The notes beneath the pieces were generated by a model that had not been told where the DNA came from, did no database searches, and saw only the letters and a list, made by a program, of their open reading frames with translations. Below, piece after piece: positions 1-64,000 of a stretch of DNA of 64,000 nucleotides. A program made the translations under genes and the position numbers. The stretch is from Phycisphaerales bacterium (lineage in GTDB: Bacteria > Planctomycetota > Phycisphaerae > Phycisphaerales > UBA1924): NCBI GenBank assembly GCA_017642965.1, contig JAEPOJ010000016.1, positions 1 through 64,000 of the forward strand. Reading direction: 5' to 3'. The stretch's first letter is position 1. Each line of letters starts with the position of its first letter.

Positions 1-96
1 TTGCCATAGGAACTGCCGGATCGGTTCACGCATGACCCATTGAGCCCCCTCGTGGTGGGGTGGGTGGACGTTTCAACTCAAGACGAAAGGCAAACA

Positions 97-2448
97 ATGT
101 CACGCAAAGCACATGCAATCAGCACGATCCTGCTCCTTGCGACACTGGCAGGATCAGCTTACGCCCAAGGCATCGGAGATCCAGGTGCACACCCTCAGGA
201 TCAGGAGCATACCCACTGGGGATGCGGCACACCGGAAGTAGGAAACCAGCGAGGTACTTGGCTCGATCGCCTCTGGGACAACGGGATCGTGCCCTACGAG
301 TTCGATCCATCCATCACCGCATCTGAGCAGGCAGGCTTCCTGACCGGCATCGCGATGGTTGAATCGGCATGCGGCGTGCAGTTCGTGCCTCGCAGCGGGG
401 AGAGTGATTACATCCGCGTGGGGCGCTCCACGACCGCCGGCGTAAGCTTCTCCTCGTCCATCGGGCGGAGCGGTGGACAGCAGAGCATCACCATTTGGGA
501 TTCGCACTGGAACTGGACAGGGCTCGTGGCCCACGAACTCATGCACGCGCTCGGGCTTCGTCACGAGCAAAAGCGCCCGGATCGCGACGCCTACATCGTG
601 ATCAACTACGGCAACATCAATCCAACGTACCACTCGCAGTTTGATATCGATCCCAACGCCATCGCCCACGGTCCCTACGACTTCGAGTCGATCATGCACT
701 ACGACGATTGCGCGTTTAACATCTGCGCCTCCGGGTGTTCGTACCCAACGTGCACATCGATCTGGGTCCCGCCACCAAACGACGGGTTCCAGAATATCAT
801 CGGCCAGCTCAATACGCTCAGCGCGGGCGACAAAGCCGTCCTGACCATGATGTACGGCCCGGCACTGGCCCCCAACGCCGACAATCGTTCTGGCTCTGTT
901 TCCGCGCGGGTTGGAAACCCAGATGCCGTTGAGGACTTCTACAATGTTGACCCTGCGGATGAGTACGCCCCGATCGATAGAGATCTGGTCGTGAGCGCAT
1001 CGGAGGGTCCAGATGAGTTTGCAACAGCGAAGATCCTCACGCGTTCCAACTACGTCGGGTACGAGCCCGGTGATGCGTTCCGGTTCGACTCGATCGAGTT
1101 TGTCTCCGAGATCTCCGCGCGGATGTTTGTTGGTTTTGAGACCGGGAACGTCAGTGCGCAGGAGAACATCTCGATGGGATTCACCATCGATCATCTCGAT
1201 CCGGGCGAGACGGTCGATGTGCTGCTTGCCGCGATGGTGAAGACAACCGGTGCCGTGAACGACGCGCGAATCCTCTTCTCAGGCCCGTTCGGCACGCTGA
1301 CAATCGATTCCGAGTACAACCACATCATGCCGCTGGGCAACGGTGAGTACACACTCCGCGGCATTGCCGATATCGCCTTCAGCGCCTCTGGCGACTTCCT
1401 CGGCGAGGGATCGGTCGAACTCACCGCGTCGCTCGGGAGCCCGGCGAATGTCGACCAGCCGTCCGTGCTCGCCGGCCCATTCATGAACGAAATCACCGGC
1501 AACGCGTACTACCTGCTCGAGGACGCGACATGGGAGGACGCCCAGCGCACCGGTGTATCAGCATTGGGCGGCGATCTCGTCACGGTCAATGATGCCGACG
1601 AGAACAGCTTCGTGCGGTTCGAGGTTGCACAGTTTGATGACGCGATCCGTCATACATGGCTCGGGCTGACGGACCGTTTCGATGAAGGCATCTTCTCATG
1701 GGCTAGTGATGAGATGAATCCCTACACAGCATTCCTCCCAGGCGAGCCCGACGGAAGTACCGGAGAGAACCATGTCGCGATGTTCCGAGGAACTTCAGGT
1801 TGGTTCGATGCTCAGAACGACTGGAACGAGAGCTTTGCACCAGTCCACGGCGTCGTCGAAGTTGTGATTCCCGATGTCCTTGCAGGTCCTTTCTATCACA
1901 ACGGGCACACGTACTACTTGCTTGAAGACGCGAACTGGTACGAGGCGAACGCAGCAGCCAAAGCGATTGGCGGGGACCTTGTCACCATCAACGACGCTGC
2001 GGAGAACACCTTCATTCGATTCGATGTCGCCCAGTTCGACGGCGAGATCCGCCACACTTGGCTCGGGCTTGCCGATCAGAACAGCGAGGGAACATTCAAC
2101 TGGAATGATGGTGATCCCTCGGCCTACCGCGCTTGGATCTCCAACGAACCCAACGGAGGGTTCGGTGAGAACTTCGTCGCCATGTTCCGCGGCTCAAGCG
2201 GCTGGTTCGATGCCCAGCACGACTGGAACGAACGCTTCGCACCAGTCCACGGCGTAGTCGAACTCCCAGTCGGCGCTCCGTGCCCTGCAGACCTGAACGG
2301 CGATCGTGTTCTTGACTTCTTTGACGTCAGTGCATTCCTTAGCGCCTACAACGCAATGGACCCGGCTGCAGACTTCACCGGTGATGGACAGTTTGATTTC
2401 TTTGATGTATCAGCATTCCTCGGGTTGTACACAAGTGGTTGCCCGTAA
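97..2448 (+). CDS. Secreted astacin-type (M12A) metalloprotease with two C-type-lectin-like domains and dockerin-like C-terminus
   Basis: The ATG at 97 is preferred over an earlier in-frame start at 40: it follows an AGG-containing ribosome site and opens directly into a signal peptide (residues 1-23, ending SAYA). The catalytic domain has the extended zinc motif HELMHALGLRHE (about residue 146) and the Met-turn SIMHY, which define astacins. A middle domain (about 280-450) is not recognised. Two repeated C-type-lectin-like domains follow (about 457-590 and 595-725), each with a WLGL core, an EPDG or EPNG motif and a DWNE motif. The end (728-783) is a dockerin-like double cassette (DLNGD...FFDVSAFL and DFTGDGQFDFFDVSAFL), typical of secreted planctomycete proteins. 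The role is inferred to be digestion of extracellular glycoproteins, with the lectin domains giving surface or sugar binding. No operon partner is seen. Confidence 0.88.
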   Translation: MSRKAHAISTILLLATLAGSAYAQGIGDPGAHPQDQEHTHWGCGTPEVGNQRGTWLDRLWDNGIVPYEFDPSITASEQAGFLTGIAMVESACGVQFVPRSGESDYIRVGRSTTAGVSFSSSIGRSGGQQSITIWDSHWNWTGLVAHELMHALGLRHEQKRPDRDAYIVINYGNINPTYHSQFDIDPNAIAHGPYDFESIMHYDDCAFNICASGCSYPTCTSIWVPPPNDGFQNIIGQLNTLSAGDKAVLTMMYGPALAPNADNRSGSVSARVGNPDAVEDFYNVDPADEYAPIDRDLVVSASEGPDEFATAKILTRSNYVGYEPGDAFRFDSIEFVSEISARMFVGFETGNVSAQENISMGFTIDHLDPGETVDVLLAAMVKTTGAVNDARILFSGPFGTLTIDSEYNHIMPLGNGEYTLRGIADIAFSASGDFLGEGSVELTASLGSPANVDQPSVLAGPFMNEITGNAYYLLEDATWEDAQRTGVSALGGDLVTVNDADENSFVRFEVAQFDDAIRHTWLGLTDRFDEGIFSWASDEMNPYTAFLPGEPDGSTGENHVAMFRGTSGWFDAQNDWNESFAPVHGVVEVVIPDVLAGPFYHNGHTYYLLEDANWYEANAAAKAIGGDLVTINDAAENTFIRFDVAQFDGEIRHTWLGLADQNSEGTFNWNDGDPSAYRAWISNEPNGGFGENFVAMFRGSSGWFDAQHDWNERFAPVHGVVELPVGAPCPADLNGDRVLDFFDVSAFLSAYNAMDPAADFTGDGQFDFFDVSAFLGLYTSGCP

Positions 2449-2479
2449 AACTGTGAGTCCAGATCGACCGTCCGTACAG

Positions 2480-2519
2480 GCACCCCGATTCAAGCAAAGA
2501 GTCGGGGTGCTTGCGTTTT
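2480..2519 (+). terminator. Rho-independent terminator of the astacin gene
   Basis: A 9-bp perfect stem, gcaccccga paired with tcggggtgc across a 13-nt loop, is followed by a T-rich tract (ttgcgtttt). It lies 32 nt after the protease stop codon. Confidence 0.75.
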
Positions 2520-2522
2520 CCT

Positions 2523-2666
2523 GAGTGCATTGTCAACGAGGCCAAGTCCGTGCTTCGTGACTACGCTCATGATCAAGCCAGACTGACTGCGCTTGATGAT
2601 GCCCATGCTGAGATCGCTCACATCGGAGCACAGATCCTTTCATCAGCAATCAACAGTTTGAACTAG
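2523..2666 (+). pseudogene. Unrecognised open gene fragment (C-terminal remnant)
   Basis: A stretch of 47 codons ends in TAG at 2664. Its composition looks protein-like (ECIVNEAKSVL..., helical, Ala-rich), but it has no convincing start codon or ribosome site, and the open frame runs backwards into the terminator hairpin. It most resembles the tail of a gene whose front was lost. The family is not recognised. It sits at the left edge of the decayed region that also carries the broken recombinase. Confidence 0.25.
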
Positions 2667-2997
2667 TTTGGTTATTGCTTGTGCTTACACACGACAGCCT
2701 CGTGAATAATGTCATTGCCACCAGCGTGATCTTCATCTCACTGCCACTGACCTACCGGCTCGTGGCTTCCTTGGGCTATGGTGCCGAAAATCCTGCGTGT
2801 GCACTTCAACTCCGCGAGCGTATAGTCGCGAGTGTCAAACGCTTCATTAACGTCGCACAGCAGATCCTCCAGTATGCTGTCGTAAAGCCTTGTGTGCAAG
2901 CTGCTCTCGATCAGGCGAACTCTGATACAAGCGCAAATGAGCAAGCCATTCAGCTATGTATTCTGGCTTCATGGCATATCTCATATTTACGGCAACT
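2667..2997. other. No recognisable gene
   Basis: Short open frames exist on both strands (for example 2675-3025 plus and 2738-2944 minus), but neither has a ribosome site or a recognisable domain. The stretch adjoins the decayed recombinase and is probably degraded mobile-element DNA. Confidence 0.4.
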
Positions 2998-3505
2998 CAT
3001 CGATGCCAGAACAAAGCTCGGCTGAATGTGATCCAGATACTCAATCGTCGTCAGCAGCGACCGATGCCAAAGCTGCCGCTTGATCACCGCGATGTCCACG
3101 CCTTCAGCTCCCAGCTCGCGTGCGTAGGCCGTAACCCAAGTGCATGTACGCGTTTGTATATATCCCCGCCGCTCGCACCAGTTCCAGGAGATTCCGCCGC
3201 AAGTACCCCTGGCAATCCGCTCCGTGCGATAAACAACACATCCCCACCAGAGAATCCCATCGCCGAATGTTCGCTCATCCAATTTTTAACAACTATCCCC
3301 CCATCCGATCGATCCCCCTTTCCTTATCCATATCGCACGGTCGTAGAGCCAGCGCCTCAGATATACGAAGACCCGTCAGCCAGAACAGCACGATCAGGGC
3401 GTAGTTCCGCCTGACCGTCCATTTCTCCTTCCCGCACGGCTCAAGCAGCGCCTCGATCTCGCGGCTTGTGAGCACCTCCGCCGGGTATCGCTTCTTCTTC
3501 TTCAT
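2998..3505 (-). pseudogene. Decayed tyrosine recombinase, second copy of the gene at 18838-19410
   Basis: Translated pieces in shifting frames match the intact recombinase at 18838-19410 over nearly its whole length: KKKRYPAEVLTSREIEALLE at the start, TGLRISEALALRPCD with the first catalytic Arg, then RQLWHRSLLTTIEYLDH with the catalytic Tyr. Frameshifts separate these parts, a block of roughly 50 nt including the catalytic Lys region is lost, and the HxxR box is mutated (HGLRHTHAS in the intact copy, LGLRPTHAS here). The gene cannot be functional. Homology continues upstream through a palindromic site and into what corresponds to the zinc-ribbon gene end, so a larger block than the gene was duplicated or inserted twice. 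Confidence 0.85.
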
Positions 3506-3514
3506 GCACTCTCC

Positions 3515-3547
3515 GTGGATACGGATTGCCCGTAAAGTCGTCTCCAT
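3515..3547. repeat. Palindromic site upstream of the decayed recombinase
   Basis: The arms GTGGATACG and CGTCTCCAT flank a 15-nt centre. This is a slightly degraded copy of the perfect palindrome at 19424-19456, in the same place relative to its recombinase gene. It may be an operator or a recombination core site; see that entry. Confidence 0.6.
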
Positions 3548-3716
3548 CGAGAGAAACCTCGATGAGCCGGCATCGGTCTAGCGCCGTCCTCTTGTTTTCC
3601 CCTACGCTCCCACCCGTCGGGCGGGGTGCCGTGAATGATGCACCCCAGCGTGTGGTGTTCGCGACATCAGAGACTTTGGTATGCGGTACTGAGCCGCCGT
3701 ATTGCGGTGGATACAA

Positions 3717-3745
3717 CGAAAAACACCGCCGAGTCTCTCGGCGGC
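3717..3745 (-). terminator. Rho-independent terminator, minus strand
   Basis: A perfect 8-bp stem (CCGCCGAG paired with CTCGGCGG, loop TCT) is followed on the minus strand by a run of five T. No intact gene remains directly upstream of it, so it probably ended a transcript that has since decayed. Confidence 0.6.
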
Positions 3746-3762
3746 GCGTATCCCAAAACCAG

Positions 3763-3787
3763 AAAGCCGGTGCCTTTCGACACCGGC
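3763..3787 (-). terminator. Terminator-like hairpin, near copy of the tRNA-fMet terminator
   Basis: The stem gccggtg paired with caccggc around a tcgaaagg-type loop is almost the same as the hairpin at 38135-38156 behind tRNA-fMet. Like that one, it is followed a few bases later by aatagcgg, which at 38162-38169 is the 3' end of the tRNA. This suggests a lost tRNA gene or a duplicated attachment region. Confidence 0.55.
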
Positions 3788-4339
3788 CGTTTAATAGCGG
3801 ACCAGAAATCCTCTTCGAAACAGCGAGAGAGACACCCGTGGTGAATCTCAGGGTCCGAATCTCACACGGGCAGCAAATGAATCCCCCTATTTGGTGTGTA
3901 GATAGGCGGGCCAGGAGTTTGTGGGGATCCCGAATCATCGATTGTGGGCTGAAATCAGCGATACCATCGGCGATGCTCAATCTCCGCTCTCGTAGTATCT
4001 GGCATCTCGTTGACTCGGTTGCCACCGCCATCCTCCAATCATACGGCATCGCTAATTATTGTGCGATCACCGGCCTCATGGCCTCGATTCGCACGAAGCC
4101 AATACCTCTCAAATAGATAATGGATGCGCATGATCCAAAACTATTATATATACTACAAAGAAATTACAGGACCGAAGCTCTTCACGACACGACAAACCTT
4201 TTGCTTTTGACTCGTGAGACCTAAGTATCGAAATCGATGATGACGAGAAGCAGAAAGCAGGTTCAAGCTCCAGCCAAAGAGCACTTGGCAAAAAGCCATA
4301 AACTCTGGACTGCATTTGATACAAGTATAGCCAACTTCA

Positions 4340-4369
4340 GAAAACCCCGCACGAGTGCGGGGGGGGGGG
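4340..4369 (-). terminator. Terminator of the haloperoxidase-like gene, with an 11-G tract
   Basis: The stem CCCCGCAC-GA-GTGCGGGG reads on the minus strand into TTTT, 35 nt past the stop of the gene at 4399. The plus strand carries 11 consecutive G at 4359-4369, a long homopolymer that may vary in length or be a sequencing weak spot. Confidence 0.7.
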
Positions 4370-4398
4370 AAGGACAGAGATTAAATTTTTCAGTTACA

Positions 4399-6567
4399 TC
4401 ACGGGCACCCATCCGTGTACGCGTCGAGGAAGTCCATGACATCAATCGCATCGAGCTGGAGATCACCGTTCATGTCGGCAAGCAGATCGTCTGCAAGGTA
4501 GGTGACGATGAAGCCGCTGACATCGTAGAAGTTGAGTGCCCCGTCAGGCTTGAAGTCCGCAGGGCACGACTTGAGCCCGTTGTAGTACCGGCGTGCTTCT
4601 GTAAACGCCTCGGGACCGATCTCGAGCCCCATGTACCGCCCCGGGAGGTCATCCGCGGGCGGATGAATCCCGCCCCAGATCCGCGAGAGCGATGTCTGAT
4701 CGGACGCGTCCGCGTACTTGGCCCATTGAAGGGTGATGTCCATGGACGGCCCGTCCTCGAAGACAAGGAACTCGTTCATCGGTGCTTCGAACTCACCCAT
4801 ACCACCTGGGAAGTACTCGCTCCCGGTGAGCATGGACATGATCTCCGCTGCGGCGCGAGAGAACACCGAGTGCCCTGAGACATACCCCGCGAATGGCGGG
4901 CTGACGAAGCTCGGGCGCTGGTACGGCCACCAGTTGTCCGCGAGGATCCACCCCACGCCTGCGACATCGGTATCTGGGTCGTTGATGAACTCAGGACCCT
5001 TCCAGGCCTTGACGGCGATCTTGCCCTCACTCCCCGCAAGGTGCTCGTGGCGTTCACCTGGGGCAGTGGACTCCACAGTCACGACTTCGATGTAATCAGG
5101 GATGAGGTTGATCCCCTCGGGATGGAAACTCGGCATGTCCGGATCTGAGCATTGGCCACGATCACACATGTACCTGATCGCGGACACCGGGCGGGGATAG
5201 TCGTAGTACCCCTTCACCGACCACGCCGAGATCGCACTGTCATGCATTCCACCGCCGAGCGCGAGGTACGACTTGACATCGTACTCGAGCGGATCGAGGA
5301 CGGGCCCCTGCCCCATAAACTGGCCGTTGTGCTCCGGATGATCGGTGACGTAATGAAGCACTGAGAACCAGTGCCCAGGGGGTGTTTCTGAATCCGGACC
5401 ATCCGCCCAGAACTCCGCAAGCACTCGCGCGTAATCACCTAAGGGCACCATCTGAGGCTCGTAGGGCAACCCGGTGCTCGGGTTCACGTCATACCCCTCA
5501 CCCCAATCACCGCCGTTGAGCTTGTCATAGAAGTCCGTCTCCTCAGCGATCGATGGTATCGGCGCATTTCCAAACGTTGCCGGAGAAATATCGACCATGG
5601 TCCCCGTTGCGGGGTCGAGGTGTGAAGACCAAGTGACGACCGTCTCATATCCCCACTTGTAACGCAGGTCTTCCGCGGGTTCGCCGTTAATGCGTGGTGG
5701 ATCCCCCGGATCGTGCCAGACCTGCCACATGAAACCGTCACGCTGCTTGATCTGAACATCGTCCTCATTCATTGCAAACGGGGTTACCTCGCCCCATTCC
5801 GGGCTCAGAAAGTCCGGGTACCCCGTAGGGATCGGGTTACCAGATTGATCCACAAAGAACTGTAACGCGAGCGGTTGCCAACGGTTTGGATCAAGCATGT
5901 CCGGATTGCCCGGAAAGTCAGGGAGCAAGGGCGGGTTCACCGGCTCATAGATCAGGTTCGCATAATCGAGTTGCTCGTTCGCTCCGTCCGTCAGACCGAA
6001 CTGGATGACAGATTCCGCGATCCGGTTTCCGAGCGCCGCGGGGGTATCGCCGGCGGTGTCCGTGATAGAAATATCGTACCCGAGCTCACTCATAAGCAAG
6101 TCATACTCCGGGTACATCTCGATCGCGGCCGGAGAGAACGCAAACCGATGACGGAGTATGCGATACATCGCGTAACTGATTGCTTCCTCCCGTGCAAGCT
6201 GCACATTGTCGACACTCATCGATTCGCTATGAAATACCTGATCCGTCCCGTGCTCGAATGCTGCCCACGCGTCCCACATCGCTGCAGAGGTGTGGTACAA
6301 GTTGCGTGCGTGGATAGTCGGGCGGGCAAAATCACGACGGATTGAGTCCAGCAGCAGCTCACTCCACATCCGCGCAACGGAATGTTCTATCCCTCGCTGC
6401 TCAGCGAGATTTCGACGCACTGCGGCAGATTGATGCTCTAACGGGCGCATCTTGGTCGTTGAAAACGCACCCGACTGTGCGGATGAACTGATGGCCTGCG
6501 CGTGCGCCGATGTGGGCATCCCGACCAGCCCCACGAGCAAGACAGCTTGACAAAGCGAAAACTTCAT
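4399..6567 (-). CDS. Secreted vanadium-haloperoxidase/PAP2-like protein with dockerin-like C-terminus
   Basis: The start at 6567 is set by a strong GGAGGAG site 5 nt upstream, opening into a signal peptide (residues 1-24, ending SAHA). The 722-residue protein carries the vanadate/phosphate-binding signature in the right order: KGYYDYPRP (about 455), SGHS (about 563) and WGGIHPPAD (about 632), as in vanadium-dependent haloperoxidases and type 2 phosphatidic acid phosphatases. The last 55 residues are a dockerin-like double cassette (CPADFKPDGALNFYDVSGF and DMNGDLQLDAIDVMDFLDAY). It acts outside the cytoplasm. Whether it oxidises halides or removes phosphate cannot be told from sequence. It has its own terminator and no operon partner. 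Confidence 0.85.
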   Translation of the reverse strand: MKFSLCQAVLLVGLVGMPTSAHAQAISSSAQSGAFSTTKMRPLEHQSAAVRRNLAEQRGIEHSVARMWSELLLDSIRRDFARPTIHARNLYHTSAAMWDAWAAFEHGTDQVFHSESMSVDNVQLAREEAISYAMYRILRHRFAFSPAAIEMYPEYDLLMSELGYDISITDTAGDTPAALGNRIAESVIQFGLTDGANEQLDYANLIYEPVNPPLLPDFPGNPDMLDPNRWQPLALQFFVDQSGNPIPTGYPDFLSPEWGEVTPFAMNEDDVQIKQRDGFMWQVWHDPGDPPRINGEPAEDLRYKWGYETVVTWSSHLDPATGTMVDISPATFGNAPIPSIAEETDFYDKLNGGDWGEGYDVNPSTGLPYEPQMVPLGDYARVLAEFWADGPDSETPPGHWFSVLHYVTDHPEHNGQFMGQGPVLDPLEYDVKSYLALGGGMHDSAISAWSVKGYYDYPRPVSAIRYMCDRGQCSDPDMPSFHPEGINLIPDYIEVVTVESTAPGERHEHLAGSEGKIAVKAWKGPEFINDPDTDVAGVGWILADNWWPYQRPSFVSPPFAGYVSGHSVFSRAAAEIMSMLTGSEYFPGGMGEFEAPMNEFLVFEDGPSMDITLQWAKYADASDQTSLSRIWGGIHPPADDLPGRYMGLEIGPEAFTEARRYYNGLKSCPADFKPDGALNFYDVSGFIVTYLADDLLADMNGDLQLDAIDVMDFLDAYTDGCP

Positions 6568-6825
6568 GTTACTCCTCCACAAGACTAACTCAGGTGTATT
6601 TAGCGACGATCCGAGAGATCCTCCCGAACCACTTTACCGATTTGGTTCTGTAACACAAGCCCCGTGTCGCAGTTCTCGATCACTACGAGAGTAGTGAAGA
6701 CCCCAAGAAACTGCCACGCCCATAATCTTGCGATCCAAGATCACACCCCAAAGGTGATCGGTCGTTTACCCATCTATGACACGGGTATAAATTTTTCTCT
6801 GGAAATACTTCCGTCACCTCTATTG
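6568..6825. other. Intergenic region between divergent genes
   Basis: This stretch holds the upstream regions of the haloperoxidase-like gene (minus) and of the copper cluster (plus). A GGGTAT half-site at 6783-6788 recalls half of the CsoR operator, but no complete palindrome is present. No gene is seen. Confidence 0.4.
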
Positions 6826-6854
6826 TTGATCGGATGATCCGGAATCGGTAGACT
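6826..6854 (+). promoter_or_regulatory. Putative promoter of the first metal-island gene
   Basis: TTGATC (6826-6831) and TAGACT (6849-6854) are separated by 17 nt, matching sigma-70 spacing. The predicted transcript start falls at or within a few bases of the ATG at 6859 (a second in-frame ATG is at 6865), so the mRNA would have no leader. Confidence 0.4.
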
Positions 6855-6858
6855 GAAC

Positions 6859-7299
6859 ATGCAAATGACCCGCGTCCACCTCATCTTGATCATCGCAGCA
6901 TCTCTGCTAGGTATGCGGGGGATTGGTTCCCTCTGGAACACATTACGAGACGAAACGCCCGCGATGGGGTCCGATCCGTGTGTGATGATGGGTTGTCACG
7001 AAGTGATCCGCGAGGTCTCGTGCTGCGGTACCGACACCGTCCGCACTATCTGCGCCATGAGTAACGGCCCGTGCACCTGCGGCCTCTCTCCAATAGAGAT
7101 CCCATCCCCAAACGAGCCGCTCCCGCTTCCTTCGCGCGATCGTGATTCAACGCTGATGGTGCGTGGCCCTCCCACAACCATCCAAAACATCACGACCGAA
7201 ATCCCGCAGCGTCTGATCTCAGTCGCCCGGGCGGGCTCGATCTGCGCGGGGCTTTCTCACAACCAGGTACAGGCACTCCTGGGTGTGTGGCAACGATAG
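6859..7299 (+). CDS. Hypothetical Cys-rich secreted or membrane-anchored protein
   Basis: This 146-residue protein has a hydrophobic N-terminus (about 5-20) fitting a signal peptide or anchor. A Cys-rich stretch follows (CVMMGC, SCCG, TICAM, PCTCG, about residues 40-75), then a Pro-rich linker and a C-terminal part with one further Cys. No known family is recognised. Being first in the copper island and having paired Cys and Met residues, it may bind metal in the periplasm; this is inference. There is no ribosome site, in line with a leaderless start. Confidence 0.5.
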   Translation: MQMTRVHLILIIAASLLGMRGIGSLWNTLRDETPAMGSDPCVMMGCHEVIREVSCCGTDTVRTICAMSNGPCTCGLSPIEIPSPNEPLPLPSRDRDSTLMVRGPPTTIQNITTEIPQRLISVARAGSICAGLSHNQVQALLGVWQR

Positions 7300-7606
7300 A
7301 GACGCAATCCACAGGGACAGTGCGCGCTGCACGTACCGACCCGTGACGCATTCTCCTCGGACCAGACATAACTAGGACCATCGCAATAAACTGAACCTCA
7401 CTGTACACGTGCGCGCCGAGGGTTGACGCTCATTGGTTGCCCAGCGACCCGTTCGCGCCGCACCTAACCCACTCGATCAACCCATCGTCGCCCGCATTGT
7501 CCCAGTCCTCACGCTTCCGCGTGGTTGATCACGAGCACACACTTGCGATGATCATCGACAACCCGATCTCACTCGAACGATCCAAATGTAAACAAAGGAG
7601 TTCCAC
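7300..7606. other. Intergenic region, no gene seen
   Basis: The stretch has no credible coding frame or clear terminator. It must contain the leader of the gene at 7607, whose ribosome site AAGGAG lies at 7595-7600. Confidence 0.4.
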
Positions 7607-8518
7607 ATGAAGACCACTCTGATGAGCACGATCATCGCGTGCGCCTGCTGCGCACCCGTATCCCTCGCGCAAGACCACAACGGCGATCACGCCGATCACG
7701 CGCACCACGACACGAACGCACCCATCAACACCATGTGCCCCATCGGGCAAGAGCCCATCGTCGAGGGTGTTCCCACGATCGAGTACAAGGGCAACACCAT
7801 CGCGTTCTGCTGCCCGGGGTGCGACAAGGAGTTCATGGGGTGGGAGGAATCCAAACGCGACGCGTTCGTCGCCCTCGCCAAGGCCGGCAACGAACCCGGC
7901 GAACACCACGCGAAGGGCAATGCCAAAGCCGTGGACGCGATGCCCGTAAAGAGCCAGCCCTACACCCTCTCCACTTGCCCTGTCTCGGGTGAGCCGCTTG
8001 GGTCCATGGGCGACCCGGTCGTCAAGGAGATCGACGGGCGCGAGGTGCGGTTCTGCTGCAAGATGTGCGTCGGACGGTTCGAGAAGAACAAGGACGAATA
8101 CTTCAAGAAGATCGACGAGCAGATGATCGCGGATCAGCTCCCGTACTACCCCATGACGACCTGCGCGATCTCCGGCGAACCCCTGAGCGAGGACAGCGAG
8201 GACATCGCGATCAACATGATCTACGCGAACCGGCTCATGCGTCTGTGCTGCAAGACCTGCGTCAAAGAGTTCAACAAGGACCCCGGCGCGTACATCGCCA
8301 AGATCGACAAGGCCGCTGCCGACGCGCAGCGGGCGGACTACCCGCTCGACAAGTGCATGATCGGAGGCAAGCTCGGCTCAATGGGCGAGCCCTCCGAGAT
8401 CGTCCTCGCGGGTCGCCTTGTCCGGTTCTGCTGCTCGATGTGCGAACCGAAGGTTCTCGCCGACCCGAGCAGTTATCTTGAGCAACTCGACGAGGCCTGG
8501 GCCGCGTCGAAGCCGTGA
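7607..8518 (+). CDS. Periplasmic protein with four YHS-like Cys-rich metal-binding repeats
   Basis: After a signal peptide (1-21) and a His-rich linker (about 23-36, HNGDHADHAHHD), four related units follow. Each has an N-terminal Cys motif and a C-terminal double-Cys motif: CPIGQEP...FCCPGC, CPVSGEP...FCCKMC, CAISGEP...LCCKTC and CMIGGK...FCCSMC. This is the pattern of YHS/TRASH-like heavy-metal-binding modules. The gene has a good ribosome site (AAGGAG) and is followed 59 nt later by a gene carrying a fifth copy of the same module. The likely role is binding copper or similar ions outside the cytoplasm. The number of tandem units is unusual. Confidence 0.75.
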   Translation: MKTTLMSTIIACACCAPVSLAQDHNGDHADHAHHDTNAPINTMCPIGQEPIVEGVPTIEYKGNTIAFCCPGCDKEFMGWEESKRDAFVALAKAGNEPGEHHAKGNAKAVDAMPVKSQPYTLSTCPVSGEPLGSMGDPVVKEIDGREVRFCCKMCVGRFEKNKDEYFKKIDEQMIADQLPYYPMTTCAISGEPLSEDSEDIAINMIYANRLMRLCCKTCVKEFNKDPGAYIAKIDKAAADAQRADYPLDKCMIGGKLGSMGEPSEIVLAGRLVRFCCSMCEPKVLADPSSYLEQLDEAWAASKP

Positions 8519-8577
8519 CCGAAACTCGCTCTGGCATATTGTAATATTTTAAACTAGATCTTAACGTAGGCCGAATC

Positions 8578-9516
8578 ATGATGATCAACTTGCTACTCGA
8601 AACAGTGCTGCGTGTGTCCTTGTCAGTTTCGTGCCTCATCACCCCGGTCGATTCGTCGGCGGCAGCCTCGCAGTTCATCGTGGAGGTTGCCGCCCCGAGC
8701 GACGGGAAGCCCATCAACACCATCTGCCCCGTCACCAGCGACGAGGAGGTGGACCCGCGTTTCAGCGTGCTAGTCGATGGGCGGGTGATCGGGCTGTGCT
8801 GCCGGAAGTGCGTGACCCGATTCAAAGCGGACCCGCAACGCTACTTAGCAAGTTTGCCTGTTTCGCTCGCGAATGCCGCGCCCGTAGCGAGCGATGAACC
8901 TAATGCGACTAGGGAAGCGGAACATAGCCATGAGCACCCTGATGATGTTGCAGATGGGCATCAAGATAATCACGTCCACGATCACGCGGATGAGGCAGGG
9001 GCGCAGAATCATGCGGCAGATTCGCATTCGGGTGAATCAGGCACAGGGCATGACCACGACCGGGACCACGCGAGCGAAAGCCGATCCCGTATCATGGTAT
9101 GGCTCGGCAAGTTTCATCCGCCATCGACACACCTACCCATCGGCATTTTGATCGGTGCCGCCCTGGCCGAGATCGGTTTCATCCTGCGGAGAGAACGCTG
9201 GCTGCGCCAGGCCTCGGGTTTCTGTCTGTTCATCGCAATGCTCGGTGCGCTGGGCGCGATGACACTCGGATGGTTCAACGCGGGCTTTGTGCTCCTCGAT
9301 GACGATTGGGTGCAGGCCACCCACCGATGGCTCGGCACCTCCACCGCGGTGCTTTTCATCATTACCTTCATCCTGTTTGTCCGGACACGCGGATGTCTCA
9401 TCAAGAGGCGTGAGCTTGCGTACAGGGCGATGCTGCTGATTTGTGTTTCGGTGGTGGGCGCTACGGGGTTCCTCGGTGGCGCACTGATCTACGGGCTTGA
9501 TCATTATTCGTTCTAA
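8578..9516 (+). CDS. YHS-like domain, His-rich linker and DUF2231-like membrane domain
   Basis: The 312 residues start with a signal or anchor segment (about 1-25). A YHS-like unit follows (INTICPVTSD...GLCCRKCVTRF, about 42-90), then an extraordinary His/Asp-rich linker (about 108-165, with many HxH and HDH motifs). The C-terminal membrane domain has four hydrophobic helices and the FHPPSTHLPIG signature of DUF2231-type proteins. The linker is a probable metal sponge facing the periplasm. It lies between the four-repeat protein and the multicopper oxidase. The function is inferred from context only. Confidence 0.7.
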   Translation: MMINLLLETVLRVSLSVSCLITPVDSSAAASQFIVEVAAPSDGKPINTICPVTSDEEVDPRFSVLVDGRVIGLCCRKCVTRFKADPQRYLASLPVSLANAAPVASDEPNATREAEHSHEHPDDVADGHQDNHVHDHADEAGAQNHAADSHSGESGTGHDHDRDHASESRSRIMVWLGKFHPPSTHLPIGILIGAALAEIGFILRRERWLRQASGFCLFIAMLGALGAMTLGWFNAGFVLLDDDWVQATHRWLGTSTAVLFIITFILFVRTRGCLIKRRELAYRAMLLICVSVVGATGFLGGALIYGLDHYSF

Positions 9517-9567
9517 AGCGCAGACGAATCGATCAAACGAAAAATCAACTCTTGGCTTGGAGACACA

Positions 9568-11475
9568 ATGAACGATTCAGATATACAAAGCGTTTCTTTG
9601 TCATGGCCACTCACACGACGAACATTTATTCGCGCGAGCGGATTCGCAGCGGCCGCAGGATTTGCAATGCTCAGCCCCGGGGCTCTTGCGGAGGTCTTTC
9701 GGGCGCAGCGCCCTGAAATCCTGCCCGAGCTCGATGCCACCTCACCCACGGGGATTGATCTCTACATCAAGAAACTGCCACTCAGGGTCGACGGACGAGT
9801 ATCCGATGCCGTCACAATCAATGGCAGCATCCCCGGTCCAATCATCCGCATGAGAGAGGGCGAGGAGGCGATTATTCGGGTCCATAACGAGTTGGACGAA
9901 TCCACATCGATCCATTGGCACGGGCTGCTGTTGCCCTACACAATGGATGGCGTGCCGGGCATCAGCTTTCCAGGAATCGGCGCTAGTGAGACTTTCACTT
10001 ATCGATTCAAGGTCCGCCAGAACGGCACCTACTGGTACCACAGCCACAGCGGTCTCCAAGAACAACTCGGCCACTACGGGCAGCTTATCATCGAACCCAA
10101 GGAACCTGACCCAATCCAGTACGATGTCGAGCACTCGATTGTGCTCTCCGATTGGACACACGAAAACCCACACGAGATCATGCGAAACCTTAAGACAATT
10201 GAGGGTTACTACAACTTCCAACGCCCGACACTCACGAATATTCAGGAGCAGATGCGTGAATCTGAAATGGGCCTGGGCGATGTGCTCTCAGAACGCCTCC
10301 GCTGGCAACGCATGAGGATGGACCCGACAGACATCGCGGATGTGACCGGCGCAACCTACACATACCTGATGAACGGGCGTGGCGCGAGCGAGAACTGGAC
10401 GGCGATCGCGAAGCCGGGTCAGCGTGTGCGACTCCGCGTCGTAAACGCTGCAGCGATGACATACTTCGATCTCCGCATTCCCGGACTCCCGATGACCGTC
10501 GTGCAAGCGGACGGGCAGAACATCGAGCCCGTCGAGACCGATGAGCTCCGCATCGCGGTTGCTGAGACATACGACCTCATCGTGACGATGCCCGATGCAC
10601 GCGCATACACCATCTTCGCAGAGACGATGGATCGGAGCGGCTACGCGCGGGGCACGCTTGCACCTGAGAACGGGATGAGCGCAGAAATCCCGCCACGCCG
10701 TGTGCGGCCGATGTTGGGCATGGAAGACATGGGCATGATGCACAAGACCACCATGAGCGGCGATCACTCGTCCGGTAGCAAATCGGCCGAGTCCGGTCAG
10801 AAATCGAATCTTCACGACGGGCATGCACCACAAGAAGATCGAACCCAAGGAAACCAGAGGACATCTGAAATGGGAGCCGATCACAACGGGGCACTCCCGA
10901 TCACGGGGTTGCCCAAACGTGTGATGCACGGGCCAGATACCCACGGGCCTGGGAGCATCACCATGGCCATGTCGGCGTACCGCCAGCTCGATGACCCTGG
11001 CATCGGGCTCGGTGATGATGGGCGGCGGGTGCTGACCTACAGCCAGCTCAGATGCCTAGAAACACCAGTAGACCGCAGAGCACCAACCCGAGAGTTCGAT
11101 CTCCACCTCACGGGGAACATGCACAAGTACATCTGGGGATTTGACGGTAAGAAGTGGTCTGAATCTGACATGATCTACTTCGAGTACGGTGAAAGACTCC
11201 GGATGAACATGATCAACGACACGATGATGAGTCACCCCATCCACCTCCACGGCATGTGGATGGATCTGTACGCTGGGCATGAGTACAACAAGAACCCACG
11301 CAAGCACACTGTCAATGTGCAGCCCGCGGAACTGCTCACCGTTGATATCACAGCAGACGCGCCGGGTCAGTGGGCCTTCCACTGCCATCTTCTCTATCAC
11401 ATGGACATGGGTATGTTCAGGACCGTTGCGGTCGTGAAATCACTCGATCTGGAGGCAACTCATGCAGGCTCGTAA
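9568..11475 (+). CDS. copA: Multicopper oxidase, CopA/PcoA family copper-resistance protein
   Basis: A twin-arginine signal (LTRRTFIRASGF, about 16-27) sends the folded, copper-loaded enzyme to the periplasm. All four copper-site motifs are visible: HWHG (about 116), WYHSHS (about 155), HPIHLHG (about 557) and HCHLLYHMDMGM (about 605). Between them lies a Met/His-rich insert (about 376-450, including MLGMEDMGMMHKTTMSGDH), as in CopA/PcoA. The length of 635 residues fits the family, which oxidises Cu(I) to the less toxic Cu(II) and binds extra copper. The ribosome site GGAG is clear. The end overlaps copB by 14 nt. Confidence 0.93.
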   Translation: MNDSDIQSVSLSWPLTRRTFIRASGFAAAAGFAMLSPGALAEVFRAQRPEILPELDATSPTGIDLYIKKLPLRVDGRVSDAVTINGSIPGPIIRMREGEEAIIRVHNELDESTSIHWHGLLLPYTMDGVPGISFPGIGASETFTYRFKVRQNGTYWYHSHSGLQEQLGHYGQLIIEPKEPDPIQYDVEHSIVLSDWTHENPHEIMRNLKTIEGYYNFQRPTLTNIQEQMRESEMGLGDVLSERLRWQRMRMDPTDIADVTGATYTYLMNGRGASENWTAIAKPGQRVRLRVVNAAAMTYFDLRIPGLPMTVVQADGQNIEPVETDELRIAVAETYDLIVTMPDARAYTIFAETMDRSGYARGTLAPENGMSAEIPPRRVRPMLGMEDMGMMHKTTMSGDHSSGSKSAESGQKSNLHDGHAPQEDRTQGNQRTSEMGADHNGALPITGLPKRVMHGPDTHGPGSITMAMSAYRQLDDPGIGLGDDGRRVLTYSQLRCLETPVDRRAPTREFDLHLTGNMHKYIWGFDGKKWSESDMIYFEYGERLRMNMINDTMMSHPIHLHGMWMDLYAGHEYNKNPRKHTVNVQPAELLTVDITADAPGQWAFHCHLLYHMDMGMFRTVAVVKSLDLEATHAGS

Positions 11476-12379
11476 ACAAACATCCGTTTCCATTCCCGCA
11501 GTTTGGGTCGGAATCTCGCTGAGCGTGCTTTCAACTGCGGCGAGAATCAGCCTCTGTGGGCAGCCATTGCCGCATGAGCAGCACCGGGATCAAGGAGAGA
11601 ACCAAGCACATCCGGATCACTCAACCGAGACCACCGAACCGGTGCTCCCGAAGGATAAATCACTTGAGGAAGTTCTCCGCGCAGCTGCGAACCCTCCTCC
11701 TGATTATTTTCCCGATCCAGTCCCTGACAATAAGCTGCGCATATTCACACTCATTGAGCAAATCGAGTACCGAGTTGGTGAAGATGATCGCGATGAGATC
11801 GGTATACAAGCGCAGGGATGGATCGGCTATGATTATAACCGCTTTGTTTGGAAGCTTGAGGGCGAATCAGTCTTTGATGGCTCGGATGAGGGTGGCTCAG
11901 AAACCGATTTGGTATTCTCTCGACTCATCAATCCATTCTGGTACGCACAGGCGGGCATTCAGTACGCGAACTCTTGGGAAGAGTCAAACTACGACGACCA
12001 GTGGTCTGGTGTGATTGCGTTGCAAGGGCTCGCGCCGGGCATGTTTGAGATCGATACATCACTCTATGTTGACGAGAACGCGGATGTTTCGCTCTCGTTT
12101 GAAGCGGAGTACGACCTGCGGATTACGCAGAGATTGGTCTTACAGCCAAGGGCTGAGATGTCATTTTCAGCACAGGATATCCCTGAAGAAAACATCGGAG
12201 CGGGACTCACGAGTACGCGCATCGATGCCAGACTCAGATACGAGGTAAAGCGTGAGTTCGCACCTTACATCGGATTGCGCTATCAGTTCCTGTCCGGTGA
12301 AACACAGAACATTGCTGACACGATGGGTCTCGCAACCGAGCAGACCTACTTTGTGTTTGGATTCCGCATGGCATTCTGA
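11462..12379 (+). CDS. copB: Copper-resistance outer-membrane protein CopB/PcoB
   Basis: The start overlaps copA and is preceded by GAGG within the copA end. A signal-like N-terminus and a His-rich segment (PHEQHRDQGENQAHPDH) are followed by a beta-barrel domain of alternating strands ending in phenylalanine (FGFRMAF), the usual outer-membrane barrel ending. The stretch LRIFTLIEQIEYR to the end matches the CopB/PcoB family. It is thought to work with CopA in copper export or sequestration at the outer membrane. Its presence supports a cell with a true outer membrane. Confidence 0.88.
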   Translation: MQARKQTSVSIPAVWVGISLSVLSTAARISLCGQPLPHEQHRDQGENQAHPDHSTETTEPVLPKDKSLEEVLRAAANPPPDYFPDPVPDNKLRIFTLIEQIEYRVGEDDRDEIGIQAQGWIGYDYNRFVWKLEGESVFDGSDEGGSETDLVFSRLINPFWYAQAGIQYANSWEESNYDDQWSGVIALQGLAPGMFEIDTSLYVDENADVSLSFEAEYDLRITQRLVLQPRAEMSFSAQDIPEENIGAGLTSTRIDARLRYEVKREFAPYIGLRYQFLSGETQNIADTMGLATEQTYFVFGFRMAF

Positions 12380-12433
12380 GATCAATCGTTGTTCTCTCAT
12401 TCACTTTCATGTCGCTGTGAGGTGAAACGCACG

Positions 12434-13177
12434 ATGAAACCTAGAAAACTCATGTATCTCACGCATCGCTGGCTCGGCGCGATCATCGCGCTCCAGCTCC
12501 TTGCCTGGAGCGTCGGCGGGTTCGTGTTCAGCATCCTCGACATCAACGATGTGCGGGGCACCAGCGACGCGCGAGCGCAGACGCACGAGCCGCTCACCCC
12601 ACAGTCGATGGCATCCCTGCCCGAGTCGCTCTCGGCGATGCTCGTGGACCCATCACAGCCACGGGTCGCGTCACTGACGCTGATCGATCGGGGGCTCGGG
12701 GCGCACTGGGAAGCACGGGACGCCGGCGGGGTGCTCGTGTATCGAATGCTGCCCGATGGCACGCCAGCTGGGCAGATCACCCAATCCCAAGCCGAGCAGA
12801 TCGCGTTGCATGATTTTCTGCCCGAGTCAAGCGTTGCCCGTTCGCAACTCATCGTCGAAGACCCGCCAATGGAGTACCGCGGGGGGATGCTCCCCGCGTA
12901 CCGCGTGGAGCTCGATCACCCGAAGCATCCGCACATCTACATCAGCGCCACCAACGGGCAGATCATCGCGCGTCGCAACGATCAGTGGCGGGCGTTCGAT
13001 TTCTTCTGGATGCTGCACACGATGGATTACTCGGGCCGTGACGACTTCAACCATCCGCTGCTCACGATCGCGAGCGTTCTGGCGATCCTGACCGCGCTCG
13101 CGGGGCTGAGTTTGTGGGTGTGGAGATTCATTCCGAGAAAGAATCGAACTCCCCGCACTTTGGAGGCAACGCCATGA
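12434..13177 (+). CDS. PepSY-domain membrane protein
   Basis: The start at 12434 follows a GAGG site and drops 15 spurious leading residues. The 247-residue protein has an N-terminal membrane helix with a His-Arg-Trp motif ([17 protein letters not shown], about 8-24), a periplasmic part with PepSY-type regions ([10 protein letters not shown] and [20 protein letters not shown]) and a C-terminal helix preceded by the motif [12 protein letters not shown]. This is the short form of the PepSY-associated membrane family common in metal clusters and possibly linked to electron transfer to metals. It overlaps the next gene by ATGA. Confidence 0.75.
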
Positions 13178-14055
13178 ACTCGCCAAGTTTTCGATCTCGT
13201 CGCGCCTTCACTCTCATCGAACTGCTCGTGGTGATCGCGATCATCGCGGTGCTTGTTGGGTTGTTGTTGCCTGCGCTTGGGCGTGCGCGTGAATCCGCAC
13301 GGGTCGTGTCCTGTCTGGCGAACCTGCGATCGCAAGGCCAGGCGCTCTCGATGTACACCGATGAGAACCGAGACGCGAACCCGCCTCGCCTGATCTGGGG
13401 CAACGCGGACGCGGACGATCAGGCGAGCGGGATCGACAGGACGCTGTTCAACCGGTACCTGGCGGAATGGCTGGGCAAGCCGTTTGAGCGGGACCCGGGC
13501 ACGCCGCTCTTTATACCACGCGGGATGTGGCGTTGCCCCGAGATTCGTGAGGGCGAGGACGATCTCCGACTCACACACTCCGGGCGGATCCACCACGCCC
13601 CCAACTCCTTCCTGTTTGGGATTCTCGATTACCCGCAACCGGGGGCAGACCCGTTTGTCTCGGTGGACACCGTGCCCGGGTATGAGCTGAGCGAGTATGC
13701 GCACCTGTGGCCCAAGCTCGTGCGCGTGCAGCGGACTTCCGAGATCGTCACCGTGATGGACAATGTACGCACATATATCCCAATCCACCAGCATTACGAC
13801 GCGAAGGAATCGATCGGGTACTCGGTGCAGGTCGCCGAGCACCCCAGGTCCGCGGTCAACATCGAGAACATCGGCTCGCACGCCAAGCTGCAGGTCCGCC
13901 CATCGGTGTTCGTCGACGGGCACGCAGAAACACTCCCGAATACGAGCGAGTACTGGGAGGCGGACCTAAGAGACTATCCAACCCCGATTGGGTTCGAGAG
14001 CACACTCTTCGGCGCAGAGGTGCGCCATTTCATGTACTACCTCGACCCAAAGTGA
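13174..14055 (+). CDS. Type II pseudopilin-like protein (planctomycete H-X9-DG type)
   Basis: ATG 13174 overlaps the stop of the PepSY gene (ATGA), so translation is probably coupled. Residues 10-27 are a perfect prepilin signal ([18 protein letters not shown]), cleaved before Phe by prepilin peptidase. The rest is an extracytoplasmic domain with the C-terminal [10 protein letters not shown] segment that marks the large planctomycete pseudopilin family. These usually lie with type II secretion or surface genes. Finding one inside a copper operon is unusual, and its task here is unknown. Confidence 0.8.
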
Positions 14056-14088
14056 AACGGATGCACCCACTCAAGTATGGAGTTCATC

Positions 14089-16449
14089 ATGAAGACTGAC
14101 CCGGTATGCGGCATGCGTGTCGAAGAATCTGACGCGGCCGAAAAGATCGAATACCACGGCGAGGAGTACCTGTTCTGCAGTGTGCTCTGTGCCCAGAAGT
14201 TCCGCAAAGAACCGAACAAGTACACCGGGGTGGACGGCGAGAAACCTGCCCCGGATCATGAGTGCTGCCATCGGCACAAGGACCACCCCGAGGGCGCAAC
14301 GCAATCGCACACCGAGTCCGCACCCGGCACGATCTACACATGCCCCATGCATCCCGAGGTTCGTCAGGTGGGTCCTGGCACCTGCCCGAAGTGCGGCATG
14401 GCGCTTGAGCCCCTCGATGCCACTACCGAGCACGATGATACAGAGCTCAACGACATGACGCGTCGGTTCGGGGTCTCGGTGGTTTTCTCCGCGCCGTTGC
14501 TTGTGTATGTCATGGTTGGGATGTTTAACTCACATCCATTGGATGGCGTTCTGAGCCCAATGGCACTACAGATTATCGAGATGTTGCTTGCGACACCGGT
14601 GGTACTCTGGTGTGCATGGCCCTTCTATGTTCGCGCAATCCAGTCTGTCCGGCTGCGGAGCGCCAACATGTGGACGCTCATCGGGCTCGGTGTCAGCATC
14701 AGCTACACCTACAGTGTCTTCGCGGTCCTCGCACCCGATTTGTTCCCCGAAGGACTCCGGGGCGAGGATGGGCGAGTCGGGGTTTACTTCGAAGTTGCGG
14801 CGGTCATTATTGCGCTTGTCCTGCTCGGGCAGGTGATGGAACTGCGTGCCCGCAGACAGACCGGTGGGGCGATCCGAGAACTGCTCGAGCTCGCGCCGCC
14901 CAACGCCCGTCGCATCGAGCCCGATGGCTCGGAGCACGATGTCGCCGTCGATGAGCTCCGCGAGGGCGATCGAGTCCGGGTCCGCCCGGGCGACAAGATC
15001 CCCATCGACGGCGAGGTGCTCGAGGGGCGAAGCACGATCGATGAGTCCATGCTCACCGGCGAGCCCGTCCCAGTCGAGAAGAGCAAGGGCAACCCCGTCA
15101 CAGGCGGTACGCTCAACAAGACAGGCGCATTCATCATGCGGGTCTCTCGGACCGGGGCGGAGACGACCCTGGCGCAGATCGTTCAGATGGTGGCCGAGGC
15201 GCAACGCTCCAGGGCTCCGATCCAACGGATCGCAGACTCTGTTTCCGCGTGGTTCGTGCCCATAGTGGTGCTGATCTCAATCATCGCGTTCTTCGCCTGG
15301 GTGCTGGTTGGGCCCGCGCCCGCGCTGAGCTACGCGCTGGTGGCCGCGATCTCCGTGCTCATTATCGCCTGCCCTTGCGCGCTAGGTCTTGCGACCCCGA
15401 TGTCGATCATGGTCGCCGCGGGCAAGGGTGCCAAGCAGGGCGTGCTCATCAAGAACGCCGCGGCCTTAGAGACCTTCGAAAAGATCGACACAGTCGTCGT
15501 GGATAAAACGGGCACGCTGACCGAGGGGAACCCTAAGCTGCTGCGTGTCGAGCTGACGCCTGATCAGGAATCTCAACGCGATGAGAACCAGGTCATGGCG
15601 ATGCTCGCGGCGGCTGAGCGGGCGAGCGAGCACCCGCTCGCCGAGGCGATCGTTCACGGGCTAGAGGACCGCACGGATGAGCGTCTCAACGCGGAATCAT
15701 TCGAGAGTGTGACCGGCAAGGGCATCGTGGCGATTGTCGATGGGCACCGAATCGCGATAGGATCGCCCGCGATGATGCAGGACGAGGGTGTGGATGTCTC
15801 TCCACTGAGCGAGCAGGCCGAGCAATCCAGGCGTGAGGGCGGGACTTCCATGTTCGCATCGATCGACGCGCAGCTCACTGCCCTGCTTGTCGTCGCGGAC
15901 CCGATCAAGGCGACCACGAAGGGCGCGATCGAACAGCTCCATGCGCTCGGATTACGGGTCGTGATGCTCACGGGAGACAACCGCACAACCGCCCAGGCGA
16001 TCGCGACGCAGCTTGGTATCGATCGGGTCGAGGCGGAGGTGCTCCCTGAGCAGAAGGCCCAGATCATCACGGAACTTCAGCGTGAGGGTCACCGGGTCGC
16101 GATGGCGGGCGATGGCGTGAATGATGCACCAGCGCTCGCCAAGGCCGACATCGGTGTCGCGATGGGCACCGGTGCCGGCGTGGCGATCGAGAGCGCCGCG
16201 GTAACACTCGTCGGCGGTGACCTCAACGGGATTGTTCGCGCCCGCGCCCTGAGCCGAGCAACGATGCGGAACATCCGCCAGAACCTGTTTTTCGCATTCG
16301 TCTACAACGCCGCGGGCGTCCCAATCGCGGCAGGGGTGATCTACCCCATCTTCGGTGTGCTGCTGAGCCCAATGCTCGCCGCCGGGGCAATGGCGTTTAG
16401 CTCGGTCTCGGTGATCGGTAATGCGTTGAGGCTCCGTTCAACTCGATAA
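14089..16449 (+). CDS. Copper-exporting P1B-type ATPase with N-terminal YHS and heavy-metal-binding domains
   Basis: The GGAG site at 14081-14084 lies inside an upstream ATG (14077), so the start at 14089 is preferred. Domain order is a YHS domain (1-45, DPVCGM...[11 protein letters not shown]), a Cys/His linker, a heavy-metal-binding motif (about 83-105, CPMHPEV...CPKCGMAL), then the ATPase core: TGE loop (LTGEP), CPC transmembrane metal site (about 427), phosphorylation motif DKTGT (about 472), HP motif (SEHPLAEA) and GDGVNDAP (about 673). CPC with this N-terminus is typical of CopA/CopB-like copper or silver exporters of the inner membrane. Length is normal. Confidence 0.92.
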
Positions 16450-16832
16450 CCTCTGCAACGAAGTCACGATCATAAAAATCGTTCGCAAGGGCAGTTTATG
16501 GTTGGAGTAAGCAGTGTATACATTTCGCATGATACAGATTGGAAACTCGTACCGTTGTGGAATCCTCTGATCATCATGCAGCCAGGCGCAGGACTACAAA
16601 AATCCTTCCGTTTGGAGTCCGAGTCCTTGCTCCGTTGGGTTGTGGCAATTTGGAAGAAATCGAATATTGCACGAAGTTGCCCGCTCAGCTCTGAGAAACC
16701 ATGGTCGAAGAGTATCTCGACACGGGTCGCTGAACTGTGTGAAAACGACTTCATGGGTGGATCACGCATTGTTCATCTCATTGTGCTTTGATCTCAACAG
16801 GTACACACACGCGATAAGAAGAGGATACAAAG
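16450..16832. other. Intergenic region, no convincing gene
   Basis: Two overlapping open frames of just under 100 codons (16498-16791 plus, 16470-16769 minus) have no ribosome site, no domain and poor composition, so neither is called. The ribosome site of the next gene (GAGG) lies at 16820-16823. Confidence 0.4.
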
Positions 16833-17390
16833 ATGAGTCATGAGGACAATCACCAAGAGCACAGCTCAAAGAACGCGCCGTACATCCGTTTCGCACTCAT
16901 GATTTTCACTTCCATGACTGTCATGTTCTTCCTGATGTACTTGCACTCGTATCAGATACTGGACCACGCCTGGTTCAGCGAGACCCGGTTCTTCATGACG
17001 ATGATCATGGGTGGTGGGATGATCGTCGTGATGCTCCTGTTCATGCTCAAGATGTACAAGAGCACCACGAAGAACATCATCACCATCGCGATCGCGATCA
17101 TCTTGCTCGCGGGAGGGATCGCGCTGGTCCGATCGCAAATCACCGTTTCTGATCGTGACTACATGGAAGGGATGATCCCGCACCACTCCATTGCAATCCT
17201 GACAAGCGAGCGCGCACAGATCAGGGATGTTCGGGTGCGCAAGCTCGCCGATGAGATCATCAAGGCCCAGCGCCGTGAGATCAAAGAGATGGAGTGGCTA
17301 ATCGCGGACATCAAGGCCAACGGGATCGCTGAAACAGACGCTGAGGGAGACGCGAGGCCGGTACCCGAGTTTCAGAGCACACCTGAGTGA
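16833..17390 (+). CDS. DUF305-domain membrane protein of metal clusters
   Basis: The 185-residue protein has a His-rich start, three hydrophobic segments (about 22-42, 52-70, 78-96) and then the DUF305 core with the conserved double His (MIPHHSIAI) and the helix DEIIKAQRREIKEMEWLI. DUF305 proteins are frequent next to copper genes and are thought to bind metal through the conserved His and Met residues. The role here follows from that context. Confidence 0.82.
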   Translation: MSHEDNHQEHSSKNAPYIRFALMIFTSMTVMFFLMYLHSYQILDHAWFSETRFFMTMIMGGGMIVVMLLFMLKMYKSTTKNIITIAIAIILLAGGIALVRSQITVSDRDYMEGMIPHHSIAILTSERAQIRDVRVRKLADEIIKAQRREIKEMEWLIADIKANGIAETDAEGDARPVPEFQSTPE

Positions 17391-17694
17391 GTGTTCAAGC
17401 CATATGAACAGATGTCGCGGATCTGGACATTTCCTACACACCTCTACGAGGTTCATATGGATTTCGAGATCCGCAAGGATTGCCCCGCCAACTCAGTGAG
17501 GATGTGGGAGTGCGGGCAGGGGCATCGCGACCGCAATAGCTATGGGCGAACTCGTGATCGGCGATTCACCTATTCCAGATCGGTCCCCCTGGTTGTGGGC
17601 GTACCCGCGGCTGGCATGGCCCTGATCTTCGGATTCGAGGGCTGGTTCCTGTGCCAGCACGGCGCCAACCCCTAAGAAAATTATCAGTAGCGCC
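17391..17694. other. Region with a doubtful small open frame
   Basis: A GTG-started open frame (17391-17675, 94 codons) begins immediately after the DUF305 stop and ends in a hydrophobic piece (VPLVVGVPAAGMALIFGF). No ribosome site beyond the preceding gene and no family is seen. It may be a relic of a membrane-protein gene or no gene at all. Confidence 0.3.
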
Positions 17695-17733
17695 TTGATC
17701 TCGGATTCTACTGATTATACCCTTAGGGGGTAT
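17695..17733 (+). promoter_or_regulatory. csoR promoter with overlapping CsoR-type operator
   Basis: TTGATC (17695-17700) and TATACC (17718-17723) form a sigma-70-like pair with 17-nt spacing. The sequence ATACCCTTAGGGGGTAT (17717-17733) is a near-perfect match to the pseudo-palindromic operators with ATACCC/GGGTAT arms known for CsoR repressors. It covers the -10 box, the predicted transcript start and the first bases of the csoR start codon at 17732, so bound repressor would block transcription of its own gene. Copper would relieve this. Confidence 0.75.
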
Positions 17734-18040
17734 GGGTAAAAAGAAATCAAGCCAGAAGACCGCCGGGGCGTGCGAGCATGACCGGGCAAAGAACCTCGCC
17801 CGCCTCAAGCGAATCGAGGGGCAGGTACGCGGGGTCGCGCAGATGGTGGAGGACGACCGCTACTGCGTCGATGTGCTCACACAGATCGCCGCGGTCCAGT
17901 CCGCCCTCCGCTCGGTGGGCAAGGAGCTCCTCCGCCATCACCTCAAGCACTGTGTCGCCGATGCCGCGCGGCTCGGCAAGGACGACTTCAGCGCCGCATC
18001 CGATGAGCTCATCGAGATGCTCTACAAGAACGCGAGGTAA
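17732..18040 (+). CDS. csoR: CsoR-family copper-sensing transcriptional repressor
   Basis: This small helical protein of 102 residues has the family core (LKRIEGQVRGVAQMVEDDRYC). The Cu(I) ligands fit exactly: Cys45, His70 and Cys74, giving the C-x24-H-x3-C spacing of copper sensors rather than nickel or formaldehyde sensors. The operator lies directly upstream and overlaps the ATG. No Shine-Dalgarno at normal distance exists, so the mRNA is probably leaderless. The gene is 2 nt from an HMA-MauE membrane protein, which it probably controls too, and it may control the whole island. Confidence 0.92.
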   Translation: MGKKKSSQKTAGACEHDRAKNLARLKRIEGQVRGVAQMVEDDRYCVDVLTQIAAVQSALRSVGKELLRHHLKHCVADAARLGKDDFSAASDELIEMLYKNAR

Positions 18041-18042
18041 CC

Positions 18043-18810
18043 ATGAGTAACACCATACACACCACCATCGAAGGCATGCACTGTGGCGGCTGCGAGGGCA
18101 AGATCCGCAATGCGCTCATCTCGCTCGATCCGGTCTCGGACGCGAGTGTCTCAGCGAAGAGCGGCTCGGCCGAACTCCACACCACCAGCGACATCAGCGA
18201 TGAAGCCATCCGCGATGCGATCGCTGGCGCAGGCGACTACCGCGTGACCGATATCGATCGGTCCAAACCAACGACCGCGAAGACACACCCAGAGCCTGCG
18301 CATCACGCACCCTCGGATGAAAACACACCGCCCGAGAGCCTCTACCCGCTGTTCCTGATCGTCGGGTTTATCGTGGGCGTGACCTTGCTTGTCGCATGGT
18401 CAACTGGAAACTGGCAAGTTGAGCCCATGATGCGTCACTTCATGGCCGGGTTCTTCATCGTGTTCTCGTTCTTCAAGCTGCTCGACCCACCCGGGTTCGT
18501 ATCCGCGTACCGCGGGTACGACCTGCTCGCCCGCAGGTCCGCCGCGTGGGCCTGGGCGTATCCCTTCGTTGAACTCGCGCTGGGCGTGATGTACCTGATG
18601 GCCTGGCTTCCGATGACCACGAACATCATCACCCTGATTTTGATGCTGATCGGTGCCGCGGGCGTGCTCAAATCCCTGCTCAACAAGCGTGCGATCCGGT
18701 GCGCCTGCCTCGGCACAGCCCTCAATCTACCTATGACCAAGGTCACGCTTGTAGAAGATCTGACCATGGCAGTTATGGCCGGAGTTATGCTACTGATTAT
18801 GGCCACCTAA
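18043..18810 (+). CDS. Heavy-metal-associated (HMA) domain fused to a MauE/DoxX-like membrane domain
   Basis: A GAGG site precedes the ATG, 2 nt after csoR. Residues 1-70 form an HMA domain with the metal-binding loop GMHCGGC. A linker rich in His and Pro leads to a membrane part with about five helices, resembling MauE/DoxX-type proteins and containing a Cys pair (RCACLG). It is probably an inner-membrane protein that accepts copper from the HMA domain or maintains thiols. It forms an operon with csoR. Confidence 0.8.
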   Translation: MSNTIHTTIEGMHCGGCEGKIRNALISLDPVSDASVSAKSGSAELHTTSDISDEAIRDAIAGAGDYRVTDIDRSKPTTAKTHPEPAHHAPSDENTPPESLYPLFLIVGFIVGVTLLVAWSTGNWQVEPMMRHFMAGFFIVFSFFKLLDPPGFVSAYRGYDLLARRSAAWAWAYPFVELALGVMYLMAWLPMTTNIITLILMLIGAAGVLKSLLNKRAIRCACLGTALNLPMTKVTLVEDLTMAVMAGVMLLIMAT

Positions 18811-18837
18811 ATGAGGATGGTTTATAGTGGTTACCAA

Positions 18838-19410
18838 CTACCTTCGAGCGACTGACACGAGCATCTGAGTCGGATTCAGATGATCCAAATACTCGATCGT
18901 CGTCAACAGCGATCGATGCCCTAGCTGACGCTTGATCACTGCGATGTCGACACCCTCAGCACGCAGCTCGCTCGCGTGCGTGTGCCGTAAACCGTGAGCA
19001 TGCACGCGTTTGTGGATCCCTGCCGCTCGCGCCAGCTCCGGAAACTTCCGTCGCAAGTACCCCTGATTCAGCGGCAATCCGCTCCGCGTCATGAACAGCA
19101 CTTCTCCATTTGAGTACTCCATGCTACGGTGCTCATGCATCCAGCCTCCGAGCGTTTCAAGCCCGATGCGATCTATCCCCACTGTCCGCGATCGTCCGCC
19201 CTTGCCGTGCAGCACCCTGATCGCCCCCCGGTCCAGATCAATATCGCAAGGCCGCAGTGCCAGCGCCTCAGAGATGCGCAGCCCCGTCCGCCACAGCAGC
19301 ACGATCAGGGCGTAGTTCCGCCGATCGGTCCATTTCTCCTTCCCGCATGCTTCAAGCAGCGCCTCGATCTCGCGGCGCGTGAGCACCTCCGCCGGGTATC
19401 GCTTCTTCAT
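18838..19410 (-). CDS. Minimal tyrosine recombinase/integrase (catalytic domain only)
   Basis: The start at 19410 is set by GGGAG 9 nt upstream. At 190 residues the protein consists almost entirely of the catalytic domain: Arg in TGLRISEAL, Lys in GKGGRSR, the HxxR box in HGLRHTHAS, His in LGHRS and the nucleophile Tyr in TTIEYLDH. The usual N-terminal core-binding domain is absent, so the enzyme is unusually short. All catalytic residues are intact, unlike the decayed copy at 2998-3505. It ends 27 nt from the copper island and probably moves the element to its right. Confidence 0.9.
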   Translation of the reverse strand: MKKRYPAEVLTRREIEALLEACGKEKWTDRRNYALIVLLWRTGLRISEALALRPCDIDLDRGAIRVLHGKGGRSRTVGIDRIGLETLGGWMHEHRSMEYSNGEVLFMTRSGLPLNQGYLRRKFPELARAAGIHKRVHAHGLRHTHASELRAEGVDIAVIKRQLGHRSLLTTIEYLDHLNPTQMLVSVARR

Positions 19411-19423
19411 CTTGCACTCTCCC

Positions 19424-19456
19424 ATGGATACGGATTGTCCGTAAAGTCGTATCCAT
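19424..19456. repeat. Perfect palindrome upstream of the recombinase gene
   Basis: A 9-bp perfect inverted repeat, ATGGATACG and CGTATCCAT, is separated by 15 nt; an inner CGGA-ttg-TCCG repeat is also present. The site lies 14 nt upstream of the recombinase start. Its size suits an autoregulatory operator or a recombinase core site. A mildly degraded copy precedes the decayed recombinase (3515-3547). Confidence 0.6.
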
Positions 19457-19485
19457 CGAGAGATACCTCGAGTCGCGAGCATGGA

Positions 19486-19716
19486 TCAAGCGCTCTCCTC
19501 CTGTTTTCCCCTACGCTCCCACCCCTCGGGCGGCGTGCCGCGGATGATGCGCACCACGTACCACTCGCGGCCGCAGCGACGGCACGGCTCGGGGAGCGGC
19601 TCGTCCTCCCCGAGGAGCAACTTCACGCGCGTCTTGCCGCCGCAGACCTTGCACGCGCCCTCCTTCCGCACGCTCTTCTCCAGTGTGCCTACGCGCATTT
19701 TCAAACGCCCGCTCAC
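19486..19716 (-). CDS. Small zinc-ribbon protein
   Basis: This 76-residue protein starts with GTG, overlapping the stop of the upstream gene (GTGA), so translation is coupled. Two CxxCG knuckles, CKVCGG and CRRCGR, are separated by 20 residues and form a classic zinc ribbon. Basic residues at both ends suggest nucleic-acid or protein binding. Similar small proteins often lie between integrase and replication genes in mobile elements. The function is unknown. Confidence 0.7.
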   Translation of the reverse strand: MSGRLKMRVGTLEKSVRKEGACKVCGGKTRVKLLLGEDEPLPEPCRRCGREWYVVRIIRGTPPEGWERRGKQEESA

Positions 19717-20111
19717 TGCTGCTCCTCTGACACGGCGTGCTCAAGCTTCACTATGCGCTCCGCCAGGTCATCAAGCTCGATACTCTCGCGCGCAAACTTG
19801 AGCACGTTCGTCGCCGCCGATACACGCGAGGAGTCGCGGGCCTTCGGGTCGTGCATGATCCGCAGGAGCGTCGCGACCGCCGCGGCCGCGGAGCGCTGGG
19901 TCAGCCCGATCGCCTGCGCGAACGCCTCCCGCCGCGCGTCGCGGTACGCCTGGCCGAACAGCTCCTGCCGCATCCAGCGGTGCAGGGTCCGCTCGCCCAC
20001 GCCGGCCTTCTTCGCGGCCGCAGCGATCGAGGGCTCGCTGAGCAGCGCGAAGATCGACTGCTGCTGCTGGTGATTGAGCTTCTCGAGGCCCGTGACGTCC
20101 GGGTCAGCCAT
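19713..20111 (-). CDS. Helix-turn-helix protein resembling phage terminase small subunit
   Basis: The 132 residues hold an N-terminal HTH (EPSIAAAAKKAGVGERTLHR, about 26-45) followed by a long charged helix (YRDARREAFAQAIGLTQRSA) and a helical C-terminus with a DP-AR-S-R-VSAA pattern. This layout is found in phBC6A51-type and terminase-small-subunit-like proteins of phages and satellites. No large terminase or capsid gene is in the window, so it might serve packaging by a helper phage or act as a regulator. Only the HTH is certain. Confidence 0.6.
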   Translation of the reverse strand: MADPDVTGLEKLNHQQQQSIFALLSEPSIAAAAKKAGVGERTLHRWMRQELFGQAYRDARREAFAQAIGLTQRSAAAAVATLLRIMHDPKARDSSRVSAATNVLKFARESIELDDLAERIVKLEHAVSEEQQ

Positions 20112-20238
20112 GACCGCCCCCTTCCTGCGAATATGCAGATTCTCCGCGAATCACCCCAGATCCGCCTTGCAATGCGGCGTGAGATCGGCCTTCATGTGAC
20201 ACACGCGGGGGCGATGCCCGCCCCCCGAGGAGAACACG

Positions 20239-20511
20239 ATGAACGAACGCGCCAAAGAACTCGCCATGGAGACCTACTGCCGACGCGCCGCGGACAATGC
20301 CGCGCTGATCCGCCTGCTCAGCGACGGGCTCCTGGCGCACGCCGAAGCCACCAGCACCGATCGCGTGAACTGGGACCGGACGGGCGACATCGGCCACGTC
20401 CGCAACGAACTGATCGAGACGCTGATGTTTATCAGCGGGCGAGACCGGCTCGATATCGAGCAGCACCTCGACCAAACCCGGGAACTTCCCGATGACCAAG
20501 CCACCCACTAA
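20239..20511 (+). CDS. Small hypothetical protein of the mobile element
   Basis: The protein is 90 residues long with a strong ribosome site (GAGGAG, 6 nt before the ATG). It is acidic and mostly helical, without a recognised domain. It diverges from the HTH gene and is directly followed by its own terminator. Confidence 0.6.
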   Translation: MNERAKELAMETYCRRAADNAALIRLLSDGLLAHAEATSTDRVNWDRTGDIGHVRNELIETLMFISGRDRLDIEQHLDQTRELPDDQATH

Positions 20512-20538
20512 GGCCCGCGTGTTGCGGGCTTTGTTTTT
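20512..20538 (+). terminator. Rho-independent terminator after the small ORF
   Basis: The stem GCCCGC paired with GCGGGC around GTGTT is followed by ttTGTTTTT, starting right after the stop codon at 20509-20511. Confidence 0.75.
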
Positions 20539-20562
20539 CAATGCCCTGAAAGGAGCACCGAG

Positions 20563-20964
20563 ATGACGACCACCAAGAAGACGACCAAGAAGACCGCCGC
20601 CAAGAAAACCCCGCCCAAGCGGGCCGTGTCCCCCGCCTCCCGCAAAGCGGCGAAGAAGGCGGCCACGCCCCCCGCCGACGCGCCCAACGCCACACAAGCC
20701 AACGTGGTCCGCCGCCCGCCCAAGGAGCCCAAGGCCAGCGCAATGCAGGCCGCGGTGATCGTCCTGGGCGACGCCCCGCCCGAGGGGATGAGCGCCAAGC
20801 AGATGATCGAGGTCATGGCCGAGCGAAAGCTCTGGACGAGCCCCGGCGGGAAAACCCCGGAGGCCAGCCTCTACGCCAGCATCATCCGCGAGATCGCCAA
20901 GAAGGGAGAGGGAGCGCGGTTCAGGAAGGTGAGCCGGGGGCGGTTCGTGCTCAACGACAACTGA
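20563..20964 (+). CDS. HARE-HTH domain protein with basic Lys/Ala tail
   Basis: A GGAG site lies 8 nt before the ATG. Residues 1-40 are a histone-H1-like basic tail (repeats of TKK, AAKK and PPKR). Residues about 58-130 match the HARE-HTH winged-helix fold (AAVIVLGDAPPEGMSAKQMI, then SLYASIIREI and FRKVSRGRFVL). This domain is linked to DNA-modifying enzymes and restriction proteins and is thought to sense DNA modification. In this element it accompanies a DNA methylase. Confidence 0.8.
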   Translation: MTTTKKTTKKTAAKKTPPKRAVSPASRKAAKKAATPPADAPNATQANVVRRPPKEPKASAMQAAVIVLGDAPPEGMSAKQMIEVMAERKLWTSPGGKTPEASLYASIIREIAKKGEGARFRKVSRGRFVLNDN

Positions 20965-20988
20965 TTGATCATGTACCATGCACCCAGC

Positions 20989-21408
20989 ATGGATCAGTAC
21001 ACGATCACCAAGTGGACCCCGTGGGACGAGCGCCTTGGCATCCAGGGCATCGGGCTCCCCGGGGTCTACCTGCTCGCTCACTTCACGAACACACCTCCAC
21101 CTAAGGTCGACCCCACCGATCCCGCGATCGTGTACATCGGTGAGACCTGCCGCTCGCTTCGTGGGCGATGGGGAAACTTTCACAGGGCGATCACAGGAGC
21201 CTCGCGGGGACACTCTGGCGGGCTGACTTACCACGCGTCGTTCTGCTCGGAGGACCCCGAGTCGTACAAACGGCAACTTTATGTCGTGGCAGCACCGGTC
21301 GAGCTTGATGAGCCCCACCGCTCCGCATTGATCCGCCACGTTGAACGTCGGATGCTCTGGGACTTTGTGCAGCGCCACGGCCGCTACCCCACGTGCAACT
21401 CGAAGTAA
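20989..21408 (+). CDS. GIY-YIG-like nuclease domain protein
   Basis: The start is uncertain: ATG at 20989 (MDQYTITKW) is chosen, with 20971 as an alternative, and neither has a good ribosome site. The 139 residues contain GVYLL and VYIGETCRSLRGRW, the paired GIY/YIG strands followed by the conserved Arg, as in small GIY-YIG nucleases. The usual C-terminal Glu is not assigned with certainty. It could nick DNA for transfer or act against competitors. It converges with the methylase gene. Confidence 0.65.
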   Translation: MDQYTITKWTPWDERLGIQGIGLPGVYLLAHFTNTPPPKVDPTDPAIVYIGETCRSLRGRWGNFHRAITGASRGHSGGLTYHASFCSEDPESYKRQLYVVAAPVELDEPHRSALIRHVERRMLWDFVQRHGRYPTCNSK

Positions 21409-21413
21409 CGCAT

Positions 21414-22736
21414 TCATGCCCCCTCCTCCCGCTCCGCCTTCTTCCCTGTGAGATTCTCCCACCGCGTCACGATCACATCGCAGTACGCCGGGTCGATCTC
21501 CATCAGCAGGGCGCTCCGCCCCATCTGCTCGGCCGCGATCAGCGTCGAGCCGCTTCCCCCAAACAGGTCCAGCACCCGCTCGCCCCGCTTCGTCGAGTAC
21601 TCCATCGCCCGCGCCGCCAGCTCCACCGGCTTCTCCGTCAGGTGCACCATGCTCTGCGGGCTTACCTTCTTGACCGGCCACACGTCGGGGACGTTGTTGG
21701 GCCCGTAGAACTTGTGCGCCGCGCCCTCCCTCCAGCCGTAGAAGCACCACTCGTGGTCGCCCATGAAGTCCTTGCGGCCCAGCACCGGGTGCAGCTTGTG
21801 CCAGATGATCGCCTGGCTGAAGTACAGCCCGCACTCGGCGAACGCCCCCGGGTAGTTGGCGATGTTCGCGTAGCCGCCCCAGCAGTAGAACGCCCGCCCC
21901 GGCTCCAGGACGCGGGACGCGTTGCCAAACCACGCCCGCAGCATGCCCGCGAACTCCTCGTCGCCCACGAAGTCGTTGGCGAGCGGGCGGTCCTTGGCCC
22001 GCAGTTTCTTGGTGGTCGGCTTCCCCTTTTCCGGGTGGCGGGCCAGGTCCCGCTGCTGCATGTGGGTCGTCGCCCTGGTCGCGCTGGCCGGGAACGTCGA
22101 GAGCCCGGCGCTGATCGCGTTGTTGGATCGCGGCTCGACGGCCACGTTGTAGGGCGGGTCGGTGTTGAGCAGCTGCACGGGCTTGGAGTCGCAGAGCCGG
22201 TCCACGTCCGACGCGCTGGAGCTGTCCCCGCAGAGCAGCCGGTGATCGCCCAGGATCCAGAGATCTCCGGGCTTGGCGACCGGGTCGTCGGGCGCTTCGG
22301 GGACCGCGTCCGGGTCCGTCTCGATCCCGCCTTGAACTGTCGAGAGATCCGCGAGCTGCCCGTCATCGAATCCGAACGCCGCCAGCTCGGAGATGCTGTA
22401 GCCCAGCTCGCACAGTGCCTCGAGCTCGATCTCCAGCAGGCCGCGGTCCCACTGCGAGAGCTCGGCCGTGCGGTTGTCGGCGAGGCGGTACGCGCGGACC
22501 TGCTCGGGCGTGAGCTCCTTGGCGACGTGCACAGGCACGGTGTCGAGCGCCAGCTGCTGGGCTGCTTTGTAGCGGGTGTGCCCGCAGACGATGATCCCGT
22601 CCCCGTCCACCACGATCGGCTGGCGGAACCCGAAATCGCTGATCGACTTGGCCACCGCGTCCACCGCGGCGTCGTTGTCGCGTGGGTTGGCCTCGTAGGG
22701 GTGGATCGCCCCGATGGCCTTCATTTCAATCTTCAT
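21414..22736 (-). CDS. ParB-like domain fused to a site-specific DNA methyltransferase
   Basis: The start at 22736 is set by GGAG 8 nt upstream. Residues 1-95 form a ParB/sulfiredoxin-type domain (IHPYEANPRDN, GFRQPIVVDGDGIIVCGHTR). The rest is an N4-cytosine/N6-adenine methyltransferase of the beta type: motif IV TDPPYN (about 191) comes before motif I DLFGGSGST (about 392). Such fusions are common on phages and integrative elements, where the methylase protects element DNA. No matching restriction gene lies beside it. Confidence 0.9.
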   Translation of the reverse strand: MKIEMKAIGAIHPYEANPRDNDAAVDAVAKSISDFGFRQPIVVDGDGIIVCGHTRYKAAQQLALDTVPVHVAKELTPEQVRAYRLADNRTAELSQWDRGLLEIELEALCELGYSISELAAFGFDDGQLADLSTVQGGIETDPDAVPEAPDDPVAKPGDLWILGDHRLLCGDSSSASDVDRLCDSKPVQLLNTDPPYNVAVEPRSNNAISAGLSTFPASATRATTHMQQRDLARHPEKGKPTTKKLRAKDRPLANDFVGDEEFAGMLRAWFGNASRVLEPGRAFYCWGGYANIANYPGAFAECGLYFSQAIIWHKLHPVLGRKDFMGDHEWCFYGWREGAAHKFYGPNNVPDVWPVKKVSPQSMVHLTEKPVELAARAMEYSTKRGERVLDLFGGSGSTLIAAEQMGRSALLMEIDPAYCDVIVTRWENLTGKKAEREEGA

Positions 22737-22770
22737 CCGTGAATCTCCTGATGGTGTGTGCTGTCCGAGC

Positions 22771-22960
22771 GTGACACGTGACACTCCGTGACGCGGTTCT
22801 GCACATAAGCGCCTATGCGCGCGCGTGTAGTGTCAACTCCCGGATCTGTGTCACGTGTGTCACGCATTGCGATAAGTGCCGGTAGAAGCGGGGCTTTCGG
22901 CGTGACGCGCCCCGATTTTGGAGCGTCACCGAGTGTCACAAACCGGCAGAGTGTGTCACG
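22771..22960. repeat. Cluster of GTGTCAC/GTGACAC motifs, iteron-like
   Basis: GTGTCACG occurs at 22848, 22857 and 22953, GTGTCAC at 22933, GTGACAC at 22771 and 22778, and partial forms (gtgacg, cgtcac) at about 22788, 22900 and 22924. The copies at 22848 and 22857 are 9 nt apart. The cluster fills the gap between the primase-helicase and the methylase and touches the primase stop codon. It may be a replication origin or an operator of the methylase. Confidence 0.55.
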
Positions 22961-25184
22961 CATCGCTCGCCTCCTCGCTGTTTGAAAGTTCAAGGCCCAC
23001 CCATACACGCCCGGAATGCAGCCTCTTCTCGGTGAAACCGGACCGTTTGACGCGGGCTCCGAAGTCGTTCTTCTTCAGCGGCTCCTCGGCACTGCCCTCG
23101 CACCACTTCGAGTACGCCTCGTGCAGATCGCCCTTTAACACGAACACGCCATCCGCTTGATCGCAGCACTCCTCGATGAACCGCCCCACCGTATCGCTCT
23201 CGGTGCGGTACGAGCTCGTCGCGTGCATCACCGCGTCCGGTGGGCACAGCCCCCGCTTCTGCCACTCCAGGCAGCCACGCACCATCCACGCGAGGATCGC
23301 CCCCGACTCGCCCTTAAGCTTTTCGAGGAGCTTGGGATCTCGCTGCGCCTCGGGGATCGTGACCCGGAACGGGATCAGGTGGATGCGACGCCAGATGCCG
23401 TGGTCCACGCCGCTGATCTCGGGCTTGTGGTTCCCGTAGAGCAGCAGCTTAAACATCGGGTCAAACTCCACCGGGTCCTGGCGCAGCCCGCGGCTGGTCA
23501 GCCGGTCGCCGCCGGTCAGGTCCTTGATCCGCGCCTCCGCAAACTTCTGCCCTTCCTCAAGCTCGCTCGAGGTGGCCAGCCGAGCCCCGATCAGCGTCGA
23601 GAGGAACGGCGAGGGCCCTTCCCCCGCCGATCGATCACTCCGCGACAGGATCTGGGCCGGGATCTTGCGCGCGTACTCGCCGAGTACATGCTGGAGGACC
23701 GATGCGAACACCGACTTGCCGTTGCACCCGTCGCCGTGCATGAAGAACAGGCACTGCTCGCTGACCTCACCGGTGAGCAGGTAGCCGCACACACGCCGGA
23801 TGTAGGCGATAAGCTGCTCGTCGCCCGCGAAGACGGTGCTGAGGAACCGCTGCCAGATCGGGCACGCGCCGTCTTTGGTCAGACGCACCGGCGAGATCCG
23901 GCTGAGCAGTTGCGATCTGTTGTGCGTATGCTGCCTGCCCGTGCGGAGATCGATCGTCCCGCTCTGGCAGTTGAAGAGCATCGGATCGGCGTCAAAGTCC
24001 GTCGGCGAAACCGACATACTCGTGCCCGATCGCGCCAGGAACAGGATCTCCTCGATACCCCGCTTGGTGCATGTGAACCTGCGGTGCTTGGGGTCCGTGA
24101 TCTCTTCCGCCGAGAGCTGCGCCATCGCTTCAGCGCGGAGCGGATCGCATGACCACCGGTTGGTGTCCCACACGAACCACCGCTTGGTCACCCCGCAGTA
24201 CTTCGCGTCATGCCCGAACATCGACACGAACCGCTTGGCGTTGCCCATGCCGGTGGGTTCGAAGTCCTCAGCATGAGCCCAGTTACTCCCCGCCCCGGAT
24301 CTGCTGCTCGGTGCTGAACTGGACTTGGACCGGCCCGCGTCGTAGCCGCTGGCGAAGGTTTTCTCGGCCTCCGATGGCCCAAGCCCGCACAACCTTGAGG
24401 CGCGGAGACACATATTTGAGGCGGCTTGGCGATCGACGCCCTTCTGGCCGAGCTCCAGTGCCGCGACATTGAGTGCGTCATTCCGGCCCGGCTGTGTCAC
24501 CTCGCCGCGTAAAAAACGCAGCGTCTTGCTGGTGACATATACCGGAGGAGGATCAGGGAGGGAACTGATCTGAGCCGACTCAATCGTCCCGCTTTGGTAG
24601 GTATCGCCGCCATCGGCGTTCGGCTCGCCCGGCATCCAGACCTGCGTCAGTTTCTTGGTCTTCGGGAACAGCTCGGGCTGATCTTTACTGTTGAACCCCC
24701 ATGCTTTCAACCACGCCACAAACCGCTCCACAGGGATCGGATCACACAGCTCAAAGAACGCATGCAATCCCTTGCCACCCTTTGATGTGAAGACCACCGG
24801 CCGCGCACCGAGAAAACGACAGACCCATTCCAGGTGGTGAAGGTTGCCGCCATCATCCGCGTGATCGTCCAGATCGAGGCAGCACACACGGACTATGTCG
24901 TCCCGGTGCAGCACCAGCCCGAGTCGGGTCGAGCCGGCGATCGTGTACGGTGTGCCCCTCTGGGTGTGGGTCGCGAAACGCTCCTCTTGCAGCGTGCCCG
25001 CCGCAAACGCATTGATGGCTCGCTCTGCGCCAGCTTGATCATGCAGCCAGCCTGCACGCTGCTGCCCCGATGAATCGGGGTACATCAGCGCGATATGGCC
25101 GTGGTCACAATGCGGCCACAGCCAGCGTAGGAGTCCCTCACGCGACACCCCTTCGTCCGTGCTGGACTCCCGATCACCCGGCAC
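22956..25184 (-). CDS. P4-type primase-helicase
   Basis: The 742-residue protein joins a primase-polymerase-like N-terminal part (metal motif CLDLDDH about 105, then FTSKGGKGLHAFFE) to a superfamily 3 helicase of the phage/plasmid primase P4/D5 type: Walker A GDGCNGKS (about 485), then LATSSELEEG and the segment KLLLYGNHKP...IWRRIHLIPF. Together they can prime and unwind DNA for autonomous replication of the element. It overlaps the upstream 106-residue gene by 11 nt. The AEP-type assignment of the N-terminus is less certain than the helicase. Confidence 0.88.
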   Translation of the reverse strand: MPGDRESSTDEGVSREGLLRWLWPHCDHGHIALMYPDSSGQQRAGWLHDQAGAERAINAFAAGTLQEERFATHTQRGTPYTIAGSTRLGLVLHRDDIVRVCCLDLDDHADDGGNLHHLEWVCRFLGARPVVFTSKGGKGLHAFFELCDPIPVERFVAWLKAWGFNSKDQPELFPKTKKLTQVWMPGEPNADGGDTYQSGTIESAQISSLPDPPPVYVTSKTLRFLRGEVTQPGRNDALNVAALELGQKGVDRQAASNMCLRASRLCGLGPSEAEKTFASGYDAGRSKSSSAPSSRSGAGSNWAHAEDFEPTGMGNAKRFVSMFGHDAKYCGVTKRWFVWDTNRWSCDPLRAEAMAQLSAEEITDPKHRRFTCTKRGIEEILFLARSGTSMSVSPTDFDADPMLFNCQSGTIDLRTGRQHTHNRSQLLSRISPVRLTKDGACPIWQRFLSTVFAGDEQLIAYIRRVCGYLLTGEVSEQCLFFMHGDGCNGKSVFASVLQHVLGEYARKIPAQILSRSDRSAGEGPSPFLSTLIGARLATSSELEEGQKFAEARIKDLTGGDRLTSRGLRQDPVEFDPMFKLLLYGNHKPEISGVDHGIWRRIHLIPFRVTIPEAQRDPKLLEKLKGESGAILAWMVRGCLEWQKRGLCPPDAVMHATSSYRTESDTVGRFIEECCDQADGVFVLKGDLHEAYSKWCEGSAEEPLKKNDFGARVKRSGFTEKRLHSGRVWVGLELSNSEEASDA

Positions 25185-25494
25185 AGCCGTACTGCTTCCA
25201 CTCGGCGACCTGGGATACGTCCTTGTCGAACGCGGGGCAGGCCGTGAAGCTCTCAGCCCCGATCTCGTACTCCAGCAGGGCCGTGAAGATCCGCAGCAGC
25301 GTCCTCCCCGCCTTGCTCGTCGCGTCGATCAGCAGCCGGTACCGCTCGTCGTCGTGCCAGCTGAAGACCTCCATCCGCATCGCGACACCGCTGTGCAGCC
25401 CCGAGGTCGCCACGCGGGCCGTGGGCTCGAGGGACTTGGCCAGCTCGTAGTCGTCCGGGCCAGAGAAATAGACGGCGTACACGGTTGTGCTCAT
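25174..25494 (-). CDS. Hypothetical protein coupled to the primase
   Basis: The start at 25494 follows GGAG with 8-nt spacing; a longer frame upstream runs through a repeat and is rejected. The 106 residues (MSTTVYAVYFSGPDDYEL...) have an alpha/beta pattern with no known domain. It overlaps the primase start and may be an accessory replication protein. Confidence 0.55.
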   Translation of the reverse strand: MSTTVYAVYFSGPDDYELAKSLEPTARVATSGLHSGVAMRMEVFSWHDDERYRLLIDATSKAGRTLLRIFTALLEYEIGAESFTACPAFDKDVSQVAEWKQYGCAG

Positions 25495-25552
25495 GTAGTG
25501 GACTCCCGAAAACGGAGAACGCCCCCGCCGCGCCACAAGCGGGCGGGGGACG

Positions 25553-25609
25553 CCTCCATCAAGCACCTATGCGGATTTGGCGCGGCCTGTCCGCTTATTC
25601 AGAAAATGA
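25553..25609. repeat. Direct repeat copy A (other copy at 37818-37874)
   Basis: The first 22 nt, from cctccatcaagc to tatgcgg, are identical at both places, and about 35 further bases are similar (both contain tgtccg). Here the repeat runs into the 3' end of the sigma-like gene and lies upstream of the 106-residue gene. Both copies sit upstream of minus-strand mobile-element operons, which suggests a shared regulatory or recombination site. Confidence 0.7.
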
Positions 25610-26221
25610 ATCCAAATCAGCGCAGGTTTTTGAGACCAGATCGAGCAGGTTCCGGATCTGCCTACGAGACTCATCCAGCGCCTCGCACGCCCGAACCTGC
25701 CCAGCTTCAGCGATGAGCAAGACCGACCTGATCTCTTGGGGTGAGAGCCGTTCAAGACAGGATTCGAGCAAGTCATTCTGCTCTACCATGTCTCGATCGG
25801 GAGCGGCATCGGCAAGTGATTCCATATCCTGGCCATCGCTGAGCTGGCCAGGAGGGAGCCGACCACGCCGTAGACGAAACGCCCGGGCGCGGATCTGCAT
25901 CCTCAGGTACGAGTTCAGTAGCACGTTGACATATCCACCAACGGAACCGCGGTTGGGGTCGTAGTTGCTCTCGTTCTGAATCAGGTAGAGCCGGAGATCC
26001 TGTTTGAGATCCTCCAGATCCGATCGGCTGTGACGGCAGCGTACTTGCAGCGTGTATGCCACAGTATCAATCTGCCTATGCACATCCGGGTTATCGAGAA
26101 TCCAGCCGGGTGGCTTCTCTTCTTCTGAGGTACCTTTGAGTGGCCCCGCCACTCCCTTACCTGCCCTGGGATCAACGATCCTGCCCCAAGGCATCATCCT
26201 GAAAAATCGATCAGAGTGCAT
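25595..26221 (-). CDS. Sigma-70-like factor of the mobile element
   Basis: Start ATG 26221 has a GGAG site. The 208 residues contain a region-2-like segment (DLEDLKQDLRLYLIQ ... GSVGGYVNVLLNSYLRMQIR, about 68-118) and a C-terminal helical region (LSPQEIRSVLLIAEAGQVRA) in the place of region 4, where an HTH is expected but unclear. It is first of the minus-strand set and could direct transcription of the element's own genes. Its upstream side faces the hairpin array. Confidence 0.7.
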   Translation of the reverse strand: MHSDRFFRMMPWGRIVDPRAGKGVAGPLKGTSEEEKPPGWILDNPDVHRQIDTVAYTLQVRCRHSRSDLEDLKQDLRLYLIQNESNYDPNRGSVGGYVNVLLNSYLRMQIRARAFRLRRGRLPPGQLSDGQDMESLADAAPDRDMVEQNDLLESCLERLSPQEIRSVLLIAEAGQVRACEALDESRRQIRNLLDLVSKTCADLDSFSE

Positions 26222-26403
26222 GTTGCATCTCCGTTATTGGTATTGATCGGACGGGTTGTCAGCGCACCGATCGCCCAGCCTCCCCTCTGGCACGAACACG
26301 TGGCAAGAGGGAAGGCGACAGATCGACAGCTGAAACGCGATTCATCGATTTGCGATTTGCGCAGGCATAGCGACCCGCACTGGGTATACGAATATTGAGT
26401 TGT

Positions 26404-26720
26404 TCCCGCGATCAGCCTCAGGGGGGACGCGAGGTCCCGCGATCGGCCTCAGGGGGGATGTGTCCCGTACCCGCGTTCTACATCTGGGGAAGGCGAACAG
26501 CCTTCGCGATCAGTATCAGGGTGGTACGGTCCGCACACCGCGATCAGCCTCAGGGGGGACACTAAGTGTCCCGCGATCAGCTTCAGGGGATGTGACTCAT
26601 GCCCGCGTTCGATCTCAGGGGCAGGCTAGGCCTGCGCGATTGATCTCAGGGTGACACAAGCCCGAACACCGCGTTCAGCCGCTGGGACCGGGCGAGCCGG
26701 TGCGATTGGCATCAGGGGGC
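26404..26720. repeat. Ten-unit tandem array: constant 18-nt block plus variable hairpins
   Basis: Units start at 26407, 26438, 26472, 26505, 26539, 26572, 26604, 26635, 26670 and 26701, so spacing is 31-35 nt. Each opens with a block close to CGCGATCAGCCTCAGGGG. The 13-17 nt that follow differ between units but are self-complementary: GGGACAC-taa-GTGTCCC, GAAGGC-gaaca-GCCTTC, GCAGGC-tag-GCCTGC, ACCGG-gcgag-CCGGT, GGGAC-gcgag-GTCCC. Pairing is kept while bases change, which points to selection on structure. CCC and GGG flanking each constant block could also pair, giving an alternative fold. The array lies between the divergent sigma-like and hsdM genes. Unit lengths are not multiples of three, so it is not a protein repeat. 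Confidence 0.85.
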
Positions 26721-26877
26721 GTTCGTCGGAAGTTGGCTCGACGGCGTTAACCGGCGGGTCGGAAGATACCTGATACTACCATAACGATGCGGTAAATGCG
26801 TCGCGAGAGGATCAATTTTCTGCTAGCTTCCCTATTATTGCGAGCGATGTATCTCCCCGAGTATCCTGAGGTAGTTT

Positions 26878-28401
26878 TTGGGTTCGAATCAGCATCTCCA
26901 ACCATCAAGCCAGTCCCAACTCAAGAGCACTCTTTGGGATGCCGCAAACACTCTTCGCGGCTCGGCCGTCGATCGCACCGACTGGAAGGGCTACATCCTC
27001 CCACTCTTGTTCTTCAAGCGGATCAGCGATGTGTGGGACGAGGAGACAGCTGAGGCCTCAGAGACGTTTGGTGATGCCGACCCAAGCCTTTTCCCCGAGG
27101 TACACCGCTTCACCGTCCCAGACGGCTGCCACTGGCGTGATGTCCGCGAGACAAGTGCCAACGTCGGTGCCGCACTTCTCAAAGCAATGCAGTCGATCGA
27201 AAAGGCGAACCCCGACACGCTCTACCGCGTGTTCGGCACGGCTGACTGGAGCAACAAGGAGAAGTTCACCGACGAGCTGCTTAAGGACCTCATCGAGGGC
27301 TTCTCGGCGATTCCGCTCGGCAACAAGTCAGTCAGCACAGACGTACTCGGTGACGCGTACGAGTACCTGATCGGCAAGTTCGCGGATGTGACCCGCCGCA
27401 ACAAGGCTGGCGAGTTCTACACGCCCCGCAGCGTCGTCCGAATGATGGTCGAGATCCTCGACCCGAAGGAAGGCGAATCGATCTACGACCCGGCGTGCGG
27501 TACCGGCGGCATGCTGCTCGGCGCGATCGAGCACGTTGAGCGCAAAGGCGGTGACTCGCGCACGTTCTTCGGCAAGATTTACGGCCAAGAGAAAAACCTC
27601 ACCACCTCGTCCATCGCTCGCATGAACCTTGTGCTCCACGGCATCGAGGATTTCCAGATCGCCCGTGAAGACACACTCCGGCAGCCCTCGTTCAGCGACG
27701 CGAGCACCGGCGGTCTCCTGACCTTCGACTGCGTCATCGCTAATCCGCCCTTCTCTCTCAAGGAATGGGGCGAAGAGGTCTGGGAGAACGATCCATGGGG
27801 CCGGGCCAAGTACGGCATCCCGCCCAAGAGCTACGGCGACTACGCCTTCGTCCAGCACATGATCGCCTCAATGGCGGAGAACAAGACCAGCCGCATGGCG
27901 GTCGTCCTGCCGCAGGGTGCTCTCTTCCGTAAGGCCGCCGAGGGCAAGATTCGCACGGCGCTGCTCAAAGAGGACATGATCGAGGCGGTCATTGGTCTCG
28001 CCCCGAACCTCTTCTATGGCACCCAGCTCGCTGGCTGTGTCGTCATCCTTCGACGCAAGAAGCCCGCCGCCCGCAAGAAGAAGGTGCTCATCATCGACGC
28101 GTCGAGCCTGTTCCGGAAGGGCCGCGCCCAGAACTTCCTCGACCCCGAGCACACGGATCAGATCGTCTCGTGGTACCGGGAGTTCGAACATGTCGAAGAC
28201 CGGGCCAAGGTTGTCTCGCTCGACGAGATCAAGAGTGAAGGCTGGACGCTGAACATCTCGCGATATGTCCTCCCGCCGATCGGAGAAGAAATCCCGCCGC
28301 TTCCCGAAGCGGTCGAGTCGTTCAAGACCGCACTCGCCGAGGCTCGTGCCGCCGAGGACCACCTTCGAGCTGTACTGACTGATGTAGAGTGGTTGAAATG
28401 A
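26878..28401 (+). CDS. hsdM: Type I restriction-modification methylase subunit HsdM, first copy
   Basis: The TTG start at 26878 follows an in-frame stop at 26872 and has GAGG 7 nt upstream. The 507 residues show the N-terminal HsdM helical domain (LWDAANTLRG, ILPLLFFKRISDVWDE) and N6-adenine methylase motifs DPACGTGGM (motif I) and NPPF (motif IV). It looks fully active. It is followed not by hsdS but by an unknown gene, and a second hsdM comes 865 nt later. Confidence 0.92.
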   Translation: MGSNQHLQPSSQSQLKSTLWDAANTLRGSAVDRTDWKGYILPLLFFKRISDVWDEETAEASETFGDADPSLFPEVHRFTVPDGCHWRDVRETSANVGAALLKAMQSIEKANPDTLYRVFGTADWSNKEKFTDELLKDLIEGFSAIPLGNKSVSTDVLGDAYEYLIGKFADVTRRNKAGEFYTPRSVVRMMVEILDPKEGESIYDPACGTGGMLLGAIEHVERKGGDSRTFFGKIYGQEKNLTTSSIARMNLVLHGIEDFQIAREDTLRQPSFSDASTGGLLTFDCVIANPPFSLKEWGEEVWENDPWGRAKYGIPPKSYGDYAFVQHMIASMAENKTSRMAVVLPQGALFRKAAEGKIRTALLKEDMIEAVIGLAPNLFYGTQLAGCVVILRRKKPAARKKKVLIIDASSLFRKGRAQNFLDPEHTDQIVSWYREFEHVEDRAKVVSLDEIKSEGWTLNISRYVLPPIGEEIPPLPEAVESFKTALAEARAAEDHLRAVLTDVEWLK

Positions 28402-28453
28402 TTCACTGTCCGCTCATCGATTCCGGCCGTGCTATCTGGCGGGGAGATCCTGT

Positions 28454-29251
28454 ATGAATCCACGCGACTACCAGTTATGGATGGAGAAAGCGTTCCTTTA
28501 CATCGAGGCCGCATTAGGTCAGGAGCTCGCGACCCCATCGCGTATCTGCATGACCGAGGAGTACTTCCGATCAGCATTTGTGCGCGGACTAGCGGCCTCA
28601 CGACCAGATCTCGCTGACCGAGTGCGAACAGAGGAGAACGCTTCTTGGTCAACAAATGGATGCTGGAAATGCCAAACTACTGATGGCCAGCGCCGACCGT
28701 TACAGCATGATGTCGCCGTGGTCCCCAACGATGATGATGCAGGAATGCTTTGCGAGGTGAAGTGGGTCAAGACTGCGAGCGCATCAGCCATCGCCCGCGA
28801 TGTCTGGAAGCTCTTGCTGTCACGAGGTACTGCCGCTGAACAACAAGCGACTCGCACATATCTGCTACTGGGTGGTGAAGCCAAGCCGCTGTCCGACACG
28901 TTGGAGTCTCTTCGAGACAATCATCTCAACCTGCGATGGTCGAATGCCGGCGGCGGGAGTGGCACGGTGCGAGCGACGCGGGACTTCTCCGCGACATCGT
29001 TCTTGGGATCCACTTTGGGCAGTCGTGACCTTGACTATATCCTTGGCTGGGGCTCAAACCCGCGGCATCGAAGGGATCCGCCGGCTACATGGGCGAGTTG
29101 GCGAATCAGTCGGCGTTTCTCGCCATGGCTGAGAACGATTGAAGGAACTGGTTGGCGCGCCGTCATGTTCGAGATACATCATCATGGGGCCTCGAATAAC
29201 AGCAGGTTAAATCTTGGCAATTTTAAAAACTCGCTAACCTTTGTCTGCTAG
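28454..29251 (+). CDS. Unknown protein with PD-(D/E)XK-like motif, between the two hsdM genes
   Basis: The ATG at 28454 has GGGGAG 7 nt upstream. No family is recognised over the 265 residues. The segment HDVAVVPNDDDAGMLCEVKW (about 85-104) shows the Asp...Glu-x-Lys layout of PD-(D/E)XK nucleases, with strand-like flanks. A CWKC pair lies before it (about 70). The C-terminal third has a weak, low-complexity look and the true end may differ. Its place inside a restriction locus suggests a nuclease or accessory defence role; this is inference. Confidence 0.55.
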   Translation: MNPRDYQLWMEKAFLYIEAALGQELATPSRICMTEEYFRSAFVRGLAASRPDLADRVRTEENASWSTNGCWKCQTTDGQRRPLQHDVAVVPNDDDAGMLCEVKWVKTASASAIARDVWKLLLSRGTAAEQQATRTYLLLGGEAKPLSDTLESLRDNHLNLRWSNAGGGSGTVRATRDFSATSFLGSTLGSRDLDYILGWGSNPRHRRDPPATWASWRISRRFSPWLRTIEGTGWRAVMFEIHHHGASNNSRLNLGNFKNSLTFVC

Positions 29252-29266
29252 ACACAGAGTGATTAG

Positions 29267-30775
29267 ATGACCACCCACCTCTCCCAACGCGAACTCGAGT
29301 CGTACCTCTGGGGAGCCGCCACGCTCCTCCGCGGCCTTGTCGATGCCAGCGACTACAAGCAGTACATCTTCCCCCTCCTCTTCTTCAAGCGGCTGAGCGA
29401 TGTCTGGGACGAGGACTACAAGGTCGCATTCGAAGAGTCGAACGACGCCACCTACGCCACCGCCACGGCCAACGACCGCTTCACGATCCCCGACGGAGCT
29501 CACTGGAAGGATGTCCGGACCGCCCCAAAGGACGTCGGGCGTGCCCTGCTCAACGCGTTCCAGGCGATCGAGACCGCCAACCCGCAGCGCCTGCAGGGCG
29601 TGTTCGGCAACGCCCCCTGGACCGACAAGGCCCAGATGCCGGACGCCACGCTCAAGAACCTGATCGAGCACTTCTCCAAGCACACACTCAGCCTTGCCAG
29701 CGTGCCCGAGGACGAGCTCGGCAACGGCTACGAGTACCTCATCAAACAGTTCGCCGACGACTCGGGGCACACCGCCCAGGAGTTCTACACCAACCGCACG
29801 CTCGTCCACCTCATGGCCCAGATGCTCGAACCCAAGTCGGGCGAGACCATCTACGACCCCACCGCCGGCACGGGCGGCATGCTCATCTCCTGTCTCGCCG
29901 AGGTCAAGCGTCGCGGCGGCGACACCCGCACCATCGGCCTCTACGGCCAAGAGCTCATCACCATCACCGCTGCGATCGCCCGAATGAATCTCGTCCTCCA
30001 CGGCGTGTCCGACTTTCACATCGCCGCGGGCAACACGCTCAGCTCGCCGAGCTTCGTCGAGGGCGACCGTCTCCACACGTTCGACGTGGTCCTCGCCAAC
30101 CCGCCCTACTCGATCAAGAAGTGGAACCGCTCCGCGTGGGAGAGCGATCCGTGGGACCGCAACTTCCTCGGGACGCCGCCGCAGGGCCGTGCGGACTACG
30201 CCTTCTTCCAGCACATTCTGCGGAGCATGGACCCGAAGACCGGGCGATGTGCAATTCTGTTCCCCCACGGCGTGCTGTTCCGCAAGGACGAAGCCGAGCT
30301 CCGACGGAAGCTCGTCGAAACGGACATGGTCGAGTGTGTCCTCGGGCTCGGTCCGAGCCTGTTCTACAACTCGCCCATGGAAGCGTGTGTGGTCATCTGT
30401 CGCTCGAAGAAGCCCAAGAGCACCAAGGGAAAGACGCTCTTCATCGATGCGGTCCATGAGATCGCCCGCGAGAATACGCAGAGCTTCCTCCGCCCCGAGC
30501 ACCAGACTCGCATCCTCACGGCATACCAAGCGTTCGAGAGTGAGCCGGAGTTCGCCCATGTCGCGACCACGGAAGAGATTCTCGCTCAGAACGGTGACCT
30601 GACCGTCCATCACTATGTCGCCCGCAAGTCGACAGTCTCGCACAATTCCAATGGCGAGACGCTCACAGAGGCGTGGAAGCGATTCGACACTGATGGACGT
30701 AAGTTCTGGACCGGAATGGATGCGCTTGTCGAGACGCTTGACGAGGTTGTCGCCGAGGAGGCCGAAGATGCCTGA
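29267..30775 (+). CDS. hsdM: Type I restriction-modification methylase subunit HsdM, second copy
   Basis: The 502-residue protein is clearly a paralogue of the first HsdM (shared FPLLFFKRLSDVWDE) with motif I DPTAGTGGM and motif IV NPPY, so it is also predicted to be active. It overlaps hsdS by 8 nt, marking it as the partner of the S subunit. Differences from the first copy run along the whole length, so this is not a recent duplication. Confidence 0.93.
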   Translation: MTTHLSQRELESYLWGAATLLRGLVDASDYKQYIFPLLFFKRLSDVWDEDYKVAFEESNDATYATATANDRFTIPDGAHWKDVRTAPKDVGRALLNAFQAIETANPQRLQGVFGNAPWTDKAQMPDATLKNLIEHFSKHTLSLASVPEDELGNGYEYLIKQFADDSGHTAQEFYTNRTLVHLMAQMLEPKSGETIYDPTAGTGGMLISCLAEVKRRGGDTRTIGLYGQELITITAAIARMNLVLHGVSDFHIAAGNTLSSPSFVEGDRLHTFDVVLANPPYSIKKWNRSAWESDPWDRNFLGTPPQGRADYAFFQHILRSMDPKTGRCAILFPHGVLFRKDEAELRRKLVETDMVECVLGLGPSLFYNSPMEACVVICRSKKPKSTKGKTLFIDAVHEIARENTQSFLRPEHQTRILTAYQAFESEPEFAHVATTEEILAQNGDLTVHHYVARKSTVSHNSNGETLTEAWKRFDTDGRKFWTGMDALVETLDEVVAEEAEDA

Positions 30776-31964
30776 AGTGGCGACGAAACGCTCCAACGCT
30801 GGGTGGACGACCGTCGCGTTCGGCGACGTTGTTCGTCAGGTCAAAGACAAGGTCGATCCCGAGGAGTCCGGGCTCGAACGCTATGTGGCGGGCGAGCATA
30901 TGGATACCGACGATCTCCGCATCCAGCGATGGGGCGAGATCGGTGACGGGTATCTAGGCCCTGCGTTCCACATGCGGTTCAAGCCAGGCCACGTTCTCTA
31001 TGGATCTCGCCGGACGTATCTCCGAAAAATTGCTGTGGCTCATTTTGAAGGCATCACCGCGAACACTACATATGTCCTCAAATCCGCGGACCCAGAGGTC
31101 TTGCTGCCCGGACTGCTGCCGTTTCTCATGCAGACTCGGAGTTTCACAGAGCACTCCGTCCGTGAATCGCGTGGCTCTGTAAACCCCTACGTCAACTTCT
31201 CAGATCTTGCATGGTTCGAGTTTCAGCTCCCACCGCTCGAAGATCAGCGAGAGCTCGTTGCGGCATTTCAGGCAGCCGAGGTGGTCCTTTCAAGTACAGA
31301 TTCTGTTGCAGACGCTGCCCGCAAAGCGCAGGCTGCAGCATTTGACTCACTCATCGCTCAACAAGAGCCAGTCGAGACGCCGCTTGGCGACATTCTTGAA
31401 GCATCACCTCGGAATGGCTGTTCGGCATTGGCAAGTAATGAGGCTACTGGATATTGGGTCCTCGCGTTGAGTGCCATCTCGAAGTGGGGCTACCGCGGCG
31501 ACCAGTTCAAGCCGGTTGTGCCAACACAGGAGATGAAAGCCGCGAAGATCCAGATGGGCGATCTCGTTGTATCTCGCTCAAACACGCGCGAACTCGTTGG
31601 ACTTCCCGCTGTCTTCCCTGAAGATCGCGACGACGTGTCCTATCCGGACACGATGATGCGTCTTGCGATCGATACCACTAAGGCGTCGACAACCTTTATA
31701 GAGCTGTGCCTGCGCAGCAAGCAATGCCGTCGTCAAGTACAGAGCTTTGCGGCAGGGACGAGCGCAAGCATGAAAAAGATCAATGGTACTAATCTGAAGC
31801 GAGTTACGGTCCCACTATGTGACCGAGCTGACCAGGATCTTATCGTGCAGACCCTTTCGCCGTTCAGTGCTCAGATCGACGATTGCTCTAAGAGACATCG
31901 GATGGCCTCCGAGTTGAAACAGCTGATGCTGGCCCGGGGTCTTGGTTGCGGCGGGGCTGAATGA
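30768..31964 (+). CDS. hsdS: Type I restriction-modification specificity subunit HsdS
   Basis: Start ATG 30768 lies within the end of hsdM; the longer open frame upstream is a shadow. The 398 residues have two target-recognition halves, each followed by a helical conserved region: first part WTTVAFGDVV...LPPLEDQRELVAAFQAAE, second part ETPLGDILEASPRNG...LKRVTVPL. It determines which DNA sequence the complex modifies and cuts. It overlaps hsdR by 4 nt. Confidence 0.92.
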   Translation: MPEVATKRSNAGWTTVAFGDVVRQVKDKVDPEESGLERYVAGEHMDTDDLRIQRWGEIGDGYLGPAFHMRFKPGHVLYGSRRTYLRKIAVAHFEGITANTTYVLKSADPEVLLPGLLPFLMQTRSFTEHSVRESRGSVNPYVNFSDLAWFEFQLPPLEDQRELVAAFQAAEVVLSSTDSVADAARKAQAAAFDSLIAQQEPVETPLGDILEASPRNGCSALASNEATGYWVLALSAISKWGYRGDQFKPVVPTQEMKAAKIQMGDLVVSRSNTRELVGLPAVFPEDRDDVSYPDTMMRLAIDTTKASTTFIELCLRSKQCRRQVQSFAAGTSASMKKINGTNLKRVTVPLCDRADQDLIVQTLSPFSAQIDDCSKRHRMASELKQLMLARGLGCGGAE

Positions 31965-34900
31965 TGAGTTTTAATGAGTCCAACACCGTCGAAGCGTTCA
32001 TTCGCGATCGCCTCAAGTCGATCGGCTGGGAGTTCATTGACCACACGACTCTGCCCCGTCAGGCGCAGGATGTCCTCGTCGAGGACCACCTCCGCGACGC
32101 TCTTGTCCGCCTGAACCCGACCATCGCCGAACGACCTGAGCGGGCCGACGAGGTGCTCTACCGACTCCGGGCCGCGATCATGACCGTCCGTGACACCGGG
32201 CTCGTGAAGGCCAACGAAGAGTTCGCTGCGTGGCTGCTCGGCGAAAAGTCGATGCCCTTCGGCGAGGATGGCGAGCACGTCACCATCCGCCTGATCGACT
32301 TCGACGATCCCAATCCCTGCAAAGACAAGCCGAACCGCTTCGTCGTCACGCAGCAGTACACCGTCCGGCTGGGCAAGACAGAGAAGCGGGCCGACCTCGT
32401 GCTGCTCGTCAACGGCATGCCGCTGGTCGTCATCGAGGCCAAGACGCCGGTGCGGTCGAGCCAGAGTTGGCTCGACGGGGCGCTCCAGATCCACGACGAC
32501 TACGAGAAAAACGTCCCCGAGTTGTTCGTGCCGAACGTGTGCTCCGTCGCCACCGAGGGCAAGGAGTACCGCTACGGATCGATCGCGATGCCGGTCGAGT
32601 TCTGGGGGCCGTGGCGGCTGGAGGATGACGATGCCGTACCGGGCTCGATGGAGCAGGTCGAGCAAGCGGTCGTCTCGATGCTTCGGCCGAACACGGTACT
32701 GGACTTGCTCACGAACTTCACCGCCTACGCGACGCACAAAGGCAAGCAGCGGATCAAGATCATCGCCCGCTACCAGCAGGTGGACGGCGTCAACAAGATC
32801 GTCGAACGCGTCGTGGCCGGGAAGACCCGCAAGGGGCTTATCTGGCACTTCCAGGGCTCGGGCAAGTCTCTGCTGATGCTGTTCGCGTCCCGCAAGCTGC
32901 GCATGCACCCGGCCCTGAAGAACCCGACGGTGCTGATTGTGCTCGACCGCGTTGATCTCGATTCACAGATCAGCGGTACGTTCTATGCGGCGTCCGTGGC
33001 CAATACGATCAACTGCGACAAACGAAGCGAACTGAAATCCGTGCTGGCGAGTGACACTCGGAAGATCATCATCACTCGCATCTTTACGTTCGGCGACGAA
33101 ACGCTGCGCCAACGAGCTGGTCGCCTTCTGCGGCAAGGTCGGTTCGCACTGGCAAAGGGCAATTTAGTTGACGGTTGGTACCGACTTGCCGAGGCAGAGG
33201 CGATTGCGGCCACACTGGACGACCCCGCGAGATCGAAGGTGCTGAAGTCAGCCAAGAAGCTGAGGCTGAAGCTAGAGGCGACGGGGGATGCGCCAGCTGA
33301 AGCCTTCTCCCGGGATTTTACCGAGTTCACGACGATCGAGACTGGTGTTCTGAACGACCGCGACAACATCATCGTGATGGTCGATGAGGCCCATCGGACT
33401 CAGGAGGGCGATCTCGGCCGGAAGATGCGTGACTCGCTGCCAAACGCGTTCTTGTTCGGCCTGACCGGCACACCGATCAACAAGCGGGACCGGAACACGT
33501 TCTACGCCTTCGGTGCCGAGGAGGATGAGAACGGGTACCTGAGCAAGTACGGCCTCGACGATTCGCTCCGGGACGGGGCGACCAAGCCGCTGCACTTCGA
33601 GCCGCGGCTGGTGAACATGCACATCGACCAGGCGGCAATCGAGGAGGCGTACAAGGAACTCACCGCCGGCCTGACGGACGAGGATAAGGACAAGCTCGGA
33701 AAGGCCGCCGCAAAGATGGCCGTGCTCGTCAAGAGCCCCGAACGCATCCGTGCGATCTGTGCCGACATCGCGCAGCACTTCCAGGAGAAGGTCGCTCCAA
33801 ACGGGTTCGGTGCCCAGGTCGTCACCTTCGACCGAGAAAGCTGCCTGCTCTACAAGCAGGAGCTCGACAAGCATCTGCCGCCGGAGGTGTCGGATATCGT
33901 GATGTCCGTCAACAGCGGCGAAGACCAGTACGCCGCGTACAAGCGGGACCGCGACGCCGAGGAGAAGCTGCTCGACCGCTTCCGTGACCCCAAGGACCCG
34001 CTGAAAATCCTGATCGTGACCTCGAAGCTGCTCACCGGCTTCGACGCACCAATCCTCCAGGCGATGTATCTCGACAAGCCGCTGCGGGACCACACACTGC
34101 TGCAGGCGATCTGCCGAGCCAACCGGCCGTACGGCGGGGAGAAGACCCACGGCCTAATCGTGGACTATCTCGGCATTTTCGATGACGTTGCCCAGGCGTT
34201 GCAGTTCGACGAGAGCAGCGTGCGGAAGTCGGTCTCGAACATCGCCGAGCTCAAGGCGAAGCTGCCCGAGGCCATGCAGAAGTGCCTGATGTACTTCGCA
34301 GGGTGCGACCGGACCCTTCAGGGATACGAGGGACTGATCGCGGCCCAGGAGTGCCTGCCGAACAACGACACCCGCGACGCTTTCGCGGCGGACTTCAGCA
34401 TCCTTGCGCGGATTTGGGAAGCACTGTCCCCCGATCCAGAACTGTCGCCCCACGAGAAGGGCTACCGCTGGCTCGTGCAGGTGTATGAGTCACTCAAGCC
34501 TTCGACGGGCACAGGTCGCCTGCTCTGGCACAGGCTCGGAGCCAAGACCATCGAGCTCATCCATGAGAACGTCCATGTGGACGAGGTGCGCGATGATCTC
34601 GACACCCTGGTGCTCGATGCGGATTTGCTTGAAGCCGTTCTGGGCTCGCCCGATCCGACGAAGAAGGCCAAGGAGGTCACAATCAAGTTGACCGCCCGCC
34701 TCCGCAAGCACGCCAAGAACCCGAAGTACAAAGCCCTCGCCGAGCGGCTGGAGGACCTCAAGAACCGACACGAGCAAGGGCTGCTAGTGAGCATTGACTT
34801 CCTGAAGGATCTTCTCGAACTCGCGAAGGATGTCGTTCGGCTCGAACGCGAGACGCCCGAGGAGGAAGAGATCGATCAGGGCAAAGCTGCATTGACCGAG

Positions 34901-35125
34901 CTTTTCGAGAAAGCCAAGAACGGCGATACACCAATCATGGTCGGCCGAGTCGTTGATGACATTGATGAAATAGTCAGAGCAGTTCGGTTTCCTGGATGGC
35001 AAGGAACACACGGCGGTGAGCGCGAGGTCAAACTCGCATTGCGAAAGACACTGCTCAAATACAAACTTCATCAGGACAATGAGCTCTTTGAACGAGCTTA
35101 CGGGTACGTTCGAGAGTACTACTGA
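31961..35125 (+). CDS. hsdR: Type I restriction endonuclease subunit HsdR
   Basis: The 1054 residues carry an N-terminal nuclease site (ADLVLLVNGMPLVVIEAK, about 145-161), Walker A FQGSGKS (about 296), the motor motif DEAH (about 473), LFGLTGTPI and the late helicase motif QAICRANRPYG. It translocates and cuts unmethylated DNA in complex with HsdM and HsdS. Length is normal. Its end overlaps the convergent HTH gene by 7 nt. Confidence 0.95.
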   Translation: MMSFNESNTVEAFIRDRLKSIGWEFIDHTTLPRQAQDVLVEDHLRDALVRLNPTIAERPERADEVLYRLRAAIMTVRDTGLVKANEEFAAWLLGEKSMPFGEDGEHVTIRLIDFDDPNPCKDKPNRFVVTQQYTVRLGKTEKRADLVLLVNGMPLVVIEAKTPVRSSQSWLDGALQIHDDYEKNVPELFVPNVCSVATEGKEYRYGSIAMPVEFWGPWRLEDDDAVPGSMEQVEQAVVSMLRPNTVLDLLTNFTAYATHKGKQRIKIIARYQQVDGVNKIVERVVAGKTRKGLIWHFQGSGKSLLMLFASRKLRMHPALKNPTVLIVLDRVDLDSQISGTFYAASVANTINCDKRSELKSVLASDTRKIIITRIFTFGDETLRQRAGRLLRQGRFALAKGNLVDGWYRLAEAEAIAATLDDPARSKVLKSAKKLRLKLEATGDAPAEAFSRDFTEFTTIETGVLNDRDNIIVMVDEAHRTQEGDLGRKMRDSLPNAFLFGLTGTPINKRDRNTFYAFGAEEDENGYLSKYGLDDSLRDGATKPLHFEPRLVNMHIDQAAIEEAYKELTAGLTDEDKDKLGKAAAKMAVLVKSPERIRAICADIAQHFQEKVAPNGFGAQVVTFDRESCLLYKQELDKHLPPEVSDIVMSVNSGEDQYAAYKRDRDAEEKLLDRFRDPKDPLKILIVTSKLLTGFDAPILQAMYLDKPLRDHTLLQAICRANRPYGGEKTHGLIVDYLGIFDDVAQALQFDESSVRKSVSNIAELKAKLPEAMQKCLMYFAGCDRTLQGYEGLIAAQECLPNNDTRDAFAADFSILARIWEALSPDPELSPHEKGYRWLVQVYESLKPSTGTGRLLWHRLGAKTIELIHENVHVDEVRDDLDTLVLDADLLEAVLGSPDPTKKAKEVTIKLTARLRKHAKNPKYKALAERLEDLKNRHEQGLLVSIDFLKDLLELAKDVVRLERETPEEEEIDQGKAALTELFEKAKNGDTPIMVGRVVDDIDEIVRAVRFPGWQGTHGGEREVKLALRKTLLKYKLHQDNELFERAYGYVREYY

Positions 35126-35511
35126 GCTATAACTTTCTGGGTAGTATCCAGATCGCTCCACCTGACCTCTTGATCTTTCCAAGAACACTCCGACACCAGT
35201 CTCCTCAGATCTCGCTCTGTCAATTGTGCACGCCCAAGTCCTTCCATTCTCCAGATCAGATCTTCTTGGATCTTTGGGCTCAGATGCAGCAGATTCATGA
35301 TCTGCGTCATCCGCGGCTGCGAGACATGCAGTAGCTCCGCCAGCTCAGTCTGACTCTGGACTACGCCATCGCTAAGCATCTGATCGTACCGAATCGCCAG
35401 CGCCATCAGTTTCGAGATGCGGGGCACGCGTCCTTTGGCCTCCTCAACAGACCGATCGCTCTTCCGCTTCCCCTTGACCGCGAAGTCCACCGTCCGCGTC
35501 ACCGTCTTCAT
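35119..35511 (-). CDS. Helix-turn-helix protein coupled to the serine recombinase
   Basis: Start ATG 35511 overlaps the recombinase stop (ATGA). The 130 residues contain a ParB/KorB-like HTH (QTELAELLHVSQPRMTQIMN, about 54-73) followed by LLHLSPKIQEDLI. It is the last gene of the four-gene recombinase module and probably regulates it or assists recombination as a directionality factor; the latter is inference. Confidence 0.8.
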   Translation of the reverse strand: MKTVTRTVDFAVKGKRKSDRSVEEAKGRVPRISKLMALAIRYDQMLSDGVVQSQTELAELLHVSQPRMTQIMNLLHLSPKIQEDLIWRMEGLGRAQLTERDLRRLVSECSWKDQEVRWSDLDTTQKVIAQ

Positions 35512-37058
35512 GCCGCCTCCTTCGCAAGACTCTTGATACCGCTCGACCTGAATGTCACGCTCACCGACTGCGACTCGCTGTCGTACTCCACCCGCTCGAA
35601 TAGCAGCTTGAGCATCCTCGCCTGCTCTCGGGGGATCAGGTTGCTCCAGACCTCGTCGAAATCTTTGAGCCGACACTCCGCTTCCTTTGGATCGAGCCGC
35701 TGTGATCGCAGCCTGTCCAACTCTTCACGAAGCAGCTTCTCCCGCTTCTGATCTGCCATGATCGTCTCATTGAGCTCGGCGACCCGAGTAGTTTGATCGC
35801 CGGGCTCCCCCACCGCTCGCCGCAGTTCTCGATCGAGACGCTTGAGTTCCTTCTGGACGTCGTGCAGGTCGCGTTCGCGATCTTTCAGTTCTTGGGCGAG
35901 CACCTCATCGCTGTCACCCAGAATCTGCTTGATCAATGCCCGATCGGTCATCGCTGCTCGCGCTTCGTCGACGACCAGCTGCTCGATCGCCTGAGCGGGC
36001 AGCGAGCCGGACGGGCATGTGCACGCCCCCTTCTTGATCGAGCCCACACACCGGTAGTACCGGTACTGCTTGCGGCTCTTGCCCCTCGAAGTCGTGAAGA
36101 CATGCGTCATCGCGTGATCGCAAGACTTGCACCGCAGTAGCCCGCGCAGGATCGCCCCGTACTTGTTGCGAACCTCCTTTCCACCGGTCCTCCCGTTGTG
36201 GCTGAGTATCTTCTGCACCCGATCGAACTGCTCCTCGTCGATGATGGCCTCGTGCTCACCCGCGTACAGCTCGCCCTTATGGCTGATCATGCCCTTGTAG
36301 AGCGGGTTCTTGAGGTGGGCGTAGAGCGTCGCCTTGTCGAAGGCCTTGTCCCCGATCACCCTGCCATTCTTGGTCACCCTTCGTTTGTTTCGCCAGCCTC
36401 GTCGCTCCAGCTCCCGCACCACCGGCTGCAGTGACTGCTTCTCCAGGTACAAGGCGAAGATTTGGCGCACACGGGCCACCTCCTTGGCGTTTACTACGAG
36501 CTTGGGGCTCCCCCCGGACCGGTCCACGTCGTAGCCCAGGATCGGCACACCGCCCGCCCACTTGCCCTTGCGCTTCTGGGCGGCGATCTTGTCGCGGATC
36601 CGCTCGCCGATGATCTCCCGCTCAAACTGGGCGAAGCTCAGCAGGATGTTGAGGGTCAGCCGCCCCATCGAACTGGTGGTGTTGAACTGCTGCGTCACCG
36701 AGACAAACGACACGCCGTGTGCGTCGAAGCTCTCCATGATGCGTGAAAAGTCCATCAGTGATCGGCTGAGCCGGTCCACCTTGTACACCACCACGCAGTC
36801 GACCTTCCCGCCCTCGATATCCTTGATGAGCCGATCGAGTGATGGCCTCTCCATCGAGCCTCCCGAGAACCCGCCATCGTCGTACCGCTCGGGGAGGCAC
36901 TTCCACCCCTCCGCTTTCTGGCTCGCGATGAACGCCTCGGCACTCTCGCGCTGGGCATCGAGCGAGTTGAACTCCTGATCGAGACCCTCGTCGCTGGACT
37001 TGCGGGTATAGATGGCGCACCGGATCGTGTCCGGCTTGAGTTGCTTGGCCCTGCTCAT
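35508..37058 (-). CDS. Large serine recombinase
   Basis: The 516-residue protein has the resolvase catalytic domain with nucleophile Ser21 in YTRKSSDE, the VVYKVDRLSRS motif and the long connecting helix (FAQFEREIIGERIRDK). A recombinase domain (about 175-280), a zinc ribbon (CKSCDHAM ... GACTC, about 320-360) and a coiled coil (about 390-450) follow. This is the layout of phage and integrative-element serine integrases. It overlaps both neighbours by 4 nt. It is a second mobility system, independent of the tyrosine recombinase. Confidence 0.94.
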   Translation of the reverse strand: MSRAKQLKPDTIRCAIYTRKSSDEGLDQEFNSLDAQRESAEAFIASQKAEGWKCLPERYDDGGFSGGSMERPSLDRLIKDIEGGKVDCVVVYKVDRLSRSLMDFSRIMESFDAHGVSFVSVTQQFNTTSSMGRLTLNILLSFAQFEREIIGERIRDKIAAQKRKGKWAGGVPILGYDVDRSGGSPKLVVNAKEVARVRQIFALYLEKQSLQPVVRELERRGWRNKRRVTKNGRVIGDKAFDKATLYAHLKNPLYKGMISHKGELYAGEHEAIIDEEQFDRVQKILSHNGRTGGKEVRNKYGAILRGLLRCKSCDHAMTHVFTTSRGKSRKQYRYYRCVGSIKKGACTCPSGSLPAQAIEQLVVDEARAAMTDRALIKQILGDSDEVLAQELKDRERDLHDVQKELKRLDRELRRAVGEPGDQTTRVAELNETIMADQKREKLLREELDRLRSQRLDPKEAECRLKDFDEVWSNLIPREQARMLKLLFERVEYDSESQSVSVTFRSSGIKSLAKEAA

Positions 37059-37567
37059 GACTTCTTCCCCAGCCCGAAGAAGCGGAATCCATTGATGTGG
37101 CTGCCTGTGATGTGCTTGGCCACAGCGCTGAGCGTGTCGTAGCGCTGGCCCTCGTACTCGAAGCCCCGATCCCCATCCAGCACGACCACGCGGAGCTTCT
37201 TGCCTTTGTAGGTCCGCACGATCGCCGAGCCAGCGCTCGGGATTCGTGGGTCACGCTTGATGAAGCGGGTGGTCCGTGTCTCCGGCTCGCCGCCCTGCGG
37301 TGGGCAGACCAGCGTCTTAGGGGCCATTACGCGGATGTCGGCATCGTTGGCGAGCTCGGCCGCCCGTCGCTTCGCCCGCTCCGAGAGCCCGCCGAAGGCG
37401 TGGGCCTGGATCCGCCAAGCGTTCTTGCGGATCAGGTACTGGCGGTGCCGCGTGCGGGTTGGCTGGCCGTGCAACTGCTCGTACTTCTCGGCCAGCTGAC
37501 CCGTTGTCATCTCGTACAGCTCGGCGATCTCCGCCTCGACCATGGCCTGCTTGTCGTTCACGATCAT
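37055..37567 (-). CDS. DUF2924-domain protein
   Basis: An excellent AAGGAGG site precedes the ATG at 37567. The 170 residues follow the DUF2924 pattern: an N-terminal segment with TGQLAEKYEQLHGQPTRTRH, a basic middle with RNAWRIQAHAFGGLS and a C-terminal GFEYEGQRYDTLSAVAKHIT. This family almost always lies just before a serine recombinase and probably assists it or binds the attachment site. Start and stop overlap the neighbouring genes. Confidence 0.88.
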   Translation of the reverse strand: MIVNDKQAMVEAEIAELYEMTTGQLAEKYEQLHGQPTRTRHRQYLIRKNAWRIQAHAFGGLSERAKRRAAELANDADIRVMAPKTLVCPPQGGEPETRTTRFIKRDPRIPSAGSAIVRTYKGKKLRVVVLDGDRGFEYEGQRYDTLSAVAKHITGSHINGFRFFGLGKKS

Positions 37568-37788
37568 GATTGACCTCCTTGGGGTTTGGTGTTCCCCACA
37601 CTGAGGTCCGCATCAATCGGATCTTCAAGTCCCTCCGGTAAAGATCCAGAGACTTTCGGCGACGCCGGAATCAAGCTCGATGCGCGCACCAAGCCAACCG
37701 CGAGGATACTCGCGATCTCGTCTCGACGCTCTTGAGGTATCATGGTCTGCGGATCAGTCGTGCGATCGACGGTTCGTTTCTTCGGCAT
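37564..37788 (-). CDS. Small hypothetical protein, first gene of the recombinase module
   Basis: The start at 37788 is chosen because AAGGA lies 8 nt upstream; a longer frame back to 37941 crosses a repeat shared with 25553 and is unlikely to be translated. The 74 residues (MPKKRTVDRTTDPQ...) have no recognised domain. The stop overlaps the DUF2924 start (ATGA). Confidence 0.6.
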   Translation of the reverse strand: MPKKRTVDRTTDPQTMIPQERRDEIASILAVGLVRASSLIPASPKVSGSLPEGLEDPIDADLSVGNTKPQGGQS

Positions 37789-37817
37789 GGGATCGTCCTT
37801 GATGCGGGCGTCATTGC

Positions 37818-37874
37818 CCTCCATCAAGCACCTATGCGGTTTTGTGGAACGCTGTCCGTTTTTTCGAACTTTGT
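37818..37874. repeat. Direct repeat copy B (other copy at 25553-25609)
   Basis: The 22 nt at 37818-37839 are identical to 25553-25574, followed by about 35 similar bases. It lies 30 nt upstream of the first gene of the recombinase module, in the same orientation relative to transcription as copy A. Confidence 0.7.
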
Positions 37875-38032
37875 TGTGAGACGGTGCGATTCGGAACCTG
37901 CGAGGTTTCGTGACATACACCGAGCACAACGGTCTCTTCAACTGTGCACCGGATCTCAGAGACCCGAGAGACTTTGAAGCGTTTGGGGTACCGATCCGGT
38001 ATTGAGCGATGCGACTTTGGTTATGAAGGGCA

Positions 38033-38163
38033 CGACATCAGAGACTCGCACAGGCTGCGCAACCACGCGTAATGACACGGGAACCGCGAAGAAATAGCGA
38101 GTTCTCTCGAAGATGCACCATCTATAACAAGAAAGCCGGCGTCTTTCGACACCGGCTAATCAA

Positions 38164-38169
<6 letters not shown>
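38033..38169. repeat. tRNA-fMet downstream flank, diverged copy at 3662-3800
   Basis: CGACATCAGAGACT is identical at 38033 and 3662. About 97-99 nt further, both places carry a near-identical terminator hairpin (agaaagccgg...gacaccggc) followed by aatagcgg. The spacing and order are kept although the middle has diverged. In this copy aatagcgg is the start of the tRNA 3' end. Confidence 0.5.
38127..38156 (-). terminator. Terminator of tRNA-fMet
   Basis: The stem gccggtgtc paired with gacgccggc around gaaa (minus-strand reading) is followed by ttcttgtt, 7 nt beyond the tRNA 3' end. Confidence 0.75.
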
Positions 38170-38237
<68 letters not shown>

Positions 38238-38435
38238 ATCAGGAAGGTATTCTTCGCAGAATCATCACTGAAAGCAACCCCAAGCCAATCAAAATCTGAC
38301 GTGTGAACTGTTCGGTTTCGGGTTTTTTCCTGATGATACCCCGCATTGCCCCGAAACTCGGACACCCCGATCCGGTACAACACTGTTGCCGACGGTCGGC
38401 AACTGAGAGTACACACGAGAATCGGGAAACACCAC

Positions 38436-41400
38436 ATGAAAAAGACCACGCTGCTGATCAGCGCGGCGGGGATCGCGATGACGGCGACTCCCCTCCTCGC
38501 ACAGGATGATGAAAAGCACTCCGGGATGTTCCGTTACCCGGATGTCGGGAAAGACCACATCCTCTTTGTTTATGCGAACGACATCTGGATCGTGGATAAA
38601 AAGGGAGGCGAAGCGCGCCCCGTCGCGTCCCCGGCTGGGCAGGAGCAGCATCCGAAGTTTTCACCGGATGAAGCCCACATCGCCTTTGTAGGGAACTACG
38701 AGGGCGATCGCGATCTTTACACGGTCCCTACCGCCGGCGGGATCCCGATGCGCGTGACGCACCATCCCGCGAACGAGCGTCTGCTCGATTGGACACCCGA
38801 CGGGAACCTCCTGTTCTCCTTCAATGGGCTCAGCGGGAATCCCGCACATCAGAAGCTCTTCACCGTAGATTCGGATGGCGGAATGCCCGAAGCCATGCCC
38901 GTCCCCTACGGAGCAACGGGCAGCGTGAGCCCGGACGGGGAATGGCTCGCCTATACCCCGAACTCCCGTGATTTCAGGACTTGGAAGCGGTACCGGGGTG
39001 GCCTGGCAACCGATATCTGGCTGTTCAACCTCAACACGAATGAGTCACGCAAGGTCACGGATTGGGAAGGCACCGACACCATCCCCATGTGGCACAAGGA
39101 CATGCTCTACTACCTCTCAGATAACGGGGAGGAGGGACGCCTGAACATCTGGAGCTATAACCCGAGTAAGGATGAGCACAAGCAGATCACCAAGTTCACG
39201 GAAGACGATATCAAGTTCCCGTCCATGGGCGTGTCCGACGTCGGCCGTGCCGAGATCGTGTTCCAACTCGGTTCGCAGATCCATTTGCTCAATGTCAGCA
39301 ACGGAAAATCAAAGCCGATCGATATTTCAATCCCGGGCGCACGCGAGTCGTTGCGTCCCAAGGCAGTCGATGCCAGCAATCACATGATGTCGGGCGACAT
39401 CTCATCGACCGGCAAGCGCGTCGTCGCGGAGGCACGCGGCGACATCTGGACCGCGCCCGTTGAGAATGGCGCTCCCCGTCAGCTGACGAACTCATCTGGA
39501 GCAGCCGATCGTCTCCCATCCTGGAGCCCTGATGGACGATGGGTCTCCTACTTCTCTGATGCGGATGGTGAGTACGAGCTCTACATCACCCAGTCCGATG
39601 GGAAAGGCGAAACACGCCAGCTCACTGATGGCAATCAGACTTACTTCATGAGTTCGTCCTGGTCACCTGACTCCGAGTCGATCTATGCAGTCGACAAAGC
39701 CGGCAAGATGTACCTCGTGGATGTCGAATCGGGGGAGATGAACCACTTCGACACAGAGCCGCTCGCGAATGCTGTACAGGTGTCATGGTCGCATGATTCA
39801 CGCTGGATCACCTACGCGAAGGCATCCGAAGGATCATTCAGCAGCAGCATCTGGATCTACGACACCGAGACCGGCGATAAGCACCAGGTCACATCTGGAT
39901 TCTTCAACGATGCGAGCCCAGCATTCTCGAGCAAGGGCGACTACCTCTTTTACGCTTCGAATCGAGATTTCACGAGTCCGCAGTATGAGGATGTCGGCTC
40001 AACCTTCGTCTATGCGAATACGGGCCGCTTGATCGCTGTGCCTCTTAATACCGACGTTGAGAATGCTCAGCTTCTCGAGTCGGATGAAGAGATCTGGGAA
40101 GAAGAGTCGGAGGAGACGGAAAACGCAGAAAGCAACGAAGAGGAGAACGCGGACGAGGGTGACGAGGAGGAGGGAGCCGAGGAATCGGCATACCTCGACG
40201 GGTACGACACTGAGCACCCGCTCTGGGGCAAGTGGGAAGGCACCGCCTCCGGCTTCGCCGCCCTCGGTATGCCAACGGACGAGATCTCGTACTCACTCAT
40301 GATCATCGTCGACAATGACGGGAACATCATGGGTCAGTCCGAGTCCATGGGCGAGACCGATGACCTCGGTGATATCGTTAAGTGGAACGCGGACACCAAC
40401 GAGCTCTACATGGAGTCGACGGAGTCCGGGATGACCATTATCCAGAAGGCCACCGTCGACGGCGACACCATGACCGGCACTTGGGAAATCAAGGGCATGG
40501 GCATGTCTGGCACGTGGAAAGGCCGGCGCACCAGCTCGGACATCTCTGAGGAAGAACTCGGCGAGGTCGTCAAGGACTCGGGCGAAGCGTCCGAGACCGT
40601 CCAGATCGACCTCGAGAACTTCGAGTCCCGCGCGTACGACCTCGGCGTTGCATCGGGCAACTTCCGGAATCTCGCCAGCAACGATAAGGGCGAGCTGCTC
40701 TACATCCGTCAAGGCAACAATGGCGCTTCGCTCAAGCTGATTGATCCGCGTGCGGACGAGCCGAGCGAGAAGACCGTGCTCGGCATGGCTTTCGGGTTCA
40801 GTGTTTCCGGTGACGGGAAGAAGCTCGTCGCCCAGACACCCGGCGGTTTCGCCGTTGTCGATGCGAAGCCCGGTCAGAGCGCTAAGCCGCTCAACTTCAA
40901 TCTCCGCACCACGGTCAACCTCCGTGAGGAGTGGAAGGAACTCGTGACGGACGCGTGGCGTCGCTTCCGCGATTTCTTCTACGTCGAGAACATGCACGGC
41001 GTGGACTGGGACGCGGTTCTGGCTCACTATCTCCCGATGGTGGACGACGCCGTCTCACGAGAGGATGTCTCCTACATCATCGGTGAGATGATCTCAGAGC
41101 TCAACGTCGGGCATGCCTACTACTCGGGCGGGGATACCGAAGGGCAGCCGAGCACGAACATCGGGCTTCTCGGCGCAGAGTACGAAGTCGCTGAGGGCGA
41201 CGAGCGTTCGGGGTACCGGATCACCAAGATCTACCGCGGCGCACCGTGGGATACCGATGCGCTGGGCCCACTATCCCAGCACGGACTCGGCGTCTCGGAA
41301 GGTGACATCATCACGGCTGTCAACGGTGCCGCGATTGATACGAGCAAGGACATCTGGGCTTCGTTCATCGGGCTTGCTGGCAAGCCAACGACCCTCACGA

Positions 41401-42167
41401 TCGTCTCCTCGCTCGACGGTGACGAGGAAACCATCAACGAACGCGAGGTCACACTCAGACCTATCGGCTCCGAGTTCGGGCTCCGGTATCGCGCGTGGGT
41501 TGAATCCAACCGCAAGTATGTCGAAGAGCACTCCGACGGCAAGATCGGGTACATCTATGTCCCCAACACCGGCGTGCAGGGCCAGAACGAGCTGTTCCGT
41601 CAGTTCTATGGCCAGATCGGCAAGGAAGCCCTCATGATCGACGAGCGCTGGAACGGAGGCGGGCAGATCCCCAATCGGTTCATCGAGTTGCTCAACCGTC
41701 CACGCACCAACTACTGGTACCGTCGCGATGGTGCGGACTGGCCGTGGCCGTACGACTCGCACCAGGGTCCCAAGGCGATGCTCATCAACGGCAATGCCGG
41801 GTCCGGTGGTGATATGTTCCCGTGGCTCTTCAAGCACCACGGGCTCGGCAAGCTCATCGGCACCAGGACCTGGGGCGGGCTCGTCGGTATCTCCGGCGTT
41901 CCACAGCTCATCGACGGCGGGAATGTCTCGGTCCCCAACTTCGGTTTCTACGAGCTCGATGGTTCATGGGGCATCGAGGGACACGGCGTCGATCCCGATA
42001 TCGAGGTTGACATCGACCCGACCGCGGCTCTCGACGGACGGGACCCGCAGCTTGATGCGGCGATCGAGCACCTGCTCGAAGAGATCAAGACCAACGGGTA
42101 CACCCCTGCCGATCGCCCGACACCACCTGTCCGCACCGGCATCGGTATCTCGGATGAGGACAAGTAA
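38436..42167 (+). CDS. Tricorn-type serine protease, first of a pair
   Basis: The start at 38436 gives a signal peptide (1-22, ending PLLAQ). The 1243 residues show beta-propeller repeats of the TolB/WD type (HPKFSPDEAHIAF, RLPSWSPDGRWVSYFSD), an acidic insert (about 547-586) and an inserted domain (about 588-695, WGKWEGTASG ... GTWKGRR, lipocalin-like). The tricorn core follows with His in NVGHAYYSGG, a PDZ domain (VSEGDIITAVNG) and the nucleophile Ser in NAGSGGD (about 1121) before GTRTWGG. It is predicted to trim peptides outside the cytoplasm. It is convergent with its paralogue at 42253-45780. Confidence 0.88.
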   Translation: MKKTTLLISAAGIAMTATPLLAQDDEKHSGMFRYPDVGKDHILFVYANDIWIVDKKGGEARPVASPAGQEQHPKFSPDEAHIAFVGNYEGDRDLYTVPTAGGIPMRVTHHPANERLLDWTPDGNLLFSFNGLSGNPAHQKLFTVDSDGGMPEAMPVPYGATGSVSPDGEWLAYTPNSRDFRTWKRYRGGLATDIWLFNLNTNESRKVTDWEGTDTIPMWHKDMLYYLSDNGEEGRLNIWSYNPSKDEHKQITKFTEDDIKFPSMGVSDVGRAEIVFQLGSQIHLLNVSNGKSKPIDISIPGARESLRPKAVDASNHMMSGDISSTGKRVVAEARGDIWTAPVENGAPRQLTNSSGAADRLPSWSPDGRWVSYFSDADGEYELYITQSDGKGETRQLTDGNQTYFMSSSWSPDSESIYAVDKAGKMYLVDVESGEMNHFDTEPLANAVQVSWSHDSRWITYAKASEGSFSSSIWIYDTETGDKHQVTSGFFNDASPAFSSKGDYLFYASNRDFTSPQYEDVGSTFVYANTGRLIAVPLNTDVENAQLLESDEEIWEEESEETENAESNEEENADEGDEEEGAEESAYLDGYDTEHPLWGKWEGTASGFAALGMPTDEISYSLMIIVDNDGNIMGQSESMGETDDLGDIVKWNADTNELYMESTESGMTIIQKATVDGDTMTGTWEIKGMGMSGTWKGRRTSSDISEEELGEVVKDSGEASETVQIDLENFESRAYDLGVASGNFRNLASNDKGELLYIRQGNNGASLKLIDPRADEPSEKTVLGMAFGFSVSGDGKKLVAQTPGGFAVVDAKPGQSAKPLNFNLRTTVNLREEWKELVTDAWRRFRDFFYVENMHGVDWDAVLAHYLPMVDDAVSREDVSYIIGEMISELNVGHAYYSGGDTEGQPSTNIGLLGAEYEVAEGDERSGYRITKIYRGAPWDTDALGPLSQHGLGVSEGDIITAVNGAAIDTSKDIWASFIGLAGKPTTLTIVSSLDGDEETINEREVTLRPIGSEFGLRYRAWVESNRKYVEEHSDGKIGYIYVPNTGVQGQNELFRQFYGQIGKEALMIDERWNGGGQIPNRFIELLNRPRTNYWYRRDGADWPWPYDSHQGPKAMLINGNAGSGGDMFPWLFKHHGLGKLIGTRTWGGLVGISGVPQLIDGGNVSVPNFGFYELDGSWGIEGHGVDPDIEVDIDPTAALDGRDPQLDAAIEHLLEEIKTNGYTPADRPTPPVRTGIGISDEDK

Positions 42168-42192
42168 GACCTGACACACGTCAGTGATACAT

Positions 42193-42229
42193 AAAAGCCC
42201 CGCGATCGTCAGATCGCGGGGCTTGTTTC
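42193..42229. terminator. Bidirectional terminator between the tricorn-like genes
   Basis: A 12-bp perfect stem (42195-42206 with 42213-42224, aagccccgcgat) with a 6-nt loop is flanked by T-rich on the plus and AAAA on the left side, so it can stop both convergent transcripts. Confidence 0.8.
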
Positions 42230-42252
42230 ATGCTCCAAGGGAGACCGGAGGA

Positions 42253-45200
42253 TCAGTTGTCGATTCGACCGAGCAGCTCTTCAACCGCGGCCTCGAGCTG
42301 CGGATCACGACCCGCTGCTTCATCTGATGGAGTCTGGGGAACATCGATGTCCGGCTTGGCACCGTTGTTCTCCATATCCGTCCCGTCTGGGAGGTACCAC
42401 CCGCGGAATGGGCGTCGAACCGTCGTTCCATCGATGAGCGAGAACGAGCCGGTCGAGATCACGCCGCCGAAGGTCTGCGTCCCGATCAGCGTGCCACGGT
42501 TCGCGGTGCGGATCGAGTGAGCAAAGATCTCTGCGTTCGAGAATGAGTGCTGGTTGATCAGCACGTTGATCGGGCGTGAATACGCGTAGATCAGCCTGCG
42601 ATCACGCGGGTAGTTATCCGGCTGGACTTTATCCGGGTCGGCACCGCGCGGGATGGTGTAGGCGTGATTGGGTGCGGTTAGCGATGCGAGCAGGATATCC
42701 GTCGTCCAGCCTCCACCGTTATCGCGGACATCGATAATCAGCCCTTCCTTCCCATGGGCTGCGGCATACAGATCACGCTCGTAATCACGTACCTCCGCGA
42801 GCCCCATGCCGCGGATGTGGAGGTATCCCAGACGTCCGTTCGAGAGTTCCTCCACCTCGGCGCGACGCTTCATCACCTCGTCCTCGTAACGCAGGATCGA
42901 AGCACGTCCAAAGGAAGTGGGCGTCACCAACGCGAGCCTCGATGCTCCTTCACTACTCTCAGACGGGATGTACTCGATCAGCACCTCATCGCCGGACATG
43001 TGCGCCATCGCCTGATGCAGGTCCTTGAGTTGACCGTTGTCGTCCACGAGACGATTCTCACCAATCGCCACGATGACATCGCCGACACTCGGTGCGTTCT
43101 TCATCTCGTCGATCGGTCCACCCTTGATGATTGCTTCGATACGGTACCCGTTCTGGACTGGGGTGAAATCGATCCCGAGGTAACCGTTGCCCGCCGAGCC
43201 GGCCGAGTAGCCGTCGCCGCCTCGTGTCGCAGTGTGCGAGCCGTCGACTTCGCCCCACATGAGATCCATCAATCGCGTAAACGATTCCTGAGTCCGCGTC
43301 TGCATCACCAGCTCACGATATCGCGCGGAAATGGCCGCCCAATCCAGGCCCTTCATTGTGGGGTGGTAGAAGTACAGACCGAAACGGCTGGAGGCCTCAT
43401 GAAACTTCTGAGCGAGCTCCGCTTCTCGATCGATCGTGATTGTCGCATCGATCGGCAGGCTCGTTGTCTTCCCGCCAGTCGGGCTCGTCGTCGCGGCCTG
43501 ACCACCTGAAACGAAGCTCAGGGTCTTCCCGTTCAGCGAGAGGCGAGGGTCACCAACACCGCCGGACTTAATCGTTTTCCGATCACGCCCACGATGATCC
43601 ACGCTCACGTAGCTGCGACTCCCATCGATAACCGTCGAGAAGACGACCCGATCCGAGCCCGGAGTAAGCAGCAGGTCTGATTCAGACTCGGGGGTTGACG
43701 TGAGCCGGCGTATCCGCAGGTATGCATCGTCGGCGTCGAACTCGAGCGTCTTGTGTTCTTCATCACCGGCTTCCGCGTCATCCTCCCCTTCATCATCGAA
43801 GCTCACAGGATCGATCGGCTTGAGCTTACCAGCTGCGGCTGCCGCGTCCTTGATGTACTGGTCGAGTTCATACCCGGCCATACCCTCAAGCTCTCGATCG
43901 AGGAAAACGGCGTACACATCGAACGCCCAGTTCTCGTTGTCACGATCGGACAGGAAAGTCAGCACCTTACCGTCGTGCGATAGCTGGGGAGAATGATCGA
44001 TATCCGGATGGCGAGAGATGTTCATGGGCTCGGGGAGTTCACCGTCCTCGCCGGGGCGCGTATCAACGATGAAAACATCCGCATTAAAATCGAGGTCCTG
44101 CGCCGCGACGACGAGATGACGCGAATCAGACGCCCACTGGACATCGGGGTCGGACCAGAGTTCCATGATCACCCGGTCGTCGCCAGACTTAAGATCACGA
44201 ATCACGATATCGCCGCGATCCCGCAGGAACATGAGCTTGCTGCCGTCTGGCGAGGGGAGCGGGTTGTACACCAGCGAATCTGACTCGATCACCGGAGAGA
44301 TCTCAAACCGCAGAGCCTCGCTCCAACGCTTGGCGTGATCGACCTTCGGTTCTTTCTGCTCGTCCTCAGCGTCTTCATCAGTTTCCGTATCGGTTTCAGC
44401 CTCGAGTGTTGCCTCATCGCCTGCGTCTTCGTCATCATCCGTCGAGGGCTCTTCGGCGGACTCCGCCTCCTCACCCTCCGGCTGCCCCCCGTCCTCAGCT
44501 TCGTCAGTCTCGGGTTCTGGCTCGGGTTCGGGGTTCAGATCCTCACGCGTGAGTGAGACCGTGACCTCGTAGATGTTCCCAAGCGATTCGCCGTCGTCCG
44601 CGGTGTAGTACAGCCTGGTGCCATCAGGCGACCAGACAATGTCACGCTCACGGAACGGGGTGTCCGTCACACGGATCGTCGGGTGGTCGTCGCTTGTCGA
44701 GCGAATGAACAGCTCACCACGGGCAATCTGTGCGACCGCTTTCCCCGAAGGATGCACCGCCGCTTCCGAGACTTCGCGTGAGATGTTTTTGCGATACGTG
44801 TCACCGATCGCGAGGTCCTCCGCGAGGGTCAGGTCGACCGCGACGGGCTTGGCACGATCATTCGTCAGATCGAGCGTGTACAAGGTGTTCCACACGACAA
44901 AGACCGCCGTTGAGCCATCGGCAGACACCTGCAGATCTCGCACGCCGTGAGCGATTGTGTCGGAGGTGCTGCTCGACGGCTTGAAATGCGTCAGCTGACG
45001 CACCGCGCCAGCGTCCTGATCCGTCTTCCCCGGCGCGAGTCGAACCAGGTTGTACTGGCCGTCCCGGCTCGAAATGTACACCATCGACCCATCTGGGAGA
45101 ATGCAAGGCTCAAAGTCGTTCCCGTCGAACTGGGTCAGCTGCGCAAAGCTGTCTGTGCTCGGCGAGTACCTGAAGATATCGATGTTTCCCGGTCCGCGAT

Positions 45201-45780
45201 AGGCCACGCGGTGCGGGTAGTAGTAGCCACGTACAAAGTAGATATCCTCGGTATCGGCGTGCGTGGCTGGTCCACGCCCGAACGCGTCAGTGACACGTTC
45301 CATCGGACCGCCATCGATCGAAGCCGAGTACATCCGTGGATGGCGGTAGATCTCGCGGTACAGATACGCAGAGAAAAGCACACGCTTCCCGTCCTGACTG
45401 AAGCCACCGAGCATCATCGACCGGTCGGACTCCGTGATCCTCTCGATCTCACCCGGTGCCACTCGATCGCCGTCCCGGATCAGATCGAGCGTGTACAGGT
45501 TCTGGGCACCGTCGCGGTTCGACTCGAAGACGACTTTCGACCCGTCGTGCGAGAATCTCGACTGTCCCTCAATCCCGGGGTGCACAGTGAGTCGTTCCGC
45601 GACTCCACCGGAACGTGGCACGCTCCAGAGATCCCCCGCCGCCGAGAAGACGATGTGCGACGCATCGGGTGATATGGATGGATACTGAATCAGCCCCTGA
45701 CGATTGTCCTGCGCCGTCGCAGACGCGGCAGACACGCCAGCCAACATGAGCAGGGTTGAGATACGTGAACGAATAGACAT
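42253..45780 (-). CDS. Tricorn-type serine protease, second of a pair
   Basis: The start at 45780 follows GGAGGAG and opens into a signal peptide (about 1-23). The 1175 residues contain beta-propeller repeats (QYPSISPDASHIVFSAAGDL, then DIVWSPDGTRLYYT), a long acidic insert (about 412-483), a tricorn core domain with His in VDGSHTATR, a PDZ domain and a peptidase domain with the likely nucleophile Ser in HSFSNAE followed by GTQTFGG. It is an extracytoplasmic peptidase related to, but well diverged from, the convergent neighbour. Confidence 0.87.
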   Translation of the reverse strand: MSIRSRISTLLMLAGVSAASATAQDNRQGLIQYPSISPDASHIVFSAAGDLWSVPRSGGVAERLTVHPGIEGQSRFSHDGSKVVFESNRDGAQNLYTLDLIRDGDRVAPGEIERITESDRSMMLGGFSQDGKRVLFSAYLYREIYRHPRMYSASIDGGPMERVTDAFGRGPATHADTEDIYFVRGYYYPHRVAYRGPGNIDIFRYSPSTDSFAQLTQFDGNDFEPCILPDGSMVYISSRDGQYNLVRLAPGKTDQDAGAVRQLTHFKPSSSTSDTIAHGVRDLQVSADGSTAVFVVWNTLYTLDLTNDRAKPVAVDLTLAEDLAIGDTYRKNISREVSEAAVHPSGKAVAQIARGELFIRSTSDDHPTIRVTDTPFRERDIVWSPDGTRLYYTADDGESLGNIYEVTVSLTREDLNPEPEPEPETDEAEDGGQPEGEEAESAEEPSTDDDEDAGDEATLEAETDTETDEDAEDEQKEPKVDHAKRWSEALRFEISPVIESDSLVYNPLPSPDGSKLMFLRDRGDIVIRDLKSGDDRVIMELWSDPDVQWASDSRHLVVAAQDLDFNADVFIVDTRPGEDGELPEPMNISRHPDIDHSPQLSHDGKVLTFLSDRDNENWAFDVYAVFLDRELEGMAGYELDQYIKDAAAAAGKLKPIDPVSFDDEGEDDAEAGDEEHKTLEFDADDAYLRIRRLTSTPESESDLLLTPGSDRVVFSTVIDGSRSYVSVDHRGRDRKTIKSGGVGDPRLSLNGKTLSFVSGGQAATTSPTGGKTTSLPIDATITIDREAELAQKFHEASSRFGLYFYHPTMKGLDWAAISARYRELVMQTRTQESFTRLMDLMWGEVDGSHTATRGGDGYSAGSAGNGYLGIDFTPVQNGYRIEAIIKGGPIDEMKNAPSVGDVIVAIGENRLVDDNGQLKDLHQAMAHMSGDEVLIEYIPSESSEGASRLALVTPTSFGRASILRYEDEVMKRRAEVEELSNGRLGYLHIRGMGLAEVRDYERDLYAAAHGKEGLIIDVRDNGGGWTTDILLASLTAPNHAYTIPRGADPDKVQPDNYPRDRRLIYAYSRPINVLINQHSFSNAEIFAHSIRTANRGTLIGTQTFGGVISTGSFSLIDGTTVRRPFRGWYLPDGTDMENNGAKPDIDVPQTPSDEAAGRDPQLEAAVEELLGRIDN

Positions 45781-45845
45781 GCAGACTCCTCCGTGGATGA
45801 GCGCGATTCCGATGTCGTGAAGGGATGAACGCACGGATCGCCGAA

Positions 45846-45880
45846 AGAAAACAGGCCCAGCCGAGGGTGCGGCTGGACCT
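45846..45880 (-). terminator. Terminator of the M16 protease operon
   Basis: A 12-bp stem with one mismatch (45851-45862 with 45869-45880, caggcccagccg) is followed on the minus strand by TTTTCTTTC. It lies between the M16 pair and the downstream tricorn-like gene. Confidence 0.7.
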
Positions 45881-45936
45881 GTGAATATACACGATTTGAG
45901 GCCCGATTGAGCATCGGAGGCCCATCTAACCAGCGC

Positions 45937-47433
45937 TCAATCTTCGATCGGCATCAGCGACTCCGGGTCCCGAGTGGGGATCTTCGTGGCCTGACCAGAG
46001 AAAAACTCTTCCATGGTCGCGACCCGGTTCGGATCAGCCTCTGAATCCGCATTCCCCTTCCTGATCTCCTCCCATGGCCCAACGACCAGGATCACCGCAT
46101 CCTCTGGGTGGAGGTACTCATTCGCGGCCTTCTGAACCATCTCTGGTGTCACAGCACGAACCCTGTCGCGGTAGCTCTGCCAGTACCCCTCAGGGCGGTC
46201 CGTTCGCTCGTCATTCATGAAGATGCCGAGCATCGCATCCTTGGACTCGAAGTTTCTGGGGAAGGTCTCGATCAGGTTGTTCTGGATTGTCTCCAGCTCA
46301 TCCGTCGTGACCGGTTCATTCTGGATACGTTCGAACTCATCGAAGACCAAACGAGTTGCCAGGGCCGTCGTCGGAGTCTTCGTGAAGAAGTACGACGCGA
46401 AGATACCCGGGTAATCGACCCGCGGCTGCATGAACGAGCCCGCGGTATACGCGAGCCCCTCGCGTGTACGCACGGAGTTGGTGATCCGAGACGTGAATCC
46501 GGACCCGCCCAAGATCTGGTTCATGATCTCCGCCTCGATCGCATTCGGGTCATCGCGTGTGATGCTGCGATGACCGACCAGGACCTGGACCTGCGGCTGC
46601 TCTTTCTCGTAGTAGTAGACTCCCGGCTTGTAGAGATGCGTAGGCGCGGGGGCGTCTGGCGCCTCGGGCCTGACTTCCCATCCGCTGAGCTGCTCCTCAA
46701 GGAACGCGAGCATCTCCTGCTCTTCAAAGTCGCCGGTGACAGCGATCATCAGATTTCCTGGATGGAAGATCTTCTCGTGGAACGACCGAAGGTCATCCGT
46801 CGTAATCGATTCGAGCGATTCACGCGTCGGCTGGCGTGACTCGTGATGATCCTCGCCCCACATGAGATAGCTGAACTCACGCAGGGCGATCGCGAGACCG
46901 TTGTCGTCTCGTGCCTTGAGCCCCTCGAGCGCCTGGCCACGGAGCGTTTCAAGGCGGCCATCGTCGAATCGCGGGTTCCGCAGCATGTCCATAAACAGCT
47001 CGAATGTCCGATGGAGATTGCTTGTCAGGGTATTGACGCGTGCATTCGCGGATGTCGCCCCAACCCCAACAGTCACGTTGGAGGCAAGGAAATCGAACTC
47101 TTCATCGAGCTCACTGGGGGCCATCATCGACGACCCGCCTGTGCGGATCATCTGCCCCGTCATCGCTGAGAGCCCTGCCTTGTCATCTGGCTCAAGATAC
47201 CCGCCACCCTTGAAGCTGAAGCGGATATCCACGAGCGGGAACTCGTTGCTGGGTGCCATATAGACCGGCACGCCGTTGGACAACTCATGCCTGAACTCAT
47301 CCGCCTCCGGGGGCATGAACTCAAGCGCCTCGAACTCGATTTCTCGAGGGTGTGACGGGATATCCTGCGCGGATGCCATCGCCCCGCCAAGAACTGTTCC
47401 TGCGATGCAGGCCGCTGTAATCATCGTGTTCAC
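45937..47433 (-). CDS. M16 family peptidase-like protein without the catalytic zinc motif
   Basis: A signal peptide (about 1-22) is followed by two M16 halves. The site where active members have HxxEH reads LSAMTGQMIRTGG, so it cannot bind zinc. The C-terminal half has the expected Arg/Tyr substrate-binding segment (GLAYTAGSFM). Such inactive subunits pair with an active M16 partner; here that is the gene directly upstream, which overlaps it by ATGA. Length (498) is normal for a half-size processing-peptidase subunit. Confidence 0.88.
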   Translation of the reverse strand: MNTMITAACIAGTVLGGAMASAQDIPSHPREIEFEALEFMPPEADEFRHELSNGVPVYMAPSNEFPLVDIRFSFKGGGYLEPDDKAGLSAMTGQMIRTGGSSMMAPSELDEEFDFLASNVTVGVGATSANARVNTLTSNLHRTFELFMDMLRNPRFDDGRLETLRGQALEGLKARDDNGLAIALREFSYLMWGEDHHESRQPTRESLESITTDDLRSFHEKIFHPGNLMIAVTGDFEEQEMLAFLEEQLSGWEVRPEAPDAPAPTHLYKPGVYYYEKEQPQVQVLVGHRSITRDDPNAIEAEIMNQILGGSGFTSRITNSVRTREGLAYTAGSFMQPRVDYPGIFASYFFTKTPTTALATRLVFDEFERIQNEPVTTDELETIQNNLIETFPRNFESKDAMLGIFMNDERTDRPEGYWQSYRDRVRAVTPEMVQKAANEYLHPEDAVILVVGPWEEIRKGNADSEADPNRVATMEEFFSGQATKIPTRDPESLMPIED

Positions 47434-49226
47434 TGGTCACCTCCCTCGGTGCCTTCAACATTGCCCGACTCAATCTCGTCGATCCGGACTTGAATCTGCT
47501 GCTTGATAAACCGCATGGCTGTCTCGAACTGCGGCGGCACCATGCCGGCCTGCGCGTCCATCTCTTCGATCTGGGCACGAAGCGCCTCCGCATCGGTCTC
47601 CGACTTGAGGTTCGCGAGCTCGGCTTCGATCTGCGGGATCATCATCCCGGCCATCTCTTCCGGGAGGGACGCACGCACGTCGTCGATGGTCAGTAGCTCG
47701 ATCTCCCCACCACCGCGACGGGTGTAGTACGAGACCGCACGCTCATGCTCTTCGAAGTACTCCTGAGCGACACGCTGGATGTCCTCAGGAGTCACCGCAG
47801 CGATGCGTTTGGGATACTCGTTGAGGTAGTCGTACCCGCCGTACGCCTCGGTGATCGCGAGCTGGAAGAACAGGGATGAGTTGTCCTGGAGCCCGCGGAA
47901 GTTATCAGCGGCTGCCTGGTTCTTCACCTTCTGCAGTTCCCGTTCTGAGACAAGCTCAGTCTTGAGCTTGTCAAGCTCCCCGTACCATGCCGCCTCCAGC
48001 TCCGAGAGCTCCGCCCCCCCCTTGGGTAATGCAGAGAACGAGAAGCTGCCCGCGTAACGCATCGATCGGTTGCCGGCGCTCGCCAACGCAGCGATCGCCT
48101 GATCCTCGATCAATGACTTGTACAGACGACCGGTACGGCCATTGAGCAGGTCCGCGATCACATCAAAAACCGGCTCGTCCGGATGCCCATGTGGCACGGA
48201 GCGGTATCGCACCTCGACCTGATCCTGACAATCGCATTCCCCCGAGAACCGCAGCTCGCCGAGCAGCGGGACCGAATGGGTCACCAGCGGTGCAGCCTTC
48301 GGCCGCTTGTTGGGGATGCGACCAAAGTATGAGTCAACAAGCCGCTTCGCTTCCTCAACCTCAAAGTCGCCAACGATCACACCCGTCAGGTTCGCGGGCT
48401 GGTAGTACGTCTCAAAGTATTCTTTGATCTCGCCCTCGGTGTACGCCATAAGATCGCTCATCCAGCCGATGACCGGCCAGTTGTACGGCGAGGCAACCCA
48501 GAACATCGAGTCGAACTGCTCATCGAGCTTCCCCGTCGCGGTCGCCTCAAGGCGCTGGCGACGTTCCTCGATCACGACGAAACGCTCCGCGTCGAGCTCC
48601 CTGTAAGACGGATCGAGCAGGCGATCGCTCTCCATCCATGACCAGAGCTCCAGCTTGTTGCTGGGGATATTGATGTAGAAGACCGTAAAATCGTTGCTCG
48701 TCCCCGCATTCATGCCCGACCCACCGTTGCCGGTGTAAATCGAATCGAACTCGTTCTTAATCGTGATCTCGGCCTGCTTATCCTGGAGGGCGGTCATCTC
48801 GGCACGCATCGCGCGAAGCTCGTCCGTGTCGTTCGCCGGGTCCCACGGGTTCTCGATCTCGCCCGCGTACATCCGCTTGTACTGCACATCGAGCGTGTAC
48901 GCACGCATCTTCTCGCGGATCTCTGTCAGCTGTTCCCGGTACTGCTCATCCAGCTCGGGATCGCTGGTCCCGATCGAATCGGTCCCCTTGAAGAGCAGAT
49001 GCTCCAGCAAATGGGAAACACCCGTAATACCGGGGCGTTCATTGGCCGACCCGACTGGCGCGATCCAGCCCGCTGTGATGATGTTGGGCTGCTCATCTCG
49101 TGGCATGAGCAGGAACTTCATGCCGTTCTCGAGCGTGTACTCGACGGGCTGGACATTCTGAGCTTGTGCGGTGCTGGTGCTGAGTATCACAGCTGCCGCG
49201 AGTGTCAAGGCTTGCTTGAATCTCAT
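47430..49226 (-). CDS. Active M16 family zinc metallopeptidase
   Basis: Signal peptide 1-22 (ending AQAQ) is followed by an M16 domain with the zinc motif HLLEH (in GVSHLLEHLLFKGT, about 72). The 598 residues include an insertion after the motif and a C-terminal helical extension of about 100 residues with a coiled-coil look (ELANLKSETDAEALRAQIEE). It forms the active half of a pair with the following gene. It acts in the periplasm or outside, probably on peptides or misfolded proteins. Confidence 0.92.
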   Translation of the reverse strand: MRFKQALTLAAAVILSTSTAQAQNVQPVEYTLENGMKFLLMPRDEQPNIITAGWIAPVGSANERPGITGVSHLLEHLLFKGTDSIGTSDPELDEQYREQLTEIREKMRAYTLDVQYKRMYAGEIENPWDPANDTDELRAMRAEMTALQDKQAEITIKNEFDSIYTGNGGSGMNAGTSNDFTVFYINIPSNKLELWSWMESDRLLDPSYRELDAERFVVIEERRQRLEATATGKLDEQFDSMFWVASPYNWPVIGWMSDLMAYTEGEIKEYFETYYQPANLTGVIVGDFEVEEAKRLVDSYFGRIPNKRPKAAPLVTHSVPLLGELRFSGECDCQDQVEVRYRSVPHGHPDEPVFDVIADLLNGRTGRLYKSLIEDQAIAALASAGNRSMRYAGSFSFSALPKGGAELSELEAAWYGELDKLKTELVSERELQKVKNQAAADNFRGLQDNSSLFFQLAITEAYGGYDYLNEYPKRIAAVTPEDIQRVAQEYFEEHERAVSYYTRRGGGEIELLTIDDVRASLPEEMAGMMIPQIEAELANLKSETDAEALRAQIEEMDAQAGMVPPQFETAMRFIKQQIQVRIDEIESGNVEGTEGGDQ

Positions 49227-49345
49227 AGGATCTCCTCGATATCGAATCGATCCCGGTCACACGACGCGCCGGGGTTCAATGATACCTGTCAGGCGATGAA
49301 GAGATGCAGATCGTGATGCGCGGAATCGCCTCCTGCCCCATGAAA

Positions 49346-50287
49346 TCAGGGGTTGCCGAGCTCTGCGATCATGCAGCGGACACTCCCGCCCGCTACATAC
49401 TCGATCGTTGGGATCGGCACAGCCACGACGCGACCTTTCGACTCAATCAGTGTCCGCTGGTCAGGCGTGAAATGCTTCCAGGCAGACTCTGACATCGCGA
49501 AAACAGCGCCGCCAGACGCGTCCTTGAGCTGTAGAATGTTTCCGCAGAAATGGGCGACCTGCTCGAGACTCAGCTCGATCAGCGCTCGCCCCGATTGTCT
49601 CAACGACGTTTCCACGATGTCATACTCGTCCGGATCGGTGATCGACCGCATGCACACCACGGCCAGCTCATCCCCGATGCTCATCATGACATTGGTGTGG
49701 TAGATCGGGTTCCCATCGAGATCTGCCGCATGAAACCGAACAACCGCGTAGCCAGTCTCATCGCTCCACACGTCGAGCGCCTGCTCCGTCGTACGCCCTG
49801 ACAGGCAGGCGTACCCGATCCCGTTCGTTCTGTCGAGCACAAGCGATCCCGTGCCCTCCAGGAACTCGCCCTCGTCCTCAAGCTCACTCAGGTCCAGATG
49901 ATCCATCTCGTTGTGTATAAACCGGGCGATGGCATCGAGGATCTCCGCCCGACGCTCCTTGCGGCGGGATTCCGCGCACATCGGGTAGGTGATGATCATC
50001 GGGGCGTCCTTCACCGCTTTGAACTCGTGATAGGAAACCCAGTTATTGGGAAAAACCGAGTCCGGGAGTTGGAGATCGTCCTCAAAGACGAGCACCTCAA
50101 CCCCGGCGTCCTTCAATGCCCCGGCGAGGCGATCGAACTCACGCCGGGCCTGCTCCTGGACCTTTTCCAGAGTGTCATTTGGCTCTTTCATGAATGAGTT
50201 TGTTTCCGCGGCCTCATCATCGCGTGCAAACGCGGTCGGGCGGATCATCAAGACTCGGGATGCACTCTGGCTGCGTTCACTGCTCAT
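49346..50287 (-). CDS. CtlX-like amidinohydrolase (arginine-deiminase superfamily)
   Basis: The 313 residues match the amidinotransferase/CtlX family: N-terminal RVLMIRPTAF, the DSVFPNNWVSYH segment with the catalytic acid, TGSLVLDR and YHTNVMMSIG with the catalytic His, and the nucleophile Cys in GGSVRCMIAEL near the end. CtlX proteins are linked to citrulline or arginine use. It is divergent from the hut cluster with only 52 nt between starts, so regulation could be shared. The substrate is not certain. Confidence 0.82.
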   Translation of the reverse strand: MSSERSQSASRVLMIRPTAFARDDEAAETNSFMKEPNDTLEKVQEQARREFDRLAGALKDAGVEVLVFEDDLQLPDSVFPNNWVSYHEFKAVKDAPMIITYPMCAESRRKERRAEILDAIARFIHNEMDHLDLSELEDEGEFLEGTGSLVLDRTNGIGYACLSGRTTEQALDVWSDETGYAVVRFHAADLDGNPIYHTNVMMSIGDELAVVCMRSITDPDEYDIVETSLRQSGRALIELSLEQVAHFCGNILQLKDASGGAVFAMSESAWKHFTPDQRTLIESKGRVVAVPIPTIEYVAGGSVRCMIAELGNP

Positions 50288-50339
50288 GGTTCTATCATAT
50301 CTTCCCTACAGACACCATTCACACGACGGAACGAACCCG

Positions 50340-51881
50340 ATGAGCGAGAACGCCACGATCACCCTCACCCACGACGCTGCCCTGACACCGAACCAGGTCG
50401 AGCAGGTCGCCCGCCATAGTGCGCGTGTCGAGCTGTCCAGCTCAGGCACCGACGCGATCACCAGCTGCCGACGCCAGCTCGAGAAAATTCTCGACGACGG
50501 GCTCCCGCACTATGGGATCAACACCGGCTTCGGCTCACTCTCTCGCAAGCAGATCCAATCTGACGAGCTCGAACAGCTCCAGCTCAACCTCATCCGCTCC
50601 CACGCCGCGGGTGTTGGCGACCCGCTTCCTGAGGACGTCGTCAGGTCCATGATGCTCGTCCTGGCGGCCTCGCTCACCCGGGGCTACTCCGGAGTTCGGC
50701 TGGAGATCGTCGAGCAGATCATCACGCTGCTGAACGCGGGGATCACACCGGTCGTGCCTGAGTCCGGTTCCGTAGGAGCTTCGGGCGACCTTGCCCCGCT
50801 CTCACACTGCGCGCTGGCTTTGATCGGAGAGGGTGAAGTCATCCACCATGGGCAGCGTCGCCCCACAGCCGACGTGTTCCGTGAGTTTGGGATCACCCCC
50901 GTCACCCTTGTCGCCAAAGAAGGGCTCGCACTGATCAACGGCACGCACCTGATGTGCGGCCGATTCGCCTTGATCGCTCAGGACCTGCGCCGCGTGATCA
51001 ACGCCGCGATCATCGCAAACGCGATGTCGATCGACGCCGCCCGGGCCTCGCACGGGTACCTGGACGAGCGAATATACAAGGCCCGCAACCAGCCCGGGGC
51101 CGATCGTGTCGCCGCCACGCTACGTGAGGTGCTCAAGGGAAGCTCGATCGTAGTTTCCCACGCAGCGGACGACCCGCGTGTCCAGGACCCCTACTCGTTT
51201 CGCTGCGCGCCACTGGTGCTCGGCGCGGCGCTCGATTCATTCGACACATGCTTCGACCGCCTCAAGGATGAGCTTGGCGCGGTGTCGGACAATCCACTCA
51301 TCTTCGACACCGGCAGTGATGTCCCTGACGTCGTCAGCGCCGGGTGCTTCCACGGCATGCCCGTCGCGCTCCCGCTGGATACGCTCGCGATCGGCATCGC
51401 ACATCTCGCCGGGATCGCCGAGCGTCGCGTGTATCACATCCTCAGTGTGTTCGATCCCGAGAGCGAGCTCAACGCGTTCCTCAGCCCCAAGCCAGGAGTC
51501 ATGTCCGGATTCATGATCGTGCAGTACGCGGCTGCCGCGATGTGCAACGAGCTGATCGGGCTCGCCAATCCCTCAAGTGTGGCCAATCTTTCGACCTGCG
51601 CGAACATGGAGGACTACAACTCCTTCGGCCCGCGCAGCGCCGCCAAGGCCGCCCGCGCCGTCCAGCTCGCCCGCTCGGTCTTGGCCACCGAGTTGCTCGT
51701 GGGCGCTGAGGGCATCGAGGCCCACCGCCCGCACATGTCCGGACCGGCGGTCGAGGAGGGGATCAAGATCATCCGCACCGTCGTCGAGCCGCTGACCGCG
51801 GACCGATCGCCATCCCCGGACATTGCGGCCATCGAGAAGCTGATTACGGAAGACGCATTCTCGGAACTGATCCCCAATTAA
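50340..51881 (+). CDS. hutH: Histidine ammonia-lyase
   Basis: The ATG at 50340 begins the aligned family start (MSENATITLTHD); an upstream extension is a shadow over the divergent gene. The 513 residues contain the motif GASGDLAPLSH (about 147) whose Ala-Ser-Gly cyclises into the MIO cofactor, plus the active-site stretch HYGINTGFG. The enzyme turns histidine into urocanate and ammonia in the cytoplasm, the first step of the hut pathway. hutU follows after 48 nt. Confidence 0.95.
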   Translation: MSENATITLTHDAALTPNQVEQVARHSARVELSSSGTDAITSCRRQLEKILDDGLPHYGINTGFGSLSRKQIQSDELEQLQLNLIRSHAAGVGDPLPEDVVRSMMLVLAASLTRGYSGVRLEIVEQIITLLNAGITPVVPESGSVGASGDLAPLSHCALALIGEGEVIHHGQRRPTADVFREFGITPVTLVAKEGLALINGTHLMCGRFALIAQDLRRVINAAIIANAMSIDAARASHGYLDERIYKARNQPGADRVAATLREVLKGSSIVVSHAADDPRVQDPYSFRCAPLVLGAALDSFDTCFDRLKDELGAVSDNPLIFDTGSDVPDVVSAGCFHGMPVALPLDTLAIGIAHLAGIAERRVYHILSVFDPESELNAFLSPKPGVMSGFMIVQYAAAAMCNELIGLANPSSVANLSTCANMEDYNSFGPRSAAKAARAVQLARSVLATELLVGAEGIEAHRPHMSGPAVEEGIKIIRTVVEPLTADRSPSPDIAAIEKLITEDAFSELIPN

Positions 51882-51929
51882 CCGCCCCCTACACTCATTC
51901 GAGCATCACCATTGTCAGGACAAGCACAG

Positions 51930-53690
51930 ATGAGCACCACCTCCAAGCCCGGCGTCTCGAAGTACATCCCCGAAGCCCAGGACCGCGTGATCCGCGCCCC
52001 GCGAGGGACCGAGAAGACCTGCAAGACATGGCAGGCGGAAGCCGCGCTGCGGATGCTCATGAACAATCTGGACCCCGAGGTCGCTGAACACCCCGAGTCG
52101 CTCATCGTGTACGGGGGGCGCGGTCAGGCAGCCCGCTCTTGGCCTTCGTTCGATGCCATCTGTGACACCCTGCGTCGCCTCGAGCCCGACCAGACCCTGC
52201 TCGTGCAGTCCGGCAAGCCCGTGGGCGTCGTGCAGACCACAACCGACTCGCCCCGCGTCATGATCGCCAACTCCAACCTCGTCCCCCACTGGGCCACGCA
52301 GGAGCACTTCGACGAGCTGGCCGCCAAGGGACTCATGATGTACGGCCAGATGACCGCGGGCTCTTGGATCTATATCGGCACGCAGGGCATTCTTCAGGGC
52401 ACCTTCGAGACCTACGCCGAGTGCGCGCGTGAGCATTTCAACGGCACGCTCGCCGGCACACTCAATGTCACCGGCGGCTGCGGCGGCATGGGCGGTGCTC
52501 AACCCCTGTCCATCACACTCAACGGCGGCACGTGCCTCATCGCGGACGTTGATCGTACCCGCCTCCAGCGTCGCCTTGATGACAACTACCTCGACGAGCT
52601 TGTCGAAGACATCGACGGGGCCATCGACCGGGCGCTGGAACTCAAGGACCAGAAGTCCGCCACCTCCGTCGGCTGGCCCGGCAACGCGGTCACGCTCCTC
52701 GAGCGGATGCTCGAACGCGGCATCACCCCCGACACCCTCACCGACCAGACCAGCGCCCACGACCCGCTGCAGGGCTACTGCCCGGTCGAGTACACCTTCG
52801 AGCAGGCCGAAACCGAGCGTGTGAGCAATCCTGCGGGCTATCAGAAGCTCTCGCTGGCGTCCATGCGCCGCCACGTCGAGGCCATGGTCGAACTCCAGAA
52901 GCGCGGCGCGATCACCTTCGACTACGGGAACAACATCCGCCAGAGGGCCTTCGACCAGGGTTTCAAGGACGCCTTTGCCTTCCCGGGCTTCGTCCCCGCG
53001 TACATCCGCCCGCAGTTCTGCCTCGGGCGTGGCCCTTTCCGCTGGGCCGCCCTCTCCGGCAATCCGATCGACATCTACAAAACTGACTACGCCCTGCTCC
53101 AGCTCTTCCCTAAGGAAGAGGGCGGGTACAACGAACGCCTCCACCAGTGGATCCTCGGCTGCCACAAGAACCCCGAGGCCCTGCTCAAGCAGGACTTCGC
53201 GAACTGCGAGCCGCGCTTCGCGTTCCAGGGGCTGCCCTCACGCATTTGCTGGTTCGGGCTGGGCGAGCGGGACAAGGCCGGGCTGCTTTTCAACAACATG
53301 GTTCAGGCCGGGGCCGTCGATGCCCCCATCGTCATCGGACGCGATCACCTCGACTGCGGCTCCGTCGCCTCGCCCAACCGTGAGACCGAGTCCATGAAGG
53401 ACGGCACCGACGCGGTGAGCGATTGGCCGCTGCTCAACTTCGCGGTCAACATCGCCTCCGGCGCAAGCTGGGTCAGCTTCCACCACGGCGGCGGTGTCGG
53501 AATCGGATTCTCCCAGCACGCCGGGCAGGTCATTGTCGCCGACGGCACCAACGAGGCCGCCGACCGCCTCGCACGGGTCCTCAAGAACGACCCCATGATG
53601 GGCATCTTCCGCCACGCTGACGCGGGCTACGAGGACGCAGTCGAGTGCGGCAAGCAGCAGCAGGTCGATATCCCGATGTCGAACGACTAA
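51930..53690 (+). CDS. hutU: Urocanate hydratase
   Basis: Start ATG 51930 has a GGA-containing site and follows hutH closely. The 586 residues carry the NAD-binding and signature segments ([51 protein letters not shown]). The enzyme converts urocanate to imidazolonepropionate. It is slightly longer than most members at the N-terminus. It is the second gene of the cluster. Confidence 0.95.
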
Positions 53691-53702
53691 GGAGCCCGGA
53701 AG

Positions 53703-54539
53703 ATGTGGTTTATCCCGATACTCGCGATTGTGCTTGCTGTGCTCCCGGTGCATGAAACGCAGGGTGAACCGCTCACCGTTATGAGCTTCAACATCCGCTA
53801 TGGCACCGCGAACGACGGCGAGAACAGCTGGCCCAACCGCAACCAGCTGGTGATGCAGGTCTTCGAGGACCGACAGGCCTCGATCGTCGGCGTGCAGGAA
53901 GCGCTCGCCTTCCAACTTAACGAGATTACCGAAGCACACCCGTACTACGGGGTCATCGGCGTCGGCCGTGATGACGGCAAAACCAAGGGCGAGTACGCCG
54001 CGATCCTCTACGACACACGCGCATTCGCGGTGGACGCATCCGGGACCTTCTGGCTCTCCGACACGCCCGAGGTTGTCGCATCCACATCGTGGGGGAACTC
54101 CATCACCCGCATCTGCACGTGGGCCCGCCTCATCGACCGTGATTCTGGCGCTGCGGTGTATGTGTTCAACGCCCACTACGACCACCGATCGCAGGAATCA
54201 CGCGAGCAGGGCTCGCGGCTCATCCTCGATCGCATCGCGGGCCGTACGCACGACGAACCGGTCGTGCTCATGGGCGACTTCAACGCGGGTGAATCCAACC
54301 CCGCAACCGCATCGCTGATCGACTCTGGGCTGTTGCACACGTACCGCGAGATCCACCCCGAAGAAACCGCCGTCGGCACGTTCAATGGCTTCCGGGGCGA
54401 CTCCGACGGCGAGATGATCGACCACATCCTCGTCTTACCCAGCGTGAGGGTCCTCGATGCGGATATCGACCGTACCAACGACAACGGACGCTACCCGTCC
54501 GACCATGATCCGGTCTGGGCGACGATCGAGCTCCCATGA
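53703..54539 (+). CDS. Secreted endonuclease/exonuclease/phosphatase family protein
   Basis: GGAG lies 8 nt before the ATG. A signal peptide (1-21) is followed by the EEP fold: MSFNIRYGTAND, VGVQEAL with the metal-binding Glu, FNAHYDH, LMGDFNAG and SDHDPVWATIEL with the catalytic Asp-His. It is a metal-dependent phosphoesterase acting outside the cytoplasm on DNA, a phospholipid or a sugar phosphate. It lies in the hut operon but has no known link to histidine degradation. Confidence 0.88.
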   Translation: MWFIPILAIVLAVLPVHETQGEPLTVMSFNIRYGTANDGENSWPNRNQLVMQVFEDRQASIVGVQEALAFQLNEITEAHPYYGVIGVGRDDGKTKGEYAAILYDTRAFAVDASGTFWLSDTPEVVASTSWGNSITRICTWARLIDRDSGAAVYVFNAHYDHRSQESREQGSRLILDRIAGRTHDEPVVLMGDFNAGESNPATASLIDSGLLHTYREIHPEETAVGTFNGFRGDSDGEMIDHILVLPSVRVLDADIDRTNDNGRYPSDHDPVWATIELP

Positions 54540-55309
54540 GCAGCGATCACTCCAATTTAACCTTGGCCGCGGAGATGATCGATGACGCACAATCGATCGT
54601 CATCCTCACCGGGGCCGGCGTCTCCGCGGAGTCCGGGCTCGCGACCTTCCGCGATCCGGAGGAGGGGCACTGGTCCAAGTACGACCCGATGGAGCTCGCG
54701 ACCGTCCACGCGTTCAACAAGGACCCCGAGCTCGTGACCCGCTGGTACCACTGGCGTTTCACCCGAGCGCGTAATGTCGAGCCCAACCCAGGGCACTACG
54801 CGATCGGGGCACTGCAGAAGCACAAATCCAACGCGGACCAAGCCCTCACGCTCATCACCCAGAACGTGGACGGGCTCCACCAACGGGGCGGCGCATCCGA
54901 TGTCGTTGAACTGCACGGTACCATCCACACCTGGCGCTGCACCAAGACCGGAAAGCAACGCCCGCTCACAGAGCTCAGCTTCGACACCTTCCCCATCCCC
55001 AGCGACGACGGTGGGCTGATGCGCCCCTGCATCGTCTGGTTCGGCGAGTCGCTCCCAGAGGACGCGCTCCAGCGGAGCTTCCAGGCGATGGCCGAGTGCG
55101 ATCTGTTCATCTCGATCGGCACCAGCGGCACCGTCGAACCCGCGGCCAGCTTCATCCTCGCCGCGAAGGAAAACGGCGCCAAAACCATCGAGATCAACCG
55201 AGATCCGACGCCCAATACAGGGATCGTTGATGTCGCGCTCCAAGGCGCATCGGGTGTGATCCTCCCGCAGATACTCACTGAGATCGGTATCGAGTACCCA
55301 ACACCCTGA
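54536..55309 (+). CDS. Sir2-family NAD-dependent deacylase lacking the zinc tetrad
   Basis: The start overlaps the previous stop (ATGA). The sirtuin core is complete: TGAGVSAESGLATFRD, TQNVDGLHQRGG and the catalytic His in VELHG. The structural zinc site of ordinary sirtuins needs two Cys pairs, but only single Cys remain (WRCTKTG and RPCIVWFG), so that module looks altered. The enzyme removes acyl groups from lysines using NAD. The 257-residue length fits bacterial members. Confidence 0.88.
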   Translation: MSSDHSNLTLAAEMIDDAQSIVILTGAGVSAESGLATFRDPEEGHWSKYDPMELATVHAFNKDPELVTRWYHWRFTRARNVEPNPGHYAIGALQKHKSNADQALTLITQNVDGLHQRGGASDVVELHGTIHTWRCTKTGKQRPLTELSFDTFPIPSDDGGLMRPCIVWFGESLPEDALQRSFQAMAECDLFISIGTSGTVEPAASFILAAKENGAKTIEINRDPTPNTGIVDVALQGASGVILPQILTEIGIEYPTP

Positions 55310-56014
55310 TCACATCTGCTCCGGACCGAAGACCTTGATGCCCGACCCGACCGCGTGCACGACACTCAGCGGCTTGGCCTCTCGCATGTGCGACCACTCA
55401 CTACCATAGATACGCCCCCAATCGACGTCGATCTCGTGCGACCGGACCGCGTGGCACGACCAGTGCGGGTGCCTCACTTCGTACCGCAGCGTTTTGCCTC
55501 TACGTGTCGAGCCGTAGCCCCACCGGTGCTCCTTGAACCAGTGCTCCGTCGAATCCTCGGCGGGCACTACGGCTTCGATACCAGACTCCACACGCATCGT
55601 CCCCTCGCCCGCGTTGTACTGGAAGCCGTACCGAACGCGGCGTGACTGATCTTCGCTGATCTCACTCTGGATACTCGCCCGGACATACGGCTCGTTATAG
55701 ATCGATCTGGCGATCGAGGCCACGGCCCGGCTCTTCACCAGCTCCCGCACGAACACCACGCCGCGCCGGTCCCCGCCCTGCTCACGGACATAGAACCGCA
55801 GATTGATCTCGGGGAAGTTGCGATAGGTCGGCCACGGCACGCCCAGCACACGCGTATCGAGGAACATGAAGCCCACGAGGCTGCACACCGCTTGCCCCTC
55901 GAACAGATCGAGCTCCAGCCCGTCGGGCAATCGCCGCTCCAGCAGCGCTCGGTCGACGGCGTAGCTCGCGATGATCAGGTCCCGCCACTGGGCGGAGAGA
56001 AACTGACGTGCCAT
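55310..56014 (-). CDS. DUF2071 (YqjF-like) protein
   Basis: The 234 residues begin RQFLSAQWRDLIIASYAVDR and continue LERRLPDGLELDLFEGQAVC...VPWPTYRNFPEINLRFYV, the typical DUF2071 start with fold similarity to acetoacetate decarboxylase. The biochemical role is unknown. The gene is inverted inside the hut cluster: it is back to back with the sirtuin stop and divergent from hutG, 35 nt apart. Confidence 0.85.
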   Translation of the reverse strand: MARQFLSAQWRDLIIASYAVDRALLERRLPDGLELDLFEGQAVCSLVGFMFLDTRVLGVPWPTYRNFPEINLRFYVREQGGDRRGVVFVRELVKSRAVASIARSIYNEPYVRASIQSEISEDQSRRVRYGFQYNAGEGTMRVESGIEAVVPAEDSTEHWFKEHRWGYGSTRRGKTLRYEVRHPHWSCHAVRSHEIDVDWGRIYGSEWSHMREAKPLSVVHAVGSGIKVFGPEQM

Positions 56015-56049
56015 GGCACAGTCTATGACCCACGCGGTACACTTGCCCT

Positions 56050-56925
56050 ATGCAACCGCCGCACACACGACCCGCACGCTGGCCCGTTGATCTCGCGTCC
56101 TCCAAGCTCGCCGCACGGTTCAGCGATTCACCCGTGGGCAGCCAGATCGCCCTGCTCGGCGTCCCCGACGATACCGGGGTGAAGCTCAATAACGGACGCC
56201 CCGGTGCCGCGGAAGGCCCGAGTGCACTGCGAGCGGCCCTCGCCCGCTATGGGGTAGCCGAGCCGCACGACTGGTCTTGGCCAACCGTCTGGGACGCGGG
56301 CGATGTGGAGGTTGTGCCGGGCGATATCCACGCGACGCACGAGCGCGTGACCGAGGCAACCCGAGCGATCATCGAGCAGGGCATCTTCCCCATCATGATC
56401 GGCGGCGGGCACGACCTGACCTTCCCATTCGTCCGGGCGGTCGCGGAGGTTCATAAACCCATGCACGGCATTTACTTCGATGCCCACCTCGATGTCCGCG
56501 AAGAGACCGGCTCCGGGATGCCTTTCCGCAGGCTCATCGAGACCGGAGCCGCCGACTCACTGCACATCCACGGGCTCGATCCGTACGCCAACAGCCGTGA
56601 GCACATCGAGTGGTTCAGCGCCCACGGCGGACGGATCGAAGGGCGATCGCACGACGACGACTGGCTCAACCAGCCGACCTTTGTCTCGCTCGACATGGAT
56701 GTGCTTGACAGCGCCCACGCGCCGGGCGTGAGTGCCCACAACCCGTGTGGCTGGTCGCCCCGCCTCTGCGAGCAGTGGGTCGAGCAGGCCGGACGCCACA
56801 ATCAGGTGAAATGCTTCGACATCATGGAGCTGTCCCCGCCCCACGACCAGGACGGTCGCACCGCACGGCTCGCGGCCCGGATGATGCTCGCTTTCCTCCG
56901 CGGTTTCTCAGAGAGACGATCATGA
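56050..56925 (+). CDS. hutG: Formimidoylglutamase or related arginase-family ureohydrolase
   Basis: The 291 residues have the dimanganese motifs of the arginase family: GGGHDLTFP, DAHLDVRE and SLDMDVLDSAHAPG. In hut context the expected reaction is formiminoglutamate to glutamate plus formamide, the last step. Sequence alone cannot exclude an agmatinase-like activity. No good ribosome site is seen. The end overlaps hutI by ATGA, so the two are co-translated. Confidence 0.85.
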   Translation: MQPPHTRPARWPVDLASSKLAARFSDSPVGSQIALLGVPDDTGVKLNNGRPGAAEGPSALRAALARYGVAEPHDWSWPTVWDAGDVEVVPGDIHATHERVTEATRAIIEQGIFPIMIGGGHDLTFPFVRAVAEVHKPMHGIYFDAHLDVREETGSGMPFRRLIETGAADSLHIHGLDPYANSREHIEWFSAHGGRIEGRSHDDDWLNQPTFVSLDMDVLDSAHAPGVSAHNPCGWSPRLCEQWVEQAGRHNQVKCFDIMELSPPHDQDGRTARLAARMMLAFLRGFSERRS

Positions 56926-58136
56926 CCCACCCCATCGCCATCACCAACGCCCGCATACTGACTCTGGCCGGCACCGATACGCCCCGCCGGGGTGAGACCA
57001 TGCGCGAACTCGCCCCAATCGACCGAGGCTCGATCGTCCTGCGAGATGGAAGGGTCGAGTCCATCGGTGAGTCGGTCGATATCCCGGACGACGCCGAGCC
57101 AATCGACGCGCAGGGGCGGGTCGTCATGCCCGCCTTTGTGGACTGCCACACGCACGCTTGTTGGGCCGGCGATCGCCTCGATGAGTGGGAGCTCAAGCAG
57201 CGCGGCGCCACCTACCTCGAAATCCTCGAATCCGGCGGCGGAATCATGTCCACCGTTCGCGCTGTGCGTAAGGCAAGCGTCGATCAACTCTTCGAATCGC
57301 TCCTCGATCGCCTCAACTGGATGCTCGCAGAGGGCACGACGGCGTGCGAGGTTAAATCCGGCTATGGGCTGAGTACTGAGGACGAGCTCAAGATGCTCGA
57401 CGCGATCGTCCTCGCTGACCAGAACTGGGCGGGGCGCGTTTCCCCCACTGCCTGCATCGGGCACGCGAAGGACGCGGATGTCGCGGACTTCGTCGACCGA
57501 ACCATCAGCGAGACGCTCCCCGCAGTCCACGAGCGCTACCCGGGCGTCACGATCGACGCGTACACCGAGCAGGGCGCTTGGTCTGTGGAGGAAACCATTC
57601 GTTTGTTCACCGCTGCCAAGGAACTCGGGCACCCACTGCGGATCCACGCGGACCAGTTCAACGCGCTGGGGATGCTCGAAGCCGCGATCGAACTCGGTGC
57701 CCTGAGCGTCGATCACCTCGAAGCAACCGAGCCCGATTCACTGAAAACACTGGCCCAATCCGACACAATAGGCGTGATGCTCCCCTGCTCGGGCTTCCAT
57801 GTGGATGACCGCTACGGCGACGGGCGTGCGTTTATCGACGCGAACGGCACCCTCGCCATCGCAACGAATGTGAACCCGGGCTCCGCCCCGTGCCTCTCGA
57901 TGCCCATGGGCATCACCCTCGCGACCCGAAAGCTCGGGATCACCGCCGCAGAGGCGATCACCGCCAGCACCGTCAACGGCGCACATTTGCTCGGCTTCGA
58001 TGATCAGGGCACGCTGGAAGCGGGCAAGCGGGCCGACCTCGTGATGCTCCGCCATCGCGACGAGCGTCAGCTGGGCTATACCTTCGGCGGCTCGCACGCA
58101 GAGTTGGTCATCTGCAACGGCGCAATCGTCACCTGA
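56922..58136 (+). CDS. hutI: Imidazolonepropionase
   Basis: Start ATG 56922 overlaps the hutG stop. The 404-residue amidohydrolase has the metal motif DCHTHACWAG, the substrate segment RGATYLEILESGGGI, EVKSGYGLSTEDELKML, then HADQF, VDHLE and ATNVNPGSAP. It opens the imidazolone ring to give formiminoglutamate, the third hut step. The stop is immediately followed by the convergent ElbB-like gene. Confidence 0.95.
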   Translation: MTHPIAITNARILTLAGTDTPRRGETMRELAPIDRGSIVLRDGRVESIGESVDIPDDAEPIDAQGRVVMPAFVDCHTHACWAGDRLDEWELKQRGATYLEILESGGGIMSTVRAVRKASVDQLFESLLDRLNWMLAEGTTACEVKSGYGLSTEDELKMLDAIVLADQNWAGRVSPTACIGHAKDADVADFVDRTISETLPAVHERYPGVTIDAYTEQGAWSVEETIRLFTAAKELGHPLRIHADQFNALGMLEAAIELGALSVDHLEATEPDSLKTLAQSDTIGVMLPCSGFHVDDRYGDGRAFIDANGTLAIATNVNPGSAPCLSMPMGITLATRKLGITAAEAITASTVNGAHLLGFDDQGTLEAGKRADLVMLRHRDERQLGYTFGGSHAELVICNGAIVT

Positions 58137-58790
58137 TCACTTCAGCCGGCTCGCGATGTTCTCGACAAGGGCGTTGATGCCAGCGTACACCTGCGCCGGG
58201 CTCTTGGCTTCCATGTAAGCCGGAGTGGAAGCGATGTTGTGATCCTCATCGATCACAATCTGCTCCGCGTCGGCCTCGACATGGGTTGCGCCGGTCTTGC
58301 CGATTGCCTCGGCCGTGCCTGCATCGTGCCCAATCGTGACTCTGACGCCCTTGTCGCCGAAAACCTTCGCACCCAGCGCCGGGGCGATGCAGATGAAACC
58401 GATCGGCTTGCCCGCATCGCTGGCTTCCCTGAGAACACGCTCGACCTGCGGATCGACCTCGCAATCAGAACCCTTTATCGCGAAGGTGCACAGATTCTTG
58501 GCCGCGCCGAAACCACCTGGCAGAAAGAATGCGTCGTAGTCCCCGCCCTTCACGTCCCTGAGATCCAAGATCTCGCCGCGGGCGATCCGCGCGGACTCTG
58601 TCAGCACGTTTCGCTTCTCACCCGTCGGCTCCTGCGTGCGATGGTCAATCACATCGAACTCGCGATCCGGGGCCATGCACTGGTACTCGATCCCATGCTG
58701 CGCCAGTGAGATCAGCGTTGCAGACGCCTCCTGTACCTCACTGCCATCAAAGACACCGCACCCGCTGAGTATCACTCCGACCTTCGCCAT
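58137..58790 (-). CDS. elbB: ElbB-like class I glutamine-amidotransferase-fold protein (ES1 family)
   Basis: The 217 residues start KVGVILSGCGVFDGSEVQEA, contain FFLPGGFGAAKNLCTFA and the nucleophile Cys in GFICIAPA, matching the ElbB/ES1 branch of the DJ-1/PfpI superfamily. Proposed roles include glyoxalase-type detoxification and an effect on isoprenoid synthesis. It may share transcription with the reductase gene 29 nt upstream. Confidence 0.9.
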   Translation of the reverse strand: MAKVGVILSGCGVFDGSEVQEASATLISLAQHGIEYQCMAPDREFDVIDHRTQEPTGEKRNVLTESARIARGEILDLRDVKGGDYDAFFLPGGFGAAKNLCTFAIKGSDCEVDPQVERVLREASDAGKPIGFICIAPALGAKVFGDKGVRVTIGHDAGTAEAIGKTGATHVEADAEQIVIDEDHNIASTPAYMEAKSPAQVYAGINALVENIASRLK

Positions 58791-58819
58791 GGCATGCCTC
58801 CTCGCTGTCGTGTACTGCC

Positions 58820-59410
58820 TTACTCTGCAGTCTTGAGTAGCCGCGTCATCTTGACAAGCGCGTGACCGACATTGTTCGCCATCTTGCGGGCGTTCTCGTC
58901 CTTGATCTGCCCGTTGTCATCGAATGCCTCGTGGGCCTTGCCAAGCGCGAACTCCTGCGGAACAACGACCATCTGAATCTGGGTGAGTATCTGACGAACA
59001 TGACGAAGCCCCCTGAGGCCACCGATCGCTCCCGGCGACGCTGCCAACAGCCCGCATGTTTTCCCCTTGAAACACTCGAGCGGCTCCTCGTCCGGTCGGG
59101 GGCGGGAAGCCCAGTCGATCGCATTCTTGAGCGCTGCGCTGATTGAACCGTTGTACTCCGGGGAACCGATCAAGAACCCATCCGCCGCGATCAGACGCTT
59201 CTTTAGCTCTGAAGCCGACTCGGGGAACTCCCGGTCCTCGATATCCTGGTCATAGATCGGCAGATCGAGCTTGTTTAGAGAGATCAGGTCGATGTCCACC
59301 CCCCCCTGTTTCTCGATCTCGCCCGCGACGGCGGTCACGAGCTTGGTATTGAGTGACTCGCCTCGGAGTGAGCCGGAAAGGAGTGCAAGCCTGATTGGTG
59401 TGTCTGACAT
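58820..59410 (-). CDS. NAD(P)H-dependent FMN reductase
   Basis: Start ATG 59410 is set by GAGG 9 nt upstream. The 196 residues show the flavodoxin-like fold: LALLSGSLRGESLNTKL for phosphate binding, SPEYNGSISAALKNAIDW for the flavin loop and LLAASPGAIGGLRG. Such enzymes reduce quinones, FMN, azo dyes or chromate. It is likely co-transcribed with the ElbB-like gene. Confidence 0.9.
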   Translation of the reverse strand: MSDTPIRLALLSGSLRGESLNTKLVTAVAGEIEKQGGVDIDLISLNKLDLPIYDQDIEDREFPESASELKKRLIAADGFLIGSPEYNGSISAALKNAIDWASRPRPDEEPLECFKGKTCGLLAASPGAIGGLRGLRHVRQILTQIQMVVVPQEFALGKAHEAFDDNGQIKDENARKMANNVGHALVKMTRLLKTAE

Positions 59411-59542
59411 ATGTTGAAACCTCAAACGTGTGACTTTGATCGTTAGCGTACTGTACCACTTCGCCGACTGCGCGACGGCACAAGCCGGGCACGAGGACGC
59501 ACCCGACTCTAGTTGCCTGTTTCAACAAATGTCTACGTCCAC

Positions 59543-59986
59543 TCACCCACAAATGCCGCGTCGGTAGTACGGGCGATATGACCGCTTCACCCGCACCGGG
59601 CGGTGCTCGTATCTATGAACTTTGCGAAGCGATACATGCAGATCGCCCCATGCCCATCGGAGTTGTGCTGCATAGTCATCCGTGAGCCAGCGCACGCTCG
59701 GTTTGCAATACCCGTAATCAACCCGGACACACCCGTCCTCAATCCAAGCCCGGTATCCCTCCTTGCGGAAAGCTCGCACGATTTGGGCGTTCATCCCTCG
59801 TCCTGAACGAATAGTCGTGGAGCACCCATTAATCGTGAGGGTGCCAGCGACTTGCTGTACATCACATCCACAGCTCGCGCTATGGCGGTGCCCGTGGTAG
59901 CCACCCGCCGCACTCGCGATACTCGCCCCCATGCCGATCGCCAGGATTGTGACCAGTGCCAAAGCTCGTGTGTTCTTCCGTGTCAT
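59543..59986 (-). CDS. Small secreted Cys/His-rich protein
   Basis: The start at 59986 follows AGGAG; the longer frame to 60145 is not supported. A signal peptide (about 1-26, ending IASAA) leads to a HGHRH stretch and Cys residues (CGCD, NGCST, DGCVR, GYCKP, GICG) in a 147-residue basic protein with a Tyr/Arg-rich tail (SYRPYYRRG). No family is recognised. It is probably an extracytoplasmic, disulfide-stabilised protein. The 240 nt upstream hold no gene. Confidence 0.6.
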   Translation of the reverse strand: MTRKNTRALALVTILAIGMGASIASAAGGYHGHRHSASCGCDVQQVAGTLTINGCSTTIRSGRGMNAQIVRAFRKEGYRAWIEDGCVRVDYGYCKPSVRWLTDDYAAQLRWAWGDLHVSLRKVHRYEHRPVRVKRSYRPYYRRGICG

Positions 59987-60225
59987 TTTCAGTCTCCTAT
60001 CTGCTTGCCCAGCAGCGTGCTGGGCTCGGGTGAAGACCCGAATAAGTAAGTGAAGACTGACTTTTTGAATCCCATTTTTTCTGGCCAATACGGGTTTCTG
60101 GGCTAGAAAGGGCGATTGGAACTGATTTGTGCTGAAATTCTGCAATCTGGTGTCAGAAACACACCCTGTGGGCGGTTGAACTGATAGAGCTTCTCATGCG
60201 AATATGAGAGCGGATCGGAGGATGG

Positions 60226-60939
60226 ATGAACCAGCAATCACCACACCACGACGAAGCGAGCCCTGTAAACGGGATTGCCCCGATCGCGACCACCATTGTC
60301 ACGGCCTCAAGTTCAGACGAACTCTCCCCCATCGAGTCGTCCATTATGGACACGTGCAACGCGCTACACGAAGCACGCGATCGTCAGGATATGCGTTCGA
60401 TCCGCGAACTGTCGCAGGACCTCGAAGCGCTCCTTGAGCGATACGACGAGACGGACGGCGAGGATCATCCCAACCCGGCATGGGCCCGCGCGAACCAGCG
60501 TGCCCTTGCCCTCTCTGCGATGGGCCGCATCGACGAAGCCATCCGCCTTGAACTCACCGCGATCAAGTACGCGGATACACCACGCCGGCTTGAAATCTCG
60601 TACGGCAATCTTGCAGACCGCTGCTTGCGGCTCGGTGAACCAGATCGTGCCGTGGAGTTCTTCCTCGACGCGATCAACGCGAACCCTGAGTCTGTGCCTG
60701 TGCTGATTACCGGTGCCCACGCGCTGTATGAAGCCGGCTATCTTGAGCAGGCGGACACGATCTTCCGCACACTGCTTGATAACGAGCAGCTCCTGACACC
60801 CCAGTCTGAGCTCGGTGCGTACCTCGATTGCGACGTCCGCACCCGGAATCTCAGCGAGGTGCTCCCTTCTCTTTCATCCCTCTACGACCGTTGGGCCGCC
60901 CTGAACGCGCGGGTGACGCGCCGAGGGGGTGAAGGATGA
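60226..60939 (+). CDS. TPR-repeat protein
   Basis: A GGAGG site lies just upstream. The 237 residues have at least three tetratricopeptide-like helix pairs (WARANQRALALSAMGRIDEA, NLADRCLRLGEPDRAVEFF, GAHALYEAGYLEQADTIF, about 85-190). There is no signal peptide, so it is cytoplasmic and probably binds another protein. It overlaps the next gene by ATGA, which makes the sigma-like membrane protein the likely partner. Confidence 0.75.
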   Translation: MNQQSPHHDEASPVNGIAPIATTIVTASSSDELSPIESSIMDTCNALHEARDRQDMRSIRELSQDLEALLERYDETDGEDHPNPAWARANQRALALSAMGRIDEAIRLELTAIKYADTPRRLEISYGNLADRCLRLGEPDRAVEFFLDAINANPESVPVLITGAHALYEAGYLEQADTIFRTLLDNEQLLTPQSELGAYLDCDVRTRNLSEVLPSLSSLYDRWAALNARVTRRGGEG

Positions 60940-61733
60940 AACGCAACGATCACGAACAGTTCTGGGATCTGTACGAGCGCAAAGTCCGCGTTTCCATCGA
61001 GCGTGCCTGCCGGCACCAGTCGCGTGTGAAGACCGAGTCGACGATGGACATCGACGACATGATCGCGTGGATCGATACCCGCGTGTGGACGATGCTGGAA
61101 AAGGATGCCTACCCCACTTTCCACGATGATCCCACTCCTGAGCAGGCGATCGAGCGGCTCGTGAAGCACGCGCCCACCCTGGCCCGGTGGGCATACCTGG
61201 CCCTCTGCCGGTCGCACTTCCGCCGCCTTGAGAATAGGGACGGATACATGCGGGGCATGTCCCGTGCAGAGCGTCTCTCCATGGCGAGCGCGGTAGACAC
61301 CAAGATCGAACGGAGAGAAGAACTCGATCAAACGATCAGCGCACTCCGCAACGCACTCAACCCGACCGAGAAGCAGCGACTCGCGGCATCGGTTCAGGAC
61401 AAGGAAGACCGCAGCCGGGTCGCGTTGGTGCTCGGTGCCACACGCAGGGAAGACGACGCGATGATCCGAAAAGTCAACGCCGAAACCATGAACACAAACA
61501 CGGTCCAGCAGATGCGTTCCCGCGCACGCAAGCGTGCCCAGGAAATCCTCGATACCGCGCGGAAAACACCGCTCTGGGCGATCATCGGGATCGGCCTCCT
61601 CACCGTGACTCTCAGCCCCAGCATCGCGGAGGCCGGCGAGCAGTCAGGCGGTCGTAAGGGCTCGATGGTTGCACCCGACGCGTCATCTTCTCTGGTCTGC
61701 GAGGGCGAGCAGTCGGGCGGCCGCAAGCCCTGA
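60936..61733 (+). CDS. Sigma-factor-like protein with C-terminal membrane helix
   Basis: The 265 residues open with an ECF-sigma-like region 2 pattern (QFWDLYERKVRVSIERAC, DIDDMIAWIDTRVWTML, YLALCRSHFRRLENRDGY) and continue with a helical region (LRNALNPTEKQRLAAS). Near the end there is one membrane helix (LWAIIGIGLLTVTL, about 212-228). After it come two copies of GEQSGGRK about 24 residues apart, ending the protein. The sigma relation is weak, based on pattern only. Translation is coupled to the TPR gene. Confidence 0.55.
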   Translation: MKRNDHEQFWDLYERKVRVSIERACRHQSRVKTESTMDIDDMIAWIDTRVWTMLEKDAYPTFHDDPTPEQAIERLVKHAPTLARWAYLALCRSHFRRLENRDGYMRGMSRAERLSMASAVDTKIERREELDQTISALRNALNPTEKQRLAASVQDKEDRSRVALVLGATRREDDAMIRKVNAETMNTNTVQQMRSRARKRAQEILDTARKTPLWAIIGIGLLTVTLSPSIAEAGEQSGGRKGSMVAPDASSSLVCEGEQSGGRKP

Positions 61734-61802
61734 CAAACTTGGATTATTCGCAGAAACGATGGCGAGTCGGAATAGTTGTCGACGCACACGAGTATTCTGT
61801 GC

Positions 61803-62456
61803 ATGAACAAAGCCGCACTCTATGCCTCGATCGCCATGCTCCCGGTGCTCGCATTTGCCCCGCTGAGCCACGCCGAACCTCAATCCGTTCCCGTGAGTCA
61901 GCTTGACAAGCTGAGCAAGCCGCTCCAAACCGGTGACACGATGCCGATGTTCCTCCTCGAGGACGCTGCTGGCAAAGCCCCCCACGATATCGCGAAGCTG
62001 CTCGATGAGGGGCCAGTTGTCGTGACCTTCTATCGCGGTTCGTGGTGCCCCTATTGCGTAAGCGAACTGAGCTCTATCCAGAAGCATCTCGACGATATCC
62101 GTGCGGCCGGTGCCTCTGTGCTCGCGATCTCGCCAGAAAAGCCAAGTGAAACCGCCGATCTTGTTGAGCAAAAGAAACTCGGCTTTCACTTCGCAACCGA
62201 CAAAGATAACGACCTTGCAACGAAGCTTGCCCTCTCATTCAAGCTCGATGCGAAGACGATCGAGCGGTACAAAAACTACGGCATCGACCTCCCGAAATCC
62301 AACGATTCTTCCGTTTGGGAGCTCCCCATCCCTGCAACATACATTGTCGATACGGACGGAAAGATTGCCTGGTCGTTCGTCGAAAAAGACTACTCCAAGC
62401 GGCCTGACTACATCAAGGTCGTAAAGAAACTCAAGGAACTTCAGCAAGACGGCTGA
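61803..62456 (+). CDS. Secreted peroxiredoxin-like (AhpC/TSA) thioredoxin-fold protein
   Basis: Start ATG 61803 opens a signal peptide (1-24, ending LSHA). The thioredoxin fold carries FYRGSWCPYCVSEL with a CxxC pair (about 83-86) and the later cis-Pro segment (IPATYIVDTDG). It belongs to the redoxin/AhpC-TSA group that reduces peroxides or disulfides outside the cytoplasm. It has its own terminator; no partner gene is evident. Confidence 0.85.
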   Translation: MNKAALYASIAMLPVLAFAPLSHAEPQSVPVSQLDKLSKPLQTGDTMPMFLLEDAAGKAPHDIAKLLDEGPVVVTFYRGSWCPYCVSELSSIQKHLDDIRAAGASVLAISPEKPSETADLVEQKKLGFHFATDKDNDLATKLALSFKLDAKTIERYKNYGIDLPKSNDSSVWELPIPATYIVDTDGKIAWSFVEKDYSKRPDYIKVVKKLKELQQDG

Positions 62457-62485
62457 GCCAAGAGCCACATCCGAGCCCCCTCTTC

Positions 62486-62523
62486 GACGGGCACAGTGCT
62501 GCGTAGCCTGTGCCCGTCTTTTT
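62486..62523 (+). terminator. Rho-independent terminator of the peroxiredoxin-like gene
   Basis: A perfect 10-bp stem (gacgggcaca with tgtgcccgtc) with a 13-nt loop is followed by five T. The T-run touches the stop codon of the convergent hrpA gene. Confidence 0.85.
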
Positions 62524-64000
62524 ACGCGTGGATGATCCGATCGAGCTGCTCACGGAGCCGTTTCTCGCTGACCTGAACAGAGGTCCTGAGGTTCTGGGCG
62601 AAGCTGGCAACCCGGAACTCTTCCACCATCCATCGCAGCGTCCAGAAATCCTGTGCAACCTCAGCCGTGTGCGCCCCTTGGGCCATGAGTTCGTGCAGGC
62701 ACTTGGTCCAGGCGTAGACCCGGTCCGCGGCTTTCGCATCGCGTTCCGGTCCGATCGAACGAAGCTTATCCATGCGGACTTCCATTGCGCGGAGGAAGCG
62801 GGCGTAGCACCAGAGCCAGCGTGTTTCTGCCGTGACCATCGCGTCGTCAGCGATCAGCAGGTCGAGCTGACCTCGCATGTCCTTGATTGCTCGGTTCCAC
62901 GCGCTTGGGTGCGGCTCATCGAGGCGCCCACGCACTCGCATGAGAGACTCAAAGATCTGAGTAAAGTTGGTGATGACCCTGTTCGTCTCGTCCACCCCTC
63001 GATCCCACGCCCCGAGCAGGCCAAGCTCAAACTCGTCTTTGTTCCGCGGGATCTGATTGTTGTCCACGCAGATGATCTTCCCGACCCGAGTCCAGACGAT
63101 CGTTTCCAGATGCTCAGCCAGTGAGCATGCCGCCGCGAGCATGTGGAGCTTGGCATATCCCGGCAGGTTCTTCAATCGCAACCGTAGCTCGCGTCGGATC
63201 GCAAGCCCGTAGAGCAAGCCAAGCCCAGAGCGTGTGTGCAACTCTGATTCCCACCGTGTCGGGAGGACCTTGAGCGAGACCTTCCCGTCTTCCACCATCA
63301 GTGAGGGGAACCCAACCACCTTGGGTGAACCGGGGCGAGTGAACTCGATCGTTTCGGGGAGCTCATCGAACTCCCAGCCGATCATGCCCGTTTGCTCTAT
63401 ATCTGCGCCAGCCTCCTGCACAATCTTGGTGGCCTCCTTCGCGAACTGGGCTTGCAGAGCGCCAAGATCGCGGGATGCTTCCAATGCCTGTCCGTGCTCG
63501 TCGATCACCTCAATCCGAGGGAACAGGTATGCTTCCAGCTGGTCATGGCGGAAATCTTCCGGCCGGACGGCGATCCCCGTGCGCGCGGTCAGGACTTCCG
63601 CCAGCTGGACCTCGATCGAGCCCCTGTTCTCTTTGACCACTGGGGCGAGCTCGCCGGCGATCTGGTTCGCGTCGAACTGTCTTCGGAGCTGCTTCGGGAG
63701 CGAACGCACAAGCGCCTCGATCCGGGGTCGGATCAGCCCGGGCACGGACCAGTCGACACGCTGGCGTGTGAGCTGGTGCAGCGCCGCGATGGAAACCCGA
63801 ATCGTCGCGCCGTCATCGTCTTGACCGGGCTCGAACGCGTACTTGAGCTTCGATGTGGCCCCTGCGAATGTCACCTGATCCGGGTAGGCCTCGGGTGTCA
63901 CCTCCTCGGGCATGAACTCGAGCACATCTTCGCGTGTCATACGCAGGGCATCAGCGTCGCTGGATTCCGCTTTTCGCACCCACCGTTCGAACGATCTGCT
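62522..64000 (-). CDS. hrpA: ATP-dependent RNA helicase HrpA, C-terminal part (cut by window end)
   Basis: The frame is open to the right edge, so about 492 C-terminal residues are seen and the helicase motor lies outside. The segment matches the HrpA C-terminal domain (DUF3418): DQVTFAGATSKLKYAFEPG, RQRVDWSVPGLIRPRIEALV, SLPKQLRRQFDA and the long helical tail to EKRLREQLDRI. HrpA is a DEAH-box RNA helicase linked to mRNA handling and rescue of collided ribosomes. It is convergent with the peroxiredoxin-like gene. Confidence 0.9.
   Translation of the reverse strand, partial: SRSFERWVRKAESSDADALRMTREDVLEFMPEEVTPEAYPDQVTFAGATSKLKYAFEPGQDDDGATIRVSIAALHQLTRQRVDWSVPGLIRPRIEALVRSLPKQLRRQFDANQIAGELAPVVKENRGSIEVQLAEVLTARTGIAVRPEDFRHDQLEAYLFPRIEVIDEHGQALEASRDLGALQAQFAKEATKIVQEAGADIEQTGMIGWEFDELPETIEFTRPGSPKVVGFPSLMVEDGKVSLKVLPTRWESELHTRSGLGLLYGLAIRRELRLRLKNLPGYAKLHMLAAACSLAEHLETIVWTRVGKIICVDNNQIPRNKDEFELGLLGAWDRGVDETNRVITNFTQIFESLMRVRGRLDEPHPSAWNRAIKDMRGQLDLLIADDAMVTAETRWLWCYARFLRAMEVRMDKLRSIGPERDAKAADRVYAWTKCLHELMAQGAHTAEVAQDFWTLRWMVEEFRVASFAQNLRTSVQVSEKRLREQLDRIIHA

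Follow-up and report, generated by a model that had tools for sequence, protein, structure and literature searches.

A covarying array of five two-block hairpins in the core of a planctomycete integrative element, a possible structured RNA

What is the tandem array of short blocks that lies between a sigma-70-like gene and a type I restriction operon in a Phycisphaerales bacterium, and does it work as DNA or as RNA? The window analyzed here is a stretch of 64,000 nt from the 3.45-Mb draft genome (G000, contig C7) that hosts the array. Our analysis showed that the array extends over 26399-26725 and consists of five contiguous two-block hairpins of about 66 nt each on the minus strand. The original prediction had described ten units in which a constant block alternates with a hairpin. 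The ten blocks, each close to CGCGATCAGCCTCAGGGG, do begin where it had placed them (26407, 26438, 26472, 26505, 26539, 26572, 26604, 26635, 26670, and 26701; step, 31 to 35 nt), and the hairpins that it quoted are present, with the loop GCGAG occurring twice (units 1 and 9). However, the unit itself needs revision. Spacers 1, 3, 5, 7, and 9 form almost perfect hairpins of 13 to 15 nt, whereas spacers 2, 4, 6, and 8 are linkers of 14 to 17 nt whose self-complementarity is no better than that of shuffled sequence (P about 0.4), which rules out ten independent monomer hairpins.

How do two blocks form one hairpin? Each even spacer contains two arms, one of which pairs back over the preceding two blocks and the other forward over the next two, as in CCGTACC...GGTACGG around blocks 3 and 4 and CGAAC.CC...GG.GTTCG around blocks 9 and 10. 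At the centre of each block, four bases pair and covary with their counterparts in the partner block (GCC/GGC, TAC/GTA, AGC/GCT, and GATC/GATC). Because the linker arms pair across block pairs and the block centres pair and change together, the array is best read as five consecutive hairpins, with a unit of two blocks and a period of 65 to 67 nt (n = 5). In minus-strand order, hairpin 1 (blocks 10 and 9; 26662-26725) has the outer stem CGAAC.CC/GG.GTTCG and scores 66.3 bits with our covariance model. Hairpin 2 (blocks 8 and 7; 26596-26659; 69.1 bits) is closed by CUUGUGUC/GGGCAUGAG, an outer stem in which G-U pairs occur on the minus strand only, and hairpin 3 (blocks 6 and 5; 26531-26596; 68.7 bits, or 61.2 bits over 26531-26595) has the apical stem GGGACAC/GTGTCCC. 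Hairpin 4 (blocks 4 and 3; 26464-26529), closed by CCGTACC/GGTACGG, scores 73.6 bits, and hairpin 5 (blocks 2 and 1; 26399-26462; 68.6 bits) lies closest to the sigma-like gene.

From its variable outer stem, each hairpin runs through an internal loop into a 4-bp core, then through the same loop in reverse orientation into an apical stem that is again variable. Tandem mismatches of the G-A type flank the core at either end in 10 of 10 units, counting those of the window and of a homologous array in the genome G002. In minus-strand letters, the core is GA-N4-GA opposite GA-N4-GA, with an occasional A for the first G in the second GA. The conserved letters fall in the internal loops, where two identical half-sites (CCUGA opposite GAUCGCG) are arranged about a pseudo-two-fold axis through the core. 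The apical loops (CUCGC, UGUUC, UUA, CUA, and CUCGC on the minus strand) are not conserved, and hence recognition most likely takes place in the internal loops. The tandem G-A mismatches brought the kink-turn to mind, but we rejected this assignment by reasoning, as the loop lengths are unlike those of a standard kink-turn.

Is the pairing better than expected by chance? The statistics draw on ten hairpins, five from the window and five from G002, which represent two loci and related sequences. The apical stems of both arrays sum to about −65 kcal/mol, compared with −17 ± 5 kcal/mol for shuffled spacers (0 of 500 shuffles as good), and the outer arms favour their own partners, with a minus-strand mean of −9.1 kcal/mol versus −4.6 kcal/mol when partners are permuted (0 of 20,000 permutations as good). 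At the block centres, 32 of 40 possible pairs are Watson-Crick, against 18.6 expected (P 5e-5). In the alignment of the ten hairpins, all 14 consensus pairs have changes on both sides. Paired cells amount to 92.1%, compared with 59.7 ± 3.1% after shuffling, and fall to 31 to 47% when the partner is slid by 1 to 3 columns; the shuffles ignore the relatedness of the ten sequences, a caveat addressed in part by the slid control and by permuting the partners. Hairpin complementarity is thus far above chance, as had been claimed, and the two-sided changes together with the shuffled and slid controls strongly support the view that the stem pairing is kept under selection as a single-stranded structure. 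The folding energy of the whole array is not below that of shuffled sequence (z 0.25 and −0.31), and the minimum-energy fold of the array in the window contains some, but not all, of the five hairpins. A competing fold between CCC and GGG around the constant block, also part of the original prediction, found no support as the main fold; its view that the array is not coding is supported.

The pairing favours one strand. The consensus energy is −20.8 for the minus strand and −15.1 for the plus strand. In a strand-neutral count, in which stems were picked by Watson-Crick pairs only, the nonstandard pairs in plus-strand letters comprise 12 A-C and 3 G-T, which become G-U and A-C, respectively, on the minus strand (P 0.018). 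A plus-strand structure is weaker by both measures and was rejected. Both the sigma-like gene and a P4-type primase gene are encoded on the minus strand, and the position and strand of the array suggest that it is a 5' leader of this sigma/primase operon.

How widespread is the array? A DNA search of 101 relatives returned one clear homologue, on contig C151 of the same-genus genome G002 (E 9e-18); the next-best locus (E 6e-4) is without an array. The G002 array has ten blocks, i.e., five units, and lies at the equivalent position between a sigma-like gene and hsdM. Its letters differ from those of the window and its pairing is kept, the units scoring 58 to 71 bits compared with 61 to 74 bits in the window. 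The covariance-model search of other genomes that had been proposed recovered this homologous array as well, but no further one in the samples taken: among 163 genomes of the family, 400 of the order, 397 of the class, and 17 chosen genomes, arrays were found only in G000 and G002, and the other matches were isolated and weak. As searches covering more than 40 genomes ran with stricter filters and metagenomes were outside the scope, this rarity is provisional. The host genome yielded no second array, and none was found in phages, plasmids, or viral contigs. No match to Rfam 15 (4,227 families) was obtained at E values of up to 1, either over positions 25000-29000 of the window or on the contig of G002. 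Several leads did not hold up: DNA-pattern matches in genome contigs and viral contigs had no comparable array when scanned, a viral contig matching the leader motif had neither an array nor a significant primase or sigma-like homologue, and the repeated GCGATC at locus L147 showed no direct-repeat family. With a homologous array at hand and hairpins better than shuffled ones, the check by which the original prediction could have failed did not refute it.

To which part of the neighbourhood does the array belong? The window and G002 are 77% identical in DNA over 18878-25618. The shared core on the minus strand comprises the sigma-70-like gene (25595-26221; region 2 and a C-terminal HTH-like part; 42% identical to the G002 copy), a small conserved gene without a family match (25174-25566; 81% identical over 106 amino acids), the P4-family primase/helicase with D5_N and Pox_D5 domains (22956-25184; 70%), a ParB-N/N6_N4 DNA methylase fusion (21414-22784; 83%), and, at the far end, a tyrosine integrase (18838-19482; 80%). 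A terminase-small-like HTH gene (78%), a HARE-HTH gene (85%), and a gene for a 147-amino-acid protein that is GIY-YIG-like by eye (63%) are also common to both. The sigma-like assignment comes from a Pfam match to Sigma70_r2 below the cut-off (E 2.4e-4) and weak PDB profile matches to sigma factors. At 42% identity between the two elements, against 63 to 85% for its neighbours, this gene diverges unusually fast. The hsdM genes beside the two arrays have only a short shared stretch, so that the restriction genes look like exchangeable cargo. Because the two elements differ in hsdM but have the primase and sigma-like genes in common, the array belongs to the core of the integrative element and not to the restriction operon, contrary to the link once proposed.

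The type I restriction operon of the window (26878-35125) has hsdM-like genes at 26878-28401 and 29267-30775, followed by hsdS and hsdR, and a gene for a 265-amino-acid protein without a Pfam match (28454-29251) sits between the two hsdM-like genes. A second integration module (35508-38238), with a large serine recombinase, a DUF2924 protein, and a 125-amino-acid gene product, lies beside a tRNA-Met. Heavy-metal genes (14077-18810), coding for a P-type ATPase, a DUF305 protein, a metal-sensitive repressor, and an HMA/MauE protein, adjoin the integrase end. No attachment sites of the element were found as direct repeats of at least 12 bases.

The array is embedded in conserved sequence. Between it and the start codon of the sigma-like gene, the minus-strand spacer 26222-26398 aligns with G002 and contains, shortly before the start codon, a 21-nt motif, CTGGGCGATCGGTGCGCTGAC, identical in both elements. 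Just upstream of the array on the same strand, 26735-26804 has two conserved patches (GGTTAACGCC at 26743-26752 and TTTNCC..TCGTTATGNT near 26775-26797; from an alignment with G002 and windowed identities) and is a candidate promoter or operator. Neither a sigma-70 consensus promoter nor a terminator was found in 26150-26950. Related elements elsewhere have the primase and often a sigma-like gene, but no array. Ahead of the sigma-like gene, such elements (L149:3035-3190, L152:9925-10085, L153:9080-9240, and L154:10028-10190) have a different, well-conserved GC-rich stretch that is more than 100 nt long; its palindromic parts include GGCCGG-n-CCGGCC and CTGTG...CACAG, and it is possibly another structured leader.

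What could such an array do? With its covarying hairpins on a preferred strand, its five copies in each of two genomes, and its shared place in the element core, it points to a structured RNA (or single-stranded DNA) without an earlier description. Among the options of a regulatory RNA, a protein-binding array, and a replication or transfer site, we favour a protein-binding RNA. Our leading hypothesis, to which we give a probability of roughly 0.4, is that of a multi-site leader or decoy RNA that binds a dimeric protein and controls the sigma/primase operon. In its favour, the array sits a short way ahead of the sigma-like gene, on the sense strand of that gene, with a conserved stretch in between. 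On the other side stand the related elements that have a homologous sigma-like gene and no array, the failure to find a sigma-70 consensus promoter or a terminator, the whole-array fold that does not surpass shuffled sequence, and the fact that hairpins of DNA could account for much of this covariation.

In Csr/Rsm RNAs, the binding site is a GGA motif within a hairpin loop. Like the sponge RNAs CsrB and RsmZ, the array would combine several hairpins in one RNA, each with sites for a dimeric protein. RsmZ takes up to five RsmE dimers (PMC13287468), a mode of action like the one proposed here. Unlike in these RNAs, the conserved part of the array is a symmetric internal loop; GGA is missing from its five apical loops, no Csr protein is implicated, and we rejected a Csr/Rsm sponge.

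The main rival to a leader or decoy RNA is a role in DNA near the primase, with single-stranded or cruciform hairpins serving as a replication or transfer site for the P4-type primase/helicase. P4-family replication origins contain repeated primase-binding sites, and the array, too, is made of repeats close to such a primase, within an integrative element. The primase is encoded two genes away in the same conserved core, the array occupies the divergent intergenic region of the element, which is a usual location of an origin, and double changes that preserve stems are also expected for single-stranded DNA. However, the array has covarying, strand-preferring hairpins and not simple direct repeats, and the one-strand bias for G-U over A-C and the sense position before the sigma-like gene fit RNA more simply. 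Moreover, elements with 45 to 50% identical primases are without such an array in the flanks examined, so that it is not a general need of this primase type. We consider this role possible but rather less likely than a leader RNA. Double-stranded DNA would be the target if, in the manner of iterons, a DNA-binding protein of the element recognized the ten CGCGATC-N4-TCAGGG sites, which recur at intervals of about three helical turns. Ten well-conserved direct repeats at a spacing of 31 to 35 nt and the ParB-like, sigma-like, and HTH proteins of the element would suit this arrangement, which is nevertheless distinctly unlikely, as it leaves unexplained the complementary changes in outer arms, block centres, and apical stems and the way in which hairpin spacers alternate regularly with spacers that form none.

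The remaining candidates are known kinds of tandem array. TIGR stem-loop arrays of mobile elements have tandem units with intervening sequence, in which variable palindromic stems enclose two motif-flanked segments (PMC12045711). The array shares this topology, with its outer stems, two blocks per unit, and motifs repeated twice, and the CC that follows each stem and the CG-Y-G that precedes it are reminiscent of box C (CCA) and box D (UG). In place of two variable spacers of 8 to 12 nt per unit, though, it has four variable columns between constant flanks; the would-be spacers (UGANNNNGAU) are nearly constant across ten units in two genomes and pair with each other, which is not expected of free guides. 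Neither genome has a match to the Nop domain PF01798 of Tas proteins, although Pfam could miss TasA; the host genome has none to the IS110-type PF02371, and no shared element gene resembles one for a Tas protein. As both free variable spacers and a Nop-family protein are missing, we did not file the array as TIGR, and a divergent guide-RNA array with an unrecognized effector is not favoured and quite improbable. Type III toxin-antitoxin systems of the ToxIN type, which occur in mobile elements, have structured RNA repeats in tandem ahead of a gene (PMC8860590), and here, too, the repeats precede a small gene. We rejected this assignment as highly improbable: the units are symmetric and differ strongly in sequence instead of being near identical, and the next gene matches sigma-70 region 2, with no match found to a toxin family. 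CRISPR arrays also combine short repeats with differing spacers; the spacers here are stem arms and not unique, nonpalindromic sequences, and no cas match occurred among the proteins scanned near the array, which agrees with the earlier verdict that it is not a CRISPR.

If the array is a leader or decoy RNA, it would form the 5' part of a minus-strand transcript running towards the sigma-like and primase genes, which would fold into five consecutive pseudo-two-fold-symmetric hairpins. We hypothesize that one homodimeric protein docks on each hairpin, five per array. The partner is most plausibly encoded by the element, and the sigma-like protein, which diverges fast, comes first among the candidates because its divergence goes along with that of the stems and exceeds that of its neighbours; this case is circumstantial. 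The five-site RNA might sense or titrate its partner and thereby set the expression of the sigma/primase operon and, as a consequence, the replication of the element. The array is possibly a controller of the mobile element. As two arrays are known, co-occurrence does not tie the function to any gene. A bolder proposal, which we regard as unlikely, is a new modular RNA class of tandem pseudo-two-fold-symmetric hairpins, each docking a dimeric element-encoded effector; one variant could be a sigma factor under RNA control, another a relative of the box C/D-like guide arrays that uses an unrecognized effector.

In summary, a strongly covarying array without an Rfam match is seen only in two related integrative elements, and its five copies, kept in two diverged elements, invite tests of stoichiometry. 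Because it resembles TIGR stem-loop arrays in topology, it is worth comparing with them to learn how arrays of this kind could have arisen. If it acts as RNA, the array would offer a compact protein-RNA pair open to testing and would extend the few known RNA controls of mobile-element replication by a multi-site design built on symmetric internal loops.
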